Source: Salipiger sp. IMCC34102
GTDB lineage: Bacteria > Pseudomonadota > Alphaproteobacteria > Rhodobacterales > Rhodobacteraceae
Direction: 5' to 3'
Assembly (NCBI RefSeq): GCF_004145405.1
Contig: NZ_SELQ01000001.1
Coordinates: 310,001 to 374,000 of the forward strand
Length of the DNA stretch: 64,000 bases
Both the position numbers and the translations under genes were made by a program. Numbering within the stretch: position 1 is the first letter of the stretch; every line of letters begins with the position of its first letter. Shown piece after piece: positions 1 through 64,000 of this stretch. Below the pieces are notes generated by a model. It did not search any database, was not told where the DNA came from, and saw only the letters and a list, made by a program, of their open reading frames with translations.

Positions 1-1483
1 GCTCCAGCTCTTCGATGGAGTATCCAGCGGCGCGCTGACGCCGCTTGAGATCCTCGCCCGCGAACCGGGCGGTCTCTTCGACGCCCGTGAAGACCTCCGA
101 CAGCTCGACCACCTTCGAGACCCAGTCGCCGAAGGGCTGGGCGGTCGCCAGCGTCTCCTTCAGCTCTGCGTCGTGGTAGAGCTTCTGCGCCTCCATATCG
201 ACGGCGATCATCTGGCCGGGTCCTAGGGCACCCTTCTCGACGACCTTCGCCTCGTCGACGGGCACCATGCCGACCTCGGAGCCCGCGACCAGCAGGCCGT
301 CGCCGGTCACGACGTAACGCAGCGGGCGCAAGCCGTTCCGGTCCAGCCCGCCGCACACCCAGCGACCGTCTGTCATCGCCAGGGCTGCGGGACCGTCCCA
401 GGGTTCCATCACCGCGTTGCAGTAGGAATACATGTCCTGCAGCGGCTGGCTCATCTCGGCGGCCTGCTTGGACCAGGCCTCGGGGACCAGCATGGTCTTG
501 GCCATCGGCGCGTTGCGGCCCGCGCGGACCAGCACTTCGAAGACCGAATCAAGTGCGGCCGAATCCGACGACCCCGAGGGGATGATCGGCTTGATCTCCT
601 CCGCCGCCTCGCCGAAGGCGCCGGAGGCCATGCGGATCTCGTGGCTGCGCATCCAGTTGACGTTGCCCTTGAGCGTGTTGATCTCGCCGTTGTGGGCGAG
701 CATGCGGAAGGGCTGCGCGAGGCTCCACTGCGGGAAGGTGTTGGTGGAATAGCGCTGGTGATAGATCGCGAAGGCGCTCTCGAACCGCTGGTCCATCAGG
801 TCGGGGTAGAAGGTGGCGACCTGCTCGGCCAGCATCATGCCCTTGTAGATGATCGACCGCGTGGACATCGAGCAGATGTAGAAGCCCGCCACGCCGGAGG
901 CCGAGACGGCCTTCTCGATCCGGCGGCGCACGATGTAGAGCTCGCGCTCGAATTCTTCCTCGGTCAGGTCCTTGTCGCAGCGGATCAGGATCTGCTCGAT
1001 CTCGGGGCGCGTGGCGTTGGCCTTCTCCCCCAGAACGGTCGTGTCCACGGGGACGTGGCGCCAGCCGTAGATGTAGTGCCCGAAGCGCAGCACCTCGGCC
1101 TCGACGATGGTGCGGCAGCGTTCCTGGCCCGCGAAATCGGTGCGCGGCAGGAAGATCTGGCCCACGGCGATGCGCTCGTTTTCGTCCGGCTCGTGGCCGG
1201 TGCGGCGGATCTGGTCCTGGAAGAAGGCCACGGGGATCTGGATGTGGATACCCGCCCCGTCGCCGGTCTTGCCGTCGGCATCGACGGCCCCGCGGTGCCA
1301 GATCGCCTTGAGCGCGTTGATGCCCTTGTCCACGACGCCGCGGCTGCGCTCGCCCTTGATCGACACGACCAGTCCCACGCCGCAGGAGGAATGTTCATCC
1401 TCGTCGCGGTAAAGCGAATTTTCTGCCATCCACTGGCGCTTGGCTTCCTCGGCGGCCACCCAGGCGGAATCGTATGCGGTCAT
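1..1483 (-). CDS. gltB: glutamate synthase (NADPH) large subunit, N-terminal part (3' end outside window)
   Basis: Large subunit of glutamate synthase, which transfers the amide nitrogen of glutamine to 2-oxoglutarate in the cytoplasm. The reverse-strand frame is open from the ATG at 1483 to the left window edge, giving about 494 residues. The start is followed by a 33-residue propeptide-like stretch and then Cys34 in SSCGVGLVV, the expected N-terminal nucleophile of the class II glutamine amidotransferase domain once the leader is removed. Further motifs typical of the GATase domain are present (HQRYSTNTFPQW and LAHNGEINTLKGN). The ATG overlaps the TGA of the upstream small gene, so translation is probably coupled. 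Only the amidotransferase part lies in the window; the FMN and Fe-S synthase domains would be further left. Confidence 0.95.
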   Translation of the reverse strand, partial: MTAYDSAWVAAEEAKRQWMAENSLYRDEDEHSSCGVGLVVSIKGERSRGVVDKGINALKAIWHRGAVDADGKTGDGAGIHIQIPVAFFQDQIRRTGHEPDENERIAVGQIFLPRTDFAGQERCRTIVEAEVLRFGHYIYGWRHVPVDTTVLGEKANATRPEIEQILIRCDKDLTEEEFERELYIVRRRIEKAVSASGVAGFYICSMSTRSIIYKGMMLAEQVATFYPDLMDQRFESAFAIYHQRYSTNTFPQWSLAQPFRMLAHNGEINTLKGNVNWMRSHEIRMASGAFGEAAEEIKPIIPSGSSDSAALDSVFEVLVRAGRNAPMAKTMLVPEAWSKQAAEMSQPLQDMYSYCNAVMEPWDGPAALAMTDGRWVCGGLDRNGLRPLRYVVTGDGLLVAGSEVGMVPVDEAKVVEKGALGPGQMIAVDMEAQKLYHDAELKETLATAQPFGDWVSKVVELSEVFTGVEETARFAGEDLKRRQRAAGYSIEELE

Positions 1484-2184
1484 GAGGGCTCTCCTTCAAA
1501 GGGGATGGACAGGCGCGACATCATCACGCCGCAATCGTGCTTGGGATTGGCGGACAGGAACCCCGGCTCGCCGGGGAAGATGAACTCGACGGGGGAATCG
1601 TCCTTTTCGTAGGAATCCCCCGGCACCGTCACCCGGCCCGTCCCGCCGAGGAAAGTGCGGAACCGCTCCGAGACGAACTCGTTGCCCGCAGAACTCCACA
1701 TCTCGGTGCCGTCGGGCGCGTAGGCCGTGATCTCGTATTCGGTCTCACGCAAGGTCACGTCGTCGATGGTGACGAGGTTGCCGATCAGACGGTCCTCGCC
1801 CACGTAACGGGTCGGACCGACCTCGTCCGAAAGCGTGACGAAGTCGTAGGAATCGCGCCCCGTCTCCAGCAGCTCGGACAGGGAAGCCGGGTCCGCAGGG
1901 CTGTCCTCCAACCGCTCGGAATGGTTGCTCAGCGGATGGAAACTGTTGAGCCACTGGGTCTCGCGGTCGGTGCTGCCGAGGTAGGTCATGCCCTCCTCGG
2001 ACAGGCTGACCCGGCGCTTCACGCCCTCGGGGTCGGCATCGCAGGTGAAATGGTGATCGACCGCGCAGCTGCGCGACTGGATCGTCAGGTAAGCATCGCA
2101 CCCGGCGGGCAAGGAGAAGACCTCCGCCGTCTGCGCATGGGCGGGGGCGGCCAGAATCATCAGGGCGAGGGCGGTGCGAATCAT
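1480..2184 (-). CDS. hypothetical exported protein inside the glt operon
   Basis: A 234-residue protein of unknown function. The N-terminus MIRTALALMILAAPAHAQ looks like a Sec signal peptide cleaved after AHA-Q, so the mature protein is probably periplasmic. Four cysteines lie in the first 60 residues or so and at the C-terminal end, and may form disulfides. Its ATG overlaps the stop of gltD and its TGA overlaps the ATG of gltB, so it is translated as the middle gene of a gltD-x-gltB operon. I recognise no domain. A role linked to glutamate synthase is only suggested by position. Confidence 0.85.
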   Translation of the reverse strand: MIRTALALMILAAPAHAQTAEVFSLPAGCDAYLTIQSRSCAVDHHFTCDADPEGVKRRVSLSEEGMTYLGSTDRETQWLNSFHPLSNHSERLEDSPADPASLSELLETGRDSYDFVTLSDEVGPTRYVGEDRLIGNLVTIDDVTLRETEYEITAYAPDGTEMWSSAGNEFVSERFRTFLGGTGRVTVPGDSYEKDDSPVEFIFPGEPGFLSANPKHDCGVMMSRLSIPFEGEPS

Positions 2185-3656
2185 TCGGCGGCCACCGCGC
2201 CCGACTGGTTGAGGTAATCCATGACGGCGGCCGCGGAATCGCGCCCGTCGCGGATCGCCCAGACCACGAGGCTGGCACCCCGCACGATGTCGCCCACCGC
2301 GAAAACCCCGTCGAGCGACGTCCGACCGGTGGTGAACTCCGCCTTGACGGTGCCCCATCGCGTGACCTCCAGCCCATCGGTGCCCCAAAGTTTCGGCAGA
2401 TCCTCGGGCTCGAAGCCCAGCGCCTTGATGACGAGGTCGGCCTCCTCGACGTAATGCGCGCCGTCGATCAGCTCCGGGCTTTGCCGGCCCGAAACGTCGG
2501 GCTGGCCCAGGCGCATCTTGTCCACGACGACGCCGCGCAGCGGCCCGCTGATGGGCGACGGTGATTCGACGTTCATCTCCTCGGCGTTGTCCACGAACAT
2601 CTTCGGCGCGGAGAGCCAGACGAACTCGACGCCTTCCTCTTCGGCGTTGGCGACCTCGCGCTGCGAGCCGGGCATGTTCACGCGGTCGCGACGGTAGAGG
2701 CACTTCACGCTGGTGGCCCCCTGCCGGATCGCGGTGCGCACGCAATCCATGGCCGTGTCGCCACCGCCGATCACGACGACCCGCTTGCCGTTGGCGTTCA
2801 GCTCGCCGCTTTCGTATTCCTCGACCGTGTCGCCGAAGCCCACCTTGTTGGACGCCGTCAGGTAGTCGATCGCGCGCACGATGCCGTCGGCCTCGGCCCC
2901 GGGATTGTCCAGCTCGCGCGTCTTGTAGACACCCGTGGCGATCATCACCGCATCGTGTTTGCCGCGGATCGCGTCGAAGGAGATATCTTCGCCCACGGTG
3001 CAGTTCAGGCGGAACTCGACGCCGCCGTCTTCGAGCTGCGCGATGCGCTTCATCACGACGTCCTTCTCCAGCTTGAAGCCGGGGATGCCGTAGGTCATCA
3101 AACCGCCGCCGCGGTCGTAGCGATCGTAAACGGTGACCTGAACGCCCTGGCGGCGCAGTGCGTCGGCGGCGGCGAGGCCGCCCGGGCCCGCACCGATGAT
3201 GCCCACCGATTCGCCGCGCTCCTGCGCGGGGCGGATCGGCTTGACCCAGCCTTCCTCGAAAGCGGTGTCGGTCAAGTATTTCTCGACCGAGCCGATGGTC
3301 ACGGTGCCGTGGCCCGACTGCTCGATCACGCAATTGCCTTCGCACAGCCGGTCCTGCGGGCAGATGCGGCCGCAGATCTCGGGGAAGGTATTTGTGGACT
3401 GGCTGATCTCGTAGGCTTCCTGCAAGCGGCCCTCGGCGGTGAGGCGCAGCCAGTCAGGGATGTTGTTGTGCAACGGGCAATGCGACTGGCAGTAGGGCAC
3501 GCCACACTGGCTGCAGCGGCTGGCCTGTTCGGCGGCCTTCTCGCGGGCGTACTCGGCGTAGATCTCGCCGAAGTCCTGATTGCGCAGGTTCGGCGGGCGC
3601 TTTTCCGGCATGTCGCGGCCGACGGTCGTGAATTTCAGCATCTTCTGGCCGGTCAT
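2181..3656 (-). CDS. gltD: glutamate synthase (NADPH) small subunit
   Basis: Beta subunit that oxidises NADPH with FAD and passes electrons through Fe-S clusters to GltB. The 491-residue protein starts MTGQKMLKFTTVGRDMPEKR. Two N-terminal cysteine clusters are visible (C48, C51, C56, C60 and C95, C99, C105, C109), followed by a Rossmann motif GAGPGG at about 155-160 for FAD and a second one near VVIGGGDTAMDC for NADPH. I chose the ATG at 3656 because GGAG lies seven bases upstream; an in-frame ATG at 3671 overlaps that ribosome binding site. It is the first gene of the operon with the exported protein and gltB. Confidence 0.95.
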   Translation of the reverse strand: MTGQKMLKFTTVGRDMPEKRPPNLRNQDFGEIYAEYAREKAAEQASRCSQCGVPYCQSHCPLHNNIPDWLRLTAEGRLQEAYEISQSTNTFPEICGRICPQDRLCEGNCVIEQSGHGTVTIGSVEKYLTDTAFEEGWVKPIRPAQERGESVGIIGAGPGGLAAADALRRQGVQVTVYDRYDRGGGLMTYGIPGFKLEKDVVMKRIAQLEDGGVEFRLNCTVGEDISFDAIRGKHDAVMIATGVYKTRELDNPGAEADGIVRAIDYLTASNKVGFGDTVEEYESGELNANGKRVVVIGGGDTAMDCVRTAIRQGATSVKCLYRRDRVNMPGSQREVANAEEEGVEFVWLSAPKMFVDNAEEMNVESPSPISGPLRGVVVDKMRLGQPDVSGRQSPELIDGAHYVEEADLVIKALGFEPEDLPKLWGTDGLEVTRWGTVKAEFTTGRTSLDGVFAVGDIVRGASLVVWAIRDGRDSAAAVMDYLNQSGAVAAE

Positions 3657-3878
3657 GGCAAAGCTCCGCATGAGAGGGGTCAGCGCCTGATACGCAATCG
3701 CCGCGGAGATGAAAAGTCAGTATGTGTGACCTATTTTCACTTTCTGTCATGGCAAGCGCCGACCGGAAGGGGAATTGGCGCAAATTTTAGGTCCGATACG
3801 AACTTATATTCAATGTAGCGGCACGCGCGCGACGGTGTATGAAGTCGACCGACCCGCACAACGTAAGGTAACACGGCG

Positions 3879-4691
3879 ATGACACTCTTCACGTTGATAC
3901 TGGTGGCCATCGTGCAGGGGGTGACCGAATTCCTGCCGGTTTCGTCCTCGGGGCACCTCGTTCTGATCCCGCTGGTGACGGGGGAGCCGGCACAGGGCCT
4001 GGCCATCGACGTGGCCGCACACCTTGGCACGCTGGTGGCGGTGGTGCTCTACTTCTGGTCCGACGTGGCCCGCGCCTTGGCAGGATTGCCGCAGCTGGTC
4101 CGGGGACGAACCGATACACACGGCGCCCGGCTTGCCCTATGCCTGATCGTGGCCACCGTGCCGGTCATCCTTGCGGGGCTGATACTGAAGGTTACGGGCC
4201 TCGCGGATCTGATCCGCGACAGCCTCGTGGTCATCGCACTGGCGTTTATCGTCTTCGGCCTCGTGCTCTACCGCGCCGATCAGGCGAACCCCGAGGCGCG
4301 CACCGATACCGACTGGACCTTGAAACACGCGCTGATCATGGGGCTGTGGCAGGTGGTGGCGCTAATTCCCGGCGCCTCTCGCTCCGGCGTGACGATCACC
4401 GGGGCCCGGACGTTGGGTTACGCCCGGCACGATGCGGCGAAACTCGCCATGCTGATGTCGATCCCGACGATCCTTGCCTCCGGCGCGCTTCTGTCGCTGG
4501 ACGTGATCGGAACGGACGTCCCGGGCCTGTGGCGCGCCATCGCCATCGTCTCGACCCTGTCGTGCCTGGCGGCCTTCGCGGCCCTGGCGCTGATGATGCG
4601 GCTGCTGCGATCGGTCAGCTACACGCCTTACGTCATCTACCGCGTGGTGCTGGGCGTGATCCTGCTGGTGGTGGCCTTCACCGCGTCCTGA
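3879..4691 (+). CDS. uppP: undecaprenyl-diphosphatase
   Basis: Integral membrane phosphatase that recycles undecaprenyl diphosphate to the monophosphate carrier for peptidoglycan and polysaccharide synthesis. The 270-residue protein is hydrophobic throughout. It has the two family signatures: GVTEFLPVSSSGHL at residues 14-27 (with the catalytic Glu17) and PGASRSG at 164-170. Length is normal for the BacA/UppP family. It is divergent from gltD across a 220-bp gap, and its last 14 bases overlap the end of the convergent reductase gene. Confidence 0.95.
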   Translation: MTLFTLILVAIVQGVTEFLPVSSSGHLVLIPLVTGEPAQGLAIDVAAHLGTLVAVVLYFWSDVARALAGLPQLVRGRTDTHGARLALCLIVATVPVILAGLILKVTGLADLIRDSLVVIALAFIVFGLVLYRADQANPEARTDTDWTLKHALIMGLWQVVALIPGASRSGVTITGARTLGYARHDAAKLAMLMSIPTILASGALLSLDVIGTDVPGLWRAIAIVSTLSCLAAFAALALMMRLLRSVSYTPYVIYRVVLGVILLVVAFTAS

Positions 4692-5661
4692 GGTTCTTGG
4701 CCGAGGCCTTGATCGCGTCGTACTGCCCCGACTTGCGGTAGCGATAGAGGTAATCGGGCAGCACCGCCTCCATCGCCGTGGGCGTCAGGCCCAAGTCGGC
4801 GAAGCCGCGCGCCCCGTCCGAGACGACGTTGTCCACGCGAAGGTTCTTCACCTGGTCGGTCGTAAGCGGCGCCGGCGCCAACCCGCCGGTGATCGTCTTG
4901 AAGAACCCGAAGACCCCCGCCATGGCCCCCGCGATCCCGAAGGGGATGTTCACGATCATCTTGTTGCGGTTCACGATCTTCAGCATGCGCTTCATCAGCT
5001 GGCGGAACGTCTCGACCTCCGGGCCGCCCAGTTCGTACACGCCGCGCTTGCCGGGATCGTCGAGAACCACCTGAACGGCCGCGGCGACGTCATCGACGTG
5101 CACCGGCTGGAAGAGCGTGTCCGCCCCTACGACCGGCAGCATCGGCGACATCCGCGCCATGCCCGCGAACCGGTTGAAGAATTCGTCCTCCGAGCCGAAG
5201 ACGATCGAGGGGCGCAGGATCACCGCGTCGGGCTGATGCTCCAGTAGGGCCGCCTCGCCCTCGGCCTTGGTGCGGCCGTAATCGCTTTCGGCATCCTCGT
5301 CCGCCCCGATGGCGGAGATCTGGACCATCCGGGTCACGCCTTCCTCGGCGGCAATCCGCGCGATCCGCGCGGGCGCTTCGGCCTGGAGGGCGCGGAAGGT
5401 GTTCTTGCCGCTTTCCTCGAGAATGCCGACGCAGTTCACGACCGCATCGGCCCCGCGCGTCACCTTGCGGACCGAATCGTCGTCGCGCACGTTGCAGAAC
5501 ACCGGCTCCACCTGCCCCACGACGCCGTAGGTGCGCACGAACAAGGCCTCGTAAGGGTTGCGGCAGGCGACGCGAATGCGCCAGCCGTCCCGGGCCAGAC
5601 GCCGGGCCACGTACCGCCCCACGAAGCCGGAGCCGCCGAAGATCGTGACCAGTCGCGTCAT
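4678..5661 (-). CDS. complex I NDUFA9 subunit family protein (NAD(P)-binding SDR-type reductase)
   Basis: A 327-residue extended/atypical short-chain dehydrogenase-like protein. The N-terminus MTRLVTIFGGSGFVGRYVAR carries the GxxGxxG dinucleotide-binding motif, and the body has NmrA/epimerase-like sequence (DAVVNCVGIL and SAIGADEDAESDYGRTKAEGE, with a YxxxK pattern). In alphaproteobacteria this family is related to the mitochondrial complex I accessory subunit NDUFA9, but the exact reaction is not established. It is convergent with uppP and lies just upstream of the tRNA-Leu used by the prophage. Confidence 0.85.
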   Translation of the reverse strand: MTRLVTIFGGSGFVGRYVARRLARDGWRIRVACRNPYEALFVRTYGVVGQVEPVFCNVRDDDSVRKVTRGADAVVNCVGILEESGKNTFRALQAEAPARIARIAAEEGVTRMVQISAIGADEDAESDYGRTKAEGEAALLEHQPDAVILRPSIVFGSEDEFFNRFAGMARMSPMLPVVGADTLFQPVHVDDVAAAVQVVLDDPGKRGVYELGGPEVETFRQLMKRMLKIVNRNKMIVNIPFGIAGAMAGVFGFFKTITGGLAPAPLTTDQVKNLRVDNVVSDGARGFADLGLTPTAMEAVLPDYLYRYRKSGQYDAIKASAKNLRTR

Positions 5662-5763
5662 GGATCGCCTCGTTCATTGTGCCACACTGCTCTATCGTGC
5701 GGACCCAGGTCCGGCAAGCCGAAAGCCCCGCGCGTTAATCTTGGACCTTGGGCGAAATGGGGC

Positions 5764-5791
5764 TTTACAGTCCCCCGCCCATTGCCTAAAT
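5764..5791 (+). promoter_or_regulatory. candidate sigma-70 promoter of tRNA-Leu
   Basis: TTTACA (5764-5769) and CTAAAT (5786-5791) are separated by 16 bases and end 17 bases before the tRNA 5' end. This is a motif match only. Confidence 0.4.
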
Positions 5792-5808
5792 CGCCCCTCA
5801 CGTGACCT

Positions 5809-5894
5809 GCCCAGGTGGCGGAATGGTAGACGCGCTAGCTTCAGGTGCTAGTACTGGCAACGGTGTGGAGGTTCGAGTCCTCTCCTGGGCACCA
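5809..5894 (+). tRNA. tRNA-Leu (anticodon CAG)
   Basis: An 86-base class II tRNA. The acceptor stem GCCCAGG (5809-5815) pairs with CCTGGGC (5884-5890), followed by discriminator A and an encoded CCA. The anticodon stem CTAGC/GCTAG closes the loop TTCAGGT, giving anticodon CAG. A long variable arm and the TTCGAGTCC T-arm are present. The last 15 bases are part of the prophage attachment repeat, so the gene is left intact at the left junction. Confidence 0.97.
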
Positions 5895-5904
5895 CGATTT
5901 CCCC
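5880..5904. repeat. attL core repeat
   Basis: The 25-bp sequence beginning CTCTCCTGGGCACCACGATT and ending TTCCCC is identical to 41459-41483. Its first 15 bases are the 3' end of tRNA-Leu including CCA. The bases either side differ between the copies, which fixes the repeat length. Confidence 0.95.
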
Positions 5905-6162
5905 TCAATGACCTTGTTTTCTTGATCGGGCCAGATCGTGCGCGTTTCGCGTCCCACATTCTGTCCCACACTCTTCTTTCGGTAGGAGGTCCTTGGGTAG
6001 GCGCGACCTTACCGGCGCCGGGTCACCTTCGGTCGTTTCTCCTGTCAAAACCTCGAAACCTACGCGCGCCAGTGTCAGGATATGGCGCATCGATTCAGCG
6101 TCGAGCTCAATCGTGACAGCGCCGGCGTCGAGGTAGGTTTTTATCCGATCGATGGTGTTCAT
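5905..6162 (-). CDS. hypothetical phage protein, last gene of the left operon
   Basis: An 85-residue protein starting MNTIDRIKTYLDAGAVTIEL. A short helical N-terminal region with LDAESMRHILTLARVGFEVL is visible, but I recognise no domain. The start ATG overlaps the TGA of the upstream gene. The gene ends one base after the attachment core. Its coding sequence includes the two left arm-type repeats (5951-5970), which encode the repeated ECGT. Confidence 0.65.
   Translation of the reverse strand: MNTIDRIKTYLDAGAVTIELDAESMRHILTLARVGFEVLTGETTEGDPAPVRSRLPKDLLPKEECGTECGTRNAHDLARSRKQGH
5951..5970. repeat. integrase arm-type repeat candidates, left end
   Basis: Two copies of GTCCCACA at 5951-5958 and 5963-5970, 12 bases apart. 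The 17-bp span 5951-5967 (GTCCCACATTCTGTCCC) recurs exactly at 41319-41335 beside the right attachment site. Pairs of short direct repeats near both prophage ends are the usual form of integrase arm-type sites. Confidence 0.55.
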
Positions 6163-6410
6163 TGCTTGCCCTGGTCGCGTCGCATTCGGCGGATGCAGCG
6201 GTTCATGATCAGCTGCCGCTCGCGGACGAGCTCGTCCATCGCCTGGCGTTTTCGGTCGATCCGCACTTGAAGCGTTGCCAGCCGGCGGAGCTCGATCGCG
6301 CTGGCGAACCGGAGCCATGCCGCTCGAAGCCCGAAGATCGGACCGCCGTTGTGGCCCGGGCCGGGTCGGTCCTGTGTAGTGGGTTCCGCTGCACGATGCG
6401 CAACGGTCAC
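6159..6410 (-). CDS. hypothetical phage protein
   Basis: An 83-residue, Arg-rich protein with a GTG start at 6410. The N-terminal third contains GPGHNGGPIFG, a short motif I associate with small alphaproteobacterial phage proteins. The rest is a probable charged helix (ELRRLATLQVRIDRKRQAMDELVRERQ), possibly coiled coil. Its TGA overlaps the ATG of the next gene. No Shine-Dalgarno sequence is obvious. Function unknown. Confidence 0.6.
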   Translation of the reverse strand: MTVAHRAAEPTTQDRPGPGHNGGPIFGLRAAWLRFASAIELRRLATLQVRIDRKRQAMDELVRERQLIMNRCIRRMRRDQGKQ

Positions 6411-6446
6411 GGCAGGCAGCGGAGGGCGACGGCGAGGGGGTGGGGG

Positions 6447-6650
6447 TTAGGCATCGACAGCTTCCGTTTCGCCCGGGTGCCAAGGCGACCCGAAATTGCT
6501 CCCGTCATGCTTGACCTCATAGTATTGCGGATCGCCAGAAGGCCTCATTACGGTGCCGGTCTTGCCAGTGACAGAATTGCGGACGCGATCACCGGGCCTG
6601 AAATTCGTGCCATAGGTTCGCGTGATGTATGCGTATGGAAGCCGTCTCAC
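6447..6650 (-). CDS. small phage protein with a KOW/SH3-like motif
   Basis: A 67-residue protein. The GTG start at 6650 overlaps the TGA of the upstream gene, which supports this start. The segment FRPGDRVRNSVTGKTGTV resembles the beta-turn of small SH3/KOW-like domains found in hypothetical phage proteins. No specific function can be assigned. Confidence 0.6.
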   Translation of the reverse strand: MRRLPYAYITRTYGTNFRPGDRVRNSVTGKTGTVMRPSGDPQYYEVKHDGSNFGSPWHPGETEAVDA

Positions 6651-7363
6651 GCCTCACCCCCTTCCGCGCTGGCGAGGGCGCGTAGGGCGGGCAAGCACTC
6701 TTCGATAGCCTGCCGCGACACCAAAACCATGATACCGTCTGCATCGGCCTGCTGATAGGACGACAACGCCACGACAGCGCCCTGCGAGGGTCGCGCGGCC
6801 TCTGCCACGCTCACGCGCGCAGGGAGGGCGGATAGGGCGGCGTCGGCAGGCTCGGGGCGCTGTTTCAGTATCCGCTCGTATTCATTGCCTGCCTCGTCAC
6901 GGACGGTCTGGGAAATCCGACCGTCAATGGTGTCTGTTTGTTCCAGCACAACGTGGCCCAGAGGCAATGCGGCGTCGGCAGGATCGGGGGCGGGGGCAAG
7001 CGCGGCAACGATCGCGGCGGGGTCGAGGGCGCGAATGGCGCATCGGCGCTCCGACAGAAGGGTTGATGCTATCGAAACGCTCGCGTGCCGAAAATCATCA
7101 ATGACAGGCACTAACTTTGCAGCCGCTTCCAGTGCGGCCCGCGCCACGGCTTCCAGGTCGGCGGCGGTGTCGGTGGGGGCTAGATCCAATCTAACCACCT
7201 TTTCCCCGTTGCCACATGTTCCGACAAAAGAAGTCGTGCGGCGTTCAGACCAAACATCCCATTCCTCTGGAATTTGAAGGACGTCCCCGTATTCCTTCGC
7301 CAGTACTTTTTCGCAAATCTGCCAGTGCGCATTACCTGGGTATTTCACAGCATAGATCATCAT
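6647..7363 (-). CDS. hypothetical phage protein
   Basis: A 238-residue protein starting MMIYAVKYPGNAHWQICEKV. The central part is Ala-rich with repeated D-P-A-D-A-A patterns (PAPDPADAALPLG and RPEPADAALSALP), likely a flexible region. An AAAGGA ribosome binding site sits directly before the start, inside the 23-codon upstream mini-gene. I recognise no domain. Confidence 0.65.
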   Translation of the reverse strand: MMIYAVKYPGNAHWQICEKVLAKEYGDVLQIPEEWDVWSERRTTSFVGTCGNGEKVVRLDLAPTDTAADLEAVARAALEAAAKLVPVIDDFRHASVSIASTLLSERRCAIRALDPAAIVAALAPAPDPADAALPLGHVVLEQTDTIDGRISQTVRDEAGNEYERILKQRPEPADAALSALPARVSVAEAARPSQGAVVALSSYQQADADGIMVLVSRQAIEECLPALRALASAEGGEA

Positions 7364-7435
7364 CTATCCTTTCGGTTGTTCTGGGATCGCCCGCACATTG
7401 CGCGCGAGGGCTTGGTGGATCGCGGGGGAGGTCAT
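7364..7435 (-). CDS. 23-codon mini-gene between the methyltransferase and the next gene
   Basis: The ATG at 7435 overlaps the TGA of the Dam-like methyltransferase, and the TAG (7364-7366) abuts the ATG of the following gene. The product would begin MTSPAIHQALARNV. It exactly fills an otherwise unexplained 68-base gap in a run of overlapping genes, so it is either a real micro-protein or a leader that keeps ribosomes coupled to the next gene. Confidence 0.45.
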   Translation of the reverse strand: MTSPAIHQALARNVRAIPEQPKG

Positions 7436-7962
7436 GCCGCAAGTTTCCCCATGCAAATGCCTAGGCCAGACCGCTGCGCGTTCATCAGTGCGGCCACGCC
7501 TGCGGCTCCAGAGGCCATCAGCGCCGTGCCGTTGGCCGGGCTTGCACCTTCGGTCCCGTCTGGCCGGATGAAGCGGATCTTGCGGGCGACGAATAGCACC
7601 GCGTCAGCCTTCGCTGCGGCGGGCTGAAACCAAGGCGCGGACGTTCGGTCGGGAACAAGCGCAACGCCGTCGCCGTGATCGAAGAACTTTTCGAGCCAAG
7701 GCGCGAGACTGTTACGCCCCCCGAACGGCGGGTTCATCCATATAAAGCCGTGCCAGAAGGGCGCGTATTTCAACCCGTCGTCGTGCTTCGTGAGCCAGCA
7801 GCTAGTCGGGACGTGAAGTCGCTCGCATGGCGAAGCCACATCCAGATCGAAGCGCACCGCCATCGCGTCGAATACGTGGCGCGGCGTGTACCATTCATCC
7901 GACGCGCCGATGGTCGCTTCCCATTGCCCCATCACGCGCGCCCCATCTCGCGTGGGACACAT
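7432..7962 (-). CDS. phage DNA N-6-adenine methyltransferase (Dam-like)
   Basis: A 176-residue S-adenosylmethionine-dependent enzyme expected to methylate adenine in phage or host DNA. The N-terminal EWYTP signature and the catalytic WMNPPFGG motif (an NPPF variant of the D/N-P-P-Y/F motif) at about residues 75-82 identify the phage Dam family, whose proteins have about this length. The start is uncertain: the ATG at 7962 gives 10 extra residues before MGQWEATIG at 7932, and neither has a strong ribosome binding site. No restriction partner is adjacent, so a self-protection or regulatory role is more likely than restriction-modification. Confidence 0.85.
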   Translation of the reverse strand: MCPTRDGARVMGQWEATIGASDEWYTPRHVFDAMAVRFDLDVASPCERLHVPTSCWLTKHDDGLKYAPFWHGFIWMNPPFGGRNSLAPWLEKFFDHGDGVALVPDRTSAPWFQPAAAKADAVLFVARKIRFIRPDGTEGASPANGTALMASGAAGVAALMNAQRSGLGICMGKLAA

Positions 7963-8011
7963 CCATCGTAACCCATTGATCCGCGACCCGGCGCGGTCTC
8001 AGGTGCATCAG

Positions 8012-8131
8012 TCATTGGGGGTCGCCGTTGTCGCGCCCGCCCGGCGTCGGGTCATAGTAGATTGCCCAGCCGTGTTCCGCCGCTTGAGGGGATGCGGTTT
8101 TGTCGGCGGTCCAGTTCTTGTGTTCGGTCAT
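8012..8131 (-). CDS. 39-residue phage protein
   Basis: Starts MTEHKNWTADKTASPQ at 8131 behind a strong GGAGGA ribosome binding site, and its ATG overlaps the TGA of the zinc-ribbon mini-protein. Function unknown. The placement in the overlapping gene chain and the strong ribosome binding site are the reasons to accept it. Confidence 0.6.
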   Translation of the reverse strand: MTEHKNWTADKTASPQAAEHGWAIYYDPTPGGRDNGDPQ

Positions 8132-8271
8132 AGGTTCCTCCGGGCGAGCCCATCGCCTTTGCAGCTGGGGCATGTTTCGGTCTCGGCGCGTGCCTGGTCG
8201 GACCAGACCCGGCCGGCGCCGGCGCAGGTTCGGCACATGACGGGGCGGCGTGGATCTCGGATGGCTGCCAT
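8128..8271 (-). CDS. 47-residue zinc-ribbon (DnaJ-type CxxCxGxG) mini-protein
   Basis: Begins MAAIRDPRRPVMCRTCAGAG and contains two CxxC-x-G-x-G units (CRTCAGAG and CPSCKGDG) about 20 residues apart. This is the pattern of half of a DnaJ central zinc domain and of small phage zinc-finger proteins. It should bind one zinc ion. The stop overlaps the ATG of the next gene (CTATGA) and the start lies three bases after the TGA of the preceding gene. Confidence 0.65.
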   Translation of the reverse strand: MAAIRDPRRPVMCRTCAGAGRVWSDQARAETETCPSCKGDGLARRNL

Positions 8272-8274
8272 CGG

Positions 8275-8475
8275 TCAGTCTCCGCAGCTCGTGCAGTCGA
8301 TGCCGGCAAGCAGCCATTCGAGGCCGCTCACGGCGCTGGGCCCGAGGATGCAGATCCAGAAGGCGCCGGCCGCAATGATCAGCCAGGTATGCGCGGTCAC
8401 CGTCGTCTCAGCCGGCAGGTTGCCGCCGTTTCGAATGTCGGCGTACTTCGGGCGATCGTGCTTACCTCGGCTCAT
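8275..8475 (-). CDS. small single-pass membrane protein
   Basis: A 66-residue protein. After a polar N-terminus (MSRGKHDRPKYAD) it has one long hydrophobic segment, TWLIIAAGAFWICILGPS, and ends with a short tail containing two cysteines (CTSCGD). It overlaps the HNH gene stop (ATGA). A membrane location is clear, but the role is unknown. Confidence 0.65.
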   Translation of the reverse strand: MSRGKHDRPKYADIRNGGNLPAETTVTAHTWLIIAAGAFWICILGPSAVSGLEWLLAGIDCTSCGD

Positions 8476-9101
8476 TTCTTCTGCCTTTCCGCGATCGCGT
8501 GTTCGAGCTTGGCGGTGGCCATGATGGTCGGCTTCAGCTCGGGTGGTGCCTGGTCATAGCCGCGCCCAAATCGGCCGCTGAGGCGTGGAATGAGGCCGAT
8601 CGGCACCGCCTCCCAATTTGAGGGGTCGGTGTTCGTCTTGTCGCCGTCGAGGCACTTCAGGCGCGTTCCCTCTGGGATAGGGCCGTTCTTCTTTTCCCAA
8701 AGGTAGCGGTGCTTCAGAACCGGCCTGGTCGGCGCCCCGGTCCAGGGGTTCGTCTCGTCGACGATCATGATCACGTAGCCGTCTTTTGCGTCGATCCGTT
8801 CGTGGCCAGCTCCGCGATAGGTGTGCGGCCGAGCGCCTTTCTTGAACTGGGTTCGCACGCTGTTCGGATTGTAGGGCATCTTCTTGCCCTTGTTCGCAGG
8901 CGTGTTCCCCTTCTGGATCTTACCATCGCGGCCGGTCAGCCATCCCTTGCGCTTGCAGAGGTTCGCGATGGCTGCCTGGGAAACGTCCGTGCGACCTGTC
9001 CATTTGCAGAAGGCTTCATGCAGAGCCGCACGCGGCATGAGCGAGAGGAGCTCGATGAAGTAGAGCTCGGCCTCGCTGTAGGGGTTGGCCTTCCCCCTCA
9101 C
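8472..9101 (-). CDS. HNH endonuclease signature protein
   Basis: A 209-residue protein with an HNH-type nuclease core in its second half: LKHRYLWEKKNGPIPEGTRL, then LDGDKTNTDPSNWEAVP. This matches the phage HNH endonuclease pattern (H...GxIPxGxxxxxxDGDxxNxxxxN). The N-terminal part (about residues 20-60) looks like a DNA-binding region. It may be a homing or a packaging/replication-linked nuclease; its place in the left early operon, far from terminase, makes a packaging role less likely. The TGA overlaps the ATG of the membrane-protein gene. Confidence 0.8.
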   Translation of the reverse strand: MRGKANPYSEAELYFIELLSLMPRAALHEAFCKWTGRTDVSQAAIANLCKRKGWLTGRDGKIQKGNTPANKGKKMPYNPNSVRTQFKKGARPHTYRGAGHERIDAKDGYVIMIVDETNPWTGAPTRPVLKHRYLWEKKNGPIPEGTRLKCLDGDKTNTDPSNWEAVPIGLIPRLSGRFGRGYDQAPPELKPTIMATAKLEHAIAERQKK

Positions 9102-9352
9102 GTTTCGCTGGTTGCCTTGGTGCCGCCGATCTGGGGCAGCATCGGCAGAACCGACGAACCGTGGTCTGCGAAGAGCTTGGCGGCTTTCAGCTGCAGTTCG
9201 GCGTTCCCGCTGATCTGGTCGGCAACTCCTACCATCGCGGCCGCACGTTTCACCTCCGCGTCGATCTGATCGGGCGTGAGACTCTCGTCGGAAAGCCGCT
9301 CCATCTGCGCAAACAGATGGTCGTTCAAATCGGTGAGCTTGTTCTTCGTCAT
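9098..9352 (-). CDS. hypothetical phage protein
   Basis: An 84-residue acidic, probably helical protein starting MTKNKLTDLNDHLFAQMERL. The start at 9352 overlaps the stop of the upstream gene, which is why I chose it over a longer frame. It is similar in style to small phage proteins found beside HNH genes. Function unknown. Confidence 0.65.
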   Translation of the reverse strand: MTKNKLTDLNDHLFAQMERLSDESLTPDQIDAEVKRAAAMVGVADQISGNAELQLKAAKLFADHGSSVLPMLPQIGGTKATSET

Positions 9353-9570
9353 GATGCTGTCCTCTGCATTCTGTGGATCCTGTCGCGGCGGCACTTGGCG
9401 AGGTTCCGGATCTGGATCGCCATCGTCCGCGCGGTCGCGCTGGGCGCTTCGCTGAGTTCCTGGACGGCGGTGCTGTAGCGGATCGCGGTCGCGTTCACCT
9501 GGTCGATCGTCGCCGCGCTCTCGAGCGCCGCCTTGATCTCGGCAACTTGGGTAGCCTGCGCATCGGTCAT
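9349..9570 (-). CDS. hypothetical phage protein
   Basis: A 73-residue protein starting MTDAQATQVAEIKAALESAA, helical, with an Arg-rich C-terminus (NLAKCRRDRIHRMQRTAS). The start overlaps the stop of the upstream regulator gene. No domain recognised. Confidence 0.6.
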   Translation of the reverse strand: MTDAQATQVAEIKAALESAATIDQVNATAIRYSTAVQELSEAPSATARTMAIQIRNLAKCRRDRIHRMQRTAS

Positions 9571-10025
9571 TTGCTCGACCTCGCCGCCGCGGCCATCGCC
9601 TCGCCGAGCTGCTGTTCGCGGTATTCCTCGAGCGTGATGGTCTCCTTCCACCCGCCAGTGCGCGCTCGGGAGGTTTCAGTGCCGCGGGTGCGCGGCGGCA
9701 GCCCGAGGATGATACGCCGGCGGTAGACCGCGTTCTTGTGGGTGTAGCCGCCGAGGCGCGAGATATCCTTCGACCTGACGCCGGCCATCCATAGGCGAGT
9801 GAATTCCTCGTCGGACATAAATTGCCGCGAGCGCCCGCTGCGCTTCCCCAGCCCGAGCCGCTTTGCCTTGCCGCGCACGGCCTGTCCCGTCACGCCGAAC
9901 GCGGCGCCGATCTTGTCCGTGCTGATCTTGCCCTCCCACAAGGGTCGCAGCTGGTCGGCCGTGATCTTGGCCAGCGGATTCCGGCAGGCTCTGGCCTTGC
10001 CTGGTTCAGTCGTCGTTGAGCTCAT
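9567..10025 (-). CDS. GcrA-like helix-turn-helix protein (two HTH repeats)
   Basis: A 152-residue DNA-binding protein. Two repeated helix-turn-helix units are visible: ITADQLRPLWEGKISTDKIG followed by VTGQAVRGKAKRLGLGKR, and a second beginning MSDEEFTRLWMAGVRSKDIS. The pattern (x-L-W-x-G-x-S-x-x-x-I-G-x-x-x-G-V-T-x-x-A-V-x-G-K-x-x-R-L-G-L) is that of GcrA, the alphaproteobacterial regulator that reads methylated promoters. GcrA responds to adenine methylation and this phage encodes adenine methyltransferases, so a regulatory link is possible but not shown. Confidence 0.65.
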   Translation of the reverse strand: MSSTTTEPGKARACRNPLAKITADQLRPLWEGKISTDKIGAAFGVTGQAVRGKAKRLGLGKRSGRSRQFMSDEEFTRLWMAGVRSKDISRLGGYTHKNAVYRRRIILGLPPRTRGTETSRARTGGWKETITLEEYREQQLGEAMAAAARSSK

Positions 10026-10213
10026 ACCTCCGCCGCCTCAGCCTCGCCTTCGATCATCGCGTCCAGTTCCTCAATCTTCAGGAGGGACGAGCCTCCGAAT
10101 TTCCGGATCTTGAGCTTCCCCGCCTGCACGGCGCGGTAGGCGGTCGACCGACTGATGCCGTAGACCTCCTGCAGATCGCTCATCCGGATGTACCTCCGCT
10201 GGGTCTTGCTCAT
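10022..10213 (-). CDS. AlpA/excisionase-like HTH protein
   Basis: A 63-residue protein with a MerR-like winged HTH: RYIRMSDLQEVYGISRSTAY followed by AVQAGKLKIRKFGGSSLLKI. Such small proteins act as excisionases or AlpA-type activators of integrase genes. It is the best excisionase candidate in the prophage, although it is not next to the integrase. Starts and stops overlap both neighbours. Confidence 0.7.
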   Translation of the reverse strand: MSKTQRRYIRMSDLQEVYGISRSTAYRAVQAGKLKIRKFGGSSLLKIEELDAMIEGEAEAAEV

Positions 10214-10536
10214 GGTGTCACCTCTTGGGGCTGTGCCGCGGCGCTGGGCGCGGCGTTCTGTCGGCGGCCGTGATGCCACTCGATCAGGGGTTCTCGGTCC
10301 TTCGGCGGGAGCGCGAGCCAGGTCTCGACGTCCTCCGGGCAGATGGCATCCTCGGCCTTCGCCAGGACCGTGCTGCGGAGGACCTGGCACATCTCGCAAT
10401 CGCAGCCGTTGGCCTCGCTGAAAAAGCCCGCCAACGGCGCAGCGCCGCCGGCGGGTTCAGTTGAGGCGGGCGACCGGACAGGTGTGGTCGCCGCAGGCTC
10501 CCCTCTCGGGGATTCGGGTGTTCTCAATTTCGTCAT
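10210..10536 (-). CDS. hypothetical phage protein
   Basis: A 108-residue protein. The first 35 residues are Pro/Ala/Thr-rich and probably disordered. The central region has a CDCEMC cysteine cluster and the C-terminal half a conserved-looking block (ETWLALPPKDREPLIEWHHG). The ATG at 10536 overlaps the stop of the sulfotransferase-like gene. Confidence 0.65.
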   Translation of the reverse strand: MTKLRTPESPRGEPAATTPVRSPASTEPAGGAAPLAGFFSEANGCDCEMCQVLRSTVLAKAEDAICPEDVETWLALPPKDREPLIEWHHGRRQNAAPSAAAQPQEVTP

Positions 10537-11096
10537 GCGAAGAGCTCCGTCAGGTTCGCCTCGATGCGCATGTCCTGCATGCAGGCGGGCGCCCGGGGGG
10601 CGATGATCCTGGCAGCTTCGGCCGGGTCGAATTCCAGCACCGGCCGGAGGAAATCGTGGATCCGCCACATGGCCAGCGCCGGGTCGTTGATCAGGGTCTC
10701 GAAGCCGAGGACCATCATCGGGCCGTACCGCTGGACGCGCCGCATCGCGCGAGGCTCGTCCCGCCGGATGCTGGCTGCCATCGCCCGCAGGTCGGCGCGA
10801 CGCGCCGGGGCGTTTGCCATCTTCAGCATGGAACGCGCCTGCTCGGCCGGGTCCCGCGTCAGGTAGATCGAGACCGCGGGTGGCGCGTAGGGGATCGGGT
10901 TATTGACGGGGTCGATCCATTTCACGACCTTGCCGGTCTGCATGGCGAACCATTCGCGCCCGCGCTCGCGCAGGGGCTTGTCCTCGAAGGACGGCGGGGC
11001 GCCTTCCATCGGGGCCCCGCCCTGCCATAGGGCGAGGCAGGTGGCGGTGGTCCCGCAACGGCCGAGACCGGCGACGAAGATCAGGGGGGCGCTCAT
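10533..11096 (-). CDS. phage-encoded sulfotransferase-like P-loop protein
   Basis: A 187-residue protein. FVAGLGRCGTTAT at residues 7-19 is the P-loop-like 5'-phosphosulfate-binding motif of sulfotransferases, and LTRDPAEQARSM at about 79-90 matches the RxPxxxxxS motif that contacts the 3'-phosphate of PAPS. It is shorter than most cellular sulfotransferases (250-300 residues). It may modify a surface polysaccharide or another small acceptor; a nucleotide kinase-like P-loop protein is the alternative. It overlaps both neighbours in the leftward operon, so it is an integral phage gene and not a late insertion. Confidence 0.65.
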   Translation of the reverse strand: MSAPLIFVAGLGRCGTTATCLALWQGGAPMEGAPPSFEDKPLRERGREWFAMQTGKVVKWIDPVNNPIPYAPPAVSIYLTRDPAEQARSMLKMANAPARRADLRAMAASIRRDEPRAMRRVQRYGPMMVLGFETLINDPALAMWRIHDFLRPVLEFDPAEAARIIAPRAPACMQDMRIEANLTELFA

Positions 11097-11374
11097 TCCG
11101 CCACCGCCGCTTCTCTGTGGGCCTCGAGCACGTTCAAGGCCGCGCGCCGCCAGTTCTTCGGCAGCTCATCGAGGCGCTCGGCCATCGCGTAGATGCCGTG
11201 AAGCTGGATCGAGCAGATCAGGGGCTGGTAAGTCTCTCCATCGGCGCTGGGCAGGTCCCATGTGCCGCCGGTGTTGATCACCCGGTTCTTCAGGTGCTCG
11301 AGCTTCCCTTCGTTCGGGATGAGCTCGAGCTCCGCGACTTCGTCCGAGAGGTTCATGACCTGGGTCGTGTTCAT
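11093..11374 (-). CDS. hypothetical phage protein
   Basis: A 93-residue acidic protein starting MNTTQVMNLSDEVAELELIP. No recognised domain. Overlaps its neighbours by four bases at each end. Confidence 0.65.
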   Translation of the reverse strand: MNTTQVMNLSDEVAELELIPNEGKLEHLKNRVINTGGTWDLPSADGETYQPLICSIQLHGIYAMAERLDELPKNWRRAALNVLEAHREAAVAE

Positions 11375-11568
11375 CGGCCGAACCCCTGCACCGGCATGCG
11401 GTTAAGGTTCGACTGCCGCACTTCCTGCCCGCGCTGGGCTTTCAGGAGCGCCCAGACGACCATCCGGTATGAGCGGGATGCCGCTGCCATCGCTTCTGGG
11501 TTGTGCACCGCAGCCCGGGCATTGCCGTAGGCTGTTCCGGTGTCGCTGGGTGTCGCTTGCTGTTGCAT
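11371..11568 (-). CDS. first gene of the leftward early operon, unknown function
   Basis: A 65-residue protein starting MQQQATPSDTGTAYGNARAA. A GGAGG ribosome binding site lies eight bases before the ATG. It is the promoter-proximal gene of the leftward operon and sits directly downstream of operator O1, so its transcription should be repressor-controlled. Function unknown; immediate-early regulators often occupy this place. Confidence 0.7.
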   Translation of the reverse strand: MQQQATPSDTGTAYGNARAAVHNPEAMAAASRSYRMVVWALLKAQRGQEVRQSNLNRMPVQGFGR

Positions 11569-11592
11569 GATGTGCCTCCGTTTGGGAGGAAC

Positions 11593-11619
11593 GTATTACG
11601 GAATTACCGTAACTTGCAA
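11593..11619 (-). promoter_or_regulatory. leftward early promoter (PL-like) with embedded operator
   Basis: Read leftward, TTGCAA (11619-11614) is a -35 candidate and TAATAC (11598-11593) a -10 candidate, 15 bases apart. Operator O1 fills the spacer and overlaps the -10. The rightward promoter has the same design, which supports both. The spacer is shorter than the usual 17. Confidence 0.55.
11596..11612. promoter_or_regulatory. phage repressor operator O1
   Basis: TTACGGAATTACCGTAA, a perfect inverted repeat TTACGG-N5-CCGTAA. Overlaps the -10 of the leftward promoter. Confidence 0.8.
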
Positions 11620-11626
11620 CACGTAA

Positions 11627-11643
11627 TTACGGTTTATCCGTAA
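11627..11643. promoter_or_regulatory. phage repressor operator O2
   Basis: TTACGGTTTATCCGTAA, a perfect copy of the same inverted repeat. Its centre is 31 bp (three helical turns) from O1, a spacing suited to cooperative binding. Confidence 0.8.
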
Positions 11644-11765
11644 ATTACCAGATCGCGATTGCTTGACGCGTCCCGGTTGTGCGAGAACGAAAACAGAACA
11701 TTTGGGGGGTGCGTAGATGTGGTTGAGGATTTTAGCGAGGGTGTGTCTTTATTTCAGGTGGGACC
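11644..11765. other. non-coding stretch between O2 and the repressor 3' end
   Basis: I see no credible gene, ribosome binding site or strong terminator here. The only frame crossing it runs antisense into the repressor gene. Confidence 0.4.
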
Positions 11766-12098
11766 TCACCCGTGTTCTTTACCCGAGCCTTTGGCGTCGG
11801 GGTCGTCCAAGTGCTCGAGCAAGGCGCTAATTGTATCCGGCAGAAGGCGGGCCGTGTCGCCGCCCATGATGAAGTTCGGATCGATTTGGTAAGCGCGCCA
11901 ATAGAAATCCAGCATTTTGAGAGACGGTGATCCCGCGGTCTCCTGGGTCTTGAACGTTGTGTAGGGTATCCCCGCAGAGGACGCGAGCTGTCGAGCTGTC
12001 GCGCCGGTAGATCGCCGTGCGGCCACTAGTCGAATGTGAATTGCCTTCGGAGTGATCTCCGTGGTTCGGCACCGGCGCTCGTGTTCCAAGTAATCCAT
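11766..12098 (-). CDS. phage repressor (CI-type Xre HTH, no peptidase domain)
   Basis: A 110-residue protein starting MDYLEHERRCRTTEITPKAI. Residues about 20-60 form a helix-turn-helix (RLVAARRSTGATARQLASSA, then GIPYTTFKTQE). There is no LexA/CI peptidase domain with Ser-Lys dyad, so RecA-stimulated self-cleavage is not expected. The gene lies between two pairs of operators and is divergent from the Cro-like gene. A GGAGG sequence lies close upstream of the ATG at 12098. It is the prime candidate for binding TTACGG-N5-CCGTAA and maintaining lysogeny. Confidence 0.75.
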   Translation of the reverse strand: MDYLEHERRCRTTEITPKAIHIRLVAARRSTGATARQLASSAGIPYTTFKTQETAGSPSLKMLDFYWRAYQIDPNFIMGGDTARLLPDTISALLEHLDDPDAKGSGKEHG

Positions 12099-12115
12099 GC
12101 CTCCAGATTGCCTTG

Positions 12116-12132
12116 TTACGGATTTTCCGCAT
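12116..12132. promoter_or_regulatory. phage repressor operator O3 (degenerate)
   Basis: TTACGGATTTTCCGCAT: the left half is perfect and the right half has two mismatches to CCGTAA. It lies 18 bases upstream of the repressor ATG, where a weaker site could autoregulate the repressor. Confidence 0.55.
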
Positions 12133-12150
12133 CTAAATCCGTCCGTGATC

Positions 12151-12176
12151 TTGAAATTACGGTTTTCCCGTAATAC
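12151..12176 (+). promoter_or_regulatory. rightward early promoter (PR-like) with embedded operator
   Basis: TTGAAA (12151-12156) and TAATAC (12171-12176) are 14 bases apart and enclose operator O4. The Cro-like ATG is only ten bases past the -10 and has no Shine-Dalgarno sequence, so the transcript may be leaderless. Confidence 0.5.
12157..12173. promoter_or_regulatory. phage repressor operator O4
   Basis: TTACGGTTTTCCCGTAA, a perfect copy of the inverted repeat, overlapping the -10 of the rightward promoter exactly as O1 overlaps the leftward one. Confidence 0.8.
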
Positions 12177-12185
12177 TGCTTGCCT

Positions 12186-12461
12186 ATGCAGAACCTCGCG
12201 CGCGCTTTCATCAACGATCTCGGCGGATACGATTCCGTCGCCCGTGCCATTGGAAAGGCACCGCAGACGGTTCACTCCGCCATGCAGTCGGGTTCGTTCC
12301 CCGCTGCTTGGTTCATCGCGCTCTGCGATCTGGCTCTGGCGAGTGGGATCGATAAGCCCGTACCGGAGCTGTTCTCGTTCCTTCGGCTTGAGGATGGCGG
12401 TCGTTCTGCTCATTGTTCGGCGTCCTGTGGCGCTGCTTCTGGATCGGCGGTGAGCGCATGA
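12186..12461 (+). CDS. Cro-like (YdaS/Cro family) HTH regulator
   Basis: A 91-residue protein starting MQNLARAFINDLGGYDSVAR. The helix-turn-helix runs through AIGKAPQTVHSAMQSGSFPA, as in Cro/YdaS-type antirepressors. It is the first rightward gene, divergent from the repressor and behind operator O4. The C-terminal 20 residues are Ser/Ala-rich. I chose the ATG at 12186 over an upstream TTG at 12180 because the latter lies almost on the -10 element. Confidence 0.7.
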   Translation: MQNLARAFINDLGGYDSVARAIGKAPQTVHSAMQSGSFPAAWFIALCDLALASGIDKPVPELFSFLRLEDGGRSAHCSASCGAASGSAVSA

Positions 12462-12748
12462 CTGCTCCGCTCGATTCGTCTTTTTCAATAAATACAATGC
12501 CTTGCGCGGAAATGTCTTTCGGAGGCGTCCGCGCGACCGAGGCGTTCAAGCACAACTTCTCGGATCGCTGGGCGGAGTTCCTGCGCTCCGAGTTCCCGTC
12601 GGCGCGGCACATCGCCATCGCCTCGGGCGTCACGACTCGGACGGCTGAAAACTGGCTTGCCGGATCCTGCAAACCGAGCGGCGACACCGTCGCTCTTTTT
12701 TTCCTGCGCTACCCAGAAGCGATGGCGCGGTTCATGGCCGGCACCTGA
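12458..12748 (+). CDS. CII-like HTH transcription factor
   Basis: A 96-residue protein starting MTAPLDSSFSINTMPCAEMS, overlapping the stop of the Cro-like gene (ATGA). The region SARHIAIASGVTTRTAENWL then AGSCKPSGDTVALF is a lambda-repressor-like HTH that recognises DNA through the TTRTAENW helix. Position directly after cro is that of lambda cII; activity as an activator is inferred from that position only. Confidence 0.6.
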   Translation: MTAPLDSSFSINTMPCAEMSFGGVRATEAFKHNFSDRWAEFLRSEFPSARHIAIASGVTTRTAENWLAGSCKPSGDTVALFFLRYPEAMARFMAGT

Positions 12749-12848
12749 TCCCTTGGGGATCGGGCATGCCGGCGATTTGGTCAACCTGGGCGGTAATCCA
12801 GGTGGCGAGGCAAATCGGGGGATCTCAAAGGTGGATCATACGACCAGA

Positions 12849-13181
12849 CTATTCGACCCGCCCCTGCATGAGGCGATTGACCTGGCTTTTCAGCCTTCTG
12901 TGGTTGGCTTGAGCCTGCAAGATGGTCTCCTCGGCTTGGCGCATCTCGGTGATCGCTTCGCGGAGCTGCGAGCCGTGAAGGAGGTTCTCGAAGTCCTCGG
13001 CCGAGTGGGAAGAATGCTTCACCTCTTTCCAGTCACCGTTAAGCAACGAGAAACGATGCTTGCATGCCTTCCCGTTGGCTCCTGCGGGGCACGAACAGGT
13101 GATCATCGGAATGTCACCCTCAGTGAATACTTCCACGGTGTATTCTGCTCCGCTCGATTTGCTCTTCACCAGTATCTTCAA
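12849..13181 (-). CDS. SWIM-type zinc-finger protein, opposite to its neighbours
   Basis: A 110-residue protein. TCSCPAGANGKACKHR has the CxC-x(n)-C-x-H spacing of a SWIM zinc finger, which binds nucleic acid or protein. The C-terminal half is a probable coiled coil (EMRQAEETILQAQANHRRLK). I chose a TTG start at 13181 because GGAGGAG lies seven bases upstream; the in-frame ATG at 13220 has no ribosome binding site. It is the only leftward gene in the rightward early region, so it probably has its own promoter in 13182-13318 and may act as a separately expressed accessory gene. Confidence 0.65.
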   Translation of the reverse strand: MKILVKSKSSGAEYTVEVFTEGDIPMITCSCPAGANGKACKHRFSLLNGDWKEVKHSSHSAEDFENLLHGSQLREAITEMRQAEETILQAQANHRRLKSQVNRLMQGRVE

Positions 13182-13318
13182 CGTGCTTCTCCTCCGAATC
13201 TGTTGCTGATGGTTTCCCATCGATCGGATCGTCAGGGTCCATTTCTGTGCTGTCAAAGGGCGAGGCTCTGCGAGGCAAAGTCGGGAAGCCAGCTGTGTCC
13301 CCTCGGTGAGGCCCGCCC

Positions 13319-14173
13319 ATGAGCCACGCTGCGACCAACTGGGCAATCCGTCAGAAGGGGCTGAAGCCCGCGACGAAGCTTGTGCTCTGGTTCCTGGCCG
13401 ACTGCCACAACGGGCACACCGGCCAGTGCAACCCGCGGCAGGAGCTGCTCGCCGAAGAGTGTGAAATGAGCCGCTCGACCATCAACGTCCACCTGGCGAA
13501 ACTGGAAGAGGTCGGTCTGATCAAGCGCGTCCAGCGGTTCGACGGGCGCTCCAACAAGCAGCGCGCGACCGACTACGTTCTGATGCTCGACGGCCCTGAA
13601 AAGCCCGTGTCCGGAATCCGGACACGGGCACAAGATGTGGTGGACCCCGTGTCCGGAATCCGGACACGGGCCGTGTCCGAAAACGGGCCAGAGCCGTGTC
13701 CGGAAAATGGCGAAAGCCGTGTCCGGAATCCGGACTCTATGAACCCTGGAATAGAACCAGGAACACAACCACGCGCGGAGCCGCGCTCGGATGGTGTGGG
13801 GTATCCAGATTTTGTGTCGGCCTATCCTGGGCCTGTGACCAGCGCCGCGCCCGAGGCCTACCGCCGTGTCGTCGCCTCCGGGGTCGATCCGCAGCGTATC
13901 GTCAGCGCGGCGAAGGCCTACGCTCGGGATCCCGTGGTTCTGCGCGGCTACCCGAAGAAAGCCGAGAATTGGCTCGCCTCGACGGACTGGTCTGAGGCGC
14001 CCGAGGCGGTGACCCCGGATCCGTCCGTGCCTCAGCTGCCCAGCGCCGTCGCTGATATCAAATCCGGCAACCCGGCCCGGTGCTACTCGGTCTCGCCCAG
14101 CGCGGCGCGGGAGTTCGTGGGCCGGGGCTACGTCACCGAGGACGAGTGCAAGGCCGCCGGGGTGCACCTGTGA
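13319..14173 (+). CDS. replication initiator-like protein with N-terminal winged HTH (lambda O-like layout)
   Basis: A 284-residue protein. The first 100 residues form a winged helix-turn-helix as in phage replication initiators (LAEECEMSRSTINVHLAKLE then EVGLIKRVQRFDG). The middle (about residues 96-160) is low-complexity and is encoded by an iteron array (13604-13735). The C-terminal part contains a globular segment (YRRVVASGVDPQRIVSAAKA then YPKKAENWLAS) like those of DnaC/DnaD-associated initiators. Lambda O has the same arrangement, with the origin inside its own gene. No helicase or helicase loader gene is recognised nearby, so host DnaB/DnaC would be recruited. Start chosen at 13319, with GTGAGG eight bases upstream. 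Confidence 0.7.
   Translation: MSHAATNWAIRQKGLKPATKLVLWFLADCHNGHTGQCNPRQELLAEECEMSRSTINVHLAKLEEVGLIKRVQRFDGRSNKQRATDYVLMLDGPEKPVSGIRTRAQDVVDPVSGIRTRAVSENGPEPCPENGESRVRNPDSMNPGIEPGTQPRAEPRSDGVGYPDFVSAYPGPVTSAAPEAYRRVVASGVDPQRIVSAAKAYARDPVVLRGYPKKAENWLASTDWSEAPEAVTPDPSVPQLPSAVADIKSGNPARCYSVSPSAAREFVGRGYVTEDECKAAGVHL
13604..13735. repeat. iteron array inside the initiator gene: candidate prophage replication origin
   Basis: Two perfect 25-nt inverted repeats (13604-13628 and 13646-13670), each CCCGTGTCCGGA, a central A, then the reverse complement. They are followed by partial copies at 13671-13687 and 13694-13704 and by CCGTGTCCGGAATCCGGAC at 13717-13735. All share the core CCGTGTCCG in the same orientation. 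A locally A/T-richer stretch with another small inverted repeat (CTGG-N7-CCAG, about 13750-13764) follows, as next to the lambda origin. Confidence 0.65.
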
Positions 14174-14430
14174 GCGGGTCGCGGTTCACCGAGCGGCGCT
14201 TCGGCTGCGTCGTGCTGAAGCTGGACGCCGAGGGCGAGACCTGCGTCCTGGTCATCGACCGCCCGGGCTTTCGGACAAATCGCTACCGCTACGAGTCGAT
14301 CGAGGAGGTGGTCGAAGGCTATGCCCGGCATCGCGGCGGGTTCGACGAGTGTTCAAGGAGCTGCGCCTCCGCGCTGGAATATGCCGGCAAGCAGATGCGC
14401 CAGTTCCGTGATCCGGAGGCGTTCCGATGA
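14170..14430 (+). CDS. hypothetical phage protein
   Basis: An 86-residue protein. The GTG start at 14170 overlaps the TGA of the initiator gene, and the C-terminus overlaps the next ATG. Sequence such as CVVLKLDAEGETCVLVIDRP suggests a small beta-sheet fold followed by a helix. Function unknown. Confidence 0.6.
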   Translation: MSGSRFTERRFGCVVLKLDAEGETCVLVIDRPGFRTNRYRYESIEEVVEGYARHRGGFDECSRSCASALEYAGKQMRQFRDPEAFR

Positions 14431-14816
14431 ACGAGCGCATGTCCGCAGCCGACTTCAACCGCCTGTCGCAGGGGTCCAAGCCCGCCGGGTCGAAGTACCG
14501 CGCGCAGCCGGTAACGGTTGACGGCATCCGGTTCGACTCCAAGCACGAGGCGAAGCGCTGGGCGCAGCTGAAGCTGCTCGAGAAGGGTGGCGCCATCCGG
14601 GATCTCGAGCGTCAGGTGCCGTTGATGCTCGAGGGCAGGAACGGGCCTCTCCTGACGCGCACCGGGCGCGGCATGCGCCTGACGGTCGATTTCCGCTACT
14701 TCGATGTCGCCTTGGGCCTGACGGTTTGGGAGGACGCCAAGGGCATGCCCACGCCCGACTACGAGGTGCGCCGCGCTGTCGCCGCCGCCCAGGGCGTCCC
14801 GGTGGTCGAGGTATGA
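14427..14816 (+). CDS. DUF1064 family protein (putative Holliday-junction-type nuclease)
   Basis: A 129-residue protein with the DUF1064 pattern: SKYRAQPVTVDGIRFDSKHE then AKRW in the N-terminal half, and LTVDFRYFD followed by VWEDAKGMPTPDYEVRR in the C-terminal half. The D-E-K residues (F-D-S-K-H-E, D-F-R-Y, E-D-A-K-G) resemble a PD-(D/E)XK-like active site. Members sit in phage replication and recombination modules, as here between the initiator and a methyltransferase. Nuclease activity is inferred from the motif. Confidence 0.75.
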   Translation: MNERMSAADFNRLSQGSKPAGSKYRAQPVTVDGIRFDSKHEAKRWAQLKLLEKGGAIRDLERQVPLMLEGRNGPLLTRTGRGMRLTVDFRYFDVALGLTVWEDAKGMPTPDYEVRRAVAAAQGVPVVEV

Positions 14817-15499
14817 GCGGCGGCAACACATCCTCGGCTGTCATGCAGCGCCGCAACCCGGCGCTCGACAAGTTCGACGACTTCCCCACGCCCATGTGGG
14901 CTACTCGTGCTGTCCTCGAATGGCTGGCGCGCGCTGGGCACGATCTGAGCGGCGCGGTGGTACGTGAGCCCTGCGCGAACCGCGGCTACATGGCGGTGCC
15001 CTTGGCGGAGGTCTGCGCCGCGGTCGAGGCCTCGGACGTCCTCGACTACGGCGTCGGCTACCCGGTGAGGGATTATCTGTTCGGGGAGGTCCCGGAGGTC
15101 GTGGATTGGACCTTCATGAATCCGCCCTTCGTGCTGGCGCAGCAGTTCATCGAGCGCGCTCTGATGTCCTCGCGCGGCGTCGCTGTCTTCTGCCGTTCCG
15201 CGTTCGTCGAAGGGGCCCAGCGCCACGCCGAGCTGTTCTCGGTCTATCCGCCGGCGCACATCCTGCAGTTCACCGAGCGCGTCGTGCTGCACAAGTCGGC
15301 GATGCGCCGCGCGGGCGACAAGTGGTTCGACCCGGACGCTGACGACGGCGCTGGGCGCTGGAAGTCTGCCTCGAGCGCGACCGCCTACTGCTGGATGATC
15401 TGGCTGCCCGGCACCGAGGTGACCACCTTCGACTGGATCGCGCCCTGCCGGCTGCGCCTCGAGCGGCCCGGCGACTACGAGGTGCGCGGCAATGTCTGA
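14813..15499 (+). CDS. phage DNA methyltransferase-like protein (NPPF)
   Basis: A 228-residue SAM-dependent methyltransferase-like protein. DKFDDFPTPMWATRAVLEWL at the start and VREPCANRGYMAVPLAE (the SAM-binding motif I position) are followed by the catalytic DWTFMNPPF. The C-terminal part, with conserved Trp residues, matches the type of small phage adenine methyltransferase that starts with an F-x-T-P signature. Its ATG overlaps the stop of the DUF1064 gene. It is the second of three methyltransferase genes in this prophage. Confidence 0.7.
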   Translation: MSGGNTSSAVMQRRNPALDKFDDFPTPMWATRAVLEWLARAGHDLSGAVVREPCANRGYMAVPLAEVCAAVEASDVLDYGVGYPVRDYLFGEVPEVVDWTFMNPPFVLAQQFIERALMSSRGVAVFCRSAFVEGAQRHAELFSVYPPAHILQFTERVVLHKSAMRRAGDKWFDPDADDGAGRWKSASSATAYCWMIWLPGTEVTTFDWIAPCRLRLERPGDYEVRGNV

Positions 15500-15893
15500 C
15501 GACTACACGGATCTGCCGCAGTCGGTCCGCGAGATTGCGGAGGTGATCGGTCGTAAGCTCGCGCTGGACCTCATCGCTGCCTTGCCGCAGTCAGGCAGCC
15601 GGCCCTGGCGTCGGATGCTCTACGTGCCGAAGAACCTGCCCGTCGATCACTGGCTGGTGCGCAAGCTGGGCTGGCACATGGCCCAGAAGCTCAGCCGCGC
15701 CTTCGCGGGGATGATCCTGCAGCCCGCCAACTGCCGCTCTATCGAGCGCGAGTTTTTCCGCAATCGCGCCATCCCCGAGCTGGTCGAGGATGGCATCCCT
15801 GTTGAGGAGGTTGCCGAGCTCACGCGGCTCTCGGCCTATCGCGTCCGCGAGCTCCTTTCCCTGGCCGCATCTGAGGAAGGTTCTGGCGCATGA
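15492..15893 (+). CDS. Mor-family transcriptional activator
   Basis: A 133-residue protein with the Mor (Mu middle-operon regulator) pattern: LPQSVREIAEVIGRKLALDL at the N-terminus, MLYVPKNLPVDHWL in the middle, and a C-terminal HTH (GIPVEEVAELTRLSAYRVRE). In Mu-like and many other phages such proteins bind as dimers and activate the next transcription phase. It lies at the end of the early run and directly before the lysis and packaging genes, so it is the best candidate for the late-gene activator. Confidence 0.75.
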   Translation: MSDDYTDLPQSVREIAEVIGRKLALDLIAALPQSGSRPWRRMLYVPKNLPVDHWLVRKLGWHMAQKLSRAFAGMILQPANCRSIEREFFRNRAIPELVEDGIPVEEVAELTRLSAYRVRELLSLAASEEGSGA

Positions 15894-16234
15894 AGCTGGG
15901 CGAAAAATATCTGATCACGACGGACAGCTGGTTCATCACGCCGAGCGGCGAGAGCTTTCTATCCGTTTTCGGAACGGTGCATGGCGTCGTCGATTCGACC
16001 GAGGTGTTGGGGATCCGCACGAACGCCAAATCGACCAACTGGTATGTCGTCATCGGGGACTTGATCGTGGCGGGATGCCAGATCCACTACGCGGTCCGTT
16101 GCGAGAGTTTCGACACCAAGCCGCACCAATACGATCTCGAGCATGATGGCCAGCTCAAGCCGGTCACCGCCTCGTTTTCTCGCATCTACGACGCGGATGC
16201 ATCCGGGCTCTCCGCCCTTTCTCTCACCCCCTGA
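15890..16234 (+). CDS. hypothetical phage protein
   Basis: A 114-residue, mainly beta protein starting MKLGEKYLITTDSWFITPSG, coupled to the Mor-like gene by ATGA overlap. No recognised domain. Its codon use is less GC-rich at third positions than the packaging genes. Confidence 0.6.
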   Translation: MKLGEKYLITTDSWFITPSGESFLSVFGTVHGVVDSTEVLGIRTNAKSTNWYVVIGDLIVAGCQIHYAVRCESFDTKPHQYDLEHDGQLKPVTASFSRIYDADASGLSALSLTP

Positions 16235-16246
16235 AAGGCTCTTTTC

Positions 16247-17119
16247 ATGTCGCATTCCCCCATCCTGACCGTGTCGCAGATCGCGCTGATGTGCGGCTCT
16301 GCCCAGACGAACCGCTTCACCGCCAACGCGGCCGCGCTCATCGCCGGTCTCGAAGCCCGGGCTGTCGGCGCGAAGCTGAACGAGGCGCAGAACCTCGCGC
16401 AGTTCCTTGCCCAGGTCGCGCATGAGTCCGGGCGCTTCTACTACGACGAGGAGGTCTGGGGACCGACGGTCGCACAGCGCCGCTACGACATCCGGACGGA
16501 CCTGGGCAACACGGCGGCGCGCGATGGCGACGGCGAGAAGTTCAAGGGTCGCGCGTCGATCATGGTCACCGGCGGGACCAACTACCGGCTCTTTCGGGAT
16601 TGGTGTCGTGCGCTGTTTCCGCATCTGGCCGTGCCTGGCTTGCGTCAGGCCGTGCCTGACTTCGTGGCCGAGCCCGAGCGCATCCTCGAGGATCCGTGGG
16701 AGGGTCTTGCGCCCATCTGGTTCTGGGAAACCAACGACCTCGATCGCTATGCGCGCACGGGCAACATCGAGATGGTCACGAAGACCGTGAACGGCGGGCT
16801 GAATGGCTATGCGGACCGGCTCGCACTCTATCCGCGCTGCGCTTTGGTCCTGCTGGATTACAAGCCCGACGCGGTCCGGGCATTCCAGCGGGAACACGGT
16901 CTGGCTGCCGATGGCATCCCTGGGCCGCGCACTCGCTCAGCGCTCCACGATGCTCTGCTCGAGCTGCCGCACTGGTTTCCTTCTGAGACAGGGGCCGAAG
17001 TAGTGCATGGCGACGCTCCCGTGATCACGGACGGCGCTCTGCACGTCCTGAGCGCGCCAGAGGCGCTCGAAGAGGTGCGCGGTATCCTGGCCTCCTACGA
17101 CCTGTCCCAAGCATCCTGA
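16247..17119 (+). CDS. endolysin: glycoside hydrolase family 19 with C-terminal peptidoglycan-binding domain
   Basis: A 290-residue lytic enzyme that cleaves peptidoglycan glycan strands at the end of infection. Residues about 40-200 are a GH19 (chitinase/lysozyme-like) domain: AQFLAQVAHESGRFYYDEE holds the catalytic Glu60, and FKGRASIMVTGGTNY is the second signature. At about 203-225 a PG_binding_1 repeat follows (AVRAFQREHGLAADGIPGPR). No signal peptide is present, so export depends on the adjacent holin. The start is preceded by AAAGG. Confidence 0.9.
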   Translation: MSHSPILTVSQIALMCGSAQTNRFTANAAALIAGLEARAVGAKLNEAQNLAQFLAQVAHESGRFYYDEEVWGPTVAQRRYDIRTDLGNTAARDGDGEKFKGRASIMVTGGTNYRLFRDWCRALFPHLAVPGLRQAVPDFVAEPERILEDPWEGLAPIWFWETNDLDRYARTGNIEMVTKTVNGGLNGYADRLALYPRCALVLLDYKPDAVRAFQREHGLAADGIPGPRTRSALHDALLELPHWFPSETGAEVVHGDAPVITDGALHVLSAPEALEEVRGILASYDLSQAS

Positions 17120-17130
17120 AGGAGCCTCCC

Positions 17131-17355
17131 ATGGAGCAACAAAAGTCCCCTCTCAAATCCCTCACCGTCGGCGGTGGCCTTGCGGCCGTCATCGTCGGTG
17201 CCGGTCAGCTGGTCGGCGTGGCGGTGACGCCGGCCGAGATCAACGAGCTGTTCGCCGCAGGCGTGTCGATCGTGACGATCGTGTCCGGTGTTGTCGCGAT
17301 CGTCGGCCGCATCCGTGCCCGGTCCACGATCCGGCTGCCGTGGTCGGGGCGCTGA
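17131..17355 (+). CDS. holin-like membrane protein
   Basis: A 74-residue protein with two hydrophobic segments (LTVGGGLAAVIVGAGQLVGV and IVTIVSGVVAIVGRI) separated by a short acidic turn, and a positively charged C-terminus. Size, topology and position eleven bases after the endolysin fit a class II-type holin that permeabilises the inner membrane. A GGAG ribosome binding site precedes the ATG. Confidence 0.75.
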   Translation: MEQQKSPLKSLTVGGGLAAVIVGAGQLVGVAVTPAEINELFAAGVSIVTIVSGVVAIVGRIRARSTIRLPWSGR

Positions 17356-17798
17356 TCCTGACGGCGCAAGCCTGATGGGACGCGCGGTCCCTGTCCTCCC
17401 CACTGCGGGGGCCGCGCTCACGGCATGCGCGGCGAGCATCTCCTCCCGCTCGCTGCGCATGTCACTTTTCACGGGTCCTTCCCCGGGGGGGATCGCATGC
17501 GGGTGTGTTATGTCGCAAAAAAACACTTTTGAGTGCCGAAAAAATCGCGTTTCGTTTCGGTTTGGAAAACGGGCGCTCCGGATCCTCGTCCCTGTCGCCG
17601 CCCTTGCTGGGTGGCGTTTGCGCCGCGAATTCGGGGCCTATCGCTACTTTGAAAACGTCGTTTCTGGGGACCGCAAAGCGAAATGGGTCTCCGGTTGGTC
17701 GGGCGTTGACACCGAATGGCTGCGGTCCTCGCGCAGCGGCCGATCGTGGTTCGTTGGCCCGTTTGGATTGCGGCATGATCTACTTGCAAGGGCCTCGT
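17356..17798. other. 443-base stretch without a confident gene
   Basis: A frame at 17375-17806 would start MGRAVPVLPTAGAALTACAA and contains an L-T-A-C lipobox-like motif, so a spanin-type lipoprotein (Rz1-like) beginning here is possible. The rest of that frame is Arg/Trp-rich and does not look like a protein family I know. The centre (about 17505-17570) is unusually A/T-rich for the prophage, with A7 and A6 runs, and could hold a late promoter. I see no clear terminator. Confidence 0.35.
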
Positions 17799-19190
17799 AT
17801 GACTGACGTCGCTCTGCCGTCTCAACTCGAAATGATCGCGCCGTCGGAGCTGGTCGCCTTCGAGCGCAACTCGCGGACGCACTCGGATGAGCAGGTCCTG
17901 CAGATCGCCGCGTCCATTCAGGAGTTCGGGTTCACCAACCCGGTGCTGATTTCCGACGTTGGCGAGATCATCGCCGGCCACGGTCGTGTCCTCGCGGCCG
18001 AGCGGATCGGTCTGGCCGAGGTGCCTTGTCTGCGCCTGGCGCATCTGTCCGAGGAGCAGCGCCGGGCCTACGTGATCGCCGACAACAAGCTGGCCGAAAA
18101 TGCCGGGTGGGATCGCGAGCTGCTCGCGCTCGAGCTGGGCGAGCTGCGCGACCTGGGGTTCGGCATCGACGTGATCGGCTTCTCGCAGTCGGAGCTGGAC
18201 CTGTTGTTCCTCGATGGCGACGACATCGACGAAGAGGGCCAGACCGACGATGACGCGGTGCCCGATGCCGGTGACGGCTACGTCTCGGCCGAGGGCGATG
18301 TCTGGGTTCTGGGCGATCACCTCGTGATGTGCGGGGACTCGACGTCCGAGGCGCATTTCGCCGAGCTGATGGGGGGCGAGCTGGCCGATATGTGCTGGAC
18401 CGATCCGCCCTATAACGTCAACTACGAGGGCTCGGCCGGGAAGATCAAGAACGACCACATGGCCGGCGATGCGTTCCGTCAGTTCCTGCTCGACTGCTTC
18501 GGCCTGGTCGCCTCGTTCATCGCCGATGGCGGCAGCTGCTACGTGGCGCATGCCGACACCGAGGGCCGATCTTTTCGGGCCGCGTTCCAGGACAGCGGGT
18601 TCAAGACGTCCGGGTGCCTGGTCTGGATCAAGCCGTCGCTGGTGCTGGGCCGGTCCGACTACCAGTGGCAGCACGAGCCGATCCTTTACGGCTGGAAGGA
18701 GGGCGCGGCGCATCGCTGGTTCGGGGGCCGAAAGCAGACGACGGTCCTCAACTTCGAGCAGCCGCCGTTCGTGGTGACGGCCGATGGTGCTGTCGAGATC
18801 GACGTGGGCGAGACCACGCTCCGGATCTCGGGGGCTGATCTGAAGGTGGAGGAGCTGGTCGGTTCGGTCATCCGCCACGACAAGCCGCGCAAGAACGGCG
18901 ACCATCCGACGATGAAGCCGGTCGGGCTGATCCTGCGCATGCTGAAGAACAGCAGCGCGCGGGGCGACATCGTCCTCGATCCCTTCGGGGGCTCGGGCTC
19001 CACGTTGATCGCGGCGCAGAAGTGCGGGCGCCGGGCGCGGCTCATGGAGCTGGATCCGCGCTTCGCCGACGTGATCGTGCGGCGGTGGCAGGAGTGGACC
19101 GGGCTGAAGGCGCATCTGCGGAGCACGGGCGAAGGGTTCGACGAGCTGTCGGCAAGCCGGGGGCAGCGGCTGGCGGTGGCCGATGGCTAA
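17799..19190 (+). CDS. ParB-nuclease-domain / DNA adenine methyltransferase fusion
   Basis: A 463-residue two-domain protein. Residues about 1-110 are a ParB/Srx-type domain (VAFERNSRTHSDEQVLQIAA, then ISDVGEIIAGHGRVLAAERI, matching the GxGHxR box). The C-terminal two-thirds is a beta-class methyltransferase with the catalytic motif DPPYNVNYEG first and the SAM motif DPFGGSGSTL last. Such proteins are common next to terminase genes in phages. I chose the ATG at 17799 because AAGGG lies six bases upstream and MTDVALPSQ fits; an in-frame ATG at 17775 is an alternative. Confidence 0.9.
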   Translation: MTDVALPSQLEMIAPSELVAFERNSRTHSDEQVLQIAASIQEFGFTNPVLISDVGEIIAGHGRVLAAERIGLAEVPCLRLAHLSEEQRRAYVIADNKLAENAGWDRELLALELGELRDLGFGIDVIGFSQSELDLLFLDGDDIDEEGQTDDDAVPDAGDGYVSAEGDVWVLGDHLVMCGDSTSEAHFAELMGGELADMCWTDPPYNVNYEGSAGKIKNDHMAGDAFRQFLLDCFGLVASFIADGGSCYVAHADTEGRSFRAAFQDSGFKTSGCLVWIKPSLVLGRSDYQWQHEPILYGWKEGAAHRWFGGRKQTTVLNFEQPPFVVTADGAVEIDVGETTLRISGADLKVEELVGSVIRHDKPRKNGDHPTMKPVGLILRMLKNSSARGDIVLDPFGGSGSTLIAAQKCGRRARLMELDPRFADVIVRRWQEWTGLKAHLRSTGEGFDELSASRGQRLAVADG

Positions 19191-19950
19191 GGGCACCGCG
19201 CTGCGCGTCGCCTCTCGGAAGGTCCGCATGGTCGCTCATCGGACCGGGTCCGCGGCCGATACGATCGGGGAGCTCGCGCCTGGCGTTGCGGTCTCCGGGC
19301 TGACGGCCGGTCAGTTCTCGGCGATCGACGCGATGGAGCACATGGTCAACTGTCTGGGCCCGGCCGACGTGTCGATCTCCGCCTGGACGACGGGACTTTA
19401 CGATGTGAAGCGCGCGGCCGAAATGCGCGCGAACGAGCAGCTGCGCAGCCTGCGGTTCATCCTCGATCGCGGCACCTTCGAGAAGAGCCCGAAGTTCGCG
19501 GGTCCGCTGATCCAGGCGGTCGGCCTCGAGGCGTTCCGGTGCGTGTCCGTTCATGCCAAGGTGGTGATCGTCGAGGGCGCGCGCGGTCGGGCCGTCATGC
19601 GGTCCTCGATGAACCTCAACAAGAACCTGCGGACTGAGCAGTTCGACATCGACGTCTGCGATCAGTTTGCTGATTTCTACCTGCGCTGGTTCGACGGGCT
19701 CTGGGAGGAGGCGGGGCGATCGCAGGACAACGTCGCCATCATGAAGGCGGTTTACGATCGGTTCGTGGAAGAAGCGCCAGAGCCGGATCCGGTTGACGAT
19801 CCGTTCTCAGCGGGTGAAGCCGTCCCGCTCCGGGACCCCTCTCGCTCCGGGACCCGTCCCGCTCCGGGACCCGTCCCGCCCCGGGACCCCTCTCTGGATG
19901 TCGATGATGATCTTGCCGGCCTCTCCCTCGGTGGCGGCTTCGATGCCTGA
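19183..19950 (+). CDS. phospholipase D-like (single HKD motif) phage protein
   Basis: A 255-residue protein. VSVHAKVVIVEG then RAVMRSSMNLNKNLRTEQFD matches one HxKx(n)SxxN phosphodiesterase motif of the PLD/nuclease superfamily. Active enzymes need two such motifs, so a dimer would be required. It lies between the methyltransferase and the small terminase gene, a place where PLD-like proteins occur in related prophages. The region encoding residues about 215-238 is a 17-nt tandem repeat, so the C-terminus is Pro/Arg-rich and probably variable. It overlaps the preceding gene by eight bases. Confidence 0.65.
   Translation: MAKGTALRVASRKVRMVAHRTGSAADTIGELAPGVAVSGLTAGQFSAIDAMEHMVNCLGPADVSISAWTTGLYDVKRAAEMRANEQLRSLRFILDRGTFEKSPKFAGPLIQAVGLEAFRCVSVHAKVVIVEGARGRAVMRSSMNLNKNLRTEQFDIDVCDQFADFYLRWFDGLWEEAGRSQDNVAIMKAVYDRFVEEAPEPDPVDDPFSAGEAVPLRDPSRSGTRPAPGPVPPRDPSLDVDDDLAGLSLGGGFDA
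19827..19894 (+). repeat. four tandem 17-nt units in the PLD-like gene
   Basis: Units at 19827-19843, 19844-19860, 19861-19877 and 19878-19894, consensus GCTCCGGGACCCGTCCC with one to three changes each. Seventeen is not a multiple of three, so each unit is read in a different frame. Inverted pairs such as GTCCCG-CTC-CGGGAC recur at the unit junctions. Confidence 0.9.
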
Positions 19951-20465
19951 TGGCGGGATCGGGCCCTACCACCTATCCGGTCGCCACCATCGCGAAGCTG
20001 TTGCGCCTCACCGAGCGTCGCGTCCAGCAGCTCTCGAAGGAGGGCGTGATCCCAAAGGCGGAGCGCGGCCGGTATGATCTCGTCACGGCGGTGCAGGGCT
20101 ACATCGGCTATCTGCAGGAGCGCGCGGCTGGTGCCGGTGATGGTGATAACGCAATCAACTACGCGGCCGAGAAGGCGCGGCGCATGCGGGCCGAAGCTGA
20201 TCTGAAGGAGATGGCGGTCCTGCAGCTGCGCGGGACGCTGATCGATGCGGAGGAGGCGGGGGCGGTCGCGGCTCTGCTCATGTCCGAGCTGAAGGCGAAG
20301 CTGTTGAACAACGCGCCGGTTCGGATCGCGGCCGCGGCGAAGAGCAGCCGGTCCGAGGCAGCTCTGAAGAAGATCATCAAGGCGGAGCTCTCCGACATCA
20401 TGGCCGGTCTCTCGAGCACGGACCTGGTGGCGCTCATGGGGGAGCCCGTCGAAGATGGAGTATAG
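19950..20465 (+). CDS. terminase small subunit (Nu1-like)
   Basis: A 171-residue DNA-recognition subunit of the packaging enzyme. The N-terminus has a MerR-like winged helix (TIAKLLRLTERRVQQLSKEG), which in lambda Nu1 binds the cos region. The rest is helical with many Ala/Lys residues (KARRMRAEADLKEMAVLQLR) for contact with the large subunit. The ATG overlaps the stop of the PLD-like gene and its end overlaps the large-subunit start. Confidence 0.85.
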   Translation: MAGSGPTTYPVATIAKLLRLTERRVQQLSKEGVIPKAERGRYDLVTAVQGYIGYLQERAAGAGDGDNAINYAAEKARRMRAEADLKEMAVLQLRGTLIDAEEAGAVAALLMSELKAKLLNNAPVRIAAAAKSSRSEAALKKIIKAELSDIMAGLSSTDLVALMGEPVEDGV

Positions 20466-22362
20466 CCCGGCTGCGCATCGGATGATGGCCTCGGCGCTGG
20501 CTGCGCTGCAGCCTCCGCCCGACCTTCGGCCGTCGGAGTGGGCGGAAAAGTCGGTCTACATCCCGGTCGGCAACGCGATTCCCGGTCTGATCCGGTTCGA
20601 CAATGCGCCTTACCAGCGCGAGCCGCTCGACATGACGGTCGATCCGTCCTGCACCCGGATCTCGCTCAAATGGGCGGCACAGGTCGGCAAGACGCAGGTC
20701 GCGCTTTGCGCGCAGTCCTACCGCATCGCGATGGACCCGACCTCGCAGATGATGATGCAGCCCTCGGAGGGCGATCTGCAGACCTGGCTGCAGACCAAGT
20801 TCAACCCGCTCGTGGAAGCCAACCCGGAGCTCGAGGAACGGCTTGCGGTCGCTCGGTCTCGGAAGGGCGTGAACAACAGCCGGATGAAGTCCTACCCGGG
20901 CGGTTTCATCATGTTCGCCTGGTCGGGATCTCCGAAGACCCAGCGGGGCCGGTCGGCGCCCTTCATCGTCGCGGACGAGACGGACGGTTACGACCGCACG
21001 GCCGAGGGGCATCCGGTGTCGCTGATCTGGCAGCGGGCCGCGACCTTCGGGGATCTGCGCAAGCTGCTCGAGATCTCGACGCCCACGGTCCGGGGCCTGT
21101 CTTGGATCGATGATGCCTACGAGCAGGGCGACCAGCGGCAGTTCCACGTCGGCTGCCCGCATTGCGGCGAGGGCCAGGTGCTGCAGTGGGCGAACGTGAA
21201 ATGGGACAAGGACGCGGACGGCAATCACCTGCCGGCGACCGCCTACTACCAGTGCGCGGCGAACGGCTGTGTCTGGTCGGACTCGGACCGCATCCAGGCG
21301 ATCCGGGACGCCGAGCGGCTCGGCTTCGGCTGGAAGGCGCAGAAGCCGTTTCTTGGCCACGCCAGCTATCACCTCTCGGAGCTCTACTCGTGCTTCCGAC
21401 GGCTGGGCGATGTCGTGCAGTCCTTCCTCGAGAAGAAGGCCAGCGACGATCTGCAGACCTTCGTGAACGTCTCGCTCGCCGAATGCTGGGAGGAGGAGGC
21501 GGAGCGGGTCGCGGCCGACGACGTGATGGCCCGGGTCGAGGATTGGGGGCAGAAGGTCCCGGCCGGCGTCGCCTGCATCACCGCCGGCGTCGACATGCAG
21601 GAGGACCGCCTCGAGCTCGAGCTCGTTGGCTGGGGGCTGGGCGAGGAAAGCTGGTCGCTCGACTACCAGGTGTTCTGGGGTGATCCGATGAAGGACGAGG
21701 TCTGGGATCTGGTCTTCGACTACCTGGGCCAGACCTGGGAGACGGAGACCGGCGCGACCTTGCGCTGCTCGGCCGGCGGCTTCGACACGGGCGGCTCCGG
21801 TGGTCTGACGCAGGCGGCGTATGAGCAGCTGCGCGGCAAGCAGCGGCGCGGGCTCTACGCGCTGAAAGGCGGTGGCACCTGGAACAAGCCGGTGGTGTCG
21901 GCGCCTTCGAAGGCGCGCAGCGGTCGGCGCTCGCGGCCCGTCATGCTGTTCTCGGTCGGGGTGAACGACGCGAAGCTGGTGGTCATGCGCCGGGTGAACC
22001 TCGAGACGCCCGGCCCGGGCTACTGTCACTTCCCGGCCGATCGGGATCCGGAGTTCTTCCTGCAGCTCACGGCCGAGCAGCTGGTGACCAAGCACCGGCG
22101 CGGCTTCCCGGTGCGCGCCTGGCACAAGACGCGGGAGCGCAACGAGGCGCTCGACTGCCGGGTCTACGCCTATGCGGCGCTGAAGATCGCGAACCCGAAC
22201 CTGGTGCATCGCCTGGCGCGGCTTGGACCGAAGGACGCGGACGAGGCGCCGGCTCCGGTCACCGACGACGAGCCGCCGGGGAACCCGCCAGAGGGAAAGA
22301 AGCGCTCGAAGCGGAATGTTGCGGCTCAAAGGCGGCGGAGGCGGCGCGCGCCTGGTCTCTGA
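20455..22362 (+). CDS. terminase large subunit (GpA family)
   Basis: A 635-residue packaging ATPase and nuclease. A Walker A-like motif AAQVGKT is at residues 74-80 and the Walker B FIVADETD near 170. A zinc-binding pair (CPHCGEG and CAANGC) lies near 232-270. The C-terminal half holds the nuclease domain (ITAGVDMQEDRLELELVGWG). The last 40 residues are basic. Length and motif order are normal for lambda GpA-type terminases. The 17-bp phage repeat lies at codons encoding GNPPE near the C-terminus. Confidence 0.95.
   Translation: MEYSPAAHRMMASALAALQPPPDLRPSEWAEKSVYIPVGNAIPGLIRFDNAPYQREPLDMTVDPSCTRISLKWAAQVGKTQVALCAQSYRIAMDPTSQMMMQPSEGDLQTWLQTKFNPLVEANPELEERLAVARSRKGVNNSRMKSYPGGFIMFAWSGSPKTQRGRSAPFIVADETDGYDRTAEGHPVSLIWQRAATFGDLRKLLEISTPTVRGLSWIDDAYEQGDQRQFHVGCPHCGEGQVLQWANVKWDKDADGNHLPATAYYQCAANGCVWSDSDRIQAIRDAERLGFGWKAQKPFLGHASYHLSELYSCFRRLGDVVQSFLEKKASDDLQTFVNVSLAECWEEEAERVAADDVMARVEDWGQKVPAGVACITAGVDMQEDRLELELVGWGLGEESWSLDYQVFWGDPMKDEVWDLVFDYLGQTWETETGATLRCSAGGFDTGGSGGLTQAAYEQLRGKQRRGLYALKGGGTWNKPVVSAPSKARSGRRSRPVMLFSVGVNDAKLVVMRRVNLETPGPGYCHFPADRDPEFFLQLTAEQLVTKHRRGFPVRAWHKTRERNEALDCRVYAYAALKIANPNLVHRLARLGPKDADEAPAPVTDDEPPGNPPEGKKRSKRNVAAQRRRRRRAPGL
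22278..22294 (+). repeat. 17-bp phage repeat, copy 1
   Basis: GGGGAACCCGCCAGAGG inside the 3' end of the terminase gene, 21 bases before the start of the next gene. Identical to copies at 25096, 28915 and 32687. Confidence 0.9.
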
Positions 22363-22912
22363 CGCGGAGTATGGTTTGCGGCACATCCCCACATCGATCA
22401 AGGCGGGCCTGACGTTCGCGCTCGATCTCGACCTCGTCGACTATCCCGCGCCCGAATGGGCCGCGGTGGTGATCCTGTCCGGGCCCGAGAAGATCGAGCT
22501 CCAGTCCTCGCCGTTCGGCGATCTGCATCGCTTCGCCGAGCCGCCAGCGGTCACGGCGGATTGGGCGCCGGGTCTCTACGCGTTCACGCTCCGGGTGCTC
22601 TCGAACGGCGACGTGCTCGAGATCGAGGCGGGGCAGCTCAAGGTCTCGCAGGATCTGGCGTCGGTCGATGGCGCGCTCGATCCGCGCTCGCATGCGCAGC
22701 GCATGCTGGATGCCATCGAGGCGGTCCTCGAGCGCCGGGCAACGCTCGACCAGGAATCCTACACCATCGGCGGGCGGTCCTTGGTCCGGACGCCGATCGG
22801 GGAGCTGAAAAGCCTGCGCGAGTCCTATCGGCGCGAGGTCCAGAAGCTGTCCGGTGACGGCAAGGCCCGGCGGCTGCTGGGCCGGCGCGTGTCGGTGAGG
22901 TTCGGTCGCTGA
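22316..22912 (+). CDS. head completion / gpW-like connector protein
   Basis: A 198-residue protein starting MLRLKGGGGGARLVSDAEYG and overlapping the terminase gene by 47 bases. The C-terminal part (about residues 118-180: AHAQRMLDAIEAVLERRATL, then SYTIGGRSLVRTPIGELKSL and RESYRREVQ) resembles the helical gpW-type adaptor that sits between terminase and portal genes in lambda-like phages. The N-terminal 100 residues are beta-rich and not recognised. An earlier start in the same frame seems unlikely because it lies in terminase-coding DNA. Confidence 0.65.
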   Translation: MLRLKGGGGGARLVSDAEYGLRHIPTSIKAGLTFALDLDLVDYPAPEWAAVVILSGPEKIELQSSPFGDLHRFAEPPAVTADWAPGLYAFTLRVLSNGDVLEIEAGQLKVSQDLASVDGALDPRSHAQRMLDAIEAVLERRATLDQESYTIGGRSLVRTPIGELKSLRESYRREVQKLSGDGKARRLLGRRVSVRFGR

Positions 22913-24537
22913 TGCTGGGGTTCGGGAAACGCAAAGGCGCGCAGCCGACGGTCCGCTCGGAGCCTCCCCTGGCCACGACTGCGGAGGCGCCGGCGAAGGC
23001 GGGCCCGGGCTCGTTCCGGATCCGCCGGGTGCGCAGCCTCGGACCGGCTGCCCGGGACGCGGGTCCGGCCGTGTCCTTCATGTCGTCGACGCCGATGTCG
23101 GCCGACGCGATCGTCGATCGCAACCAGCGGGTGCTGGTGGCGCAGTCGCGCGAGCAGTCGACCGTCAACGACTACATGAAGTCCTTCCTGCGCATCGCCG
23201 AGCGGTCGATCGTTGGGGCTAACGGGATCATCCTTCAGGCGCAGACCCGCAAGCGCGATGGGACGCTCGATGTCGAGGCCAACAACGCGCTCGAGGCCTG
23301 GTGGGCGAAGTGGTGCCGGGCCGAGCATTGCGACGTGACCGGCAAGCGGAGCTTCCGCCGGATCTGCAAGGCGATCGTCGGGGGTGCCGCGCGCGACGGT
23401 GAGTTCATGGTGCGGGAGGTGCGCGGCCGCGACGCGGGGCCGATGCGGTATGCGCTGCAGGTCCTGGATCCCCAGCGGTGTCCGGTCGACTACAACGTCG
23501 ATCGCATGCCGAACGGCCGCTTCGTGCGGCAGGGGATCGAGTTCAACCGGGCCGGCCGTCCGCTGGCTTACTACTTCGCCTCGGACGATCCGTCCGTGGC
23601 CGGCTATTCGTTTGGCGGGCGGTCTCTCGATCGCATCCCGGCCGAGCAGATCATTCACGGCTTCGTCGAGGATGTGCTGGGCCAGCGCCGGGGGCTGCCC
23701 TGGGCGGCGACGGCGCTCTGGCGCCTGGGCATGCTGGACGGCTTCGAGAAGGCGGCTCTGAAGAATGCGCGGACCGCGGCCTCGCTCGGGGGCTTCATCG
23801 AATGGGAGACCGGCGAGGGTCCCGATCGGGACGAGGAGCTCGAGGACGAAGAGCTCTACTTCGAACCCGAAGAGGGGCTCTATCAGGAGCTGCCGCCTGG
23901 GGCGCGGGTCAAGAACGTGCCGAGCCAGTATCCGACGGGCGAGTTCACGCCCTTCCATAAGGCGATGCTCCGCGGTGCCGGTGCCGGCATGGGCGTGTCC
24001 TACGTGTCCTTCGCCAACGACCTTGAGGGGGTCAACTTCTCGTCGATCCGGCAGGGTGTCGTGGACGAGCGCGATCACTGGATGGATCTGCAGGAGTGGC
24101 TGATCGAGGTCCTGGTCGATCGCGTCTACCGCGGCGCGCTCGAGCCTGCCCTGCTGATGGGGATCGTGGTCGGCGACGGGGTGCGCCTCGGGCCGGAAAA
24201 CCTCGAGCGGTATCAGGCGGTGCGCTGGCAGCCGCGGCGCTGGCCCTGGGTCGATCCCACCAAGGACATCGCGGCCGAGATCTCGGCGAAAGACAACCTG
24301 CTGACTTCGCCGTCCGAAATCATCCAGCGCCGCGGCGGCGATCCCGACACGGTCTGGCGGCAATACGCCCAGGACATCGCGGCGATGCGCGCAGCCGGCA
24401 TGCCGGAGGAATTCATCATGGCCGCGGTGCTGGGCGTCGCGCCGGCGTCGAACCCGAAGGCCGGGATGCCTAAGGCGCCGGCGGGCGAAGGCGGCGAAAC
24501 CGAAGAAAAGGAGACCGACGATGGTGAAGATGAATAA
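22912..24537 (+). CDS. phage portal protein (lambda GpB family)
   Basis: A 541-residue portal subunit that forms the dodecameric DNA channel at the capsid vertex. It has family features: DRNQRVLVAQSREQSTVNDY near residue 70, a central VLDPQRCPVDYNVD block, and SYVSFANDLEGVNFSSIRQG near 365. The C-terminal 40 residues are acidic and disordered. The ATG overlaps the stop of the gpW-like gene (TGATG), and its end overlaps the next start by 17 bases. Confidence 0.93.
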   Translation: MLGFGKRKGAQPTVRSEPPLATTAEAPAKAGPGSFRIRRVRSLGPAARDAGPAVSFMSSTPMSADAIVDRNQRVLVAQSREQSTVNDYMKSFLRIAERSIVGANGIILQAQTRKRDGTLDVEANNALEAWWAKWCRAEHCDVTGKRSFRRICKAIVGGAARDGEFMVREVRGRDAGPMRYALQVLDPQRCPVDYNVDRMPNGRFVRQGIEFNRAGRPLAYYFASDDPSVAGYSFGGRSLDRIPAEQIIHGFVEDVLGQRRGLPWAATALWRLGMLDGFEKAALKNARTAASLGGFIEWETGEGPDRDEELEDEELYFEPEEGLYQELPPGARVKNVPSQYPTGEFTPFHKAMLRGAGAGMGVSYVSFANDLEGVNFSSIRQGVVDERDHWMDLQEWLIEVLVDRVYRGALEPALLMGIVVGDGVRLGPENLERYQAVRWQPRRWPWVDPTKDIAAEISAKDNLLTSPSEIIQRRGGDPDTVWRQYAQDIAAMRAAGMPEEFIMAAVLGVAPASNPKAGMPKAPAGEGGETEEKETDDGEDE

Positions 24538-26566
24538 GGCGCTTCTCGCGTCGGCGCTTGTGGGCTGTGCGATGGTCCGCTCGCTGACGCCCGAGCAGCT
24601 GAACGGCAACCGCGGGGCCGGGGCCCTGCACCGGACCGTGGCGGTGCGCAACGTCGACGAGGAGGCGCGCACGGTCGAGGTGGCCTTCTCGTCGGAGGAG
24701 CCGGTCGAGCGCTGGTTCGGCTTCGAGGTCCTGGATCATTCGGCCCAGGCGGTGGACCTCGGCCGGTTGCGCGATGGCGCGGCCGTGCTCTGGAACCATA
24801 ACCACGACGTCCAGATCGGGGTGGTGCTGTCGGCGACGATCGGCGGGGATCGTCGCGGTCGCGCCACGCTCAAGTTCGGGCGCAGCGGCCGCGCGGCTGA
24901 AATCTTCCAGGACATTCTCGACGAGGTGATCCGCCATGTCTCGGTCGGCTACCGCATCAAGGCGATCCGCACCGAGGAGAAGGACGGCGAGCCGGATCAG
25001 GTCACGGTTACCGAGTGGGAGCCTTTCGAGATCTCGATGGTGTCGGTCCCGGCCGACGCCACGGTCGGGGTCGGCCGTTCGGCAAAAGATCCTGCGGGGA
25101 ACCCGCCAGAGGCGGGGCCTGCGCCCGGTGGCGATAGTGGCGCCAGTCAAACCAGCGCCGAGCCCGGCGCCCGTCAACAAGAGGGACGCGAATTTATGGA
25201 ACGGATTCTCCGGGACGCAGCCGGTAACCTGGTGCGCGCCAAGGTCGACGAGGACGGCAAGATCGTCGAAGTTCTCGAAATGCTCGAGCGCGCAGCCGAG
25301 ACGCAGGCGCTTGTCCGCTCCGGCACCGAAGCCGAGCGCACCCGCGTCGCGGCGCTGCTCGAGCTGGGCACCCAGCACGGCGCGGTCGAGGATGCGCAGC
25401 GCGCCATCCGCGACAATCAGTCGGTCTCGGATTTTACCCGCCACCTGCTCGACACCCATGCCGAGCGCCGCGGCGGTGAAGGCGCCCGCTCCGGCGGCAC
25501 CGGCGCCCTCGATGACGACGCCGGCGTGATTGGCATGTCCGAGGCCGAGGCGGGCCGCTTCAGTTTTCTGCGGGCGCTGCGGGCTCTGGCGAACCCGAAC
25601 GATCGGCGCGCGCAAGAAAACGCCGCCTTCGAGCGCGAGGCCTCCGCGGCCGCCGCACGGGCCTCGGGTCGTGAGGCGCAGGGGATCATGGTCCCGGCCG
25701 ACGTTCTGCGCCGTGCGCTGAACACCGGCACCTCCGGCGCGACGCCCGGCGATACCGGCGGCTATGCGATCGCCACGGATCTGCTGTCGCAGTCCTTCAT
25801 CGACATGTTCCGCAACCGCTCGGTCCTGCTGGGCATGGCGACGCCGCTCGGTGGCCTGGTTGGCAACGTCGATATCCCGACGCAGACCAACGGTGGCCAG
25901 GGCTACTGGCTCGGCGAGGACCAGGAGGCTGGCGAGAGCAACATCGATCTGGGCAACGTGCAGCTCTCGATGAAGACCGTCGGGGCCTATTCGGAAATGA
26001 CCCGCTCGTTCCTGAAGCAGACCTCGATCGACGGTGAGGCGCTTGTGCGCCGTGATCTGGCGCAGTCGCTGGCCCTGACGCTCGACTATGCCGGCTTCTA
26101 CGGCACCGGCTCGGCCACCATGCCGCTCGGCCTCGCCAACCTGACCGGGATCAACGCGGTGCCCTTCGCCGGCGTTCAGCCGACCTATGCCGAGCTGGTG
26201 CAGATGGAGAGCGAGATCGCGGCCGACAATGCCGACGTCGACGCGATGGCTTACATCGGCACCTCGGGTTTCCGCGGCGCGATGAAGACCTCCCAGAAGT
26301 TCGCGGGCACCAACGGTGCGCCCGTCTGGGAGGCCGGCGGCACGGTGAACGGTTACCGCGCCGAGATCACCAACCAGGTGCAAGCAGGCGACGTGTTCTT
26401 CGGCAACTTCGCCGACATGCTGCTCGGCATGTGGGGCGGTCTCGACCTGACGGTCGATCCCTACTCGGAATCGAAGCGCGGCCGCGTCGCGATCGTCGCC
26501 TTCCAGGACGCCGATATCGCCTACCGCCACGTCGAGTCCTTCTGCCTCGGCCGTCAGGGCGTCTGA
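24521..26566 (+). CDS. prohead protease - major capsid protein fusion
   Basis: A 681-residue polyprotein. Residues about 35-195 form an HK97-type prohead protease (VAFSSEEPVERWFGFEVLDH, VLWNHNHD at 89-96, then EPFEISMVSVPADA near 170-183). Residues about 195-225 are a Gly/Pro/Ser linker that contains the 17-bp repeat. Residues 226-681 are an HK97-fold major capsid protein (SYSEMTRSFLK-like region GAYSEMTRSFLKQTSID, C-terminal VDPYSESKRGRVAIVAFQDA). AAGGAG precedes the start at 24521. An internal ATG at 25196 with GAGGG upstream could give the capsid protein alone. Self-cleavage at the linker is expected. Confidence 0.9.
   Translation: MVKMNKALLASALVGCAMVRSLTPEQLNGNRGAGALHRTVAVRNVDEEARTVEVAFSSEEPVERWFGFEVLDHSAQAVDLGRLRDGAAVLWNHNHDVQIGVVLSATIGGDRRGRATLKFGRSGRAAEIFQDILDEVIRHVSVGYRIKAIRTEEKDGEPDQVTVTEWEPFEISMVSVPADATVGVGRSAKDPAGNPPEAGPAPGGDSGASQTSAEPGARQQEGREFMERILRDAAGNLVRAKVDEDGKIVEVLEMLERAAETQALVRSGTEAERTRVAALLELGTQHGAVEDAQRAIRDNQSVSDFTRHLLDTHAERRGGEGARSGGTGALDDDAGVIGMSEAEAGRFSFLRALRALANPNDRRAQENAAFEREASAAAARASGREAQGIMVPADVLRRALNTGTSGATPGDTGGYAIATDLLSQSFIDMFRNRSVLLGMATPLGGLVGNVDIPTQTNGGQGYWLGEDQEAGESNIDLGNVQLSMKTVGAYSEMTRSFLKQTSIDGEALVRRDLAQSLALTLDYAGFYGTGSATMPLGLANLTGINAVPFAGVQPTYAELVQMESEIAADNADVDAMAYIGTSGFRGAMKTSQKFAGTNGAPVWEAGGTVNGYRAEITNQVQAGDVFFGNFADMLLGMWGGLDLTVDPYSESKRGRVAIVAFQDADIAYRHVESFCLGRQGV
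25096..25112 (+). repeat. 17-bp phage repeat, copy 2
   Basis: GGGGAACCCGCCAGAGG in the protease-capsid linker, read in the same frame as copy 1 (GNPPE). With the bases that follow it forms a CCCGCC-AGA-GGCGGG hairpin. It lies 83 bases before the internal capsid ATG. Confidence 0.9.
25196..26566 (+). CDS. possible internal translation start for the major capsid protein alone
   Basis: ATG at 25196 (MERILRDAAGNLVRAKVDED) has GAGGG about ten bases upstream and lies exactly at the protease-capsid domain border. The product would have 456 residues, a normal length for an HK97-type major capsid protein with its N-terminal scaffold (delta) region. This would uncouple the amount of capsid protein from protease. 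It is inferred from sequence only; proteolytic processing could serve the same end. Confidence 0.4.
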   Translation: MERILRDAAGNLVRAKVDEDGKIVEVLEMLERAAETQALVRSGTEAERTRVAALLELGTQHGAVEDAQRAIRDNQSVSDFTRHLLDTHAERRGGEGARSGGTGALDDDAGVIGMSEAEAGRFSFLRALRALANPNDRRAQENAAFEREASAAAARASGREAQGIMVPADVLRRALNTGTSGATPGDTGGYAIATDLLSQSFIDMFRNRSVLLGMATPLGGLVGNVDIPTQTNGGQGYWLGEDQEAGESNIDLGNVQLSMKTVGAYSEMTRSFLKQTSIDGEALVRRDLAQSLALTLDYAGFYGTGSATMPLGLANLTGINAVPFAGVQPTYAELVQMESEIAADNADVDAMAYIGTSGFRGAMKTSQKFAGTNGAPVWEAGGTVNGYRAEITNQVQAGDVFFGNFADMLLGMWGGLDLTVDPYSESKRGRVAIVAFQDADIAYRHVESFCLGRQGV

Positions 26567-26633
26567 TCCTCCCTCGATCCGGATCTAGCCGGGTCGAGTT
26601 CCTCCCTCCCTCTCATCACTCGAAGGTGTGAAC

Positions 26634-27053
26634 ATGGCAGACAAGAAGAAGATCGAGCTGAAGCTGACCTCGGCCGTCGGCATCAATGGCAAGCTCGTGA
26701 CGCCCGGCAAGGACAAGGCGAAGCCCGACGTCGTGGTCTCCGAGACCGTCGCGCGCAACCTCCTGCAGCGCGGCAAGGCGAAGCTCTTTGGCGACGAGGA
26801 GCTCGAAGGGGTCGAGACCAACCCGGACGGCTCCGCGGTCGGTGTCGACCTGGGCGCGAAGGAGGGCTTCCCGCCTCCCGGCAAGGACGCCCAGAACCGC
26901 TCCGGCAGCCCGCTCGACAACGGCGCGAACGTGCCCGAGAAGGGCGCGAACGAGACGCCCGGTGAAGGCTCCGGCGCTCCCTCCGGCACGGACGCGAAAG
27001 CCACCGGCGGCACCGGGGCGAAGGCAGCCGGCGGCAAGGGCGCCAAGAAGTAA
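26634..27053 (+). CDS. hypothetical head-region protein with Gly/Ala-rich tail
   Basis: A 139-residue protein. The first 60 residues look folded (KKKIELKLTSAVGINGKLVT then VVSETVARNLLQRGKAKL). The last 65 residues are Gly/Ala/Lys-rich and low in complexity (GGTGAKAAGGKGAKK). GAAGG lies seven bases before the ATG at 26634, which decides it over the GTG at 26628. Position after the capsid gene suggests a head accessory protein. Confidence 0.65.
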   Translation: MADKKKIELKLTSAVGINGKLVTPGKDKAKPDVVVSETVARNLLQRGKAKLFGDEELEGVETNPDGSAVGVDLGAKEGFPPPGKDAQNRSGSPLDNGANVPEKGANETPGEGSGAPSGTDAKATGGTGAKAAGGKGAKK

Positions 27054-27056
27054 GCT

Positions 27057-27392
27057 ATGCCCGCGCCCGATTGGGAAAACCTTGGCGAGTTCTTCTCGCC
27101 CGACGAGTTCGCCGTGCCGGTCACCATCCGGCGCGGCGATGTCGTGTTGTGGGAGGGCTCCGCGATCTTTGAGGAGCAGAACGGGCCCTCGTCGCTGGGC
27201 GACCTGCAGCATGATCTGACCGAGCCGCACCTGTTGCTCCCGTCGGCCGACGCGGCCGCGGTCGACGATGGCGATGTGGCCGTGGTCGACGGGAAGACTT
27301 GGGACGTCGTCTCGGATCCGGAGCACGACGGCAGCGGCCTCGCGCGGATCCGTCTCTCGAAGCCCACCAAGGCCTATCGTGCTCAGTTTTGA
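27057..27392 (+). CDS. head-tail joining protein (FII-like)
   Basis: A 111-residue protein starting MPAPDWENLGEFFSPDEFAV. The order, length and elements (an N-terminal F-x-x-D-E-F-A helix, GDVVLWEGSAIFEEQNG, then DGDVAVVDGKTWDVVSDPEH and a final beta strand) fit lambda FII-type head-tail attachment proteins. It follows the head gene and precedes the gpZ-like gene, as in lambda. Confidence 0.7.
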   Translation: MPAPDWENLGEFFSPDEFAVPVTIRRGDVVLWEGSAIFEEQNGPSSLGDLQHDLTEPHLLLPSADAAAVDDGDVAVVDGKTWDVVSDPEHDGSGLARIRLSKPTKAYRAQF

Positions 27393-27930
27393 CCTCGATG
27401 GCGACGCGCTCGAGCGGCTTGCGACCGAGTTCGCCGCGTCGCCTAGCGAGGTGGAGAAGGCCTATGGTGCCGCGCTTCGCCGCACCGCCAGCAACATCCG
27501 CCGGCTCTCGTCTAAGGGTCTGAAGAGCGAGCTGGGGCTGCGGAACGCGACGGCTCTGCGCCGGCGGCTGAAGGAGTATCGCTACCGCAAGGGCCGGGGT
27601 CAGTCCGTCGTGCTGTGGTATGGGGCGAACGATCTGCCGGTGTCGGCCTTCAAGGGTCGGCCGCGCGAGGTGGCCGGTGGGATCGAGATGAACGGGACCA
27701 CGCTGGTCGGTGCGTTCTTCGCGCGCCCGGGCGGCAAGAAGCGCGGTGTCTACCGCCGGGCCGGGGACGGGCGCTTTCCGATCGTCGAGGCGCGGATGCC
27801 GGTCGCGGACCGGATGATGATCTACCTGGAGGACGAGGTGTTCGTCGATATCGACACGCTGTTCCTCCGCAACTTCGAGTCCGAGATCCGGGCTCGCACA
27901 ATCTTCGGAGTGGGAAATGGAAAACGTTGA
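27379..27930 (+). CDS. minor tail protein Z-like
   Basis: A 183-residue protein. The GTG start at 27379 overlaps the end of the FII-like gene by 14 bases. GRPREVAGGIEMNGTTLVGA, KKRGVYRRAGDGRFPIVEAR and MPVADRMMIYLEDEVF match the gpZ pattern of lambda-like phages, a tail-connector protein needed for DNA ejection. A basic N-terminal helix (RLSSKGLKSELGLRNATALR) is typical. Confidence 0.75.
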   Translation: MLSFDLDGDALERLATEFAASPSEVEKAYGAALRRTASNIRRLSSKGLKSELGLRNATALRRRLKEYRYRKGRGQSVVLWYGANDLPVSAFKGRPREVAGGIEMNGTTLVGAFFARPGGKKRGVYRRAGDGRFPIVEARMPVADRMMIYLEDEVFVDIDTLFLRNFESEIRARTIFGVGNGKR

Positions 27931-28441
27931 TCTGGACGCGGCCCTCGAGGCCGTCCGGGCGGGCTTCGCGGAGCGCTTCCCTGGCGTGAACGTGGTGATC
28001 GCCGAGGACGCCGAAGACGACGAGCTGCCGGTGCCGGCGCTGGTCTGCCAAATCTCGGAAATCGAGCCGGATCCGGACGGCGATCCGCTCACCGGACAGT
28101 TCCCATGCCTGGTCCGGGTGCAGGCGCGGATCGTCCTGGGGAGGCGCACACCGGCGGTCCGCATGCAGACGCTGAAGCTGGCGGGCGCCGTCGCCGCCCA
28201 GGTGCATGCGGAGCGGTTCGGGGTGAAGTGGGGCGCGGCGACGGTGATCGCGGTGGAACCGGACGAGTTCGCACCGGCCGCGGCGCGGTTCGACGTCTGG
28301 CTGGTTGAGTGGGTGCATGCGGCTCGCCTCGGCGATGCCTTCGAGCTGCCGCCGGAGTTCCTGCCGTCCGAGGTCCTGGTGTCCCACGCGCCGCGCGTCG
28401 GGATCCCGCATGAGGCGGATTACGAGGAGGCGCAGCCGTGA
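27917..28441 (+). CDS. hypothetical tail completion protein
   Basis: A 174-residue protein starting MENVDLDAALEAVRAGFAER. The C-terminal half contains a beta-alpha pattern (WGAATVIAVEPDEFAPAAAR) typical of gpU/tail-terminator-like proteins. Location between the Z-like and baseplate V genes supports a tail-terminator or connector role, but the family match is weak. Confidence 0.55.
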   Translation: MENVDLDAALEAVRAGFAERFPGVNVVIAEDAEDDELPVPALVCQISEIEPDPDGDPLTGQFPCLVRVQARIVLGRRTPAVRMQTLKLAGAVAAQVHAERFGVKWGAATVIAVEPDEFAPAAARFDVWLVEWVHAARLGDAFELPPEFLPSEVLVSHAPRVGIPHEADYEEAQP

Positions 28442-28914
28442 GCCTCGCTGTCTCCGAGCTGATGCGCATCGTCGAGCGGATGGTGATCATCGGCACCGTG
28501 GTCGAGCTCGATCCGACGGCCGCGCGCGTGAAGGTCTCCCTGGGGCCGGGTGTCGTCTCCGGTTGGCTGCCGTTTGCGCAGCTCGGGTCAAAGGACGTGC
28601 GGATCTGGGTCCCGCCGGTGAAGGGGTCGCAGGTGGTCGTGTTCTCGCCTGGCGGCAACACCGCCCGCGGCATCGTCTATCCCGGTCCCTACGATGGGGT
28701 TGCTCCGGACGATCGGGACAGCGCCGTCAGCCTGTCGATGCCGGGTCTCGATCTGTCGGTGGTCGGTGGTGTCGCGACGATCGAGCTCAGCACGATGAAC
28801 GTGAAGGGCAACATCATCGTGGACGGCGATGTGGTGGCCTCCGGCGTCAGCCTGACCGGCCACACGCACAGCGGCGTGACCGGCGGCGGCTCGAACACGG
28901 GCGGGCCGTCGTAA
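28438..28914 (+). CDS. baseplate assembly protein V (tail spike)
   Basis: A 158-residue central spike protein of the contractile tail. The N-terminal OB-like domain (IIGTVVELDPTAARVKVSLG then WVPPVKGSQVVVFSPGGNT) is followed by a beta-helical stem and the apex sequence GHTHSGVTGGGSNTGGP, whose histidines bind iron at the spike tip in P2 gpV. The GTG start overlaps the stop of the preceding gene. Confidence 0.9.
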   Translation: MSLAVSELMRIVERMVIIGTVVELDPTAARVKVSLGPGVVSGWLPFAQLGSKDVRIWVPPVKGSQVVVFSPGGNTARGIVYPGPYDGVAPDDRDSAVSLSMPGLDLSVVGGVATIELSTMNVKGNIIVDGDVVASGVSLTGHTHSGVTGGGSNTGGPS

Positions 28915-28931
28915 GGGGAACCCGCCAGAGG
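28915..28931 (+). repeat. 17-bp phage repeat, copy 3
   Basis: GGGGAACCCGCCAGAGG directly after the TAA of the spike gene and 32 bases before the next gene start. Confidence 0.9.
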
Positions 28932-28963
28932 CGCGGCGCCGCGCGCGCGTCCAACTTGCCGGC

Positions 28964-29302
28964 ATGCGCGGTATGAATTCAGAAACGGGGCGGGCGATCG
29001 GTGGCATGGCGCATCTGCGGCAGTCCATCCGCGATATCCTGTCCACACCGATCGGCTCACGGGTCCTGCGGCGCGACTACGGGTCTCGCCTCTATCAGCT
29101 GGTCGACCGTCCTTATTCGGCCGGCCTCCGGCTGCAGCTCATCGCTGCGACGGCCGAGGCGATCGCCGCTTGGGAGCCGCGGGTGGTGGTCAAGCGGGTC
29201 CGCATCGATCGGCTCGCGCTGGGCGAGCTGGTCGTGTCGCTGACCATGACGCTCGTGGCCGAGGAGCGCGATCTGGTTCTGGACGGGGTGGTGGTGTCGT
29301 GA
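28964..29302 (+). CDS. baseplate protein W (GPW/gp25 family)
   Basis: A 112-residue baseplate wedge protein. HLRQSIRDILSTPIGSRVLR then RDYGSRL is the GPW/gp25 lysozyme-like fold signature. It joins the wedge to the sheath in P2-like and T4-like tails. The ATG at 28973 is an alternative start three codons in; neither has a clear ribosome binding site. Confidence 0.9.
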   Translation: MRGMNSETGRAIGGMAHLRQSIRDILSTPIGSRVLRRDYGSRLYQLVDRPYSAGLRLQLIAATAEAIAAWEPRVVVKRVRIDRLALGELVVSLTMTLVAEERDLVLDGVVVS

Positions 29303-30201
29303 GCGGTTTCTCTGCAATCAATCTGCCGAAGCTGCCGGCACCTGCAGCTGTCGATCTGCTCGACGTGGAGACGATCCTGTCGGAAATGAAGGCCGAGGCG
29401 CTCGCGCGTGATCCGTCCCTCGCGGATGCGCTCGCGCTCGAAAGCGAGCCGGCCGTTAAAATCCTTGAGGTCGCGGCCTACCGCGAGCTGCTCATCCGTC
29501 AACGGATCAACGAGGCTGTCCGCGCAACCATGCTCGCTTTCGCAACCAGCAGCGACCTCGACCACATCGGGGCGCTGTTCGGTGTCGAGCGGCTTGTGGT
29601 CGTGACTGCAGATCCTGACGCCTTTCCGCCTGTCGAGGCGGTGCTCGAAGACGACGAGCGGCTCCGCACCCGGATCCAGCTGTCGCTCGAAGGCTTTTCA
29701 ACGGCCGGGACTTATGGCGGCTATCGGTTCTTCGCTCTGTCCGCATCGGCGCTGGTGCGCGACGTGCAGATCCTCAATCCCGAGCCCGGCCTGGTCCGGG
29801 TCTTTGTCCTCTCCGAAGAAGGCGACGGCGTCCCGGACGCTGATCTGTTGGCCGGCGTCGATGCGGCGCTGGACGACGAGGATGTGCGGCCTTTGTCCGA
29901 CCGTGTTGAAGTTCTGCCTGTCGACCTGGTCGATTTCTCGATCGAGGCGACGCTCACGATCGACGACGGGCCGGATTCGTCGGTGGTCATCGCCGCGGCC
30001 AAGGCTGCGCTCCTGGCCTTCCTCGAAACTCGACGGCTGGTCGGGCGTAACGTTCCGCGCGCCGGCATCATCGCGGCTCTCTACCAGGCGGGCGTTCAGA
30101 ATATCGCTCTGGCCTCTCCGGCTGCCGACGTGGTGGTCGGAGACGGTCAGTCGGCCCGATGGACGGCCGTGCAGCTGACGGACGGAGGCGCTGGTGTCTG
30201 A
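29299..30201 (+). CDS. baseplate protein J
   Basis: A 300-residue baseplate wedge protein, P2 gpJ family. The GTG start at 29299 overlaps the gpW stop and the N-terminus reads MSGFSAINLPKLPAPAAVDL. EILSEMKAEAL-type and ATSSDLDHIGALFGVERLVV sequences are characteristic (residues 25-105), followed by GTYGGYRFFALSASALVRDV and DVRPLSDRVEVLPVDLVDFS. Confidence 0.92.
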   Translation: MSGFSAINLPKLPAPAAVDLLDVETILSEMKAEALARDPSLADALALESEPAVKILEVAAYRELLIRQRINEAVRATMLAFATSSDLDHIGALFGVERLVVVTADPDAFPPVEAVLEDDERLRTRIQLSLEGFSTAGTYGGYRFFALSASALVRDVQILNPEPGLVRVFVLSEEGDGVPDADLLAGVDAALDDEDVRPLSDRVEVLPVDLVDFSIEATLTIDDGPDSSVVIAAAKAALLAFLETRRLVGRNVPRAGIIAALYQAGVQNIALASPAADVVVGDGQSARWTAVQLTDGGAGV

Positions 30202-30784
30202 TCCGCGATCGCTCTTGCCCTCCGGTGCGACCGAAGCCGAGCGGGCACTCGAGGGTGCCGTGTCGCGCATTGGTCTCGTCGCTTTGCCGGAAGCGATGAA
30301 TTCGCGCGCTGAAACGGCCGCGCCCGATCACCTGCCGTTTCTCGCCTGGGCGTTCTCGGCCGACACCTGGGACCCGTCTTGGCCGGAAGCCGTGAAGCGG
30401 CAGGTCGTTTCGGGCGCGGTCGAGGTCCACCGCCGCAAGGGGACGCTTGGGGCTCTGCGTCGGGCGCTCGCCGATATGGGCTATGGTGCCGCGGTCATCC
30501 GCGAATATCGCGACCGGCCGCGCTACGGGAACGGCGCGACCTATGGGACGATCGGCTCGGCAGAGCAGTGGGAGTCCTGGGCCGACTATCGGATCGAGCT
30601 GGGCGAAACGGTCAGCCGCGCAGACGTCGCGGCCGTGTTCGCCCGGGCGCAGCGGATCGCGCCGGTGCGCTGCCGGCTCGTGTCCGTCAACTTCCGCCGT
30701 GTGGCTTTGCAATACGGTGACGATCTCGTGGCCGGCACTGGGCAGGCCTACGGCGACACAATCACGCAAGAGGTGGCAGCATGA
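30194..30784 (+). CDS. phage tail protein I
   Basis: A 196-residue baseplate/tail-fibre attachment protein of the P2 gpI family. LPFLAWAFSADTWDPSWPEA and HRRKGTLGALRRALADMGY are the characteristic blocks. A GTG start at 30194 overlaps gene J by eight bases. Confidence 0.9.
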   Translation: MSDPRSLLPSGATEAERALEGAVSRIGLVALPEAMNSRAETAAPDHLPFLAWAFSADTWDPSWPEAVKRQVVSGAVEVHRRKGTLGALRRALADMGYGAAVIREYRDRPRYGNGATYGTIGSAEQWESWADYRIELGETVSRADVAAVFARAQRIAPVRCRLVSVNFRRVALQYGDDLVAGTGQAYGDTITQEVAA

Positions 30785-31743
30785 CGCAATTGGTGAAACT
30801 GGCCGAGCAGGGTCTCTGGCCTGCGGACATCCACGAAATCCAAAACGGGGACGATTTCAACGGGGGCCCGCCTGATCTCGACAACAGCGAGGGGCATGCG
30901 AACGTCCAGGCGGCAGCCCTCGCCGCTCGGACGCAGTTCCTGCTGACCTTGTCACGCGGTGCTGCTCGCGCGGTGATTTCCCGCCGAACGTCTCCGCCCA
31001 CGATCCCACCGACCGCTGGTGACGCCTATCTCATCGCTTCGGGCGCTTCTGGGCTTTGGGCAGGCTTCTCCGAGAACATCGCGGTCTGGTCTGGATCGTC
31101 TTGGCAGATTTATCCCTTGCAGGAGGGGCAGATCATCATGGTCGGGGGCGGGTCGGTTTATATGATGACCGGTGGCATTGCATCGCCGTGGCTTGCGAAT
31201 TTTGGGGCCGCTGGTCCGGTTGAATTAGCTTCGAAGCCGGAAGTTCTAGCGGGGCAAGATAACAGCCGAGTCGTCACTCCGCAAAACCTGGCATTTGCCC
31301 TAGGAAAGACCGGTGATGGCTTGCCGCTGAACCTTAAGGTCTCGAACAAGGACCAGCCGTCGCAGTCCATACCTCATACGATTGTCACGCGCTGCGACAA
31401 CATGGTCGCGGTCGAAGGCAATGCGCAGGGCCTGTGGAACGGTCAGCAGATGGTGGTCACCCCAGACACGCTCGGCGTCTGGGGCATCTTCTGTTCACTT
31501 AATACGAACGGCGAAATGGGCGAAGGTGCGTATGTTTTCAAGAACGGCGAGCGGATCGGTCATTACCAGCTAGGCTCGCAGGTCGGACCTTCGAACGTCT
31601 GCGCCGTGACGGTGTTCGCTTATCTCACCGAGCCGGGCGACGTCATCGAATTCTATCACGAGCACCGGACCGGCTCGCCCGTGCTGAACAACGGTTCCGA
31701 CGCCTATATGGTTCGCCTCTTGCCTTACCTCGACCCCAACTAA
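30781..31743 (+). CDS. tail fibre protein (DUF2793 domain)
   Basis: A 320-residue receptor-contact protein. The N-terminal 50 residues attach to the baseplate. DAYLIASGASGLWAGFSENI then AVWSGSSWQIYPLQEG at about 82-118 is a DUF2793 domain, common in Rhodobacterales phage and GTA fibres. The C-terminal 140 residues look like a jelly-roll head domain (VVTPDTLGVWGIFCSLNTNG, then EPGDVIEFYHEHR). Lower GC at third positions from about 31180 onward suggests that the tip domain was acquired separately, as is usual for host-range domains. Confidence 0.8.
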   Translation: MTQLVKLAEQGLWPADIHEIQNGDDFNGGPPDLDNSEGHANVQAAALAARTQFLLTLSRGAARAVISRRTSPPTIPPTAGDAYLIASGASGLWAGFSENIAVWSGSSWQIYPLQEGQIIMVGGGSVYMMTGGIASPWLANFGAAGPVELASKPEVLAGQDNSRVVTPQNLAFALGKTGDGLPLNLKVSNKDQPSQSIPHTIVTRCDNMVAVEGNAQGLWNGQQMVVTPDTLGVWGIFCSLNTNGEMGEGAYVFKNGERIGHYQLGSQVGPSNVCAVTVFAYLTEPGDVIEFYHEHRTGSPVLNNGSDAYMVRLLPYLDPN

Positions 31744-31761
31744 ACCGAAGGATCCACAGCT

Positions 31762-32325
31762 ATGATTTCCATCGAAGTCGATAAGGCGCACCTCTCCGCC
31801 GCCGTCGCAATGCTCGAAGAGGGCGGGGCCGCAGTTGATCGGGTGGCCGGCGGGACGGTCTATCTGTCCGGGCCGGCCGACGCGGCTGCGGCCGAGGCGC
31901 TCTTGGTCGGATTGGCCGAACGCGCCGGGACGGAAGAGCTGGTGTCATCGCGTCGTTCGGCTATGGCCAAGCTGTCCGCCGTGTCGCAAGCCATCATGGC
32001 ACCGCTGACCGACGGGTATTCCACTGAAGAAATGGCTTCTTGGGGCCGCAAGGCTGACGCAGCGCGGTCGTTCGATCCCCTCAACCCTGACCCGATTATC
32101 TTGCATGAGGCCGCATCGTCTGGCGAAGAGCTCGCGACGCTCGCAGCGGTGATCGTGGCGAAGGCCGACGCCTTCGAGGCGCTGGTCGCTACGGTGACGG
32201 GCACTCAGCGTCGCGTCCGAAAGGAGCTCGCGGCCGCGCAGGACCAAGATGCGGTTGATGCGGTTCTCTCCCAGGCGCTGGTCGAAATGGCGGCGCTGGC
32301 CGAGCAGGCCGCTTCGGCGTCCTGA
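31762..32325 (+). CDS. fibre-associated protein (possible tail fibre assembly chaperone)
   Basis: A 187-residue, Ala-rich helical protein starting MISIEVDKAHLSAAVAMLEE. The position immediately after the fibre gene is that of tail-fibre chaperones. TDGYSTEEMASWGRKADAAR resembles the short repeats of DUF4376-like assembly proteins. Assignment is by place and weak similarity only. Confidence 0.5.
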   Translation: MISIEVDKAHLSAAVAMLEEGGAAVDRVAGGTVYLSGPADAAAAEALLVGLAERAGTEELVSSRRSAMAKLSAVSQAIMAPLTDGYSTEEMASWGRKADAARSFDPLNPDPIILHEAASSGEELATLAAVIVAKADAFEALVATVTGTQRRVRKELAAAQDQDAVDAVLSQALVEMAALAEQAASAS

Positions 32326-32326
32326 C

Positions 32327-32680
32327 TTGAGCGACTACACCGCAGCCGATCCGGCGTTTGCCCGCCTGCCCGGTTCGATCCGGTACCGAGTGGGCGCGGC
32401 TTTTGCCTGGGAGCTGGGCTGCGAGGGATCCGGGCTGCTTGTTCCGATCCCGCAAGGCTACACCTTCGACGTTTCGATTCCGCGCGGGCTGCGCTGGGCA
32501 TTTGACCCGCACGACGCGCGGTTCTTGAAAGCGGCCGCGGTCCACGACAATCTGCTTGAGCGCGGTTGGGATCGGGTAAGTGCGGCCGGTCCGTTCCATC
32601 AGGCTCTGAAAGCCGACGGTGTCGGCCGGCTCGCTCGCCTGGCCATGCTCCTGGCCGTCGCCTTGTGGCGCTTCGGCTAG
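32327..32680 (+). CDS. DUF1353 family phage protein
   Basis: A 117-residue protein that would use a TTG start at 32327, one base after the stop of the preceding gene. GSGLLVPIPQGYTFDVSIPR then AAAVHDNLLERGWDRVSA matches DUF1353, whose conserved residues (SIPR and VHD) suggest a small peptidase- or hydrolase-like fold. The C-terminus has a hydrophobic stretch (LARLAMLLAVALWRFG), perhaps membrane-associated. The start has no Shine-Dalgarno sequence. Confidence 0.7.
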   Translation: MSDYTAADPAFARLPGSIRYRVGAAFAWELGCEGSGLLVPIPQGYTFDVSIPRGLRWAFDPHDARFLKAAAVHDNLLERGWDRVSAAGPFHQALKADGVGRLARLAMLLAVALWRFG

Positions 32681-32686
32681 AAGCCC

Positions 32687-32703
32687 GGGGAACCCGCCAG
32701 AGG
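32687..32703 (+). repeat. 17-bp phage repeat, copy 4
   Basis: GGGGAACCCGCCAGAGG in the gap before the tail sheath gene, 52 bases before its ATG. Confidence 0.9.
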
Positions 32704-32755
32704 AATGCGGACGTCGATCCGGTGATCTTGCCTGCAAATCCATAGCGAGGTGATC

Positions 32756-33943
32756 ATGGCTGGCAGTTTCCTTCATGGGGTCGAGGTTCTCGAAGTCGAG
32801 TCCGGGACCCGTCCGATCCGTGTCGTGAACACGTCGGTGATCGGCATCGTCGGCACGGCGCCGGATGCCGACGCCGAGGCGTTCCCGCTCAACAAGCCGG
32901 TTCTCGTGGCCGGCTCGCGCACCGAAGCGGCGAAGCTGGACACGGTCGGCGATGGCAACGGCACCCTGCCGGCCGCGCTCGACGGGATCTTCGACCAGAT
33001 CGGCGCCGTCGTCGTCGTGGTTCGTGTCGACGAGGGCGTGGACGAGACCGAAACGCTGGCAAACGTGATCGGGGGCGTGAATGCCAACGACGGGACCTTT
33101 GAGGGGGTGCATGCCCTGGCCGGCGCCGAGAGCGTCGTGGGCTTCGCCCCGCGTATCCTGATCGCGCCGGGCTTTACCCATCAGCGTCCCGACGATCTCG
33201 CCAACCCCGTGATCGCGGAGCTCGAGGGCATCGCCGGCCGGATGCGCGCGGTGGTCATCGCCGACGGGCCCAACACCACCGATGATGCCGTGATCGCCGC
33301 GACCGAGGACTACGGCTCGGACCGCGTCTACCTGGTCGATCCCTGGCACCTGGTGTTCGTCGATGGCGTCACCGTCGCGCAGCCGCCTTCCGCGCGCGTC
33401 GCCGGTGTGATCGCGCGCACCGATAACGACGTGGGCTTCTGGGCGTCGCCGTCGAACCGGTTCATTAACGGCATCGTCGGTCTGTCCCGCCCCGTCGACT
33501 TCACGCTGGGCGATCGCGCCTCCCGCGCGAACCTGCTGAACGAGGCCGGCGTCGCCACGACGATCCGGCACGACGGCTTCCGCCTCTGGGGCAACCGCTC
33601 GCTCTCGGCCGACGCGAAGTTCGCCTTCTTGTCCGTGCGCCGCACGGCCGATGTGCTGAACACCTCGCTGCAGCGCGCCCACCTCTGGGCGGTCGATCGC
33701 GGGATCAACCGGACCTACGTCGACGATGTCGTCGATTCCGCAAACGGGTTCCTGCGGGATCTGCAGGCGCAGGGGGCGATCCTGGGTGGTCGCTGCTGGG
33801 CTGATCCGGATCTGAACACCCCGTCCGCGATCGCCGACGGCAAGGTCTACTTCAACTTCGACTTCACTCCGGTGTATCCGGCGGAGCACATCACGTTCCG
33901 GTCGATCCTGGTCAACGACTATATCGAGGAGGTGCTCGCGTAA
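32756..33943 (+). CDS. tail sheath protein (P2 FI-like)
   Basis: A 395-residue contractile sheath subunit. MAGSFLHGVEVLEVESGTRP with the VxVxExxxGxRPI pattern and the conserved C-terminal block FNFDFTPVYPAEHITFRS identify the P2 FI/T4 gp18 family, as does the central VYLVDPWHLVFVDG. GCGAGG lies five bases before the ATG at 32756; a GTG six bases earlier is less likely. The gene begins the sheath-tube-tape cluster. Confidence 0.95.
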   Translation: MAGSFLHGVEVLEVESGTRPIRVVNTSVIGIVGTAPDADAEAFPLNKPVLVAGSRTEAAKLDTVGDGNGTLPAALDGIFDQIGAVVVVVRVDEGVDETETLANVIGGVNANDGTFEGVHALAGAESVVGFAPRILIAPGFTHQRPDDLANPVIAELEGIAGRMRAVVIADGPNTTDDAVIAATEDYGSDRVYLVDPWHLVFVDGVTVAQPPSARVAGVIARTDNDVGFWASPSNRFINGIVGLSRPVDFTLGDRASRANLLNEAGVATTIRHDGFRLWGNRSLSADAKFAFLSVRRTADVLNTSLQRAHLWAVDRGINRTYVDDVVDSANGFLRDLQAQGAILGGRCWADPDLNTPSAIADGKVYFNFDFTPVYPAEHITFRSILVNDYIEEVLA

Positions 33944-34449
33944 TGGCTGCCGAGGACATCATCAAGTATCTGAACCTGGTCGTCGACGGCCGGGGCTACG
34001 CGGGCAAGATCAAGGAATGGTCGCCGCCCGCGCTCACGCTGGCGACCCAGGATTTTCGCGCCGGCGGCATGGACACCGCGGTCGATCTCGACATGGGCAT
34101 GGAGAAGCTGACCTGCTCGGGTGTGCTGACCTCCTACGACGACAACGTCCTGGCGCTCTGGGGGCTGAAGAAGGGCGCCGGCGTCCAGCTCACCGCCCGC
34201 GGCTCGATGGAAAGCCTCGACGGCACCACGAAGCCGATCGTGCACAACATGACCGGCAAGATGATCTCGCTCGAGCGCGGGACCTGGGGCCCGGGCAACG
34301 AGCCGGCGCTGACCTTCAACCTGTCGCTGGTCTTCTACCGCGAGGTGGTCAACGGCCGCGAAATCCACCTCATCGACGCGCTCAACATGATCCGCGTGGT
34401 CGATGGCGTCGACCAGCTCGCCGAGCACCGCAAGAACATCGGGATCTGA
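33943..34449 (+). CDS. major tail tube protein (P2 FII-like)
   Basis: A 168-residue tube subunit. MAAEDIIKYLNLVVDGRGYA and the pattern GMDTAVDLDMGMEKLTCSGV match the P2 FII family. It overlaps the last base of the sheath gene (TAATG). Confidence 0.95.
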   Translation: MAAEDIIKYLNLVVDGRGYAGKIKEWSPPALTLATQDFRAGGMDTAVDLDMGMEKLTCSGVLTSYDDNVLALWGLKKGAGVQLTARGSMESLDGTTKPIVHNMTGKMISLERGTWGPGNEPALTFNLSLVFYREVVNGREIHLIDALNMIRVVDGVDQLAEHRKNIGI

Positions 34450-34451
34450 TC

Positions 34452-34748
34452 ATGGCCGCGAAACAATCGAAAGCCGATGCGCTGCCCGACTACCTGGTCC
34501 GTGACGGCGAAACGATCGCGATCACCTTCGACGGCGCTGGGCCGAAGATCGACGGGACCGCGGTCAAGACGATCACCATGCGCGAGCCGACCGTCGGGGA
34601 CCAGCTGGCGGTCGAGGGAAAGTCCGCGATGCGGGCCGAGGTCGCGATGTTTGCGAACCTCTGCGACCTCGATCCCGAGACCGTCTCCTCGCTGTCCATG
34701 AAGCATTACGGGCGGCTGCAGGAGGCCTACGGCAGTTTTTTGGCCTGA
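34452..34748 (+). CDS. tail assembly protein E (unshifted product)
   Basis: A 98-residue tail-assembly chaperone of the P2 gpE family, encoded between tube and tape measure. ITMREPTVGDQLAVEGKSAM and VAMFANLCDLDPETVSSLSM are typical. The last codons read AGT TTT TTG GCC TGA, which contains a slippery heptamer (see the frameshifted product). Confidence 0.85.
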   Translation: MAAKQSKADALPDYLVRDGETIAITFDGAGPKIDGTAVKTITMREPTVGDQLAVEGKSAMRAEVAMFANLCDLDPETVSSLSMKHYGRLQEAYGSFLA

Positions 34749-34873
34749 CCCGTGACGGGGTGCGGCGCGGGCTCCTGCAGCTCGCGCGCTACACCGGCTG
34801 GGGCCTCGAGGAGCTGATGCGGCTGCCGGTGTCCCGCTTCCTCTGGCTACTGGAAGGTCTGCCGAAAAAATGA
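34452..34873 (+). CDS. tail assembly protein E-E' produced by -1 ribosomal frameshift
   Basis: A -1 slip at T-TTT-TTG (34736-34742) lets ribosomes skip the gpE stop and read 43 further codons to the TGA at 34871-34873. The product is 140 residues and its new tail begins GLTRDGVRRGLLQLARYTGW. P2 makes E+E' in the same way at the same heptamer, and the tail resembles P2-like E' sequence (an LxxxxGW-L-EELMxLP-S-F-WL pattern). The new stop overlaps the tape measure ATG, which supports the design. Confidence 0.85.
34736..34742 (+). promoter_or_regulatory. -1 frameshift slippery heptamer
   Basis: TTTTTTG read as T-TTT-TTG in the gpE frame, six bases before the unshifted stop codon (TGA at 34746). 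Confidence 0.85.
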
Positions 34874-37089
34874 GCCGCGAGCAGAAACTGAAATCCACGA
34901 TCACCATCGGTGCAGCGCTCGAGCGGTCCGTCCGTTCGAGCATGTCGTTCCTGCAGAACGGGCTGAAGAGCGTCGGGAACGAGATCAAGGGCGTCACCAA
35001 CCGGCAGAAGGAGCTGGACCGCGAGCGCGACGTCCTCCGACGCCAGGGGCGGTCCGTCGAGGCGCTCGATCGGGAATACGAAGAGCTCGGCCGAACGCTG
35101 CAGGAGCTCGAACGCAAGCAGGAGCGCTACAACCGCGCGGCCGCAGCCTCGCGCCGGGTCGGCGCGTCGTTCCGAGACGTCTCGAGCAATCTGCGCCGGG
35201 ATGCCGGTCGGGTCGCGGTCGGTGTCGGCCTGGCATCGGCCGCGGTCTTCGGCCTGGCGAGCTCCACCGCGTCGCTCGGTGATGATGTCGCCAAGACAGC
35301 CGATCGGCTCGGCATGGGTATCGGCGCGCTGCAGGAGTATCGCTACGCGGCCGAGCGGTCGGGCGTGGACATTGGCACCTTCGACAAATCGATCCAGGGC
35401 ATGCAGAAGCGCTTGGGCGAAGCAGCCGAAGGCACGGGTCCCGCGGCGGAGGCGCTCGAACGTCTGGGCCTCAGCGCGAGCTCGCTGTCCGAGATGGAGC
35501 CCGAGGAGGCGTTGGGCGCTATCGCCGACGCCATGCTCGGTGTCGAGTCGCAAGCCGAGCAGACCATCCTGGCGAACGACCTGCTGGGCCGGTCCGGTGT
35601 CGAAATGCTCAACATGCTGCGGCTCGGCAGCGAGGGCATGCGGGATCTGGCCCGGCAGGGCAGCCGTACCGGCTACGTCCTGTCTGAAAAGGCGGCGCGT
35701 GATGCCGAAGTGTTCCAGGACCGGCTGCTCGACGTGCAGCTGGTCATGCAGGGCCTGAAGAACACGGTGGGCGCCGAGCTGATGCCGGTCGTGTCGGACG
35801 CGATGACGCAATTCTCCGATTACATGATCGAGAACCGCGACCAGGTCGAAGTCTGGGCAAAGACCTTTGCCACCGGCGTCGGCGATGCGCTGCCCATCCT
35901 GGTCGAGCTGGCCAGCGGTCTCGGCGAGGTGGCCGGCGTCACGTTCGAGGCAGCGTCAGGTGTGGCGGACTTGGTCGGCGGGTGGGAAAACTTCGGCGTC
36001 CTCCTTGGGGGCTTGGCCTTCGGCAAGACGATCCTGTCGGTCGGTCTACTGGGGGCGAACCTCGTTCGGTTGGGCGGCGCTGTCGCCTTGCTGAATCCCG
36101 TCGGCCTGGCCATCGCGGCGATCGCCGGCGGCGCCTACCTCATCTACAAGAAGTGGGACAAGGTCGGTCCCTGGTTCGGCAAGTTGTGGGAGGGGGTCGA
36201 ACAGACCTTCGGCGGCGTCAGGGACTTCATCGTGGGCGTGTTCACGCTCGACATGGAGCGGGCGAAGGCCGGGATCCTGCAGGCCTGGTCCGGGGTGGGG
36301 GCGCAGTTCAGCACTTATCTGACCGGGATCGGCGATGCCTTCCGCTGGGCTTGGGATTCGACGATCGGTCCGATCATGAACAGCCTCGGATACACCTCCG
36401 CGATCGTCGCCGGCTGGGAGACCGTAAAGACGTCCGTCGGTGCGGCGCTGGACTGGCTGGGCGAGAAGTTCGAGGAAGCGATGGCGCGCTTCCAGCCGGT
36501 GATCGATGCGCTGAAATGGGTTCAGGAGAAGGGCTCGGCCGCGGTGGCGGCGCTGGGCATCGGAGACGGCGGGTCGGTGGTCGATCGCGTTCCCACGGTG
36601 GGCGCGACCCAAGGCGGCGAGACCGGCACCTCGCGGGCGCTGGGCAACATCAAGACGCTGGACTCCGGCGGCTCGGAAACGTCCCTCATGGAGCTGGTCG
36701 CCCCGACACAGGTCACTCCTGAAGAGGCCGGGATCCGTCCGAACGCGCGAGGCGGTTCCTACGGGCGCGGGTGGCACCTGACGGGCGAGCACGGGCCCGA
36801 GCTGAAGTTCGAGACGCGCTCGGGCTTCGTGGCCACCAACCGGCAGCTGCGTGATCTGGCGGAAATGTCGGATCGAGCCGCGGCCGCGCCGCGGGAGAGG
36901 TCAGCGCCGGCGTCGCCGGCGCCGTCGGCATCGTCTGCGCCCTCGATCGTCCAGAACATCACGCACCAGATCAACGCGGCCGGGCTCTCCGTCGAGCAGC
37001 TGATCGCGGAGCTCAAGCGCCGCGAGCGCCAGGCTGCGTCGGGTGCTCTCTACGACCGGGTGCCGCGCACCGGCCTGGCGGGGAGGTAG
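34870..37089 (+). CDS. tail tape measure protein
   Basis: A 739-residue protein that sets tail length and leaves with the DNA. The N-terminal 100 residues are a charged coiled coil (RQKELDRERDVLRRQGRSVE then REYEELGRTLQELERKQERY). Two hydrophobic segments follow at about 115-140 and 375-420 (VGLASAAVFGLASS, LNPVGLAIAAIAGGAYLIY), as in P2 gpT. The last 150 residues are Ser/Pro/Ala-rich with a terminal coiled coil. The ATG overlaps the E' stop. Confidence 0.93.
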   Translation: MSREQKLKSTITIGAALERSVRSSMSFLQNGLKSVGNEIKGVTNRQKELDRERDVLRRQGRSVEALDREYEELGRTLQELERKQERYNRAAAASRRVGASFRDVSSNLRRDAGRVAVGVGLASAAVFGLASSTASLGDDVAKTADRLGMGIGALQEYRYAAERSGVDIGTFDKSIQGMQKRLGEAAEGTGPAAEALERLGLSASSLSEMEPEEALGAIADAMLGVESQAEQTILANDLLGRSGVEMLNMLRLGSEGMRDLARQGSRTGYVLSEKAARDAEVFQDRLLDVQLVMQGLKNTVGAELMPVVSDAMTQFSDYMIENRDQVEVWAKTFATGVGDALPILVELASGLGEVAGVTFEAASGVADLVGGWENFGVLLGGLAFGKTILSVGLLGANLVRLGGAVALLNPVGLAIAAIAGGAYLIYKKWDKVGPWFGKLWEGVEQTFGGVRDFIVGVFTLDMERAKAGILQAWSGVGAQFSTYLTGIGDAFRWAWDSTIGPIMNSLGYTSAIVAGWETVKTSVGAALDWLGEKFEEAMARFQPVIDALKWVQEKGSAAVAALGIGDGGSVVDRVPTVGATQGGETGTSRALGNIKTLDSGGSETSLMELVAPTQVTPEEAGIRPNARGGSYGRGWHLTGEHGPELKFETRSGFVATNRQLRDLAEMSDRAAAAPRERSAPASPAPSASSAPSIVQNITHQINAAGLSVEQLIAELKRRERQAASGALYDRVPRTGLAGR

Positions 37090-37092
37090 GCC

Positions 37093-37506
37093 ATGGCGAA
37101 CGTGATGATGCAGCTCGGTTCGTTCCAGTTCAGGATCGACACGGCGGCTTATCAGCGGCTCACCCGCTCGGCCGAGGCGCGCTGGGCGCGGCAGACGCGG
37201 ATCGGCACGACAGATCAGATGCAGCTGACCGGGTTCATGCCGGAAAGCGTGGAGCTCACCGGCTACGTGGCCCCGTTCTTCCGGGGCGGGCTGTCGCAGG
37301 TGGACGAGCTGCGGGCGCTGGTCACGCGCGGTCGGCCGCTGTCCTTGGTCAGCGGTCTCGGTGACGTCCTCGGCAGCTGGGTCGCGGAGTCGATGTCCGA
37401 AACGAACGAAACCTTCGACGTCGGCGGCGCGGCCCGCTGGCAAGAGTTCACCCTGCGGATTGCGAGGTATGATGGCGGTCTCGGCCTTTTCCTACCGGTC
37501 GTCTGA
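37093..37506 (+). CDS. phage tail protein U
   Basis: A 137-residue protein of the P2 gpU family: MMQLGSFQFRIDTAAYQRLT with the FxFxxxTAAYQ block, and GTTDQMQLTGFMPESVELTG. In P2 it is needed for tail completion. A GGGAGG ribosome binding site lies before the ATG. Confidence 0.9.
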   Translation: MANVMMQLGSFQFRIDTAAYQRLTRSAEARWARQTRIGTTDQMQLTGFMPESVELTGYVAPFFRGGLSQVDELRALVTRGRPLSLVSGLGDVLGSWVAESMSETNETFDVGGAARWQEFTLRIARYDGGLGLFLPVV

Positions 37507-37693
37507 AGGCGACGTCCTCGACGACGTAGTGTTCCGCCACTACGGCAGCCGAGATGGGCGCGAGCTCGAGCTGGTCCTCGAGGCGAACCCTGGCATTGCG
37601 GCCGTGGCCGAACGGCTGCCGATCGGGACGGTGGTGCTGTTGCCGACGATCGTGTCGGCTCCGGAGCGGCGTGAGGTCTCGCTGTGGGACTAG
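37469..37693 (+). CDS. phage tail protein X (LysM-like)
   Basis: A 74-residue protein. YRSSEGDVLDDVVFRHYGSR then ELVLEANPGIAAVAERLPIG is the P2 gpX/LysM-like signature. It overlaps gene U by 38 bases; GCGAGG lies close upstream of the ATG at 37469, and the next codon is also ATG. Confidence 0.9.
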   Translation: MMAVSAFSYRSSEGDVLDDVVFRHYGSRDGRELELVLEANPGIAAVAERLPIGTVVLLPTIVSAPERREVSLWD

Positions 37694-38697
37694 CCGAGTA
37701 TGCGCCCCTCGCCGTGGTCACCATCAACGGCATTCCCCTGTCGGGGATCCTGTTCAACCAGCTCAGCTCGATCGCGGTCTACGAGGGCTCGGGCATCGAA
37801 TCCGACGCGATCGACCTCGAGTTCGCCGGCTCCGGTGTCTTCGGTCGGATCGCGCTGCCCGAGCCTGGGGCGGAGATCCGCGTGGGCCTCGGTGCCGGGC
37901 TGTTCTTCCGCGACTTCGGCGTCTTCGTCGCGGACGAGTGCGAGGTGTCGAACCCGCCCCTGACCATCCGGGTGCGCGGCCTGGCGAAACCGCAGACGGC
38001 GACCGGCGGTGGGCTGGCGCCGCTCCATGTCCAGAAGAGCCGGAGCTGGGACGAGGATCTGTCGCTGGGCGCAATCGTCGAGAAGATCGCCGGCGAGGCG
38101 GGGCTCGAGCCGGTGGTCTCGGATCTGGTCGCCGGCCTTCTGGTCGGACACCTGGATCAGATCGACGAGTCGGACATTGCGCTGCTCACCCGCATCGGGT
38201 CCGAGCTCGACCTCCTAGTAAAGCCGGTGGCGGCGCGCCTGTTCGTGGGCCCGCGCGGATCCGGCGTCACCGCCTCGGGCAAGCCGATGCCCGCCATCCC
38301 GCTGCTCGAGGCTGACGTGTCGCGATGGTCGGTGCGGCGCTCGGCCGGCGAGAAGGTCGGTGCGGTCGTGGCCACCTATCGCGACTTGGTCTCGGCCGAG
38401 GAGGTCGAGGTCAAAGCGGGCGACGCCGAACCGGAGCGCCGGCTGCGCGGGGTGTTCATCGACGCGGCGTCGGCGCAGGCCGCGGCCGAAAGCGAGCTTG
38501 CCCGCGCTGGGCGCACCTCCGAGGCGCTCGAGGTCAGCATGCCGGGCAATGCGTTGGTCACGGTGGAGTCGGTGGTGCTGCCCGTGTTCGCGGCCGCGAG
38601 CGCCGGTCGCTGGGTCATCGCGGGCTGTCAGCACTTCCTGTCCGGGTCCGGATTCACGACCTCGTTCTCGGCCGAGCGTCTGGCACCGCAGGAATGA
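37684..38697 (+). CDS. late control protein D (baseplate hub)
   Basis: A 337-residue protein of the P2 gpD/VgrG-like hub family, which links the tube to the spike. The GTG start at 37684 overlaps gene X. Blocks such as KSRSWDEDLSLGAIVEKIAG and IDESDIALLTRIGSELDLLV, and the C-terminal GRWVIAGCQHFLSGSGFTTS, are typical. Confidence 0.93.
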   Translation: MGLAEYAPLAVVTINGIPLSGILFNQLSSIAVYEGSGIESDAIDLEFAGSGVFGRIALPEPGAEIRVGLGAGLFFRDFGVFVADECEVSNPPLTIRVRGLAKPQTATGGGLAPLHVQKSRSWDEDLSLGAIVEKIAGEAGLEPVVSDLVAGLLVGHLDQIDESDIALLTRIGSELDLLVKPVAARLFVGPRGSGVTASGKPMPAIPLLEADVSRWSVRRSAGEKVGAVVATYRDLVSAEEVEVKAGDAEPERRLRGVFIDAASAQAAAESELARAGRTSEALEVSMPGNALVTVESVVLPVFAAASAGRWVIAGCQHFLSGSGFTTSFSAERLAPQE

Positions 38698-38730
38698 TCG
38701 GCCGATGGGTGGCCGGGAAAGGAGCAGTCT

Positions 38731-39369
38731 ATGTCTATGGGTGAAAACGCACGGCGCGGTGCCGATCTGACGGTGTCGGTCGGCAAGGTCATCGGCGCGT
38801 TGTCTGTCATCTGCACGGTCGCGGTCACCGCCTGGGCGCAGTTCCTCGGGCCCGGGCTCTGGCAGATCAGCGGCCTCGGTGGTCTCGAGGATCGCCTGTT
38901 CGAGCGCATCGACGAGAAGATCGATCCGCTCGCCTCCGACGTCGCCTTCATCCTGCGCAACATGCCGCCTCCCAAGGTGGTTGAGTGGGACGAGTCCGTG
39001 GCCCGGCAGGACGGCGCCTGCATCTCGCCTCAGTGCGAGTACATCTTGGGTGGGTCGCGCACCGCCTATGGCGAAACCTGCGGCAAGCCCACGATCGTGC
39101 GCGTCGAGCTGCGCGGCGTCGACGGGCGGATGTTCGACATCGCGTTCGAGCCCGACTGGATCCCGACCGAGCTCCGGCGCACCCCGGTGACCTTCTCGGT
39201 CCCGCTCGATATCCCGGCGTACGTTCCGGATGGCGTCTATACCTGGCGGTCCCTGCAACTCTACGAGTCCTGCACCGGCGTCGGCGAGCCCATCGTGCGC
39301 ATGTCGCCTTGGTGGCCGCTGGTAATCGGCGATGATCGACCGCCCGCGCCGTTCGAGCCAACAAAATAA
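38731..39369 (+). CDS. hypothetical membrane-anchored protein at the end of the tail operon
   Basis: A 212-residue protein starting MSMGENARRGADLTVSVGKV. Residues about 17-40 (VGKVIGALSVICTVAVTAWA) form one transmembrane segment. The rest is soluble and beta-rich with four cysteines, ending SPWWPLVIGDDRPPAPF. Its role is unknown; as the last gene after D it may be a lysogenic or lysis accessory protein. A GGAG ribosome binding site precedes it. Confidence 0.65.
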   Translation: MSMGENARRGADLTVSVGKVIGALSVICTVAVTAWAQFLGPGLWQISGLGGLEDRLFERIDEKIDPLASDVAFILRNMPPPKVVEWDESVARQDGACISPQCEYILGGSRTAYGETCGKPTIVRVELRGVDGRMFDIAFEPDWIPTELRRTPVTFSVPLDIPAYVPDGVYTWRSLQLYESCTGVGEPIVRMSPWWPLVIGDDRPPAPFEPTK

Positions 39370-39390
39370 GGCGTTTCCGAAAATACCCTG

Positions 39391-39419
39391 TTGCGCTATA
39401 GGGCCATTGGCCCTAACGT
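39391..39419 (+). promoter_or_regulatory. candidate promoter with internal palindrome for the small genes 39462-40105
   Basis: TTGCGC (39391-39396) and TAACGT (39414-39419) are 17 bases apart. The spacer is filled by the perfect inverted repeat TAGGGCC-ATT-GGCCCTA (39399-39415). The layout recalls the operators in the early promoters but the sequence is different. Confidence 0.4.
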
Positions 39420-39461
39420 CTATTCATGGGCAATGAAGCCCGCCACTGAAAGGACTTTCGA

Positions 39462-39656
39462 ATGACCAGCGCTTCTCTCCGCACCCGCTTCCTCGCCAAG
39501 GCTCAAGAGCTGATGCCGCACATGGACGAGTTGCAGGACCTGCCCGAGTGGGCCACCACCGCCTCCCACATCGACGAGGCTCTGTTCCGCAAGTCGGAGT
39601 TCATTGGTGGCATGGCTGCGGTGATTTTCGCCGTCCTCGAGAAAGAGGAGGCGTGA
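39462..39656 (+). CDS. hypothetical small phage protein
   Basis: A 64-residue helical protein starting MTSASLRTRFLAKAQELMPH, preceded by AAAGGA. The region after it holds a second small gene three bases downstream. No domain recognised. Probably part of a separately expressed accessory cassette. Confidence 0.6.
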   Translation: MTSASLRTRFLAKAQELMPHMDELQDLPEWATTASHIDEALFRKSEFIGGMAAVIFAVLEKEEA

Positions 39657-39658
39657 TC

Positions 39659-39853
39659 ATGGAAGGCATCAACTATGAACGGGATCTCTGGAATGCAGCC
39701 GCAGCCGCGCTCGAAGAGCGGGATGTCGAGAAGCTGGAGGCATTGGACCGGCTCTCTCGGGATTGGCTAGGCGACCCGGGCGAGACTGCCGCCCGCTCGG
39801 CCGTACTCGCTTCAATGCTCGATGCGGCCTACACGCTGCTGGATCTGGAATGA
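39659..39853 (+). CDS. hypothetical small phage protein
   Basis: A 64-residue acidic protein starting MEGINYERDLWNAAAAALEE, with GAGGAG upstream inside the previous gene. It is followed directly by a strong hairpin. Function unknown. Confidence 0.6.
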   Translation: MEGINYERDLWNAAAAALEERDVEKLEALDRLSRDWLGDPGETAARSAVLASMLDAAYTLLDLE

Positions 39854-39859
39854 AACCAC

Positions 39860-39879
39860 GGCCCCGCTCCGGCGGGGCC
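39860..39879 (+). terminator. hairpin after the small-gene pair
   Basis: GGCCCCGC-TCCG-GCGGGGCC, a perfect eight-base-pair stem, followed by TTCGCT with no long T-run. Probably a terminator or attenuator. Confidence 0.6.
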
Positions 39880-39898
39880 TTCGCTATAGGAGCTGGCC

Positions 39899-40105
39899 AT
39901 GTCGCCATCTGAATTCAAAGCCGCCCGCATCGCCCTGCGCCTGACGCAAGGCGACCTTGCCACGATCTTGGGCGTTGACGGGCGCACCGTGCGGCGCTGG
40001 GAGGCTGAGGATGGCAGCCGCCCGCCCAACCCCATTGCGGCCCGCGTCCTCGAATGGATGAAGGCTGGCTACCGCCCGCCGGAGTGGCCTGAAAAGCTAT
40101 CGTGA
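39899..40105 (+). CDS. small Xre-family HTH regulator
   Basis: A 68-residue protein. ARIALRLTQGDLATILGVDG then RTVRRWEAEDGSRPPNPIAA is a Cro/CI-type helix-turn-helix. TATAGGAG lies before the ATG. Its end overlaps the end of the convergent integrase gene, so it could influence integrase expression or control the small genes upstream. Confidence 0.75.
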   Translation: MSPSEFKAARIALRLTQGDLATILGVDGRTVRRWEAEDGSRPPNPIAARVLEWMKAGYRPPEWPEKLS

Positions 40106-41296
40106 TCTGATCGGGACAACGTTGCCCTTCGAGCTGGCGCCGGTCACATAGTCGGCCCATGTCTGCATGACGACGCGGCGCTTCTCGAGCAGGTCGGACC
40201 GAGCGTAGGACCTTTCCACCGTGTTGCCGATCGTATGGGCCAGCACGGTCTCCGCCACGTCGTAGCTAGTCGCGTCGGTATCCTGCACCCAGGTTCTGAA
40301 GCTGGTCCTGAAGCCGTGCGGGCGGCCGGGCTCCTTCAGGCGGTTCATGACTTTCTCGATCGCCACATCGGTGATCGGCCGGCCTGGTCGCTGGCCCTCG
40401 AACAGGAGCCGTTCGTGCATCTCCGCCATCTGGTCGCGGATCCGCAGCGCCTCGTCGGACAGCGGGACGCGGAAGGGTTTCGTCCGTCCCTTGCGGCCCT
40501 TCATCCGTTCTGCCGGCACCGTCCAGACGTCGCCCTCGATCTCGTCGAATCGGGCGCCGCGGCAGCCGCCGCTCCGGACCAGCGTCAGGATCATCCATTG
40601 CAGCGCCTTGGCGCCGGTCCCGCCGTCCTCGAGTTGCGCGTAGATTTCGGGGATCCGCTGCCATTCCGTCGCGACGATCGACTCCGCGTGATGGACGTGG
40701 TCGCCAAGGTGCTGCAGCGCGATCTCGACCGTTTCCTCGTGGCACGGGATCCCCATGCGTCGGCAGCGCTGGAATGTAATGCGGGTGCGGTTCACCGCCT
40801 TGATGGCCGTCGGGTGCTTTGTCCTCCATATCGGCCGGAGCGCGTTCGCCAGGTCGAGCGGCTGGATCTTCGACATGCGCTTGCGTCCGATCTTCGGGTT
40901 CATGTGGATCGTGAGCGGGCTGATCCACCGGCCGGCCGCGCCGTCGTCTTTCAGCGTCGACTTGATGGATTCGAGGACGCGCTGGGCGGCTTCGGCAAAT
41001 GTCGGATCGTCGGCCTGGGCGGAAACGTCAGCAGCCTCGCGTTCGGCCTGGCGGGTGTCGATCGGGTCTCGGCCAGCGGCGGCGACGGCCGCCCAGCGAT
41101 CGCGTTCCTTGCGCGCGGCGGCGAGGCTCATCTCCGGGTATGAGCCGAGGCCCATGTCGCGGCGCCGGGTCTGAAACTGGTATCGATAGACCCACCGGCC
41201 GGCGGGGCCCTTCTTCAGCAGGAAGAGCCCGCGGCCGTCCGAGAGCTTGCCGTCGCCGGCGTTCTTGATCTGGATCGCTGTCAGCTGATTTGCCAT
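40097..41296 (-). CDS. int: tyrosine-type phage integrase (DUF4102/P4-like)
   Basis: A 399-residue site-specific recombinase. The N-terminal DUF4102 arm-binding domain (LSDGRGLFLLKKGPAGRWVY then MGLGSYPEMSLAAAR) is followed by a core-binding region and the catalytic domain. The C-terminal box HGFRTSFRTW supplies H-x-x-R, and the nucleophile is the Tyr in VERSYARSD. The first catalytic Arg lies in GGCRGARFDEI. Length is normal. The gene starts 162 bases from attR, with arm-type repeats between. Confidence 0.95.
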   Translation of the reverse strand: MANQLTAIQIKNAGDGKLSDGRGLFLLKKGPAGRWVYRYQFQTRRRDMGLGSYPEMSLAAARKERDRWAAVAAAGRDPIDTRQAEREAADVSAQADDPTFAEAAQRVLESIKSTLKDDGAAGRWISPLTIHMNPKIGRKRMSKIQPLDLANALRPIWRTKHPTAIKAVNRTRITFQRCRRMGIPCHEETVEIALQHLGDHVHHAESIVATEWQRIPEIYAQLEDGGTGAKALQWMILTLVRSGGCRGARFDEIEGDVWTVPAERMKGRKGRTKPFRVPLSDEALRIRDQMAEMHERLLFEGQRPGRPITDVAIEKVMNRLKEPGRPHGFRTSFRTWVQDTDATSYDVAETVLAHTIGNTVERSYARSDLLEKRRVVMQTWADYVTGASSKGNVVPIRSR

Positions 41297-41307
41297 AGGT
41301 CGGCGCC

Positions 41308-41338
41308 GTCCCTCACCTGTCCCACATTCTGTCCCTCA
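41308..41338. repeat. integrase arm-type repeat candidates, right end
   Basis: GTCCCTCA at 41308-41315, GTCCCACA at 41319-41326 and GTCCCTCA at 41331-41338, spaced 11-12 bases. The span 41319-41335 is identical to 5951-5967 at the left end. Confidence 0.55.
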
Positions 41339-41458
41339 CCTCCCTATGCGATGCGCTGGGGCATCCTGCAACACCTTGGGAATCGCAGAGCCTTAAAAAC
41401 ATGGGTTTTCATATGGTGCGGGGACGTGTAGCGACGCGGTGAGCCATCCGTTTGTCGT

Positions 41459-41483
41459 CTCTCCTGGGCACCACGATTTCCCC
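41459..41483. repeat. attR core repeat
   Basis: Second copy of the 25-bp attachment sequence, a detached fragment of the tRNA-Leu 3' end followed by ten more bases. Host sequence resumes at 41484. Confidence 0.95.
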
Positions 41484-41572
41484 CGAAAAGATCAGGCGAT
41501 ACGCATGACCCCGCGACATCTGGACGCGGTAGACGCATGGGCTAACCTTGCGACACCGAGTGGAGACGCGCA

Positions 41573-42925
41573 TTGCTTTTCGGACTGCTGTCAACGCACT
41601 TAGAGATCTTCGTCGTCAGCCTGCTCGTGATCGTGGCCGCGGCCTTCATGTTGCAGCAACGCCGGTCTCCGCAGTCGACGGCGGCCTGGCTGCTGGCACT
41701 GATTGTGCTGCCTTACGTGGCGGTTCCGATCTTCGTCATGGTGGGGTTCCGAAAGCGTCCCGGCTCCGACAATGCCATCACCTTCCGCGACATCGACGCG
41801 GTCGAACCGGTCTGCACGCTGGACCGCGTCCTGCGCAGCTACGATCTGCCGCCCGCCGCCGCGGGCCATACCTTCGATCTGCAGGTCACACCGGGCCAGG
41901 CCCGCGCGGCGCTGCACGCCTTGATCGACGGCGCCGAGGAGCGGATCGACACCGTGTTCTACCACGTCGGCCGGGACGACGAGGGGCGTGCCTTCATCGA
42001 GGCCCTGACGCGGCGGGCCGGCGAAGGGGTCGAGGTGCGCTTGCTCATGGATCGGCTCGGCTCGCTCATCACCCCGGTCCGGACCCTGCGGCAGTTCCGG
42101 AAGGCGGGAGGGAAGATCGAGTATTTCTCTCCCTTCGTGAAACGGCCCCAGCGCGGGCACCTGAACCTGCGCAATCACCGCAAGATGCTGATCGTGGACG
42201 ACGCTCGGGTCTTCGCGGGGGGGCGCAACGTGGCGGACGTCTACCTGTCGGGGTCGGACGATGCATGGGTCGATCTGTCCTTCACCCTGACCGGCCCCGC
42301 GGTCCGCAGTTTCACGGATGTCTTCGAATCGGATTGGTCCGGCGCCGGGGGCCGGACGCGCGACCACGACCAGCCGCCGGTCTACACCGGGACCTGCACC
42401 GCGCAGCTCGTGGCTTCCGGCCCCGACCTGCCGCACGACGGCTTTCACGATGCGCTCTTGAACGCCTTTCACCGGGCGACAGACCGGATCTGGATCTCGA
42501 CACCCTACTTCCTGCCGACCGACGGCCAGTCCGAGGCGCTGGCGATCGCGGCCCGTCGCGGCGTGGACGTGCGCCTGATCCTGCCGCGGACCTCGAACCA
42601 GAAGACCGCCGATTTCGCCCGCGGCGCCTATCTGCGCGAACTGGAGGCCGCGGGCGGCAGGATCCTGCTGTTCGAGGACCGGATGATGCACGCCAAGATG
42701 GGGGTGATCGACGGGGCGGGCTACGTCGGATCGACCAATTTCGACGTCCGCTCGATGCTGTTGAACTTTGAGGATGCGCTGGTCGTGCACGACGAAGACA
42801 GCGTGGCCTGCCTGTCGGACTGGTTCATCGCCCGGTCGAAGGCCTGCACCGAGGGGATTGGCGAATACAGCACCCTGCGCCGCATCGCCGAAGGCTTCTT
42901 CCGGATCGGAGCACCGATGCTATGA
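41573..42925 (+). CDS. cls: cardiolipin synthase
   Basis: A 450-residue membrane phospholipase D-family enzyme that makes cardiolipin from phosphatidylglycerol. Two N-terminal transmembrane segments (about residues 8-28 and 36-58) precede two HKD motifs: RNHRKMLIVDDARVFAGGRN in the first half and MMHAKMGVIDGAGYVGSTNF in the second. The start is TTG at 41573, supported by GGAG seven bases upstream. It is the first host gene after the prophage. Confidence 0.92.
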   Translation: MLFGLLSTHLEIFVVSLLVIVAAAFMLQQRRSPQSTAAWLLALIVLPYVAVPIFVMVGFRKRPGSDNAITFRDIDAVEPVCTLDRVLRSYDLPPAAAGHTFDLQVTPGQARAALHALIDGAEERIDTVFYHVGRDDEGRAFIEALTRRAGEGVEVRLLMDRLGSLITPVRTLRQFRKAGGKIEYFSPFVKRPQRGHLNLRNHRKMLIVDDARVFAGGRNVADVYLSGSDDAWVDLSFTLTGPAVRSFTDVFESDWSGAGGRTRDHDQPPVYTGTCTAQLVASGPDLPHDGFHDALLNAFHRATDRIWISTPYFLPTDGQSEALAIAARRGVDVRLILPRTSNQKTADFARGAYLRELEAAGGRILLFEDRMMHAKMGVIDGAGYVGSTNFDVRSMLLNFEDALVVHDEDSVACLSDWFIARSKACTEGIGEYSTLRRIAEGFFRIGAPML

Positions 42926-43659
42926 CCCCCGCCAAGGAAGGCCACGTCAGGCTGGCCAGCTACAACATCCGCAAGGGCATGGGCACCGACCGCCGTCGCG
43001 ACCCGCACCGCTGCCTGAGCGTGCTGGCCTCTCTCAGACCCGACGTGGTGCTCCTGCAGGAGGCCGATCTGCGGCTGGGACGGCGCCCCTCCGCGGTGCC
43101 CTTGGCGGCGGTCCGCGAGGCGGGGCTGGTGCCGCTCGACTTCGACCGGTCGGGCGTCAGCATGGGCTGGCACGGCAACGCGATGCTCCTGCGGGCGGAC
43201 TGGACCGCGACCGAGCTCGCGCACATCGACCTGCCGGGGCTGGAGCCGCGCGGCGCGATCGCCGCCCGGATCGAGACGCCGCACGGGGCACTGCGGGTCG
43301 TCGGCACGCATCTTGGCCTGCTGCGACGCTCCCGGCTGGCCCAGCAGCGCGCGCTCGTGGCCTGGCTGGAGCTGCGGGCGCCGCTGCCCACCGTGCTGGC
43401 GGGGGATCTCAACGAATGGTCCGGCCACCGCGGGCTGGAACTTCTGGACCGGTGGCTGGACCTGCACGCCCCCGGCCGGTCGTTCCACGCGCGGATGCCC
43501 ATGGCGGCGCTGGACCGGATCGGCACGCGGGACCTTGCCGTGCGCCGCTGCGGCGTGCACGAGACCCCGCTGGGGCGCCGCGCTTCGGATCACCTGCCGG
43601 TCTTCGCAGACCTCGATCTGCCCGGACCGCCGGACCGGGGCGCACACCCGGAAACCTGA
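42922..43659 (+). CDS. endonuclease/exonuclease/phosphatase family protein
   Basis: A 245-residue EEP-fold metal-dependent phosphodiesterase. LASYNIRKGMGTDRRRD at the start, VVLLQEAD, VVGTHLGLLRRSR, LAGDLNEWSG and the final SDHLPVFADL are the family motifs, with metal-binding Asn, Glu, Asp and His. It overlaps cls by four bases. A substrate cannot be told from sequence; the coupling to cls suggests a lipid or nucleic acid phosphodiester. Confidence 0.85.
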   Translation: MTPAKEGHVRLASYNIRKGMGTDRRRDPHRCLSVLASLRPDVVLLQEADLRLGRRPSAVPLAAVREAGLVPLDFDRSGVSMGWHGNAMLLRADWTATELAHIDLPGLEPRGAIAARIETPHGALRVVGTHLGLLRRSRLAQQRALVAWLELRAPLPTVLAGDLNEWSGHRGLELLDRWLDLHAPGRSFHARMPMAALDRIGTRDLAVRRCGVHETPLGRRASDHLPVFADLDLPGPPDRGAHPET

Positions 43660-43722
43660 ATAAACCGGACGTTAACACACAGCGCGCATGTTCGGGTCAC
43701 CCCCTAAACCGAGGATGACCTC

Positions 43723-45405
43723 ATGCGCCTTGCTTCGCTTTCCGGCCTGTGCCGGCCCCCGAATGCGTTCGACCGGCTCTGGATCGGCGTGCTTCTCAGC
43801 GTGAGCGCGCTGGGGGCGGCCTTTGCCCTCTATGCGGGAATGACCGCGGTCGACCTGGAGGAGATGCGCACGGCGGCCGCGCGGCTCGTCCGGGTCCAGA
43901 CCGTCTCCGACGGGGCCGGGATCGAGATCGCCCGCGGGATCGAGGCGGCGGCCCAGGACATGGATGCGCGACGGCGGACCTTCCAGCTTTCGGTGGTGGC
44001 CATCGTGCTCCTGGCCGCGCTGACGGTCCAGCTGCCGGCCTACCTGTCCGCCGCACGGCAACAGCGGCGATCCGATCGCGCGCTCGACCGGGCTCGGCTG
44101 GCCCTGACCCGGCTGCGGGCGGAAATGGCGCAACTGTCGGACACGGCGCTGCACGACGATCGCACCGGCCTGCCCAACGGTCCGGGGTTCCGCGCCGCCC
44201 TGGACCGCTGGCTCGCGGTGGAGGGCGATCCGATTGCCGTGATCGTGCTCGATCTGAGCGCCGATGGCGGCCGCGACCGCCTTCCGGAAGGAATCGTGAC
44301 CAGCCTGTCGTCGACCCTGGACGACGCGCTGGAAGGCGATCCGCTGCTGGCCCGCCTTTCGGACACCGAGTTCGGAATCGCGACACGGAAGGCCCCCGAT
44401 CCGCTGATCACGCAGATCCTGACGATCCTCGAACAGCCCGTGGTCGCGGATCGCACCACGTACAGGCCCCGCGTGCGGGCGGGCTACGCCGTCCAGCGTC
44501 CCTGCGACAGCACGGACCTCATCACGGCGGCCCGCAAGGCCCTGCAACAGGCCCGGTCCCATCCCAGCCGACACGTCGTGGCCTATTGCGACGACTTCCG
44601 TGCGACCGAAACGACCAGCGCCCAGCTGCTGCGCGACCTGCCGGACGCGCTCTTCGACGGGCAGATCACCGCGGCCTTCCAGCCGCAGATCTGCCTGTCC
44701 ACCGGCCGGCTCACCGCGGTGGAGGCGCTGGCCCGCTGGCAGCACCCCGCGCTGGGAGAGCTCGAACCCCGCACCTTCTTTCCCACCGTTCGCCGCGCGG
44801 GTCTCACCTATGATCTCGACCGCCAGGTCTGGTCCCACGCGCTGCGACAGCTCACCGACTGGCGTGCGCAGGACTTCAACATCCCGCACCTCGCCCTGAA
44901 CGCCTCGCTCGAGACGATCTCCTGCAGCGGCCTGCTGACCCGTCTGCTGGCGCAACTGTCGGGGCTGGGGCTGTCCGCCTCCGACATCGTGGTCGAGGTG
45001 CCGGAACAGGTCTTCGGCACCACCGACGGGTCCGAGGCCGCGCTGAACGTCGAACGGCTGATGGCCGCGGGGATCCGGGTGGAACTCGACGGGCTCAGCC
45101 CGAACCTGACGTCGGTCGCCAACCTGCCGGAGCGCGGGGTCAGCGGGGTCAAGCTGGATCAGGCGCTGTCCTGCGCGACCCCCACGCCGGGACGGGCGCG
45201 CTCGATCCGCGCTATGATGACACTGCTGGACGAGCTCGAGATCCCCGCCTCGGCCAAGGGAATCGAGACCGACCAGCAATCGCGCCACATGGCCGATGTC
45301 GGCTGCGTCCGGGTGCAGGGCAACCTCATCACCGCCCCGATGGACGCGCAGAGCTTTCGCCGCTGGATCGCAGACGGCGCGCCGGGCCAAAGCAGCGCCG
45401 TTTAG
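43723..45405 (+). CDS. degenerate GGDEF-EAL protein, probably catalytically inactive
   Basis: A 560-residue membrane protein. Two hydrophobic segments (about residues 22-42 and 88-108) flank a short periplasmic region. A reduced GGDEF-like domain follows (LARLSDTEFGIA in place of GGDEF) and then an EAL-like domain. VEAL is kept, but DDFGTGYSSL is replaced by ELDGLSPNLTSV, and the catalytic glutamate loop reads AKGIET instead of AEGVET. It probably senses or signals through protein contact and not through c-di-GMP turnover. Confidence 0.8.
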   Translation: MRLASLSGLCRPPNAFDRLWIGVLLSVSALGAAFALYAGMTAVDLEEMRTAAARLVRVQTVSDGAGIEIARGIEAAAQDMDARRRTFQLSVVAIVLLAALTVQLPAYLSAARQQRRSDRALDRARLALTRLRAEMAQLSDTALHDDRTGLPNGPGFRAALDRWLAVEGDPIAVIVLDLSADGGRDRLPEGIVTSLSSTLDDALEGDPLLARLSDTEFGIATRKAPDPLITQILTILEQPVVADRTTYRPRVRAGYAVQRPCDSTDLITAARKALQQARSHPSRHVVAYCDDFRATETTSAQLLRDLPDALFDGQITAAFQPQICLSTGRLTAVEALARWQHPALGELEPRTFFPTVRRAGLTYDLDRQVWSHALRQLTDWRAQDFNIPHLALNASLETISCSGLLTRLLAQLSGLGLSASDIVVEVPEQVFGTTDGSEAALNVERLMAAGIRVELDGLSPNLTSVANLPERGVSGVKLDQALSCATPTPGRARSIRAMMTLLDELEIPASAKGIETDQQSRHMADVGCVRVQGNLITAPMDAQSFRRWIADGAPGQSSAV

Positions 45406-45482
45406 CCACCCGCCTGAAAAGAGGTTGAGCGCAAGCGTCGTCCCCCCTATCTGAAAGCCAGTCCCGCCTGCGGAGGAACAGC

Positions 45483-46094
45483 ATGACGAACCACCTCTAC
45501 CAAGGCGATCTGCCAGACGACCTTGACCTCGGTCCCGTCGTCGCCATCGACTGCGAGACGATGGGCCTCAACCCGCACCGCGACCGCCTGTGCCTGATCC
45601 AGATGTCGGGCGGCGACGGCGACTGCCACCTGGTGCAGGTCGCCAAGGGCCAGACCGAGGCGCCGAACCTGTGCCGCATGCTGGCCGATCCCCAGGTGCT
45701 GAAGCTCTTTCACTTCGGCCGCTTCGATATCGCGGCGATGGATCATGCCTTCGGCACCCTTGCCGCACCCGTCTATTGCACGAAGATCGCCTCGAAGCTG
45801 GTACGGACCTTCACCGACCGGCACGGGCTGAAGTACCTGTTGCAGGAACTGGTCGGCACCGACATCTCCAAGCAACAGCAGCAAAGCGATTGGGGCGCGA
45901 AGACCCTGACCGAGGCGCAGCTCGACTACGCGGCCTCCGACGTGCTCTACCTGCACAAGCTGCGCGATGCGCTCGACGCAATGCTGGACCGCGAAGGCCG
46001 GACGGACACGGCGCAGGCCTGCTTCGATTTCCTTCCCACCCGCGCGCGCCTGGATCTTGCGGGCTGGCCGGATACAGACATCTTCGCGCATTGA
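45483..46094 (+). CDS. rnd: ribonuclease D-type 3'-5' exonuclease
   Basis: A 203-residue DEDD-family exonuclease. VVAIDCETMGLNPHRDRLCL carries the first Asp-Glu pair, HFGRFDIAAM the second Asp, and LDYAASDVLYL the Tyr-Asp pair. It lacks the HRDC domains of E. coli RNase D, as is usual for short alphaproteobacterial forms. It overlaps kdsD by one base (TGATG) and starts the KDO/lipopolysaccharide transport run. Confidence 0.85.
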   Translation: MTNHLYQGDLPDDLDLGPVVAIDCETMGLNPHRDRLCLIQMSGGDGDCHLVQVAKGQTEAPNLCRMLADPQVLKLFHFGRFDIAAMDHAFGTLAAPVYCTKIASKLVRTFTDRHGLKYLLQELVGTDISKQQQQSDWGAKTLTEAQLDYAASDVLYLHKLRDALDAMLDREGRTDTAQACFDFLPTRARLDLAGWPDTDIFAH

Positions 46095-47050
46095 TGACCA
46101 ACGCCTTCGCCGACACAGGCCGCCGCGTCATCGAGGCCGAAGCCGCCGCCCTCAGCCATCTGTCGGGCACGCTGGACGGTCGTTTCACGCAGGCGGTCGA
46201 TCTGCTGCTGAAGGCCCGCGGCCGGGTCATCGTCTCTGGTATGGGCAAGTCGGGTCATATCGCGCGCAAGATCGCGGCCACCCTTGCCAGCACCGGCACG
46301 CCCGCCCATTTCGTCCACCCCGCCGAGGCGAGCCACGGCGATCTGGGCATGCTGACCCGCGACGACGTGCTTCTGGTGCTGTCGAACTCGGGCGAGACGC
46401 CGGAACTGGCCGACCTCGTCGCCTATTCGCGCCGCTTCTCGATCCCGCTGATCGGGGTCGCCAACAGCGAAGGCTCCACCCTCGCGCGGCAGTCCGACGT
46501 GATCCTCCTTCTGCCCCGACTGGGAGAGGCCTGCGGCACCGGCGTGGTGCCCACGATCTCGACCACCATGACGCTGGCCCTGGGCGATGCGCTGGCCATC
46601 GCCCTGATGGAGCACCGCAACTTCACGCCCGAGAACTTCCGCGACGTCCATCCCGGCGGCAAGCTTGGCGCACGGTTGGCGAAAGTCTCCGACCTGATGC
46701 ACGGCGACGACGCCATGCCACTCGTGGCGCGCGAGACGCCGATGGCAGAGGTCCTGCTGACCATCAGCCAGAAGGGCTTCGGCGTCGCGGGGATCGCGGC
46801 GCCCGACGGGACGCTGGCCGGTGTCATCACCGACGGCGACCTGCGGCGGCACATGACCGGGCTGCTGGACCATACCGCGCAGGAGGTGATGACCACCACG
46901 CCCACCACCGTGCCCGCCTCTGCCCTGGCGGAGCGCGCCGTGGGACTGATGAACGAACGCAAGATCACCTGCCTCTTCGCACTGGACGAGGTCGGGCGGA
47001 TCGCCGGCATCCTGCATATCCACGATTGCCTGCGCGCGGGCGTCGCGTGA
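46094..47050 (+). CDS. kdsD: arabinose-5-phosphate isomerase (KpsF/GutQ family)
   Basis: A 318-residue enzyme that makes arabinose 5-phosphate, the first step to KDO for LPS or capsule. The N-terminal SIS domain (VIVSGMGKSGHIARKIAATL, SNSGETPEL) is followed by two CBS domains (APDGTLAGVITDGDLRRHM and VGRIAGILHIHDCLRAG). Length is standard. It lies between rnd and lptC, in the common alphaproteobacterial order. Confidence 0.95.
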   Translation: MTNAFADTGRRVIEAEAAALSHLSGTLDGRFTQAVDLLLKARGRVIVSGMGKSGHIARKIAATLASTGTPAHFVHPAEASHGDLGMLTRDDVLLVLSNSGETPELADLVAYSRRFSIPLIGVANSEGSTLARQSDVILLLPRLGEACGTGVVPTISTTMTLALGDALAIALMEHRNFTPENFRDVHPGGKLGARLAKVSDLMHGDDAMPLVARETPMAEVLLTISQKGFGVAGIAAPDGTLAGVITDGDLRRHMTGLLDHTAQEVMTTTPTTVPASALAERAVGLMNERKITCLFALDEVGRIAGILHIHDCLRAGVA

Positions 47051-47054
47051 TCCC

Positions 47055-47666
47055 ATGGCACGCGAGGTCAACCTGCACTCGCAACTGGTCGGCTGGCTGA
47101 AGATCCTGCTGCCGTTGGGGGCGCTCATGCTGCTCTCGACCCTGTTTCTCTTCGCGCGCGCGCCTGCATCGTCCACGGACATTCCCTTCGCCGACATCGA
47201 CGTCGCCGCCCGCGAGCAGCGCATCGGCACCCCGCGGCTGTCGGGGCTGACGGACACCGGCGACACGATCCAGATCAGCGCCGAAGCCGCCCGGCCCGAC
47301 GCGCAGGATGCCGCGACCTTGCAGATCGACCGACCCCGCCTGACGCTGGACGCCACCGACGGCAGCACGCTGACGATCGCCTCGGGCCAGGGACGGGTGG
47401 AACGACAGGCCAATCGCGCCGTGCTCTCGGGCCTGGCCCGGGCCGAGTTGTCCACCGGCTACCAGATGGAAACCTCCGCGTTGACGGCGGACCTGGCCAG
47501 CGGCGTGATCGTCTCGGACGGCGCGCTGGAGATCCAGGCCCCCTTCGGCCAGTTGACCGCGGGACAGGCGACGATAGATCTAGGCAAGGCGACCGGTGGG
47601 GCGACCTTGCGGTTCGAAGAGGGCGTGCGGTTGGTCTTCCAGCCCGCCCGGATCCCGGAGGAGTGA
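47055..47666 (+). CDS. lptC: LPS export ABC transporter periplasmic protein LptC
   Basis: A 203-residue bitopic protein. One transmembrane helix (LKILLPLGALMLLSTLFLF) at about residues 15-35 is followed by a beta-jellyroll that hands LPS from LptBFG to LptA. It follows kdsD by four bases. Confidence 0.9.
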   Translation: MAREVNLHSQLVGWLKILLPLGALMLLSTLFLFARAPASSTDIPFADIDVAAREQRIGTPRLSGLTDTGDTIQISAEAARPDAQDAATLQIDRPRLTLDATDGSTLTIASGQGRVERQANRAVLSGLARAELSTGYQMETSALTADLASGVIVSDGALEIQAPFGQLTAGQATIDLGKATGGATLRFEEGVRLVFQPARIPEE

Positions 47667-47668
47667 CC

Positions 47669-48145
47669 ATGAAAGCCGTTTACCTGACTGCCGCGCTGTT
47701 GCTGGCGGCCCCGCTTCAGGCCCAGACCAGCATCGACCTTGGCGGGCTGTCCGCCGATTCCGGCGCGCCGGTCGAAGTGACCGCCGACAGCCTAGAGGTC
47801 GACCAGAACGCGGGCACCGCCGTCTTCACCGGCAACGTCGTGATCGGTCAGGGCGCGCTGCGCCTTTCGGCCCCGCAGGTGCAGGTCACCTATGCGGAGG
47901 CGGGCGGCGACATCACGCGGATGCAGGCCTCCGGCGGGGTCACCTTCGTCACCGAAACCGAAGCCGCGGAGGCCGAGACCGCCGACTACGACCTCGGCGC
48001 GGGTCTTCTGACGCTGGAAGGCGACGTGCTGCTGACACAAGGTCCATCTGCCCTGTCGGCGAACCGGATGGTCGTGAACCTCGACGACGGGACGGCGCAG
48101 ATGACCGGGCGCGTCAGCACGGTCTTCGGGCAAGGCGGGAACTGA
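47669..48145 (+). CDS. lptA: LPS transport periplasmic protein LptA
   Basis: A 158-residue periplasmic bridge protein. A signal peptide (MKAVYLTAALLLAAPLQAQ) is cleaved at AQ. The repeat VTADSLEVDQNAGTAVFTGN matches the OstA/LptA jellyroll. GGAGGAG lies six bases before the ATG at 47669, which decides it over the GTG at 47663. Confidence 0.92.
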   Translation: MKAVYLTAALLLAAPLQAQTSIDLGGLSADSGAPVEVTADSLEVDQNAGTAVFTGNVVIGQGALRLSAPQVQVTYAEAGGDITRMQASGGVTFVTETEAAEAETADYDLGAGLLTLEGDVLLTQGPSALSANRMVVNLDDGTAQMTGRVSTVFGQGGN

Positions 48146-48894
48146 TGGCCGACCTGACGGTCACCGACGGCGACGCGGGCCTGCGCGTGCGCAACCTGCG
48201 CAAGAGCTACCGCAAGCGCCCGGTGATCCGCGACGTGAGCCTCGACCTGGGCCGGGGTGAGGCCGTGGCCCTCCTGGGACCCAACGGATCGGGCAAGACC
48301 ACCTGCTTCTATCTGATCGCGGGGCTGATCCGGTTGGAGGGCGGCCAGGTCACGGTGGACGGCGAGGATGTCACGCTCATGCCGATGTACCGACGCGCCA
48401 ACCGCGGCATCGGCTACCTTCCGCAGGAGATGTCGATCTTCCGCGGCCTCTCGGTCGAGGACAACATCCGCGCGGTGCTCGAGATCACCGAACCCGACCG
48501 CAAGCGCAGGCGCGACCGGCTGGAGCAACTTCTGAGCGAGTTCTCGATCAGCCACCTGCGCCGCGCCTCCGCCCTGGCGCTCTCGGGCGGTGAACGCCGC
48601 CGCGCCGAGATCGCCCGCTGCCTGGCAGCCGGACCGAAATACGTCCTGCTCGACGAGCCCTTCGCCGGTGTCGATCCCATCGCGGTGTCGGACATCCGCG
48701 CACTGGTCGCGGACCTCAAGACCCGCGGCATCGGCGTTCTGATCACCGATCACAACGTCTCAGAGACACTTCAGATCGTCGACCGTGCCTACATCCTGCA
48801 CGACGGCTCCGTCATGATGAGCGGCACTGCCGAAGAGGTCGTCCGCGACGAGAACGTGCGCCGCGTCTACCTGGGCGAGGGCTTTCGCGGCTGA
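48145..48894 (+). CDS. lptB: LPS export ABC transporter ATP-binding protein LptB
   Basis: A 249-residue ATPase. Walker A GPNGSGKTTCF, signature LSGGERRRAEIARCLA, Walker B YVLLDEPFAGVDP, and H-loop TDHNVSETL are all present. It overlaps lptA by one base (TGATG). Confidence 0.97.
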   Translation: MADLTVTDGDAGLRVRNLRKSYRKRPVIRDVSLDLGRGEAVALLGPNGSGKTTCFYLIAGLIRLEGGQVTVDGEDVTLMPMYRRANRGIGYLPQEMSIFRGLSVEDNIRAVLEITEPDRKRRRDRLEQLLSEFSISHLRRASALALSGGERRRAEIARCLAAGPKYVLLDEPFAGVDPIAVSDIRALVADLKTRGIGVLITDHNVSETLQIVDRAYILHDGSVMMSGTAEEVVRDENVRRVYLGEGFRG

Positions 48895-48904
48895 CGTCGC
48901 GGCA

Positions 48905-48933
48905 TTGACTCGCAGGCCGTTTGGGCGCTCAAT
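48905..48933 (+). promoter_or_regulatory. candidate promoter upstream of hpf
   Basis: TTGACT and CTCAAT separated by 17 bases in the 216-base gap after lptB. Motif match only; no other strong promoter is visible before hpf. No rpoN gene is present here. Confidence 0.35.
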
Positions 48934-49110
48934 CAGGGGGATGACGACCGAAAGTCCCGATCCCTTCGCAGCCTTGGCCCCCCGGGCCCCGGCGGCGTTA
49001 ACCCTTCGGCAATCCTTCGCCCGTCATCCTTCACCCGCACCGCCCCATCGAACCAACCGGGCCCGTCCCGCGTTTGTTTGGCGTTGCAAATAACATCGAG
49101 GGAGAGATTG

Positions 49111-49698
49111 ATGCGCTACCAGATCAGCGGAAAACAGATCGACATCGGCGAGGCGCTGCAGACGCATGTGCAGACCGAATTGTCGGAGATTCTCTCGAAA
49201 TACGCCGGTCGCCCGACGGAGGCGGTGGTCGTCTTCTCCAAGACCGGTCACGAATACGCGGCGGAGGCCGTTGTGCACCTGTCCACCGGTCTGACGGTCC
49301 AGGCCACGGCGCGGGACCCCGAAATCTACGCCGCCTTCGACGCCTGCGGCGAGAAGATGGACAAGCAGTTGCGTCGTTACAAGCGCAGGTTGAAGGACCA
49401 TCACCGCGACCGGCCCGACCCGGTTGAAATCTCCGGAGGCGGGTCGTATATCCTCGCACCGACAGTGGACGACAGCGACGAGGCAGAGCAGCCGGACGAC
49501 ACTCCGATCATCGTGGCAGAGGACGAGGCGAAGATCCCCGCGATCTCGGTCGGGGAAGCCGTCATGCAGATGGAACTGGCCAGCAGCCCCGTCCTTGTCT
49601 TCCGCAACGAAAAACAAGACCGCATTAACGTGGTTTATAGACGGGACGACGGCAATATCGGATGGATCGACCCCCATACGGGGGACAATACCGTCTGA
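49111..49698 (+). CDS. hpf: long-form ribosome hibernation promoting factor
   Basis: A 195-residue protein that dimerises 70S ribosomes in stationary phase. The N-terminal HPF/RaiA domain (MRYQISGKQIDIGEALQTHV) and the C-terminal dimerisation domain (SPVLVFRNEKQDRINVVYRR) are both present, so this is the long form. GGGAGAG lies before the ATG at 49111. It is followed by ptsN after 19 bases. Confidence 0.93.
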   Translation: MRYQISGKQIDIGEALQTHVQTELSEILSKYAGRPTEAVVVFSKTGHEYAAEAVVHLSTGLTVQATARDPEIYAAFDACGEKMDKQLRRYKRRLKDHHRDRPDPVEISGGGSYILAPTVDDSDEAEQPDDTPIIVAEDEAKIPAISVGEAVMQMELASSPVLVFRNEKQDRINVVYRRDDGNIGWIDPHTGDNTV

Positions 49699-49717
49699 CC
49701 GTAAAGAGGAGCATGCG

Positions 49718-50182
49718 ATGCAGTTGGGCAATATCCTGAAAGCCAGCGCCGTGAAAACGTTGGCGGGGTGTTCCAGCAAGAAGCGCTTGTTCCACGATCT
49801 CGGGGAGTTGGCGGAGATCACCTACCACGTTCCCGCCGGCACCGTGACCGAGGCCTTAATCGAACGCGAAGGCCTCGGTCCCACGGGCGTCGGTCACGGC
49901 ATCGCATTGCCTCACGCCAGACTGGACGGGTTGACCCAGGTCTGCGGGCTGTTCCTGCGTCTTGAACGACCCGTCAGTTTCGACGCCGTCGACCGGCAGC
50001 CGGTGGACCTCGTCTTCTCCCTTCTCGCGCCGTTGGAGGCGGGGGTCGAACATCTGCGCGCCCTGGCGCTGGTCTCGCGCACGCTGCGCAACGCGGATAT
50101 CTGCGCCAAGCTGCGCGCGAACAGCGATCCTGCCACGCTGCACACGATCCTGACGGAAGTCTCCGCAAGCCAGGCGGCCTGA
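49718..50182 (+). CDS. ptsN: PTS IIA-like nitrogen regulatory protein
   Basis: A 154-residue EIIA-Ntr protein. His66 in GVGHGIALPHARLDG is the phosphorylation site received from NPr. AGAGGAG lies six bases before the ATG at 49718; an earlier ATG at 49713 is in another frame. The place behind hpf is conserved in proteobacteria. Confidence 0.93.
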   Translation: MQLGNILKASAVKTLAGCSSKKRLFHDLGELAEITYHVPAGTVTEALIEREGLGPTGVGHGIALPHARLDGLTQVCGLFLRLERPVSFDAVDRQPVDLVFSLLAPLEAGVEHLRALALVSRTLRNADICAKLRANSDPATLHTILTEVSASQAA

Positions 50183-50351
50183 GGCCGGTCACCTTGAAAC
50201 CCGTGTCCGCCGTGAAATGGCGCGACCCGTCCGGCCCGTCCGTCAAGGTCGAACTCGCATCGCCTCGCACGGACGAAAGACCACTTCGTGAATACGACAC
50301 CGGCCCCGCAGTCCGTCCCGAGAGGGATCTCCGCCGCCGCTTCGGTCCGGG
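50183..50351. other. gap between convergent ptsN and the sulfotransferase gene
   Basis: About 170 bases with no gene. I see no clear rho-independent terminator, only GC-rich inverted patches. Confidence 0.4.
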
Positions 50352-51791
50352 TCAGGCGTAGTCGCCAAATCCGAAGGACTCGTAATCGCGACCGTAGGCG
50401 TCCCGGGCCGCACGCTCGATCGCGTCGTCGTAGATGGCCGCCAGCCGCCCGGCCAAGGGGTCGGTCTGCGCAGGCACCGGTGGCGGCGTTTCGATCCCGG
50501 CCCGCCCTGCGATCCAGGCCAGATCCCTGTCCAGGGAACCCTCCCGCACGATGACGTCCGGCAGGCCGAAGTCGGCCATGCCTTGCAACAGCGTCGACTG
50601 CGACGCCCATGCCGCGTCAAGGCGCACCGCCGTCTGCGCCGAGAGGTTGTTGCGCAGGAATTTCAGGAACGCGAGGAAGGCCGCCTTGTGGGCGGCCATG
50701 TCGTAGGTGGCATCCGTCTCGGGGATCGGCCCGCCGTCGGGGACGGCGACGTTGTGGATCCTGCCCAGGGTCCTGCGGATTTCGGCAAAGGTGCCGGGGC
50801 CGTTCGCGACGATACGTTCGCAAAAAGCCGTATGGGCCCAGGCGACCGGATGACGAACAACGGTGAACTTCGCATGGCCGGGAGTGTCCCGCAGCCAGTC
50901 GCGCAGGGATCTTTGGCTGAATTTGCGCATAAGCTCCGATGGCGCGACGCCGTCGGTATCCGCCATCCACTGCTCGACCGCCGCCGTCGGCCCGGACTTC
51001 AGCGGCATGTAAAGCAGCGGGCTGCGCGCAGCCGCGACCCAGGTCGGGATCAGGGGACCGCGCCGTGGCTCGAAATTCGGGGTACGCGTCAGGTTGAACC
51101 GGTCGGCACGGGCCAAGGCCTGCGACATCTCCTCGAAGTTCTGGACCTTCTCGGCCATCGGCATCGGGTTCTGCTTCTTGAGCTTCTTGTCGAGGGCGGT
51201 GATCTGCGCCTCGACCCCCAGCCAGGTTGCAAGCCCGTTCATGATCTCGACGTCCTGCAGATCCTCGTAGGCCACGTAGAAGGCCGTCTGCCCGGTGCGC
51301 TGCAGCGTGTTGAGGATCCGGACCTGGAAGTCCTGCAATCCGGCAAGATGGCCGTCGAATTCATCGGCGTCGAATGTCACCTGGCCGGTCTTGGCGTGAG
51401 TGGCGTTCGTCAGCTTCCACTGGCCGGTCTGGGTGGCGATCTTCCAGCTGACGAAGCTGTCGGCGGGATTGCGGGTCAGCACGATCTTGGCGCAGCGTGG
51501 ATCGGTCAGCGCGATGTCCAGGACGCGGGCATCGTGGTCGTGGAAGAAGCGAAAGCCGTTCAGACCGGGGGCATCCTTGACCGCATCGATCAGCGCCTGG
51601 GGATCGGCCTCGCGCTCGGGTTGCGTGATGCCCAGCACGTCGTTGCGATCGGGATAGCCGATGAAATGCGGATTGAATGCCTCGCCCAGGCAGGCCACCC
51701 CGTCGAAGAGGTTCAGGTTCGCCTCCAGAAAATTGGACCCGGTGCGCATCTCGGCGAACAGGACGAAGTAGTCGAATTTTGCCATCTTCAT
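50352..51791 (-). CDS. sulfotransferase-family protein of the envelope locus
   Basis: A 479-residue protein. FAEMRTGSNFLEANL at about residues 12-26 is the 5'-phosphosulfate loop of NodH/Stf0-like sulfotransferases, and IVLTRNPADSFVSWK near 103 matches the RxPxxxxxS PAPS 3'-phosphate motif. A second similar pattern in the C-terminal half (FTVVRHPVAWAHTAF) suggests a duplicated or two-domain enzyme. Its ATG overlaps the stop of the GT14 gene. It probably adds sulfate to a surface polysaccharide; PAP released would be removed by the CysQ encoded upstream in the same cluster. Confidence 0.75.
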   Translation of the reverse strand: MKMAKFDYFVLFAEMRTGSNFLEANLNLFDGVACLGEAFNPHFIGYPDRNDVLGITQPEREADPQALIDAVKDAPGLNGFRFFHDHDARVLDIALTDPRCAKIVLTRNPADSFVSWKIATQTGQWKLTNATHAKTGQVTFDADEFDGHLAGLQDFQVRILNTLQRTGQTAFYVAYEDLQDVEIMNGLATWLGVEAQITALDKKLKKQNPMPMAEKVQNFEEMSQALARADRFNLTRTPNFEPRRGPLIPTWVAAARSPLLYMPLKSGPTAAVEQWMADTDGVAPSELMRKFSQRSLRDWLRDTPGHAKFTVVRHPVAWAHTAFCERIVANGPGTFAEIRRTLGRIHNVAVPDGGPIPETDATYDMAAHKAAFLAFLKFLRNNLSAQTAVRLDAAWASQSTLLQGMADFGLPDVIVREGSLDRDLAWIAGRAGIETPPPVPAQTDPLAGRLAAIYDDAIERAARDAYGRDYESFGFGDYA

Positions 51792-53485
51792 TTCACCAGG
51801 TAGGGTTTGCGCGGTTTGGGGGTTTGTGACAACGGCGGCGGGGCCGCCGGAAAATCGCCCATCAGGTAGGGGTGCATCCCCTGGTTCTTCAGGTTCTGCA
51901 GAAACTGTCCGAAGCCGGCTAGGTCATGCATGCGCGGTGTCTCGATCACGGGGGGACCGCTGCGGTCCGTCATCTCTTGCAGGATCGCCTGAATGGGCTC
52001 CACCGGGTTTTGCACGAAGTCCGCCATCGACCAGACCCGGATGCGGGCTTTCGTCCAGGGCGAGCGCAGAACGTTCAGGAAGTTGCTTTCGACTTTCTGC
52101 AGCCAGGCCGCATCCTTGCGCAGGTCGGCAAAGTCCCTGTTCGACAAGAACAACGGGACCGCCCAGGCGCCACTGATGACCGAAATCTGCGCATTGGAAT
52201 CCTTGGCGAGCATCCAGTCGATCGACTGCTGGGAGATCGGCCCGAACTGGAACGCCTGCCGTTCGCCACGGGTGTTCCAGATCAGGTTCGTCAGGAACAT
52301 CTGTGGCGCGTGATCGCGCATTGCGGCACTGTCGGTCAAGGCGCCCTGGAACGTGCGGCTGCGCCCCTCGAATTCGACCCGGTCGGGGGCAAAGAGATGC
52401 CCGTGCACCCGCGCGCCGGAAACACTCGCAAGCCAAGGCTCGAAATCCTCGAACAGCTCGGTAAAGCCCTGGAACACCGAGTAGGGCGCCGCGGTGATCC
52501 CGTTTTCCCAGTCCCGGTTCGGCCAGCGGCTTTGCATGTAAAGCCCCTGCCGCCCTTGCGTCCGGCGCTGCACCGCCTTCGAGAAGATCCGGTCGATCCG
52601 CCCGGGGTTCGGTTCGGCAATCGCCATGGCGGTTCCGTCGCCGCCCAGGAAGGTCGCGTAGAGGTGATCGGCCCGCGGCCAGATCTTGCGCGCCACGAAG
52701 CAATCGGACCGACGCAGAAGCTGCAGGTGATCGTCGTAGAAGATATGCGGCTTTCCCTGGAAATCGAACTTCGACAACGTCAGCGAGCGGCTTTCGATGT
52801 TGACCGAATAGCTGCGCGCAAGGCTCTGGAAATAGCACTCGTCGGGAATCCAGACCCGCCGGAAGTAACGGTCGTAGGTAGGCCGGTCGGGGTCTTGCAG
52901 AATGGCCGAAAGCGTCTGGCGCGTCAGGCACCACCACTGCGAGCCCAAGTGCGGGACGATCCCCTCGGGAATGCGGCGCCGAAAGCGGATCCGGCGCTGG
53001 AACTCGACATAAGCATCGAAAAGGCGTCGGTTCCTCCGCCAAGAGAAGGGAAAGCGCAGCGTGAAACGCTCGTGATCCAGCCCGCCCACGGTCCAGGGCA
53101 CGTCGGCGGTCGTCGCACTTTCGATGAAGTCGGTGCGCGGGCGTTCGGCAAGGTAGCTGCGCAGCTCTTCCACGGGACGCAGCGGCATGCACGACCCCGA
53201 GGCCAGGTAGACATGGCGCACCTGCGCAAACCGGTCCAGCATCAGCTCGCATGCGGATTGCGTGCCGGCCACGATCCCCCAGGCCCCCCACTCGCAACGA
53301 TGACGCTTGCAAAAGAGCACCCGATCGGTGTCCTCGAACCGGGACCGGAACGCCTTGCATGTCGCATCCTCCACATTGAGGTCGACATGGATCACCACGG
53401 GGCATCCGCCTGCCACCCAATGCCGCGCCACCTGCTCGGCCCGGTCGAAGGCGTCGTGCACCAGCATCACGACCCCCAGCGTCAC
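51788..53485 (-). CDS. GT14-family beta-1,6-N-acetylglucosaminyltransferase-like protein (DUF5927)
   Basis: A 565-residue protein. The N-terminal 270 residues are a Branch/core-2-type GT14 domain (VVIHVDLNVED, VRHVYLASGSCMPLRPVEEL, HLGSQWWCLTR and PDECYFQSLA). The rest (about 290-565) matches the DUF5927 extension common in Rhodobacteraceae, with an FLTNLIWNTRGERQAFQFGP block. The GTG start at 53485 overlaps the TGA of the upstream glycosyltransferase, which is why I reject a longer frame reading into that gene. Confidence 0.8.
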   Translation of the reverse strand: MTLGVVMLVHDAFDRAEQVARHWVAGGCPVVIHVDLNVEDATCKAFRSRFEDTDRVLFCKRHRCEWGAWGIVAGTQSACELMLDRFAQVRHVYLASGSCMPLRPVEELRSYLAERPRTDFIESATTADVPWTVGGLDHERFTLRFPFSWRRNRRLFDAYVEFQRRIRFRRRIPEGIVPHLGSQWWCLTRQTLSAILQDPDRPTYDRYFRRVWIPDECYFQSLARSYSVNIESRSLTLSKFDFQGKPHIFYDDHLQLLRRSDCFVARKIWPRADHLYATFLGGDGTAMAIAEPNPGRIDRIFSKAVQRRTQGRQGLYMQSRWPNRDWENGITAAPYSVFQGFTELFEDFEPWLASVSGARVHGHLFAPDRVEFEGRSRTFQGALTDSAAMRDHAPQMFLTNLIWNTRGERQAFQFGPISQQSIDWMLAKDSNAQISVISGAWAVPLFLSNRDFADLRKDAAWLQKVESNFLNVLRSPWTKARIRVWSMADFVQNPVEPIQAILQEMTDRSGPPVIETPRMHDLAGFGQFLQNLKNQGMHPYLMGDFPAAPPPLSQTPKPRKPYLVK

Positions 53486-54486
53486 GCCCAGTTCCCCTTG
53501 GAGATGAGGCCCAGGATCTCGAGCTGGCGCCAGTTGATGTAGCGCTCCGACCAGGGACACCACAGGTCCGGACTGTCGTCCGAGGCATAGGCCCGGTATT
53601 CGTAGCTGTTGGCGTAGTGCTCCTTGCGCTGCATCTCCTCCTTGGCCTTGTCGGCGAAGGACGACAGGAACTTGGTGTGCAGCAGCGCGCCGCTGGCCTT
53701 CTCGCCACCCCATTCGTCGTAGACCAGGTTCAACCCGCGCGGCAGAAGCATGTGGGTCGAGCTGACGTAGGCATAACGCCGGTTCCACTTGACCAGGGGC
53801 ACCTTGTTCAGCGCCGGTGCACGCCAGGGATCGGTCGGAAAGAACGCGCGCGCGCGCGGCCCGCCCTGGATCCACAGGTTCCCCATGATGTGATTGCGCT
53901 GGATCGTGTAGTTGCCGCTGTCGAACCATTCGGCGATGGCCAGCGGATCGGTGCCGCGTTCGTAGGGCACCTCGTCGACGCGCCCCTTGGGGTACATGTC
54001 CAGCATCATCGCGCCGAACGACCGGATCGAGGAGGCATCCAGCCAGTCGGTCAACGCCCGCAGGGGCCGGGTGTCGCAGAACGGGTAGACCAGAAGCTCG
54101 TCGGGATCGACCACCAGCGTCCAGTGCCCGTGGCCATGCCTGCGCTGCAGCCAGTTCAGCCAATCGACCCCGAAGCGCGCCCGCTTGTAGCTCCCCCGTG
54201 CGCGGTAAAGCGTGACGTCCGGCTGTTCGCTCAGGAATTCCGGCCCGCCGTCGTCGCTTTCGTTGTCCACCATGATGAAATGGTCGACGCCCAGGTTGCG
54301 GTAGTATTCCAGGAAATAGGGCAGCCGCAGGTTCTCGTTCCGGAAGGTCGAGAAGACGAGGATATCGCTCCGCGCGATCTGGTTCGTTCGATCGACGACG
54401 ACCGAAAGCTGCCGGCGCTTGCGGAAGGCCCGCACGAGCCAGCGCCGCCGCTGGATCCTCAGCTTGTAGGATTGCCAGACGCCCAC
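53482..54486 (-). CDS. glycosyltransferase family 2/92-like protein
   Basis: A 334-residue glycosyltransferase. DILVFSTFRNENLRLPYFLE, FIMVDNESDDGG and WTLVVDPDELLVYP (a D-x-D-type metal site) are the characteristic blocks of the GT2/GT92-like family. GTG start at 54486 with AGGA just upstream. The stop overlaps the GT14 start. Confidence 0.8.
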   Translation of the reverse strand: MGVWQSYKLRIQRRRWLVRAFRKRRQLSVVVDRTNQIARSDILVFSTFRNENLRLPYFLEYYRNLGVDHFIMVDNESDDGGPEFLSEQPDVTLYRARGSYKRARFGVDWLNWLQRRHGHGHWTLVVDPDELLVYPFCDTRPLRALTDWLDASSIRSFGAMMLDMYPKGRVDEVPYERGTDPLAIAEWFDSGNYTIQRNHIMGNLWIQGGPRARAFFPTDPWRAPALNKVPLVKWNRRYAYVSSTHMLLPRGLNLVYDEWGGEKASGALLHTKFLSSFADKAKEEMQRKEHYANSYEYRAYASDDSPDLWCPWSERYINWRQLEILGLISKGNWA

Positions 54487-54501
54487 TTCCTGCCCTTCAC
54501 C

Positions 54502-55713
54502 TCACTGCTGCACCGGTTCGTCTTGGCCGATGGACGCCAGGACAGTCCTCAGATGCGCGTCCCAGTCCGGCAGAGTCATGGGGGATCTGCGGTGCGGGTC
54601 CGGAGCGCGCGACAATCGCCTGATCTGCGTCTCCCATGCATAGCGGTCGGTCGGATCGGCGTAAACGGGCCAGTCCTGCATCACTTCCCGGCACGCGGCA
54701 AGATCGGCACAGACGACCGGCACGCCCAGGCCCGCCGCCTCTGCCGGTGGCAGGCCGTATCCTTCCGCGAAAGACGGAAAGAGCAGCCCCTGCGCGCGTT
54801 CCAGCAAGGCCGCGATCGCGCCGTCTGACAGGTCCGCGTGTTCCACCACGTGGGGGATGCCCGCGTCGAGCCTGGCAAAGACCTCCTCGTTGCGCCAGCC
54901 CCGGCGGCCCAAGATCAGCAGTTCCGGTGCGCCGGGGCCCCAATCCTCCCAGATATCCAGCAAGAGCGCGTGGTTCTTGCGCGGCTCGATCGTGCCCAGA
55001 ACGACGAAGAAGGGCCTGAGCGGGATCGCACCGGGGGCCAGCGCCTCGGGGGTCGGCGTCAGCGGCGCGATCCCCAGCGGGGCGATCACCCGGCGCGGGG
55101 CGTTGGGGGTGGTGCCGGTATGGCGTCCAATGTCCGCGGCCACGGCCCGGGTCGAGCAGATCAGCACCGTCGCATGACGGGTCGCCACCGTCAGCATTTT
55201 GCGGAACCGGGGCACGGTGCCCGGCCTTTGCATGTCCGGCCAGTCCAGCGGAATCGTGTCGTGGATCAGCACGGCAATGTCCGACGCGCCGGCCTCGTTC
55301 ATCGCGCGAAACACCCGCCCGGTCAGGTTGCTGTGGCCCACGTTGAAATAGACGAACCCCCGCGGCAGGCGTCCCAGCAGCTGGCCCAGCGCGCGCGGAC
55401 GCGCCCGCGCCGCGGCGTGCCGTCGCGCAAAACTCTGGCCGCGCCGGGCGGCGGGCGACAGGCGCGCGTTCCACCGGCTGAGGATGTCGGGCGGGAGGAA
55501 CGGGCCCGCTTCGATCGCGTCGCGCAGCGCGATCAGGCCCGCGCGGTCCATCAGGACGAAGCCCAGCGCGGTCCGGCAAAGCCCAAAAGGCTCTGCCGAG
55601 CTGTCCCGAACGAACCCGTCGAGGTAGGCGAATTCGACCCGGTCCACCCCGGTCGGCTTCAGCCCCGCCCGGGAGGTCAGACGCGTGACATCGAGCAATC
55701 GCGCCCGCGACAC
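54502..55713 (-). CDS. glycosyltransferase family 4 protein
   Basis: A 403-residue GT-B enzyme. FFVVLGTIEPRKNHALLLDI and LLFPSFAEGYGLPPAEAAGL (E-x7-E nucleotide-sugar motif) are typical of GT4. The GTG start at 55713 lies five bases after the galU stop, so the two are translated together. An earlier in-frame start would run into galU. Confidence 0.88.
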   Translation of the reverse strand: MSRARLLDVTRLTSRAGLKPTGVDRVEFAYLDGFVRDSSAEPFGLCRTALGFVLMDRAGLIALRDAIEAGPFLPPDILSRWNARLSPAARRGQSFARRHAAARARPRALGQLLGRLPRGFVYFNVGHSNLTGRVFRAMNEAGASDIAVLIHDTIPLDWPDMQRPGTVPRFRKMLTVATRHATVLICSTRAVAADIGRHTGTTPNAPRRVIAPLGIAPLTPTPEALAPGAIPLRPFFVVLGTIEPRKNHALLLDIWEDWGPGAPELLILGRRGWRNEEVFARLDAGIPHVVEHADLSDGAIAALLERAQGLLFPSFAEGYGLPPAEAAGLGVPVVCADLAACREVMQDWPVYADPTDRYAWETQIRRLSRAPDPHRRSPMTLPDWDAHLRTVLASIGQDEPVQQ

Positions 55714-55718
55714 GCCTG

Positions 55719-56612
55719 TCAATCGTTGGCCACGACCTGCCGCAGGTAGTCGCGGAAACCGTCGCCCAGCTCCGGGTTGGCCAGCGCGAAGGCGACCGTC
55801 GCTTCCAGGTAGCCCGCTTTCGACCCGCAATCGTAGCGCTTGCCGTCGAACTTGTAGCCATAGACCGGGCGGTCCTGTCCGATCTCGGCGGCGATGGCGT
55901 CGGTCAGCTGGATCTCGTTTCCGGCGCCGCGACCGATCTTGTTGAGGTTCTGCATCACGTTGGGTGTCAGGATGTAGCGCCCGATGACGGCGAGGTTCGA
56001 GGGCGCTTCTCCGGGATTGGGTTTCTCGACCATTCCCTTCGCGCGCATCAGCCGGTCGTCGCCGGTCGGATCGCTTTCGTCGATGTCCAGCACGCCGTAG
56101 GACTTGGTCTGCTCGGGGCTCACTTCCATCGTGGCCACCATGGAGCCGCCCGATTCCTCGTAGGCTTCGACCATCTGCGCGAGGCAGGACCGGTCGCCGG
56201 CGATCACGTCGTCGGGCAGCATGACGGCGAAGGGCTCGTTGCCGACGAGACGGCGCGCGCACCAGACCGCGTGACCCAGGCCCATCGCCTTGTGCTGACG
56301 GATGTAGGCGATCGCCCCGCTTTCCATATTGGTCGACTTCAGGGTCTCGAGCAACTCGGTCTTGCCGTCCTTGCGCAGCTTTGTCTCGAGTTCGGGCGCG
56401 TTGTCGAAGTAGTCCTCCAGCGCGTTCTTGCCGCGCGCGGTGACGAAGATGAATTCCTTGATCCCGGCCTCGCGCGCCTCGTCGATCGCGTATTGCACGA
56501 GCGGACGGTCGACCAGGGTCATGATCTCCTTCGGGACGGCCTTAGTGGCCGGCAGGAAACGGGTGCCCATGCCTGCGACGGGAAAGATGGCCTTGCTGAC
56601 TTTGTTGCGCAT
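55719..56612 (-). CDS. galU: UTP-glucose-1-phosphate uridylyltransferase
   Basis: A 297-residue enzyme making UDP-glucose. KAIFPVAGMGTRFLPATKAV at the start, VMLPDDVI in the middle and VEKPNPGEAPSNLAVIGRYI are diagnostic. Length is standard. It supplies nucleotide sugar to the neighbouring glycosyltransferases. Confidence 0.97.
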   Translation of the reverse strand: MRNKVSKAIFPVAGMGTRFLPATKAVPKEIMTLVDRPLVQYAIDEAREAGIKEFIFVTARGKNALEDYFDNAPELETKLRKDGKTELLETLKSTNMESGAIAYIRQHKAMGLGHAVWCARRLVGNEPFAVMLPDDVIAGDRSCLAQMVEAYEESGGSMVATMEVSPEQTKSYGVLDIDESDPTGDDRLMRAKGMVEKPNPGEAPSNLAVIGRYILTPNVMQNLNKIGRGAGNEIQLTDAIAAEIGQDRPVYGYKFDGKRYDCGSKAGYLEATVAFALANPELGDGFRDYLRQVVAND

Positions 56613-56695
56613 TGCTGCCTCGACTGAGTGTTTCTCGAACTTGCTTCGTCCTAAGCCACGATGGTTAAAAAACCAAGACGATACGCATGATCGAC

Positions 56696-57916
56696 TCAAC
56701 CGGGCGTTGGGCGTGGCACACGAAGCGCACGTACGCGCAGCGCCTCGGCCTGGACACGCGCCCCGCCCGGGATCACCCGGAACAGGGGCTCGGACCGCTC
56801 GGCGCGGCCGAACTGGCCGCCGGACTGCACCCAGACCCCGTCCTTCGTGAAGCGCACCCGGTGATAGAGCGCCGTGAAGGACCACAGGTAAAGCGTGGTG
56901 ACCGCCCCCTCGCGCACCTTTGCCCGGGCGCGCTCCATCGCCGCCTTGCGCTCAAAGGAGCGACCGAAGACGATTTCGTGCGGTCGGACCTTCGTCGGAA
57001 AGATCAGCCGGTCCGGCACGGTGCCCAGATCCCCGGCCAGACGCGGGCTGCGCGACAGGCCGTCGTTCCAGCCCGCGTCGAAGGTGGACAAAAGGCGACC
57101 CACGTCGCCCGGCATGAGCCGCCCCGCGATCATGTGTCGAAGCAGCCGCCTGCGCTGGGCCGCGCGATGCGCACCCTTCACCGCCCTCCCGTGGTGCTTG
57201 CGCAGGAACACCGCGAGGCTGGCGCCGATCTCGAACAGCGTGCGCGGCACGCGGTCCCCGGTGCGCCGCGCACTCGCCGCATAGCCGTGATGGACCTGCG
57301 CGAGCGGCACCAGCGCCGTCACCGCCCCCCGCGCGGCCAGGCGCATGTTCAGGTCGGTCTCGTCGAGGTAGAAGGCAAAGGCCTCGTCGAAGCCGCCCAG
57401 CGCCACCAGCGTGTCCCGCCGAACCGCCATGTTAGTGCCCTCCGTCTTGACCGCGCGGCCCTTGGCCCCCTGCAGCTTCACCGGCGCATCACCGTCGATC
57501 GGAAGATCCGCCGTCTCCGCGTCATCGAAAACCATGCGCCCGCGCCACTGGAAGCCGATCCCGTTGCGCCCGCGCACGAAGCCCCCCGCCGCCTGCACGT
57601 CATCGTCCGCAAAGGGGGCGGTCAGGTGGCTCAGCCAGCGTGGCTCCGGCACCGCGTCGTCGTCGATGAAGGCCACGATCTCGCCACTGGCCTGCGCGAT
57701 ACCCGCGTTGCGCGCGGCCGAGATGTTGGGCACCTCGCAGGGCACGAGTTTCACCACATCCCCCAGCCCGGAGCGCGCCACCGCAGGGGTGGAAGCGGCA
57801 TCGGCCACCACAACGACCTCGACATCGGGGTGATCGATCTGGGCGAGGCCCTTCAGGCAGCGCTCCAGCATCTCGGCGCGGCCCTGGCTCACGACGACGA
57901 CGCTGGCGGGGCGCAT
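56696..57916 (-). CDS. glycosyltransferase family 2 protein
   Basis: A 406-residue GT-A enzyme. SVVVVSQGRAEMLERCLKGL at the N-terminus, VAFIDDDAVPEPRWLSHL (the D-D-D metal/UDP site) and FAFYLDETDLNMRLA mark family 2. The C-terminal 130 residues are an extra, basic extension. The ATG shares one base with the kdsB stop (TGATG). Confidence 0.85.
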   Translation of the reverse strand: MRPASVVVVSQGRAEMLERCLKGLAQIDHPDVEVVVVADAASTPAVARSGLGDVVKLVPCEVPNISAARNAGIAQASGEIVAFIDDDAVPEPRWLSHLTAPFADDDVQAAGGFVRGRNGIGFQWRGRMVFDDAETADLPIDGDAPVKLQGAKGRAVKTEGTNMAVRRDTLVALGGFDEAFAFYLDETDLNMRLAARGAVTALVPLAQVHHGYAASARRTGDRVPRTLFEIGASLAVFLRKHHGRAVKGAHRAAQRRRLLRHMIAGRLMPGDVGRLLSTFDAGWNDGLSRSPRLAGDLGTVPDRLIFPTKVRPHEIVFGRSFERKAAMERARAKVREGAVTTLYLWSFTALYHRVRFTKDGVWVQSGGQFGRAERSEPLFRVIPGGARVQAEALRVRALRVPRPTPG

Positions 57917-58713
57917 CAGTCCGCGCCCATCGCTTGCAGCATCGCCTCGATCCGGGGCACGTCCTCGGGGTTGTTCAGCTCCCAGAACTGGCGTCCACGC
58001 GCGTCGACCTCGACGCAAAGCACCCGTTCGCCGCGTTCGAGAAAGCGCAGCTGTTCGAGCCCTTCGAGCTGTTCCAGCGGCCCCATCGGCCATTCGTTGT
58101 AGGCCCGCAACGCCTCTGGGCGGTAGGCATAGACGCCCACGTGGTGCCAGACCGGGGTCATCGCATCGTCGGCGTAGGTCCCGGGGCGGAACGGGATCAC
58201 CTCCTTCGAGAAGTAAAGCGCGTTCATCTCGGAGCCGAACACGACGGTCGTCCCGCCGACACGGCCCGCGGCGCGATCCTCGAGGAACCCGCGCAAGGCG
58301 ACCCCTTCGGTCTGCAGCACCGGGGTCGCCATGCCTGCGTCCGGGGCGGCGCGCAGGCCCGCAATCAAATCCTCGACGAACCACGAAGGGGTCAGCGGCG
58401 CGTCGCCCTGCAGATTGACGACGATCTCGGGGTTGCCCAGCGCGTCCAGCGCGGCGGCACAGCGTTCGGTCCCGTTGCGGCAGGTGTCAGGCGTCATCAC
58501 GACCTCCGCGCCGAAACCTTCGGCGGCATCGCGGATGCGGTCGTCGTCGGTGGCCACGACCACCCGGTCGACGCCACCGACCTCGATCGCGGCCTCCCAG
58601 CTTCGCTGGATCAGGCTGCGCGACACGCCCGAGGCGCCGCGCAGGTTCACCAGCGGCTTGCCGGGGTACCGCTGGGACGCGTAGCGGGCGGGGATGACGA
58701 TGGCGACGCTCAT
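57916..58713 (-). CDS. kdsB: 3-deoxy-manno-octulosonate cytidylyltransferase-like protein
   Basis: A 265-residue enzyme that activates KDO as CMP-KDO. MSVAIVIPARYASQRYPGKP is the family N-terminus, with RVVVATDDDRI, VNLQGDAPL and HVGVYAYRPEALRAY further on. In capsule loci this form can be KpsU-like. It pairs with kdsD at 46094 in the same pathway. Confidence 0.9.
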   Translation of the reverse strand: MSVAIVIPARYASQRYPGKPLVNLRGASGVSRSLIQRSWEAAIEVGGVDRVVVATDDDRIRDAAEGFGAEVVMTPDTCRNGTERCAAALDALGNPEIVVNLQGDAPLTPSWFVEDLIAGLRAAPDAGMATPVLQTEGVALRGFLEDRAAGRVGGTTVVFGSEMNALYFSKEVIPFRPGTYADDAMTPVWHHVGVYAYRPEALRAYNEWPMGPLEQLEGLEQLRFLERGERVLCVEVDARGRQFWELNNPEDVPRIEAMLQAMGAD

Positions 58714-59513
58714 TCGCGCAGCAAGTCGACTTCGGGCGAATAGGCGATGAAGAACGGGTTGGCGAAACCGTCCTTGCCGTAGGTCAGCGGGTTGTGATCG
58801 TCGAAGCGCACCACCCGGCCCCCTGCCCCGTTCAGGACGGCATGGCCAGCCGCCGTATCCCATTCCATCGTCCGCCCCAGGCGCGGGTAGAGATCGGCCT
58901 CGCCGGTGGCGATCAGGCAGAACTTCAGCGAGGAGCCGGCCGACTTCATGTCCTTCACCGAGTAGAGGTCGATGTAATCGTCCGTCGTCTGATCCCTGTG
59001 GGACTTCGACGCCACGACCAGAAGCGCGTTGTTGTCGGGACGCGAGACCGAGATCTCCTCGAGCGTGCCCAGGTTGTCCTTGTCGAACGGCCCCTGCTCC
59101 TCGACCGAGGCGCCGTCGGCACGGGTGAAGAACATGCGGCTTCTGGCGGGGGCGTAGACCACGCCGCGCACGGGTTCGCCGTCCACGACGTAGGCGATGT
59201 TCACGGTGAAATCGCCGCGCCGCTTGATGAACTCCTTGGTGCCGTCCAGCGGATCGACGATCAGGAAGGTATTCGCCGTCTCGGCGTGGGTGCCCGACTG
59301 TTCCTCGGTGACGAGCGCCACGTCCGGAAAGGCGCGGCGGAGGCCTTCGCTGATGATGGCGTCGGCCGCCTCGTCGGCGGCGGTCACCGGGCTGTCGTCG
59401 GATTTCGAGCGGACCTCGAAATCGGGACTGTCGTAGATCTCCATGATCCGGTCGCCCGCTTCCAGCGCGAGGCGGCGCATCACCTGTGTCAGCTTGTCGA
59501 AGTCCATGGTCAT
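58710..59513 (-). CDS. cysQ: 3'(2'),5'-bisphosphate nucleotidase CysQ
   Basis: A 267-residue inositol monophosphatase-fold enzyme that hydrolyses PAP to AMP, removing the product of PAPS-dependent sulfotransfer or reduction. SPVTAADEAADAIISEGLRR, ALVTEEQS, FLIVDPLDGTKEFIKRRGDF and MEWDTAAGHAVL are the metal- and substrate-binding motifs. It starts the minus-strand envelope operon and is coupled to kdsB, which ends in a sulfotransferase gene. Confidence 0.93.
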   Translation of the reverse strand: MTMDFDKLTQVMRRLALEAGDRIMEIYDSPDFEVRSKSDDSPVTAADEAADAIISEGLRRAFPDVALVTEEQSGTHAETANTFLIVDPLDGTKEFIKRRGDFTVNIAYVVDGEPVRGVVYAPARSRMFFTRADGASVEEQGPFDKDNLGTLEEISVSRPDNNALLVVASKSHRDQTTDDYIDLYSVKDMKSAGSSLKFCLIATGEADLYPRLGRTMEWDTAAGHAVLNGAGGRVVRFDDHNPLTYGKDGFANPFFIAYSPEVDLLRE

Positions 59514-59591
59514 ACTTTCATCTCAATCATCGGGCACACGTCGATGTCATTGTCGCCCTGCATCGCAGCCCTTATGCTGGCACCGTGGCGC

Positions 59592-60458
59592 ATGGGCAAG
59601 AAAATGCGCGACCCCAGGCGAAACGGATTCCGACGGATGTATCACCCGAACCTCAACCAGTCGCGCGCGCGCTCGTTCCTGGGGCTGGTCGAACTGATCT
59701 ATCACTCCGCCGTCCGCGATATCCGCAAGAGCCACCGAAACGCCCTGATCGGCCTGCTGCTGAACATCTTCCAGACGGTGCTGTTCGTCATGAGCTTCTA
59801 TGCCATGTACGCGATCCTCGGCATGCGCGGAAATTCGGTGCGGGGGGATTTCCTGCTCTACCTGATGTCGGGCATCTTCCTTTATATCTGCCACACCAAG
59901 TCGATGATGGCGATCGTCAACTCCGAAGGGCCGGCCAGCCCGATGATGCAGCACGCGCCGATGAACACGGCCGTCGCGATCTCGGCCGCGGCGCTGTCGG
60001 CGCTCTACCTGCAGGTGCTGTCGATCTTCGTGGTGCTCTTCATCTACCACGTGGGCTTCAACCCCGTGACCATCGACGATCCCGTGGGGGCGATGGGCAT
60101 GCTGGTGCTGGCGTGGTTCTCGGGCTGTGCCGTCGGCACGATCTTCCTTGCGATCAAGCCGTGGTTTCCCGAATTCGCCAAGATCGGCAGTTCGATCTAC
60201 GGGCGGGTCAACATGATCGCCAGCGGCAAGATGTTCCTGGCCAATACGCTGCCCGCCTCGATGCTGATGATGTTCGACTGGAACCCCCTGTTCCACATCA
60301 TCGACCAGACCCGCGGCTTCGTCTTCCTCAACTACGTGCCCTACAACTCGAACGTCTGGTACCCATTGAAGGTCGCGCTTGTGCTTCTGGTGCTGGGCAT
60401 GCTGGGCGAATTCTACACCCGCCGCCACGCCTCGGCCTCGTGGAACGCCACCCGCTGA
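59592..60458 (+). CDS. polysaccharide export ABC transporter permease
   Basis: A 288-residue membrane protein of the KpsM/ABC2 type. Six hydrophobic segments are visible (for example ALIGLLLNIFQTVLFVMSFY, FLLYLMSGIFLYICH, MGMLVLAWFSGCAVGTIFLA and PLKVALVLLVLGMLGEFYT). No ATP-binding partner lies in the window. It is divergent from cysQ. The start is uncertain: ATG at 59592 is chosen, with further in-frame ATGs at 59575 and 59638. Confidence 0.8.
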   Translation: MGKKMRDPRRNGFRRMYHPNLNQSRARSFLGLVELIYHSAVRDIRKSHRNALIGLLLNIFQTVLFVMSFYAMYAILGMRGNSVRGDFLLYLMSGIFLYICHTKSMMAIVNSEGPASPMMQHAPMNTAVAISAAALSALYLQVLSIFVVLFIYHVGFNPVTIDDPVGAMGMLVLAWFSGCAVGTIFLAIKPWFPEFAKIGSSIYGRVNMIASGKMFLANTLPASMLMMFDWNPLFHIIDQTRGFVFLNYVPYNSNVWYPLKVALVLLVLGMLGEFYTRRHASASWNATR

Positions 60459-60486
60459 TTCGGCCAAAAAGGGGTTCACGCCCCTG

Positions 60487-60514
60487 TTGCAGCCCTCAGA
60501 ACCCCTCCCTATAT
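60487..60514 (+). promoter_or_regulatory. heat-shock (RpoH/sigma-32-like) promoter of dnaK
   Basis: TTGCAG and CTATAT are separated by 16 bases and followed by GAG, 113 bases before dnaK. The TTG-N-CTATAT pattern fits alphaproteobacterial RpoH promoters better than sigma-70. Confidence 0.6.
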
Positions 60515-60626
60515 GAGGCCAGTCGGTGCGAGGGCCAGATCGTCGCACCCTATTCATCAATCTGGGCGCGGGTGCCGGAACGGGTCTGCGCCTTTCAAAC
60601 CGCCTGAAGCTAAAGGGATTTGATCA

Positions 60627-62540
<1,914 letters not shown>

Positions 62541-62561
62541 GGCATCCGCCTTCGGAACATG

Positions 62562-62591
62562 GACCGGCCCCTTAACCGGGCCGGTCTTTTT
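62562..62591 (+). terminator. rho-independent terminator between dnaK and dnaJ
   Basis: GACCGGCCC-CTTAACC-GGGCCGGTC, a perfect nine-base-pair stem followed by TTTTT. It should lower dnaJ transcription relative to dnaK. Confidence 0.9.
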
Positions 62592-62611
62592 CCTTTCCCA
62601 AGGGGGACACC

Positions 62612-63763
62612 ATGGCAAAACGCGATTATTACGAAACGCTCGGCCTTGCCAAAGGGGCCGACGCGGCAGCGATCAAGAAGGCCTACCGGCAGAAGGCCAA
62701 GGAACTGCATCCCGACCGCAACACCGACAACCCGCGCGCCGAGGAACAGTTCAAGGAAGCCAACGAGGCCTACGAGGTTCTCAAGGACGCCGACAAGAAG
62801 GCCGCCTACGACCGGTATGGCCATGCGGCCTTCGAAGGAGGCATGGGCGGCGGCGGCGGTGGACCGCGCGGCCCCCAGGGTCAGGGTGACTTCGCCTCGG
62901 CCTTCTCCGACGTGTTCGACGATCTGTTCGGCGACTTCATGGGCGGACAACGGGCGGGCGGCGGGCGCACCCGCGCGGCCCGCGGCGCCGATCTGCGCTT
63001 CAATTTGCGCGTGAAGCTCGAGGACGCCTACTCCGGTCTGCAGAAGACCATCACCGTGCCCACCGCCGTCACCTGCGGCAATTGCCACGGCACCGGCGCC
63101 GACGACGGGTCGGAGGCGGTGACCTGCCCCACCTGCTCGGGCATGGGCAAGGTGCGCGCGCAGCAAGGATTCTTCACCGTCGAACGCACCTGCCCGACCT
63201 GCAACGGCGCGGGCCAGACGGTCAAGAACCCCTGCCACGTCTGCCACGGCGCGGGCCGGGTCGAGAAGGAGAAATCCCTGTCGGTCAACATCCCCGCCGG
63301 GGTCGAGACCGGCACCCGCATCCGTCTTGCCGGCGAAGGAGAGGCCGGTATGCGTGGCGGTCCCGCGGGCGATCTATACATCTTCATCGAGGTGGAGGAT
63401 CACAAGATCTTCGAGCGGGAGTCGACGAACCTCTTCTGCCGCGTGCCGGTCTCCATCGCCTCCGCCGCCCTGGGCGGCGAGATCGAGGTGCCGACCATCG
63501 ACGGCGGACGCAGCCGCGTGAAGATCCCCGAAGGATCGCAATCGGGCCGCCAGATGCGCCTGCGCTCCAAGGGAATGCCCGCCCTGCGCGGCGGCGCGAC
63601 CGGTGACATGTTCATCGAACTCGCGGTCGAGACACCCGTGAACCTGACCTCCCGCCAGAAGGAGATCCTGCGCGAATTCGACACCCTGTCGAAGGACAAC
63701 AATCCGCAGGGCTCGTCCTTCTTCAAGAGCGTCAAGGGATTCTGGGATTCGATGAAGGGCTGA
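62612..63763 (+). CDS. dnaJ: molecular chaperone DnaJ
   Basis: A 383-residue Hsp40 co-chaperone. J domain with HPD at residues 33-35, a Gly-rich linker, then the zinc domain with four CxxCxGxG repeats ([32 protein letters not shown]) and the C-terminal substrate-binding domain. AAGGGGG precedes the ATG. Confidence 0.98.
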
Positions 63764-63775
63764 CGCGCCCGCGCC

Positions 63776-64000
63776 TCAGATCGGCTCGTCCCGGCTCAAC
63801 CCGACGTCCTTGATCGGCGCCCGACCGTGGGCGCCGATCGTCCGTCTGGCCTTCAGCGACGACCGTAAGGCCAGACCGATGAACGCGGCCCCCAGCAGGC
63901 CGGTCACGTATTCCGGCACGTGCACCATCGTTTGCGCGAACATGATGATCGACAGCGTGACGATCGACCAGAACGCGCCGTGTTCGAGATAGGCGAACTC
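63776..64000 (-). CDS. DUF475-type (TerC-like) membrane protein, C-terminal part (5' end outside window)
   Basis: The reverse-strand frame is open from the right window edge to the TGA at 63776-63778, giving the last 74 residues. Two hydrophobic segments are present (GAFWSIVTLSIIMFAQTMVH and VPEYVTGLLGAAFIGLALRS), followed by a basic tail ending SRDEPI. The EHG-N-HVPEYVTGL-GA-FIGLAL pattern recalls DUF475 proteins. The gene is convergent with dnaJ. Confidence 0.65.
   Translation of the reverse strand, partial: EFAYLEHGAFWSIVTLSIIMFAQTMVHVPEYVTGLLGAAFIGLALRSSLKARRTIGAHGRAPIKDVGLSRDEPI
63812..63839. terminator. long GC hairpin between dnaJ and the DUF475-type gene
   Basis: GATCGGCGCCC-GACCGT-GGGCGCCGATC, a perfect 11-base-pair stem inside the 3' end of the minus-strand gene and 49 bases past the dnaJ stop. 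There is no T-run; it could act as a terminator or transcript-stabilising stem for dnaJ. Confidence 0.45.

Follow-up and report, generated by a model that had tools for sequence, protein, structure and literature searches.

The stretch of DNA analysed here, referred to as the window, comprises 64 000 nucleotides of Salipiger sp. IMCC34102. It contains a prophage which corresponds to IMG/VR contig 2882006519_000001 (34,650 bases, with three stretches 100% identical to the window) and which, according to the matching of this contig, ends at about window positions 6647 and 41296. The region 40097–41296 reads, by eye, as a tyrosine integrase. Four exact copies of the 17-mer GGGGAACCCGCCAGAGG occur on the plus strand, at 22278, 25096, 28915 and 32687. 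An earlier analysis, which had only the letters of this DNA at hand (the sequence-only reading), had described these four same-strand copies, and the search of window and genome confirmed them. Copies 1 and 2 are coding and, as also described there, both read GNPPE, in the C-terminal tail of the terminase and in the linker between protease and capsid, respectively. The features are as follows; activator sites, -10 hexamers and transcription starts are predictions, and scores are those of a matrix from which the window copies were held out.

15492–15893, plus strand: predicted late transcriptional activator, 133 aa, with a C-terminal helix-turn-helix (LSAYRVRELL); PHROG 836 'late transcriptional activator', E 3.6e-19
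20455–22362, plus strand: terminase large subunit, contains copy 1; PHROG 15, E 2.6e-219
22278–22294, plus strand: copy 1 of the 17-mer, predicted activator site (-49 to -33), within the 3' part of the terminase gene; score 33.4
22315–22320, plus strand: predicted -10 hexamer AATGTT of copy 1; predicted start ~22327
24521–26566, plus strand: head maturation protease fused to major head protein, contains copy 2; PHROG 617 and 80
25096–25112, plus strand: copy 2, predicted activator site, inside the protease-capsid gene; score 30.0
25133–25138, plus strand: predicted -10 hexamer GATAGT of copy 2; predicted start ~25145, ahead of the internal capsid ATG at 25196
28915–28931, plus strand: copy 3, predicted activator site, directly 3' of the spike gene stop; score 27.4
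28952–28957, plus strand: predicted -10 hexamer CAACTT of copy 3; predicted start 28964, which is the baseplate W ATG (near-leaderless mRNA)
28964–29302, plus strand: baseplate wedge subunit (gpW type); PHROG 43, E 5.1e-38
32687–32703, plus strand: copy 4, predicted activator site, intergenic, ahead of the tail sheath; score 37.3
32724–32729, plus strand: predicted -10 hexamer GATCTT of copy 4; predicted start ~32736
32750–33943, plus strand: tail sheath; PHROG 23, E 2.5e-120

The minus strand of the window contains no exact copy, and none arose in 100 dinucleotide shuffles of the window. With up to three mismatches allowed, a single extra site is found in the window (47928–47944, minus strand, three mismatches). 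The host genome (3.58 Mb) has the same four exact copies and no further one, and a reversed-pattern control gave no match in it. Two other repeat-like features were seen in this genome. A tandem array with a period of 17 bases (CCGTCCCGCTCCGGGAC type) lies at window 19820–19904, within the open reading frame 19183–19950. A site on another contig (G000:C42:2928–2970, minus strand; G000 is the window genome) consists of an element-like sequence with a -10 (GGGGAAACCGCCAGAGGAA), and perhaps belongs to another phage or a remnant.

Exact copies of the 17-mer are present in ten viral-contig stretches and in 35 stretches of GTDB genomes. Among 394 genomes of the window's family, two contain it exactly: the window's own (four copies) and G086 (eight within 28 kb). 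Related prophages have about 63–80% nucleotide identity to the window in aligned pieces; the element is nevertheless exact or nearly so. Protein scans for relatives yielded 63 loci with the sheath and 44 with the terminase. Many of these loci carry the element in a lineage-dependent spelling; others, mostly more distant, are without it. A pattern search for related elements gave 133 hits, from which 12 without GGAA were dropped. Five of the 121 kept look like chance matches and were left in (window 1450, L062:8364, L067:1943, L085:4855 and L147:1259).

The gene borders at which these elements lie were assigned by tblastn with the window proteins. Five borders account for 98 of the 121 elements: the joining gene (26), baseplate W (25), the capsid (20), the sheath (20) and the 3' end of the activator gene (7); 23 elements were assigned to none. 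This is the opposite of a random scatter in related genomes, which the sequence-only reading had named as the evidence that would count against it. In the window, unlike in several relatives, no element follows the activator gene. Copies in other arrangements were also seen. In G086, two exact copies with a -10 face away from the late genes (L060:213 and 589, plus strand), about 4 kb from the activator, and by eye no clear gene follows them. Upstream of the activator, L135, L136 and G255 have copies on the opposite strand.

A constant feature follows the element. Counting positions from its end, A is found at position 22 in 95% and T at position 26 in 91% of the 121 elements. Both bases are present in 110, compared with 0–14 for hexamers at other offsets from 1 to 45. 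We take these bases to be -11A and -7T of the bacterial -10 hexamer. By border, the -10 is present in 94 of the 98 assigned elements and in 16 of the 23 others. After thinning to elements with flanks less than 60% identical (n = 89), 79 have the A/T pair (other offsets: mean 2.8, largest 9); elements are dependent through the kinship of the phages, which this thinning and the permutation described below reduce in part. The ten remaining elements of the thinned set lack the -10 at the expected offset. Among these ten are the activator-end elements of G086, G397 and L151, and the W element of G402.

With -7 set at position 26, the 17-mer extends from -49 to -33 and +1 falls on position 33, at which A is the most frequent base (49%, n = 121). 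Further conserved bases are AA at -32/-31 (83% and 66%), which like the A/T signature is free of the search pattern, and GG at -49/-48 (84% and 93%), which is only partly set by it. As the pattern fixes most of positions -41 to -33, it accounts in part for their invariance. The consensus GG.G....C.CC is centred at -43.5, with the left G (-46) reaching only 63% and the right half being fixed by the pattern. A matrix built from 94 elements without the window copies scores the four copies at 27.4–37.3 and the next window site at 8.6; the maxima in 20 shuffles were 3.5–17.4. The full pattern of element and -10 occurs at least once in 86 of the 394 family genomes, compared with about 50 for the reversed-pattern control, which has three matches in G358. 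Only three genomes have at least three full patterns on one contig: G000, G086 and G255.

While the distance from element to -10 is constant, that from element to gene varies by site: 33–34 bases for W, 47–68 for the sheath, 60–90 for the capsid and 54–236 for the joining gene, the last measured to a homologous codon rather than to an established start. For the window, the distances of 21, 83, 32 and 52 bases between the copies and ATGs at 22316, 25196, 28964 and 32756 had been given before and are correct for the ATGs chosen. ATG 22316, taken there as a gpW-like start, falls inside the predicted -10 of copy 1 (22315–22320), so a transcript from this promoter could not use it as its start codon. 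Of the 25 baseplate W sites, 22 have the first base of the ATG at position 33 and three at position 34. The predicted transcription start thus falls on the ATG or on the base preceding it, and the baseplate W mRNA should begin in this way at all 25 sites.

The same arrangement is found in four cultured phages: ECO1230-10 of E. coli, MQ-4 of Serratia, Mica of Burkholderia and PPpW-3 of Pseudomonas. Their common gene order is activator, lysis, terminase, joining, portal, capsid, baseplate, sheath. Each has five copies in a spelling of its own (e.g. GACAAACCCCAAGAAGAA, CGGCAAACCCACAAGAGGAACC), one each at the end of the activator gene, between the terminase and joining genes, within the capsid gene, ahead of W and ahead of the sheath; in PPpW-3, the fifth copy deviates from the consensus of that phage. 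In 18 of 20 copies, A and T occur at the offset shared by the spelling group (9/10 and 9/10; next best offsets 3 and 4), and the repeat search in these phages made no demand for A/T. Late gene order, activator family and own-spelled copies at matching borders are thus shared with the window; the operator spelling differs, as does the fifth copy at the activator end, which is missing in the window. A terminator-like hairpin lies directly 5' of the sheath copy in all four cultured phages. In a wider set, such a hairpin precedes only three of 19 sheath elements (background 40/4000). Mica has a gene annotated as putative RNA polymerase alpha subunit (L192:26302–26520, minus strand, at most 73 aa), which might bear on activation by alpha contacts.

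Spelling is nearly uniform within a phage and different between phages. At the eight variable positions of the element, different sites of the same phage are 92.9% alike (78 pairs, 29 phages), while the same site is 66.3% alike between phages (676 pairs). None of 5000 site-stratified permutations reached the observed uniformity. Such a pattern is expected if one trans-acting protein reads all sites of a phage; copying between sites is an alternative to a single reader for the uniformity within a phage. G397 and G402 have mixed spellings within the phage, and a reader would therefore tolerate some change.

A candidate for the reader is the 133-residue protein encoded at 15492–15893. Mor and C of phage Mu match PHROG 836 at 1.2e-10 and 2.1e-11, over their C-terminal halves; their best profile is PHROG 532, with PHROG 836 second. 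The Pfam Mor family (PF08765) does not match the window protein at E 0.01, nor any other protein of the window's genome, and we therefore base the kinship on PHROG and likeness of working rather than on membership of the Pfam family. An AF2 model of the protein has a pLDDT of 78.9 and a pTM of 0.57. Foldseek gave no significant match for the predicted fold (best E 0.37) and VIA only a common helix-turn-helix arrangement (best Z 7.2), with Mor absent among the matches listed by either.

A PHROG 836 gene was found in six of 14 element-bearing records: the window genome, its IMG/VR copy, G086, G397, G402 and G403. The eight others are six virus fragments of 4–27 kb and the genomes G404 and G405, which have one exact copy each and no PHROG 836 match; these two copies may be due to chance. 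Of the 19 terminase loci that extend 5 kb or more upstream, 18 have an activator homologue, one of them being this phage and several being close relatives. The canonical element with a -10 is present in 14 of the 18. L161 and L164 have the activator with differently spelled repeats, L163 has it with a single 19-base repeat pair only, and L171, a contig ending in the terminase, has it and no element. The nineteenth locus, L173, has neither activator nor element. In G000, G086 and G255, a strong PHROG 836 gene lies on the contig of the element cluster, inside the cluster in G086 and G255 and about 6.4 kb before it in G000. PHROG 836 matches, many of them weak and to the C-terminal part only, occur in 106 of the 394 family genomes and element clusters in three, so that most such genes go with other spellings or with none. 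G086 has a second, diverged PHROG 836 gene elsewhere (G086:C3:153210–153554). Several far relatives (L161, L162, L164, L112, L121, L126 and L127) have other repeats with A/T at the -10 places, for example TGCCATCCCGCACAATGAC in L161 (two exact copies and one with a single change). As this search demanded A/T at the -10 places, the register is partly by construction; these repeats are perhaps operators of diverged activators.

We consider it very probable (about 0.88) that the four copies are the activator-binding part of four activator-dependent phage late promoters and that the Mor/C-like protein is their reader. The 17-mer, at about -49 to -33, would take the place of a -35 element. The promoter would be completed by a weak -10 (nA...T) at a fixed distance, with transcription starting about 33 bases after the 17-mer. 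The activator of the prophage would bind the 17-mer and enable host RNA polymerase with the main sigma factor to open the promoter. Once the activator is made, late in induction, all four promoters would be opened and four head and tail units expressed: joining/portal, capsid, baseplate and sheath. The earlier suggestion of a regulatory element is supported, in the specific form of a promoter.

Late promoters may also be read by another factor, either a sigma factor or cofactor such as a GcrA-like protein, or an activator of the Ogr/Delta type. Proteins of the GcrA family act in alphaproteobacteria as cofactors of the main sigma factor, the prophage contains a GcrA-family match (9567–10025, minus strand; PF07750, E 4.3e-8), and MQ-4 has an ogr/delta-like gene. 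However, the recurrent partner of the elements is the PHROG 836 gene. According to annotation only, none of the four cultured phages has a GcrA gene, and ECO1230-10, Mica and PPpW-3 have no ogr/delta gene, yet each has five sites. We regard another factor as unlikely.

The remaining alternatives are still less probable. Short homologies marking the joints of modules and favouring exchange between phages, as had been proposed for this locus, would be consistent with copies at gene borders with unrelated flanks, but the relatives show the same borders, and a -10 at fixed spacing is unexpected for a recombination site. Protein identity to the window varies from gene to gene in a similar way for each partner. 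Across copy 2, it is nearly flat from protease to capsid (65 to 60 in G086, 78 to 81 in P070, 54 to 58 in L156; the largest drop, in L140, is from 70 to 56). Across copy 1, identity is lower for the joining protein than for the terminase in every one of the 14 partners having both, which looks like a difference in rate and not like a switch of partner. Break-points in identity did not line up with the copies, as judged at the protein level for 12 genes and 19 relatives with many gaps. A function as module joints is thus highly improbable.

A signal for translation or at the RNA level (a start-associated sequence, a ribosome-loading site or a nut-like site) would agree with copies that precede gene starts on the coding strand, and with AGAGG, which resembles a Shine-Dalgarno core. 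The distance to the gene, however, varies and is too long for ribosome binding. A common RNA hairpin was also considered and rejected, as single-sequence folds of the element plus 45 bases share no structure by eye. With the -10 fixed in addition, we give such a signal very little credence. Repressor-bound stoperators, short asymmetric repeats of a kind known from L5 and Cluster A (mentioned in the available part of PMC3203893), would match the single orientation in the window; they are scarcely to be expected, as a -10 at promoter spacing accompanies every window copy and the gene that recurs alongside the elements belongs to an activator family.

Promoters that depend on an activator of this type are already known from the scheme of phage Mu. 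Among the matches listed in a search of the open-licence literature, no paper reports the 17-mer, the late promoters of Rhodobacteraceae prophages or the promoters of ECO1230-10. Nor did we meet, in the parts of that literature available for the matches listed, this operator, the set of borders, two promoters inside genes or a leaderless W start. The elements provide a sequence-level late-promoter map for a wide group of myophages whose late transcription is absent from the same literature among the matches listed. They also give exact predictions of late starts, including one at or one base before the baseplate W ATG, and a naturally occurring set of activator-operator pairs with which the DNA specificity of Mor/C-like proteins can be tested. 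A broader view is that phages of Alpha-, Beta- and Gammaproteobacteria have conserved one regulon architecture, with five fixed borders, a Mor/C-like activator and a baseplate mRNA that is near-leaderless, and that activator and operators have co-diverged into lineage spellings. The spelling would then be a compatibility code that limits exchange of the late module, which is the opposite of a joint promoting recombination. We offer this tentatively, as an idea with the odds somewhat against it.

The sequence-only reading had compared the copies with the start-associated sequences of mycobacteriophages. Those of Cluster K are likewise short repeats, mostly in one orientation, with a consensus absent from the named host genome; their typical distance to the start codon that follows is 3–7 bp, and they belong to the non-structural genome half (PMC3203893, available part). 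The element described here precedes structural genes, at 33–34 bases from W and more elsewhere, and its spacing is fixed to the -10 and not to the gene. The likeness does not hold.

The comparison with phage Mu goes further. According to the accessible portions of the sources, the dyad bound by Mor is centred at -43.5 in Pm, which has a -10 and no -35 (PMC4287176), and C acts through a related site at four late promoters (PMC4287176, PMC4461284). The promoters Plys, PI, PP and Pmom of Mu are activated by C, and Pm is activated by Mor. Shared with the window are a gene for a Mor/C-like activator, several late promoters with a -10 and, as far as those portions describe it, a site upstream of or overlapping the -35 position. 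The window differs in its operator sequence, in being an integrase prophage, in the best profile of its activator (PHROG 836 instead of PHROG 532) and in having its predicted promoters before joining, capsid, baseplate W and sheath genes, two of them inside genes. The C box of Mu matches the Mu sequence exactly once, at 27298, and with two mismatches before the endolysin gene and three before gene I. Its AACCC resembles part of the 17-mer, but by eye this likeness is out of register with the -10, and we give it no weight. A site at the 3' end of the activator gene is present in seven relatives and in the four cultured phages, where the lysis genes come next; in Mu, similarly, the endolysin gene follows C.
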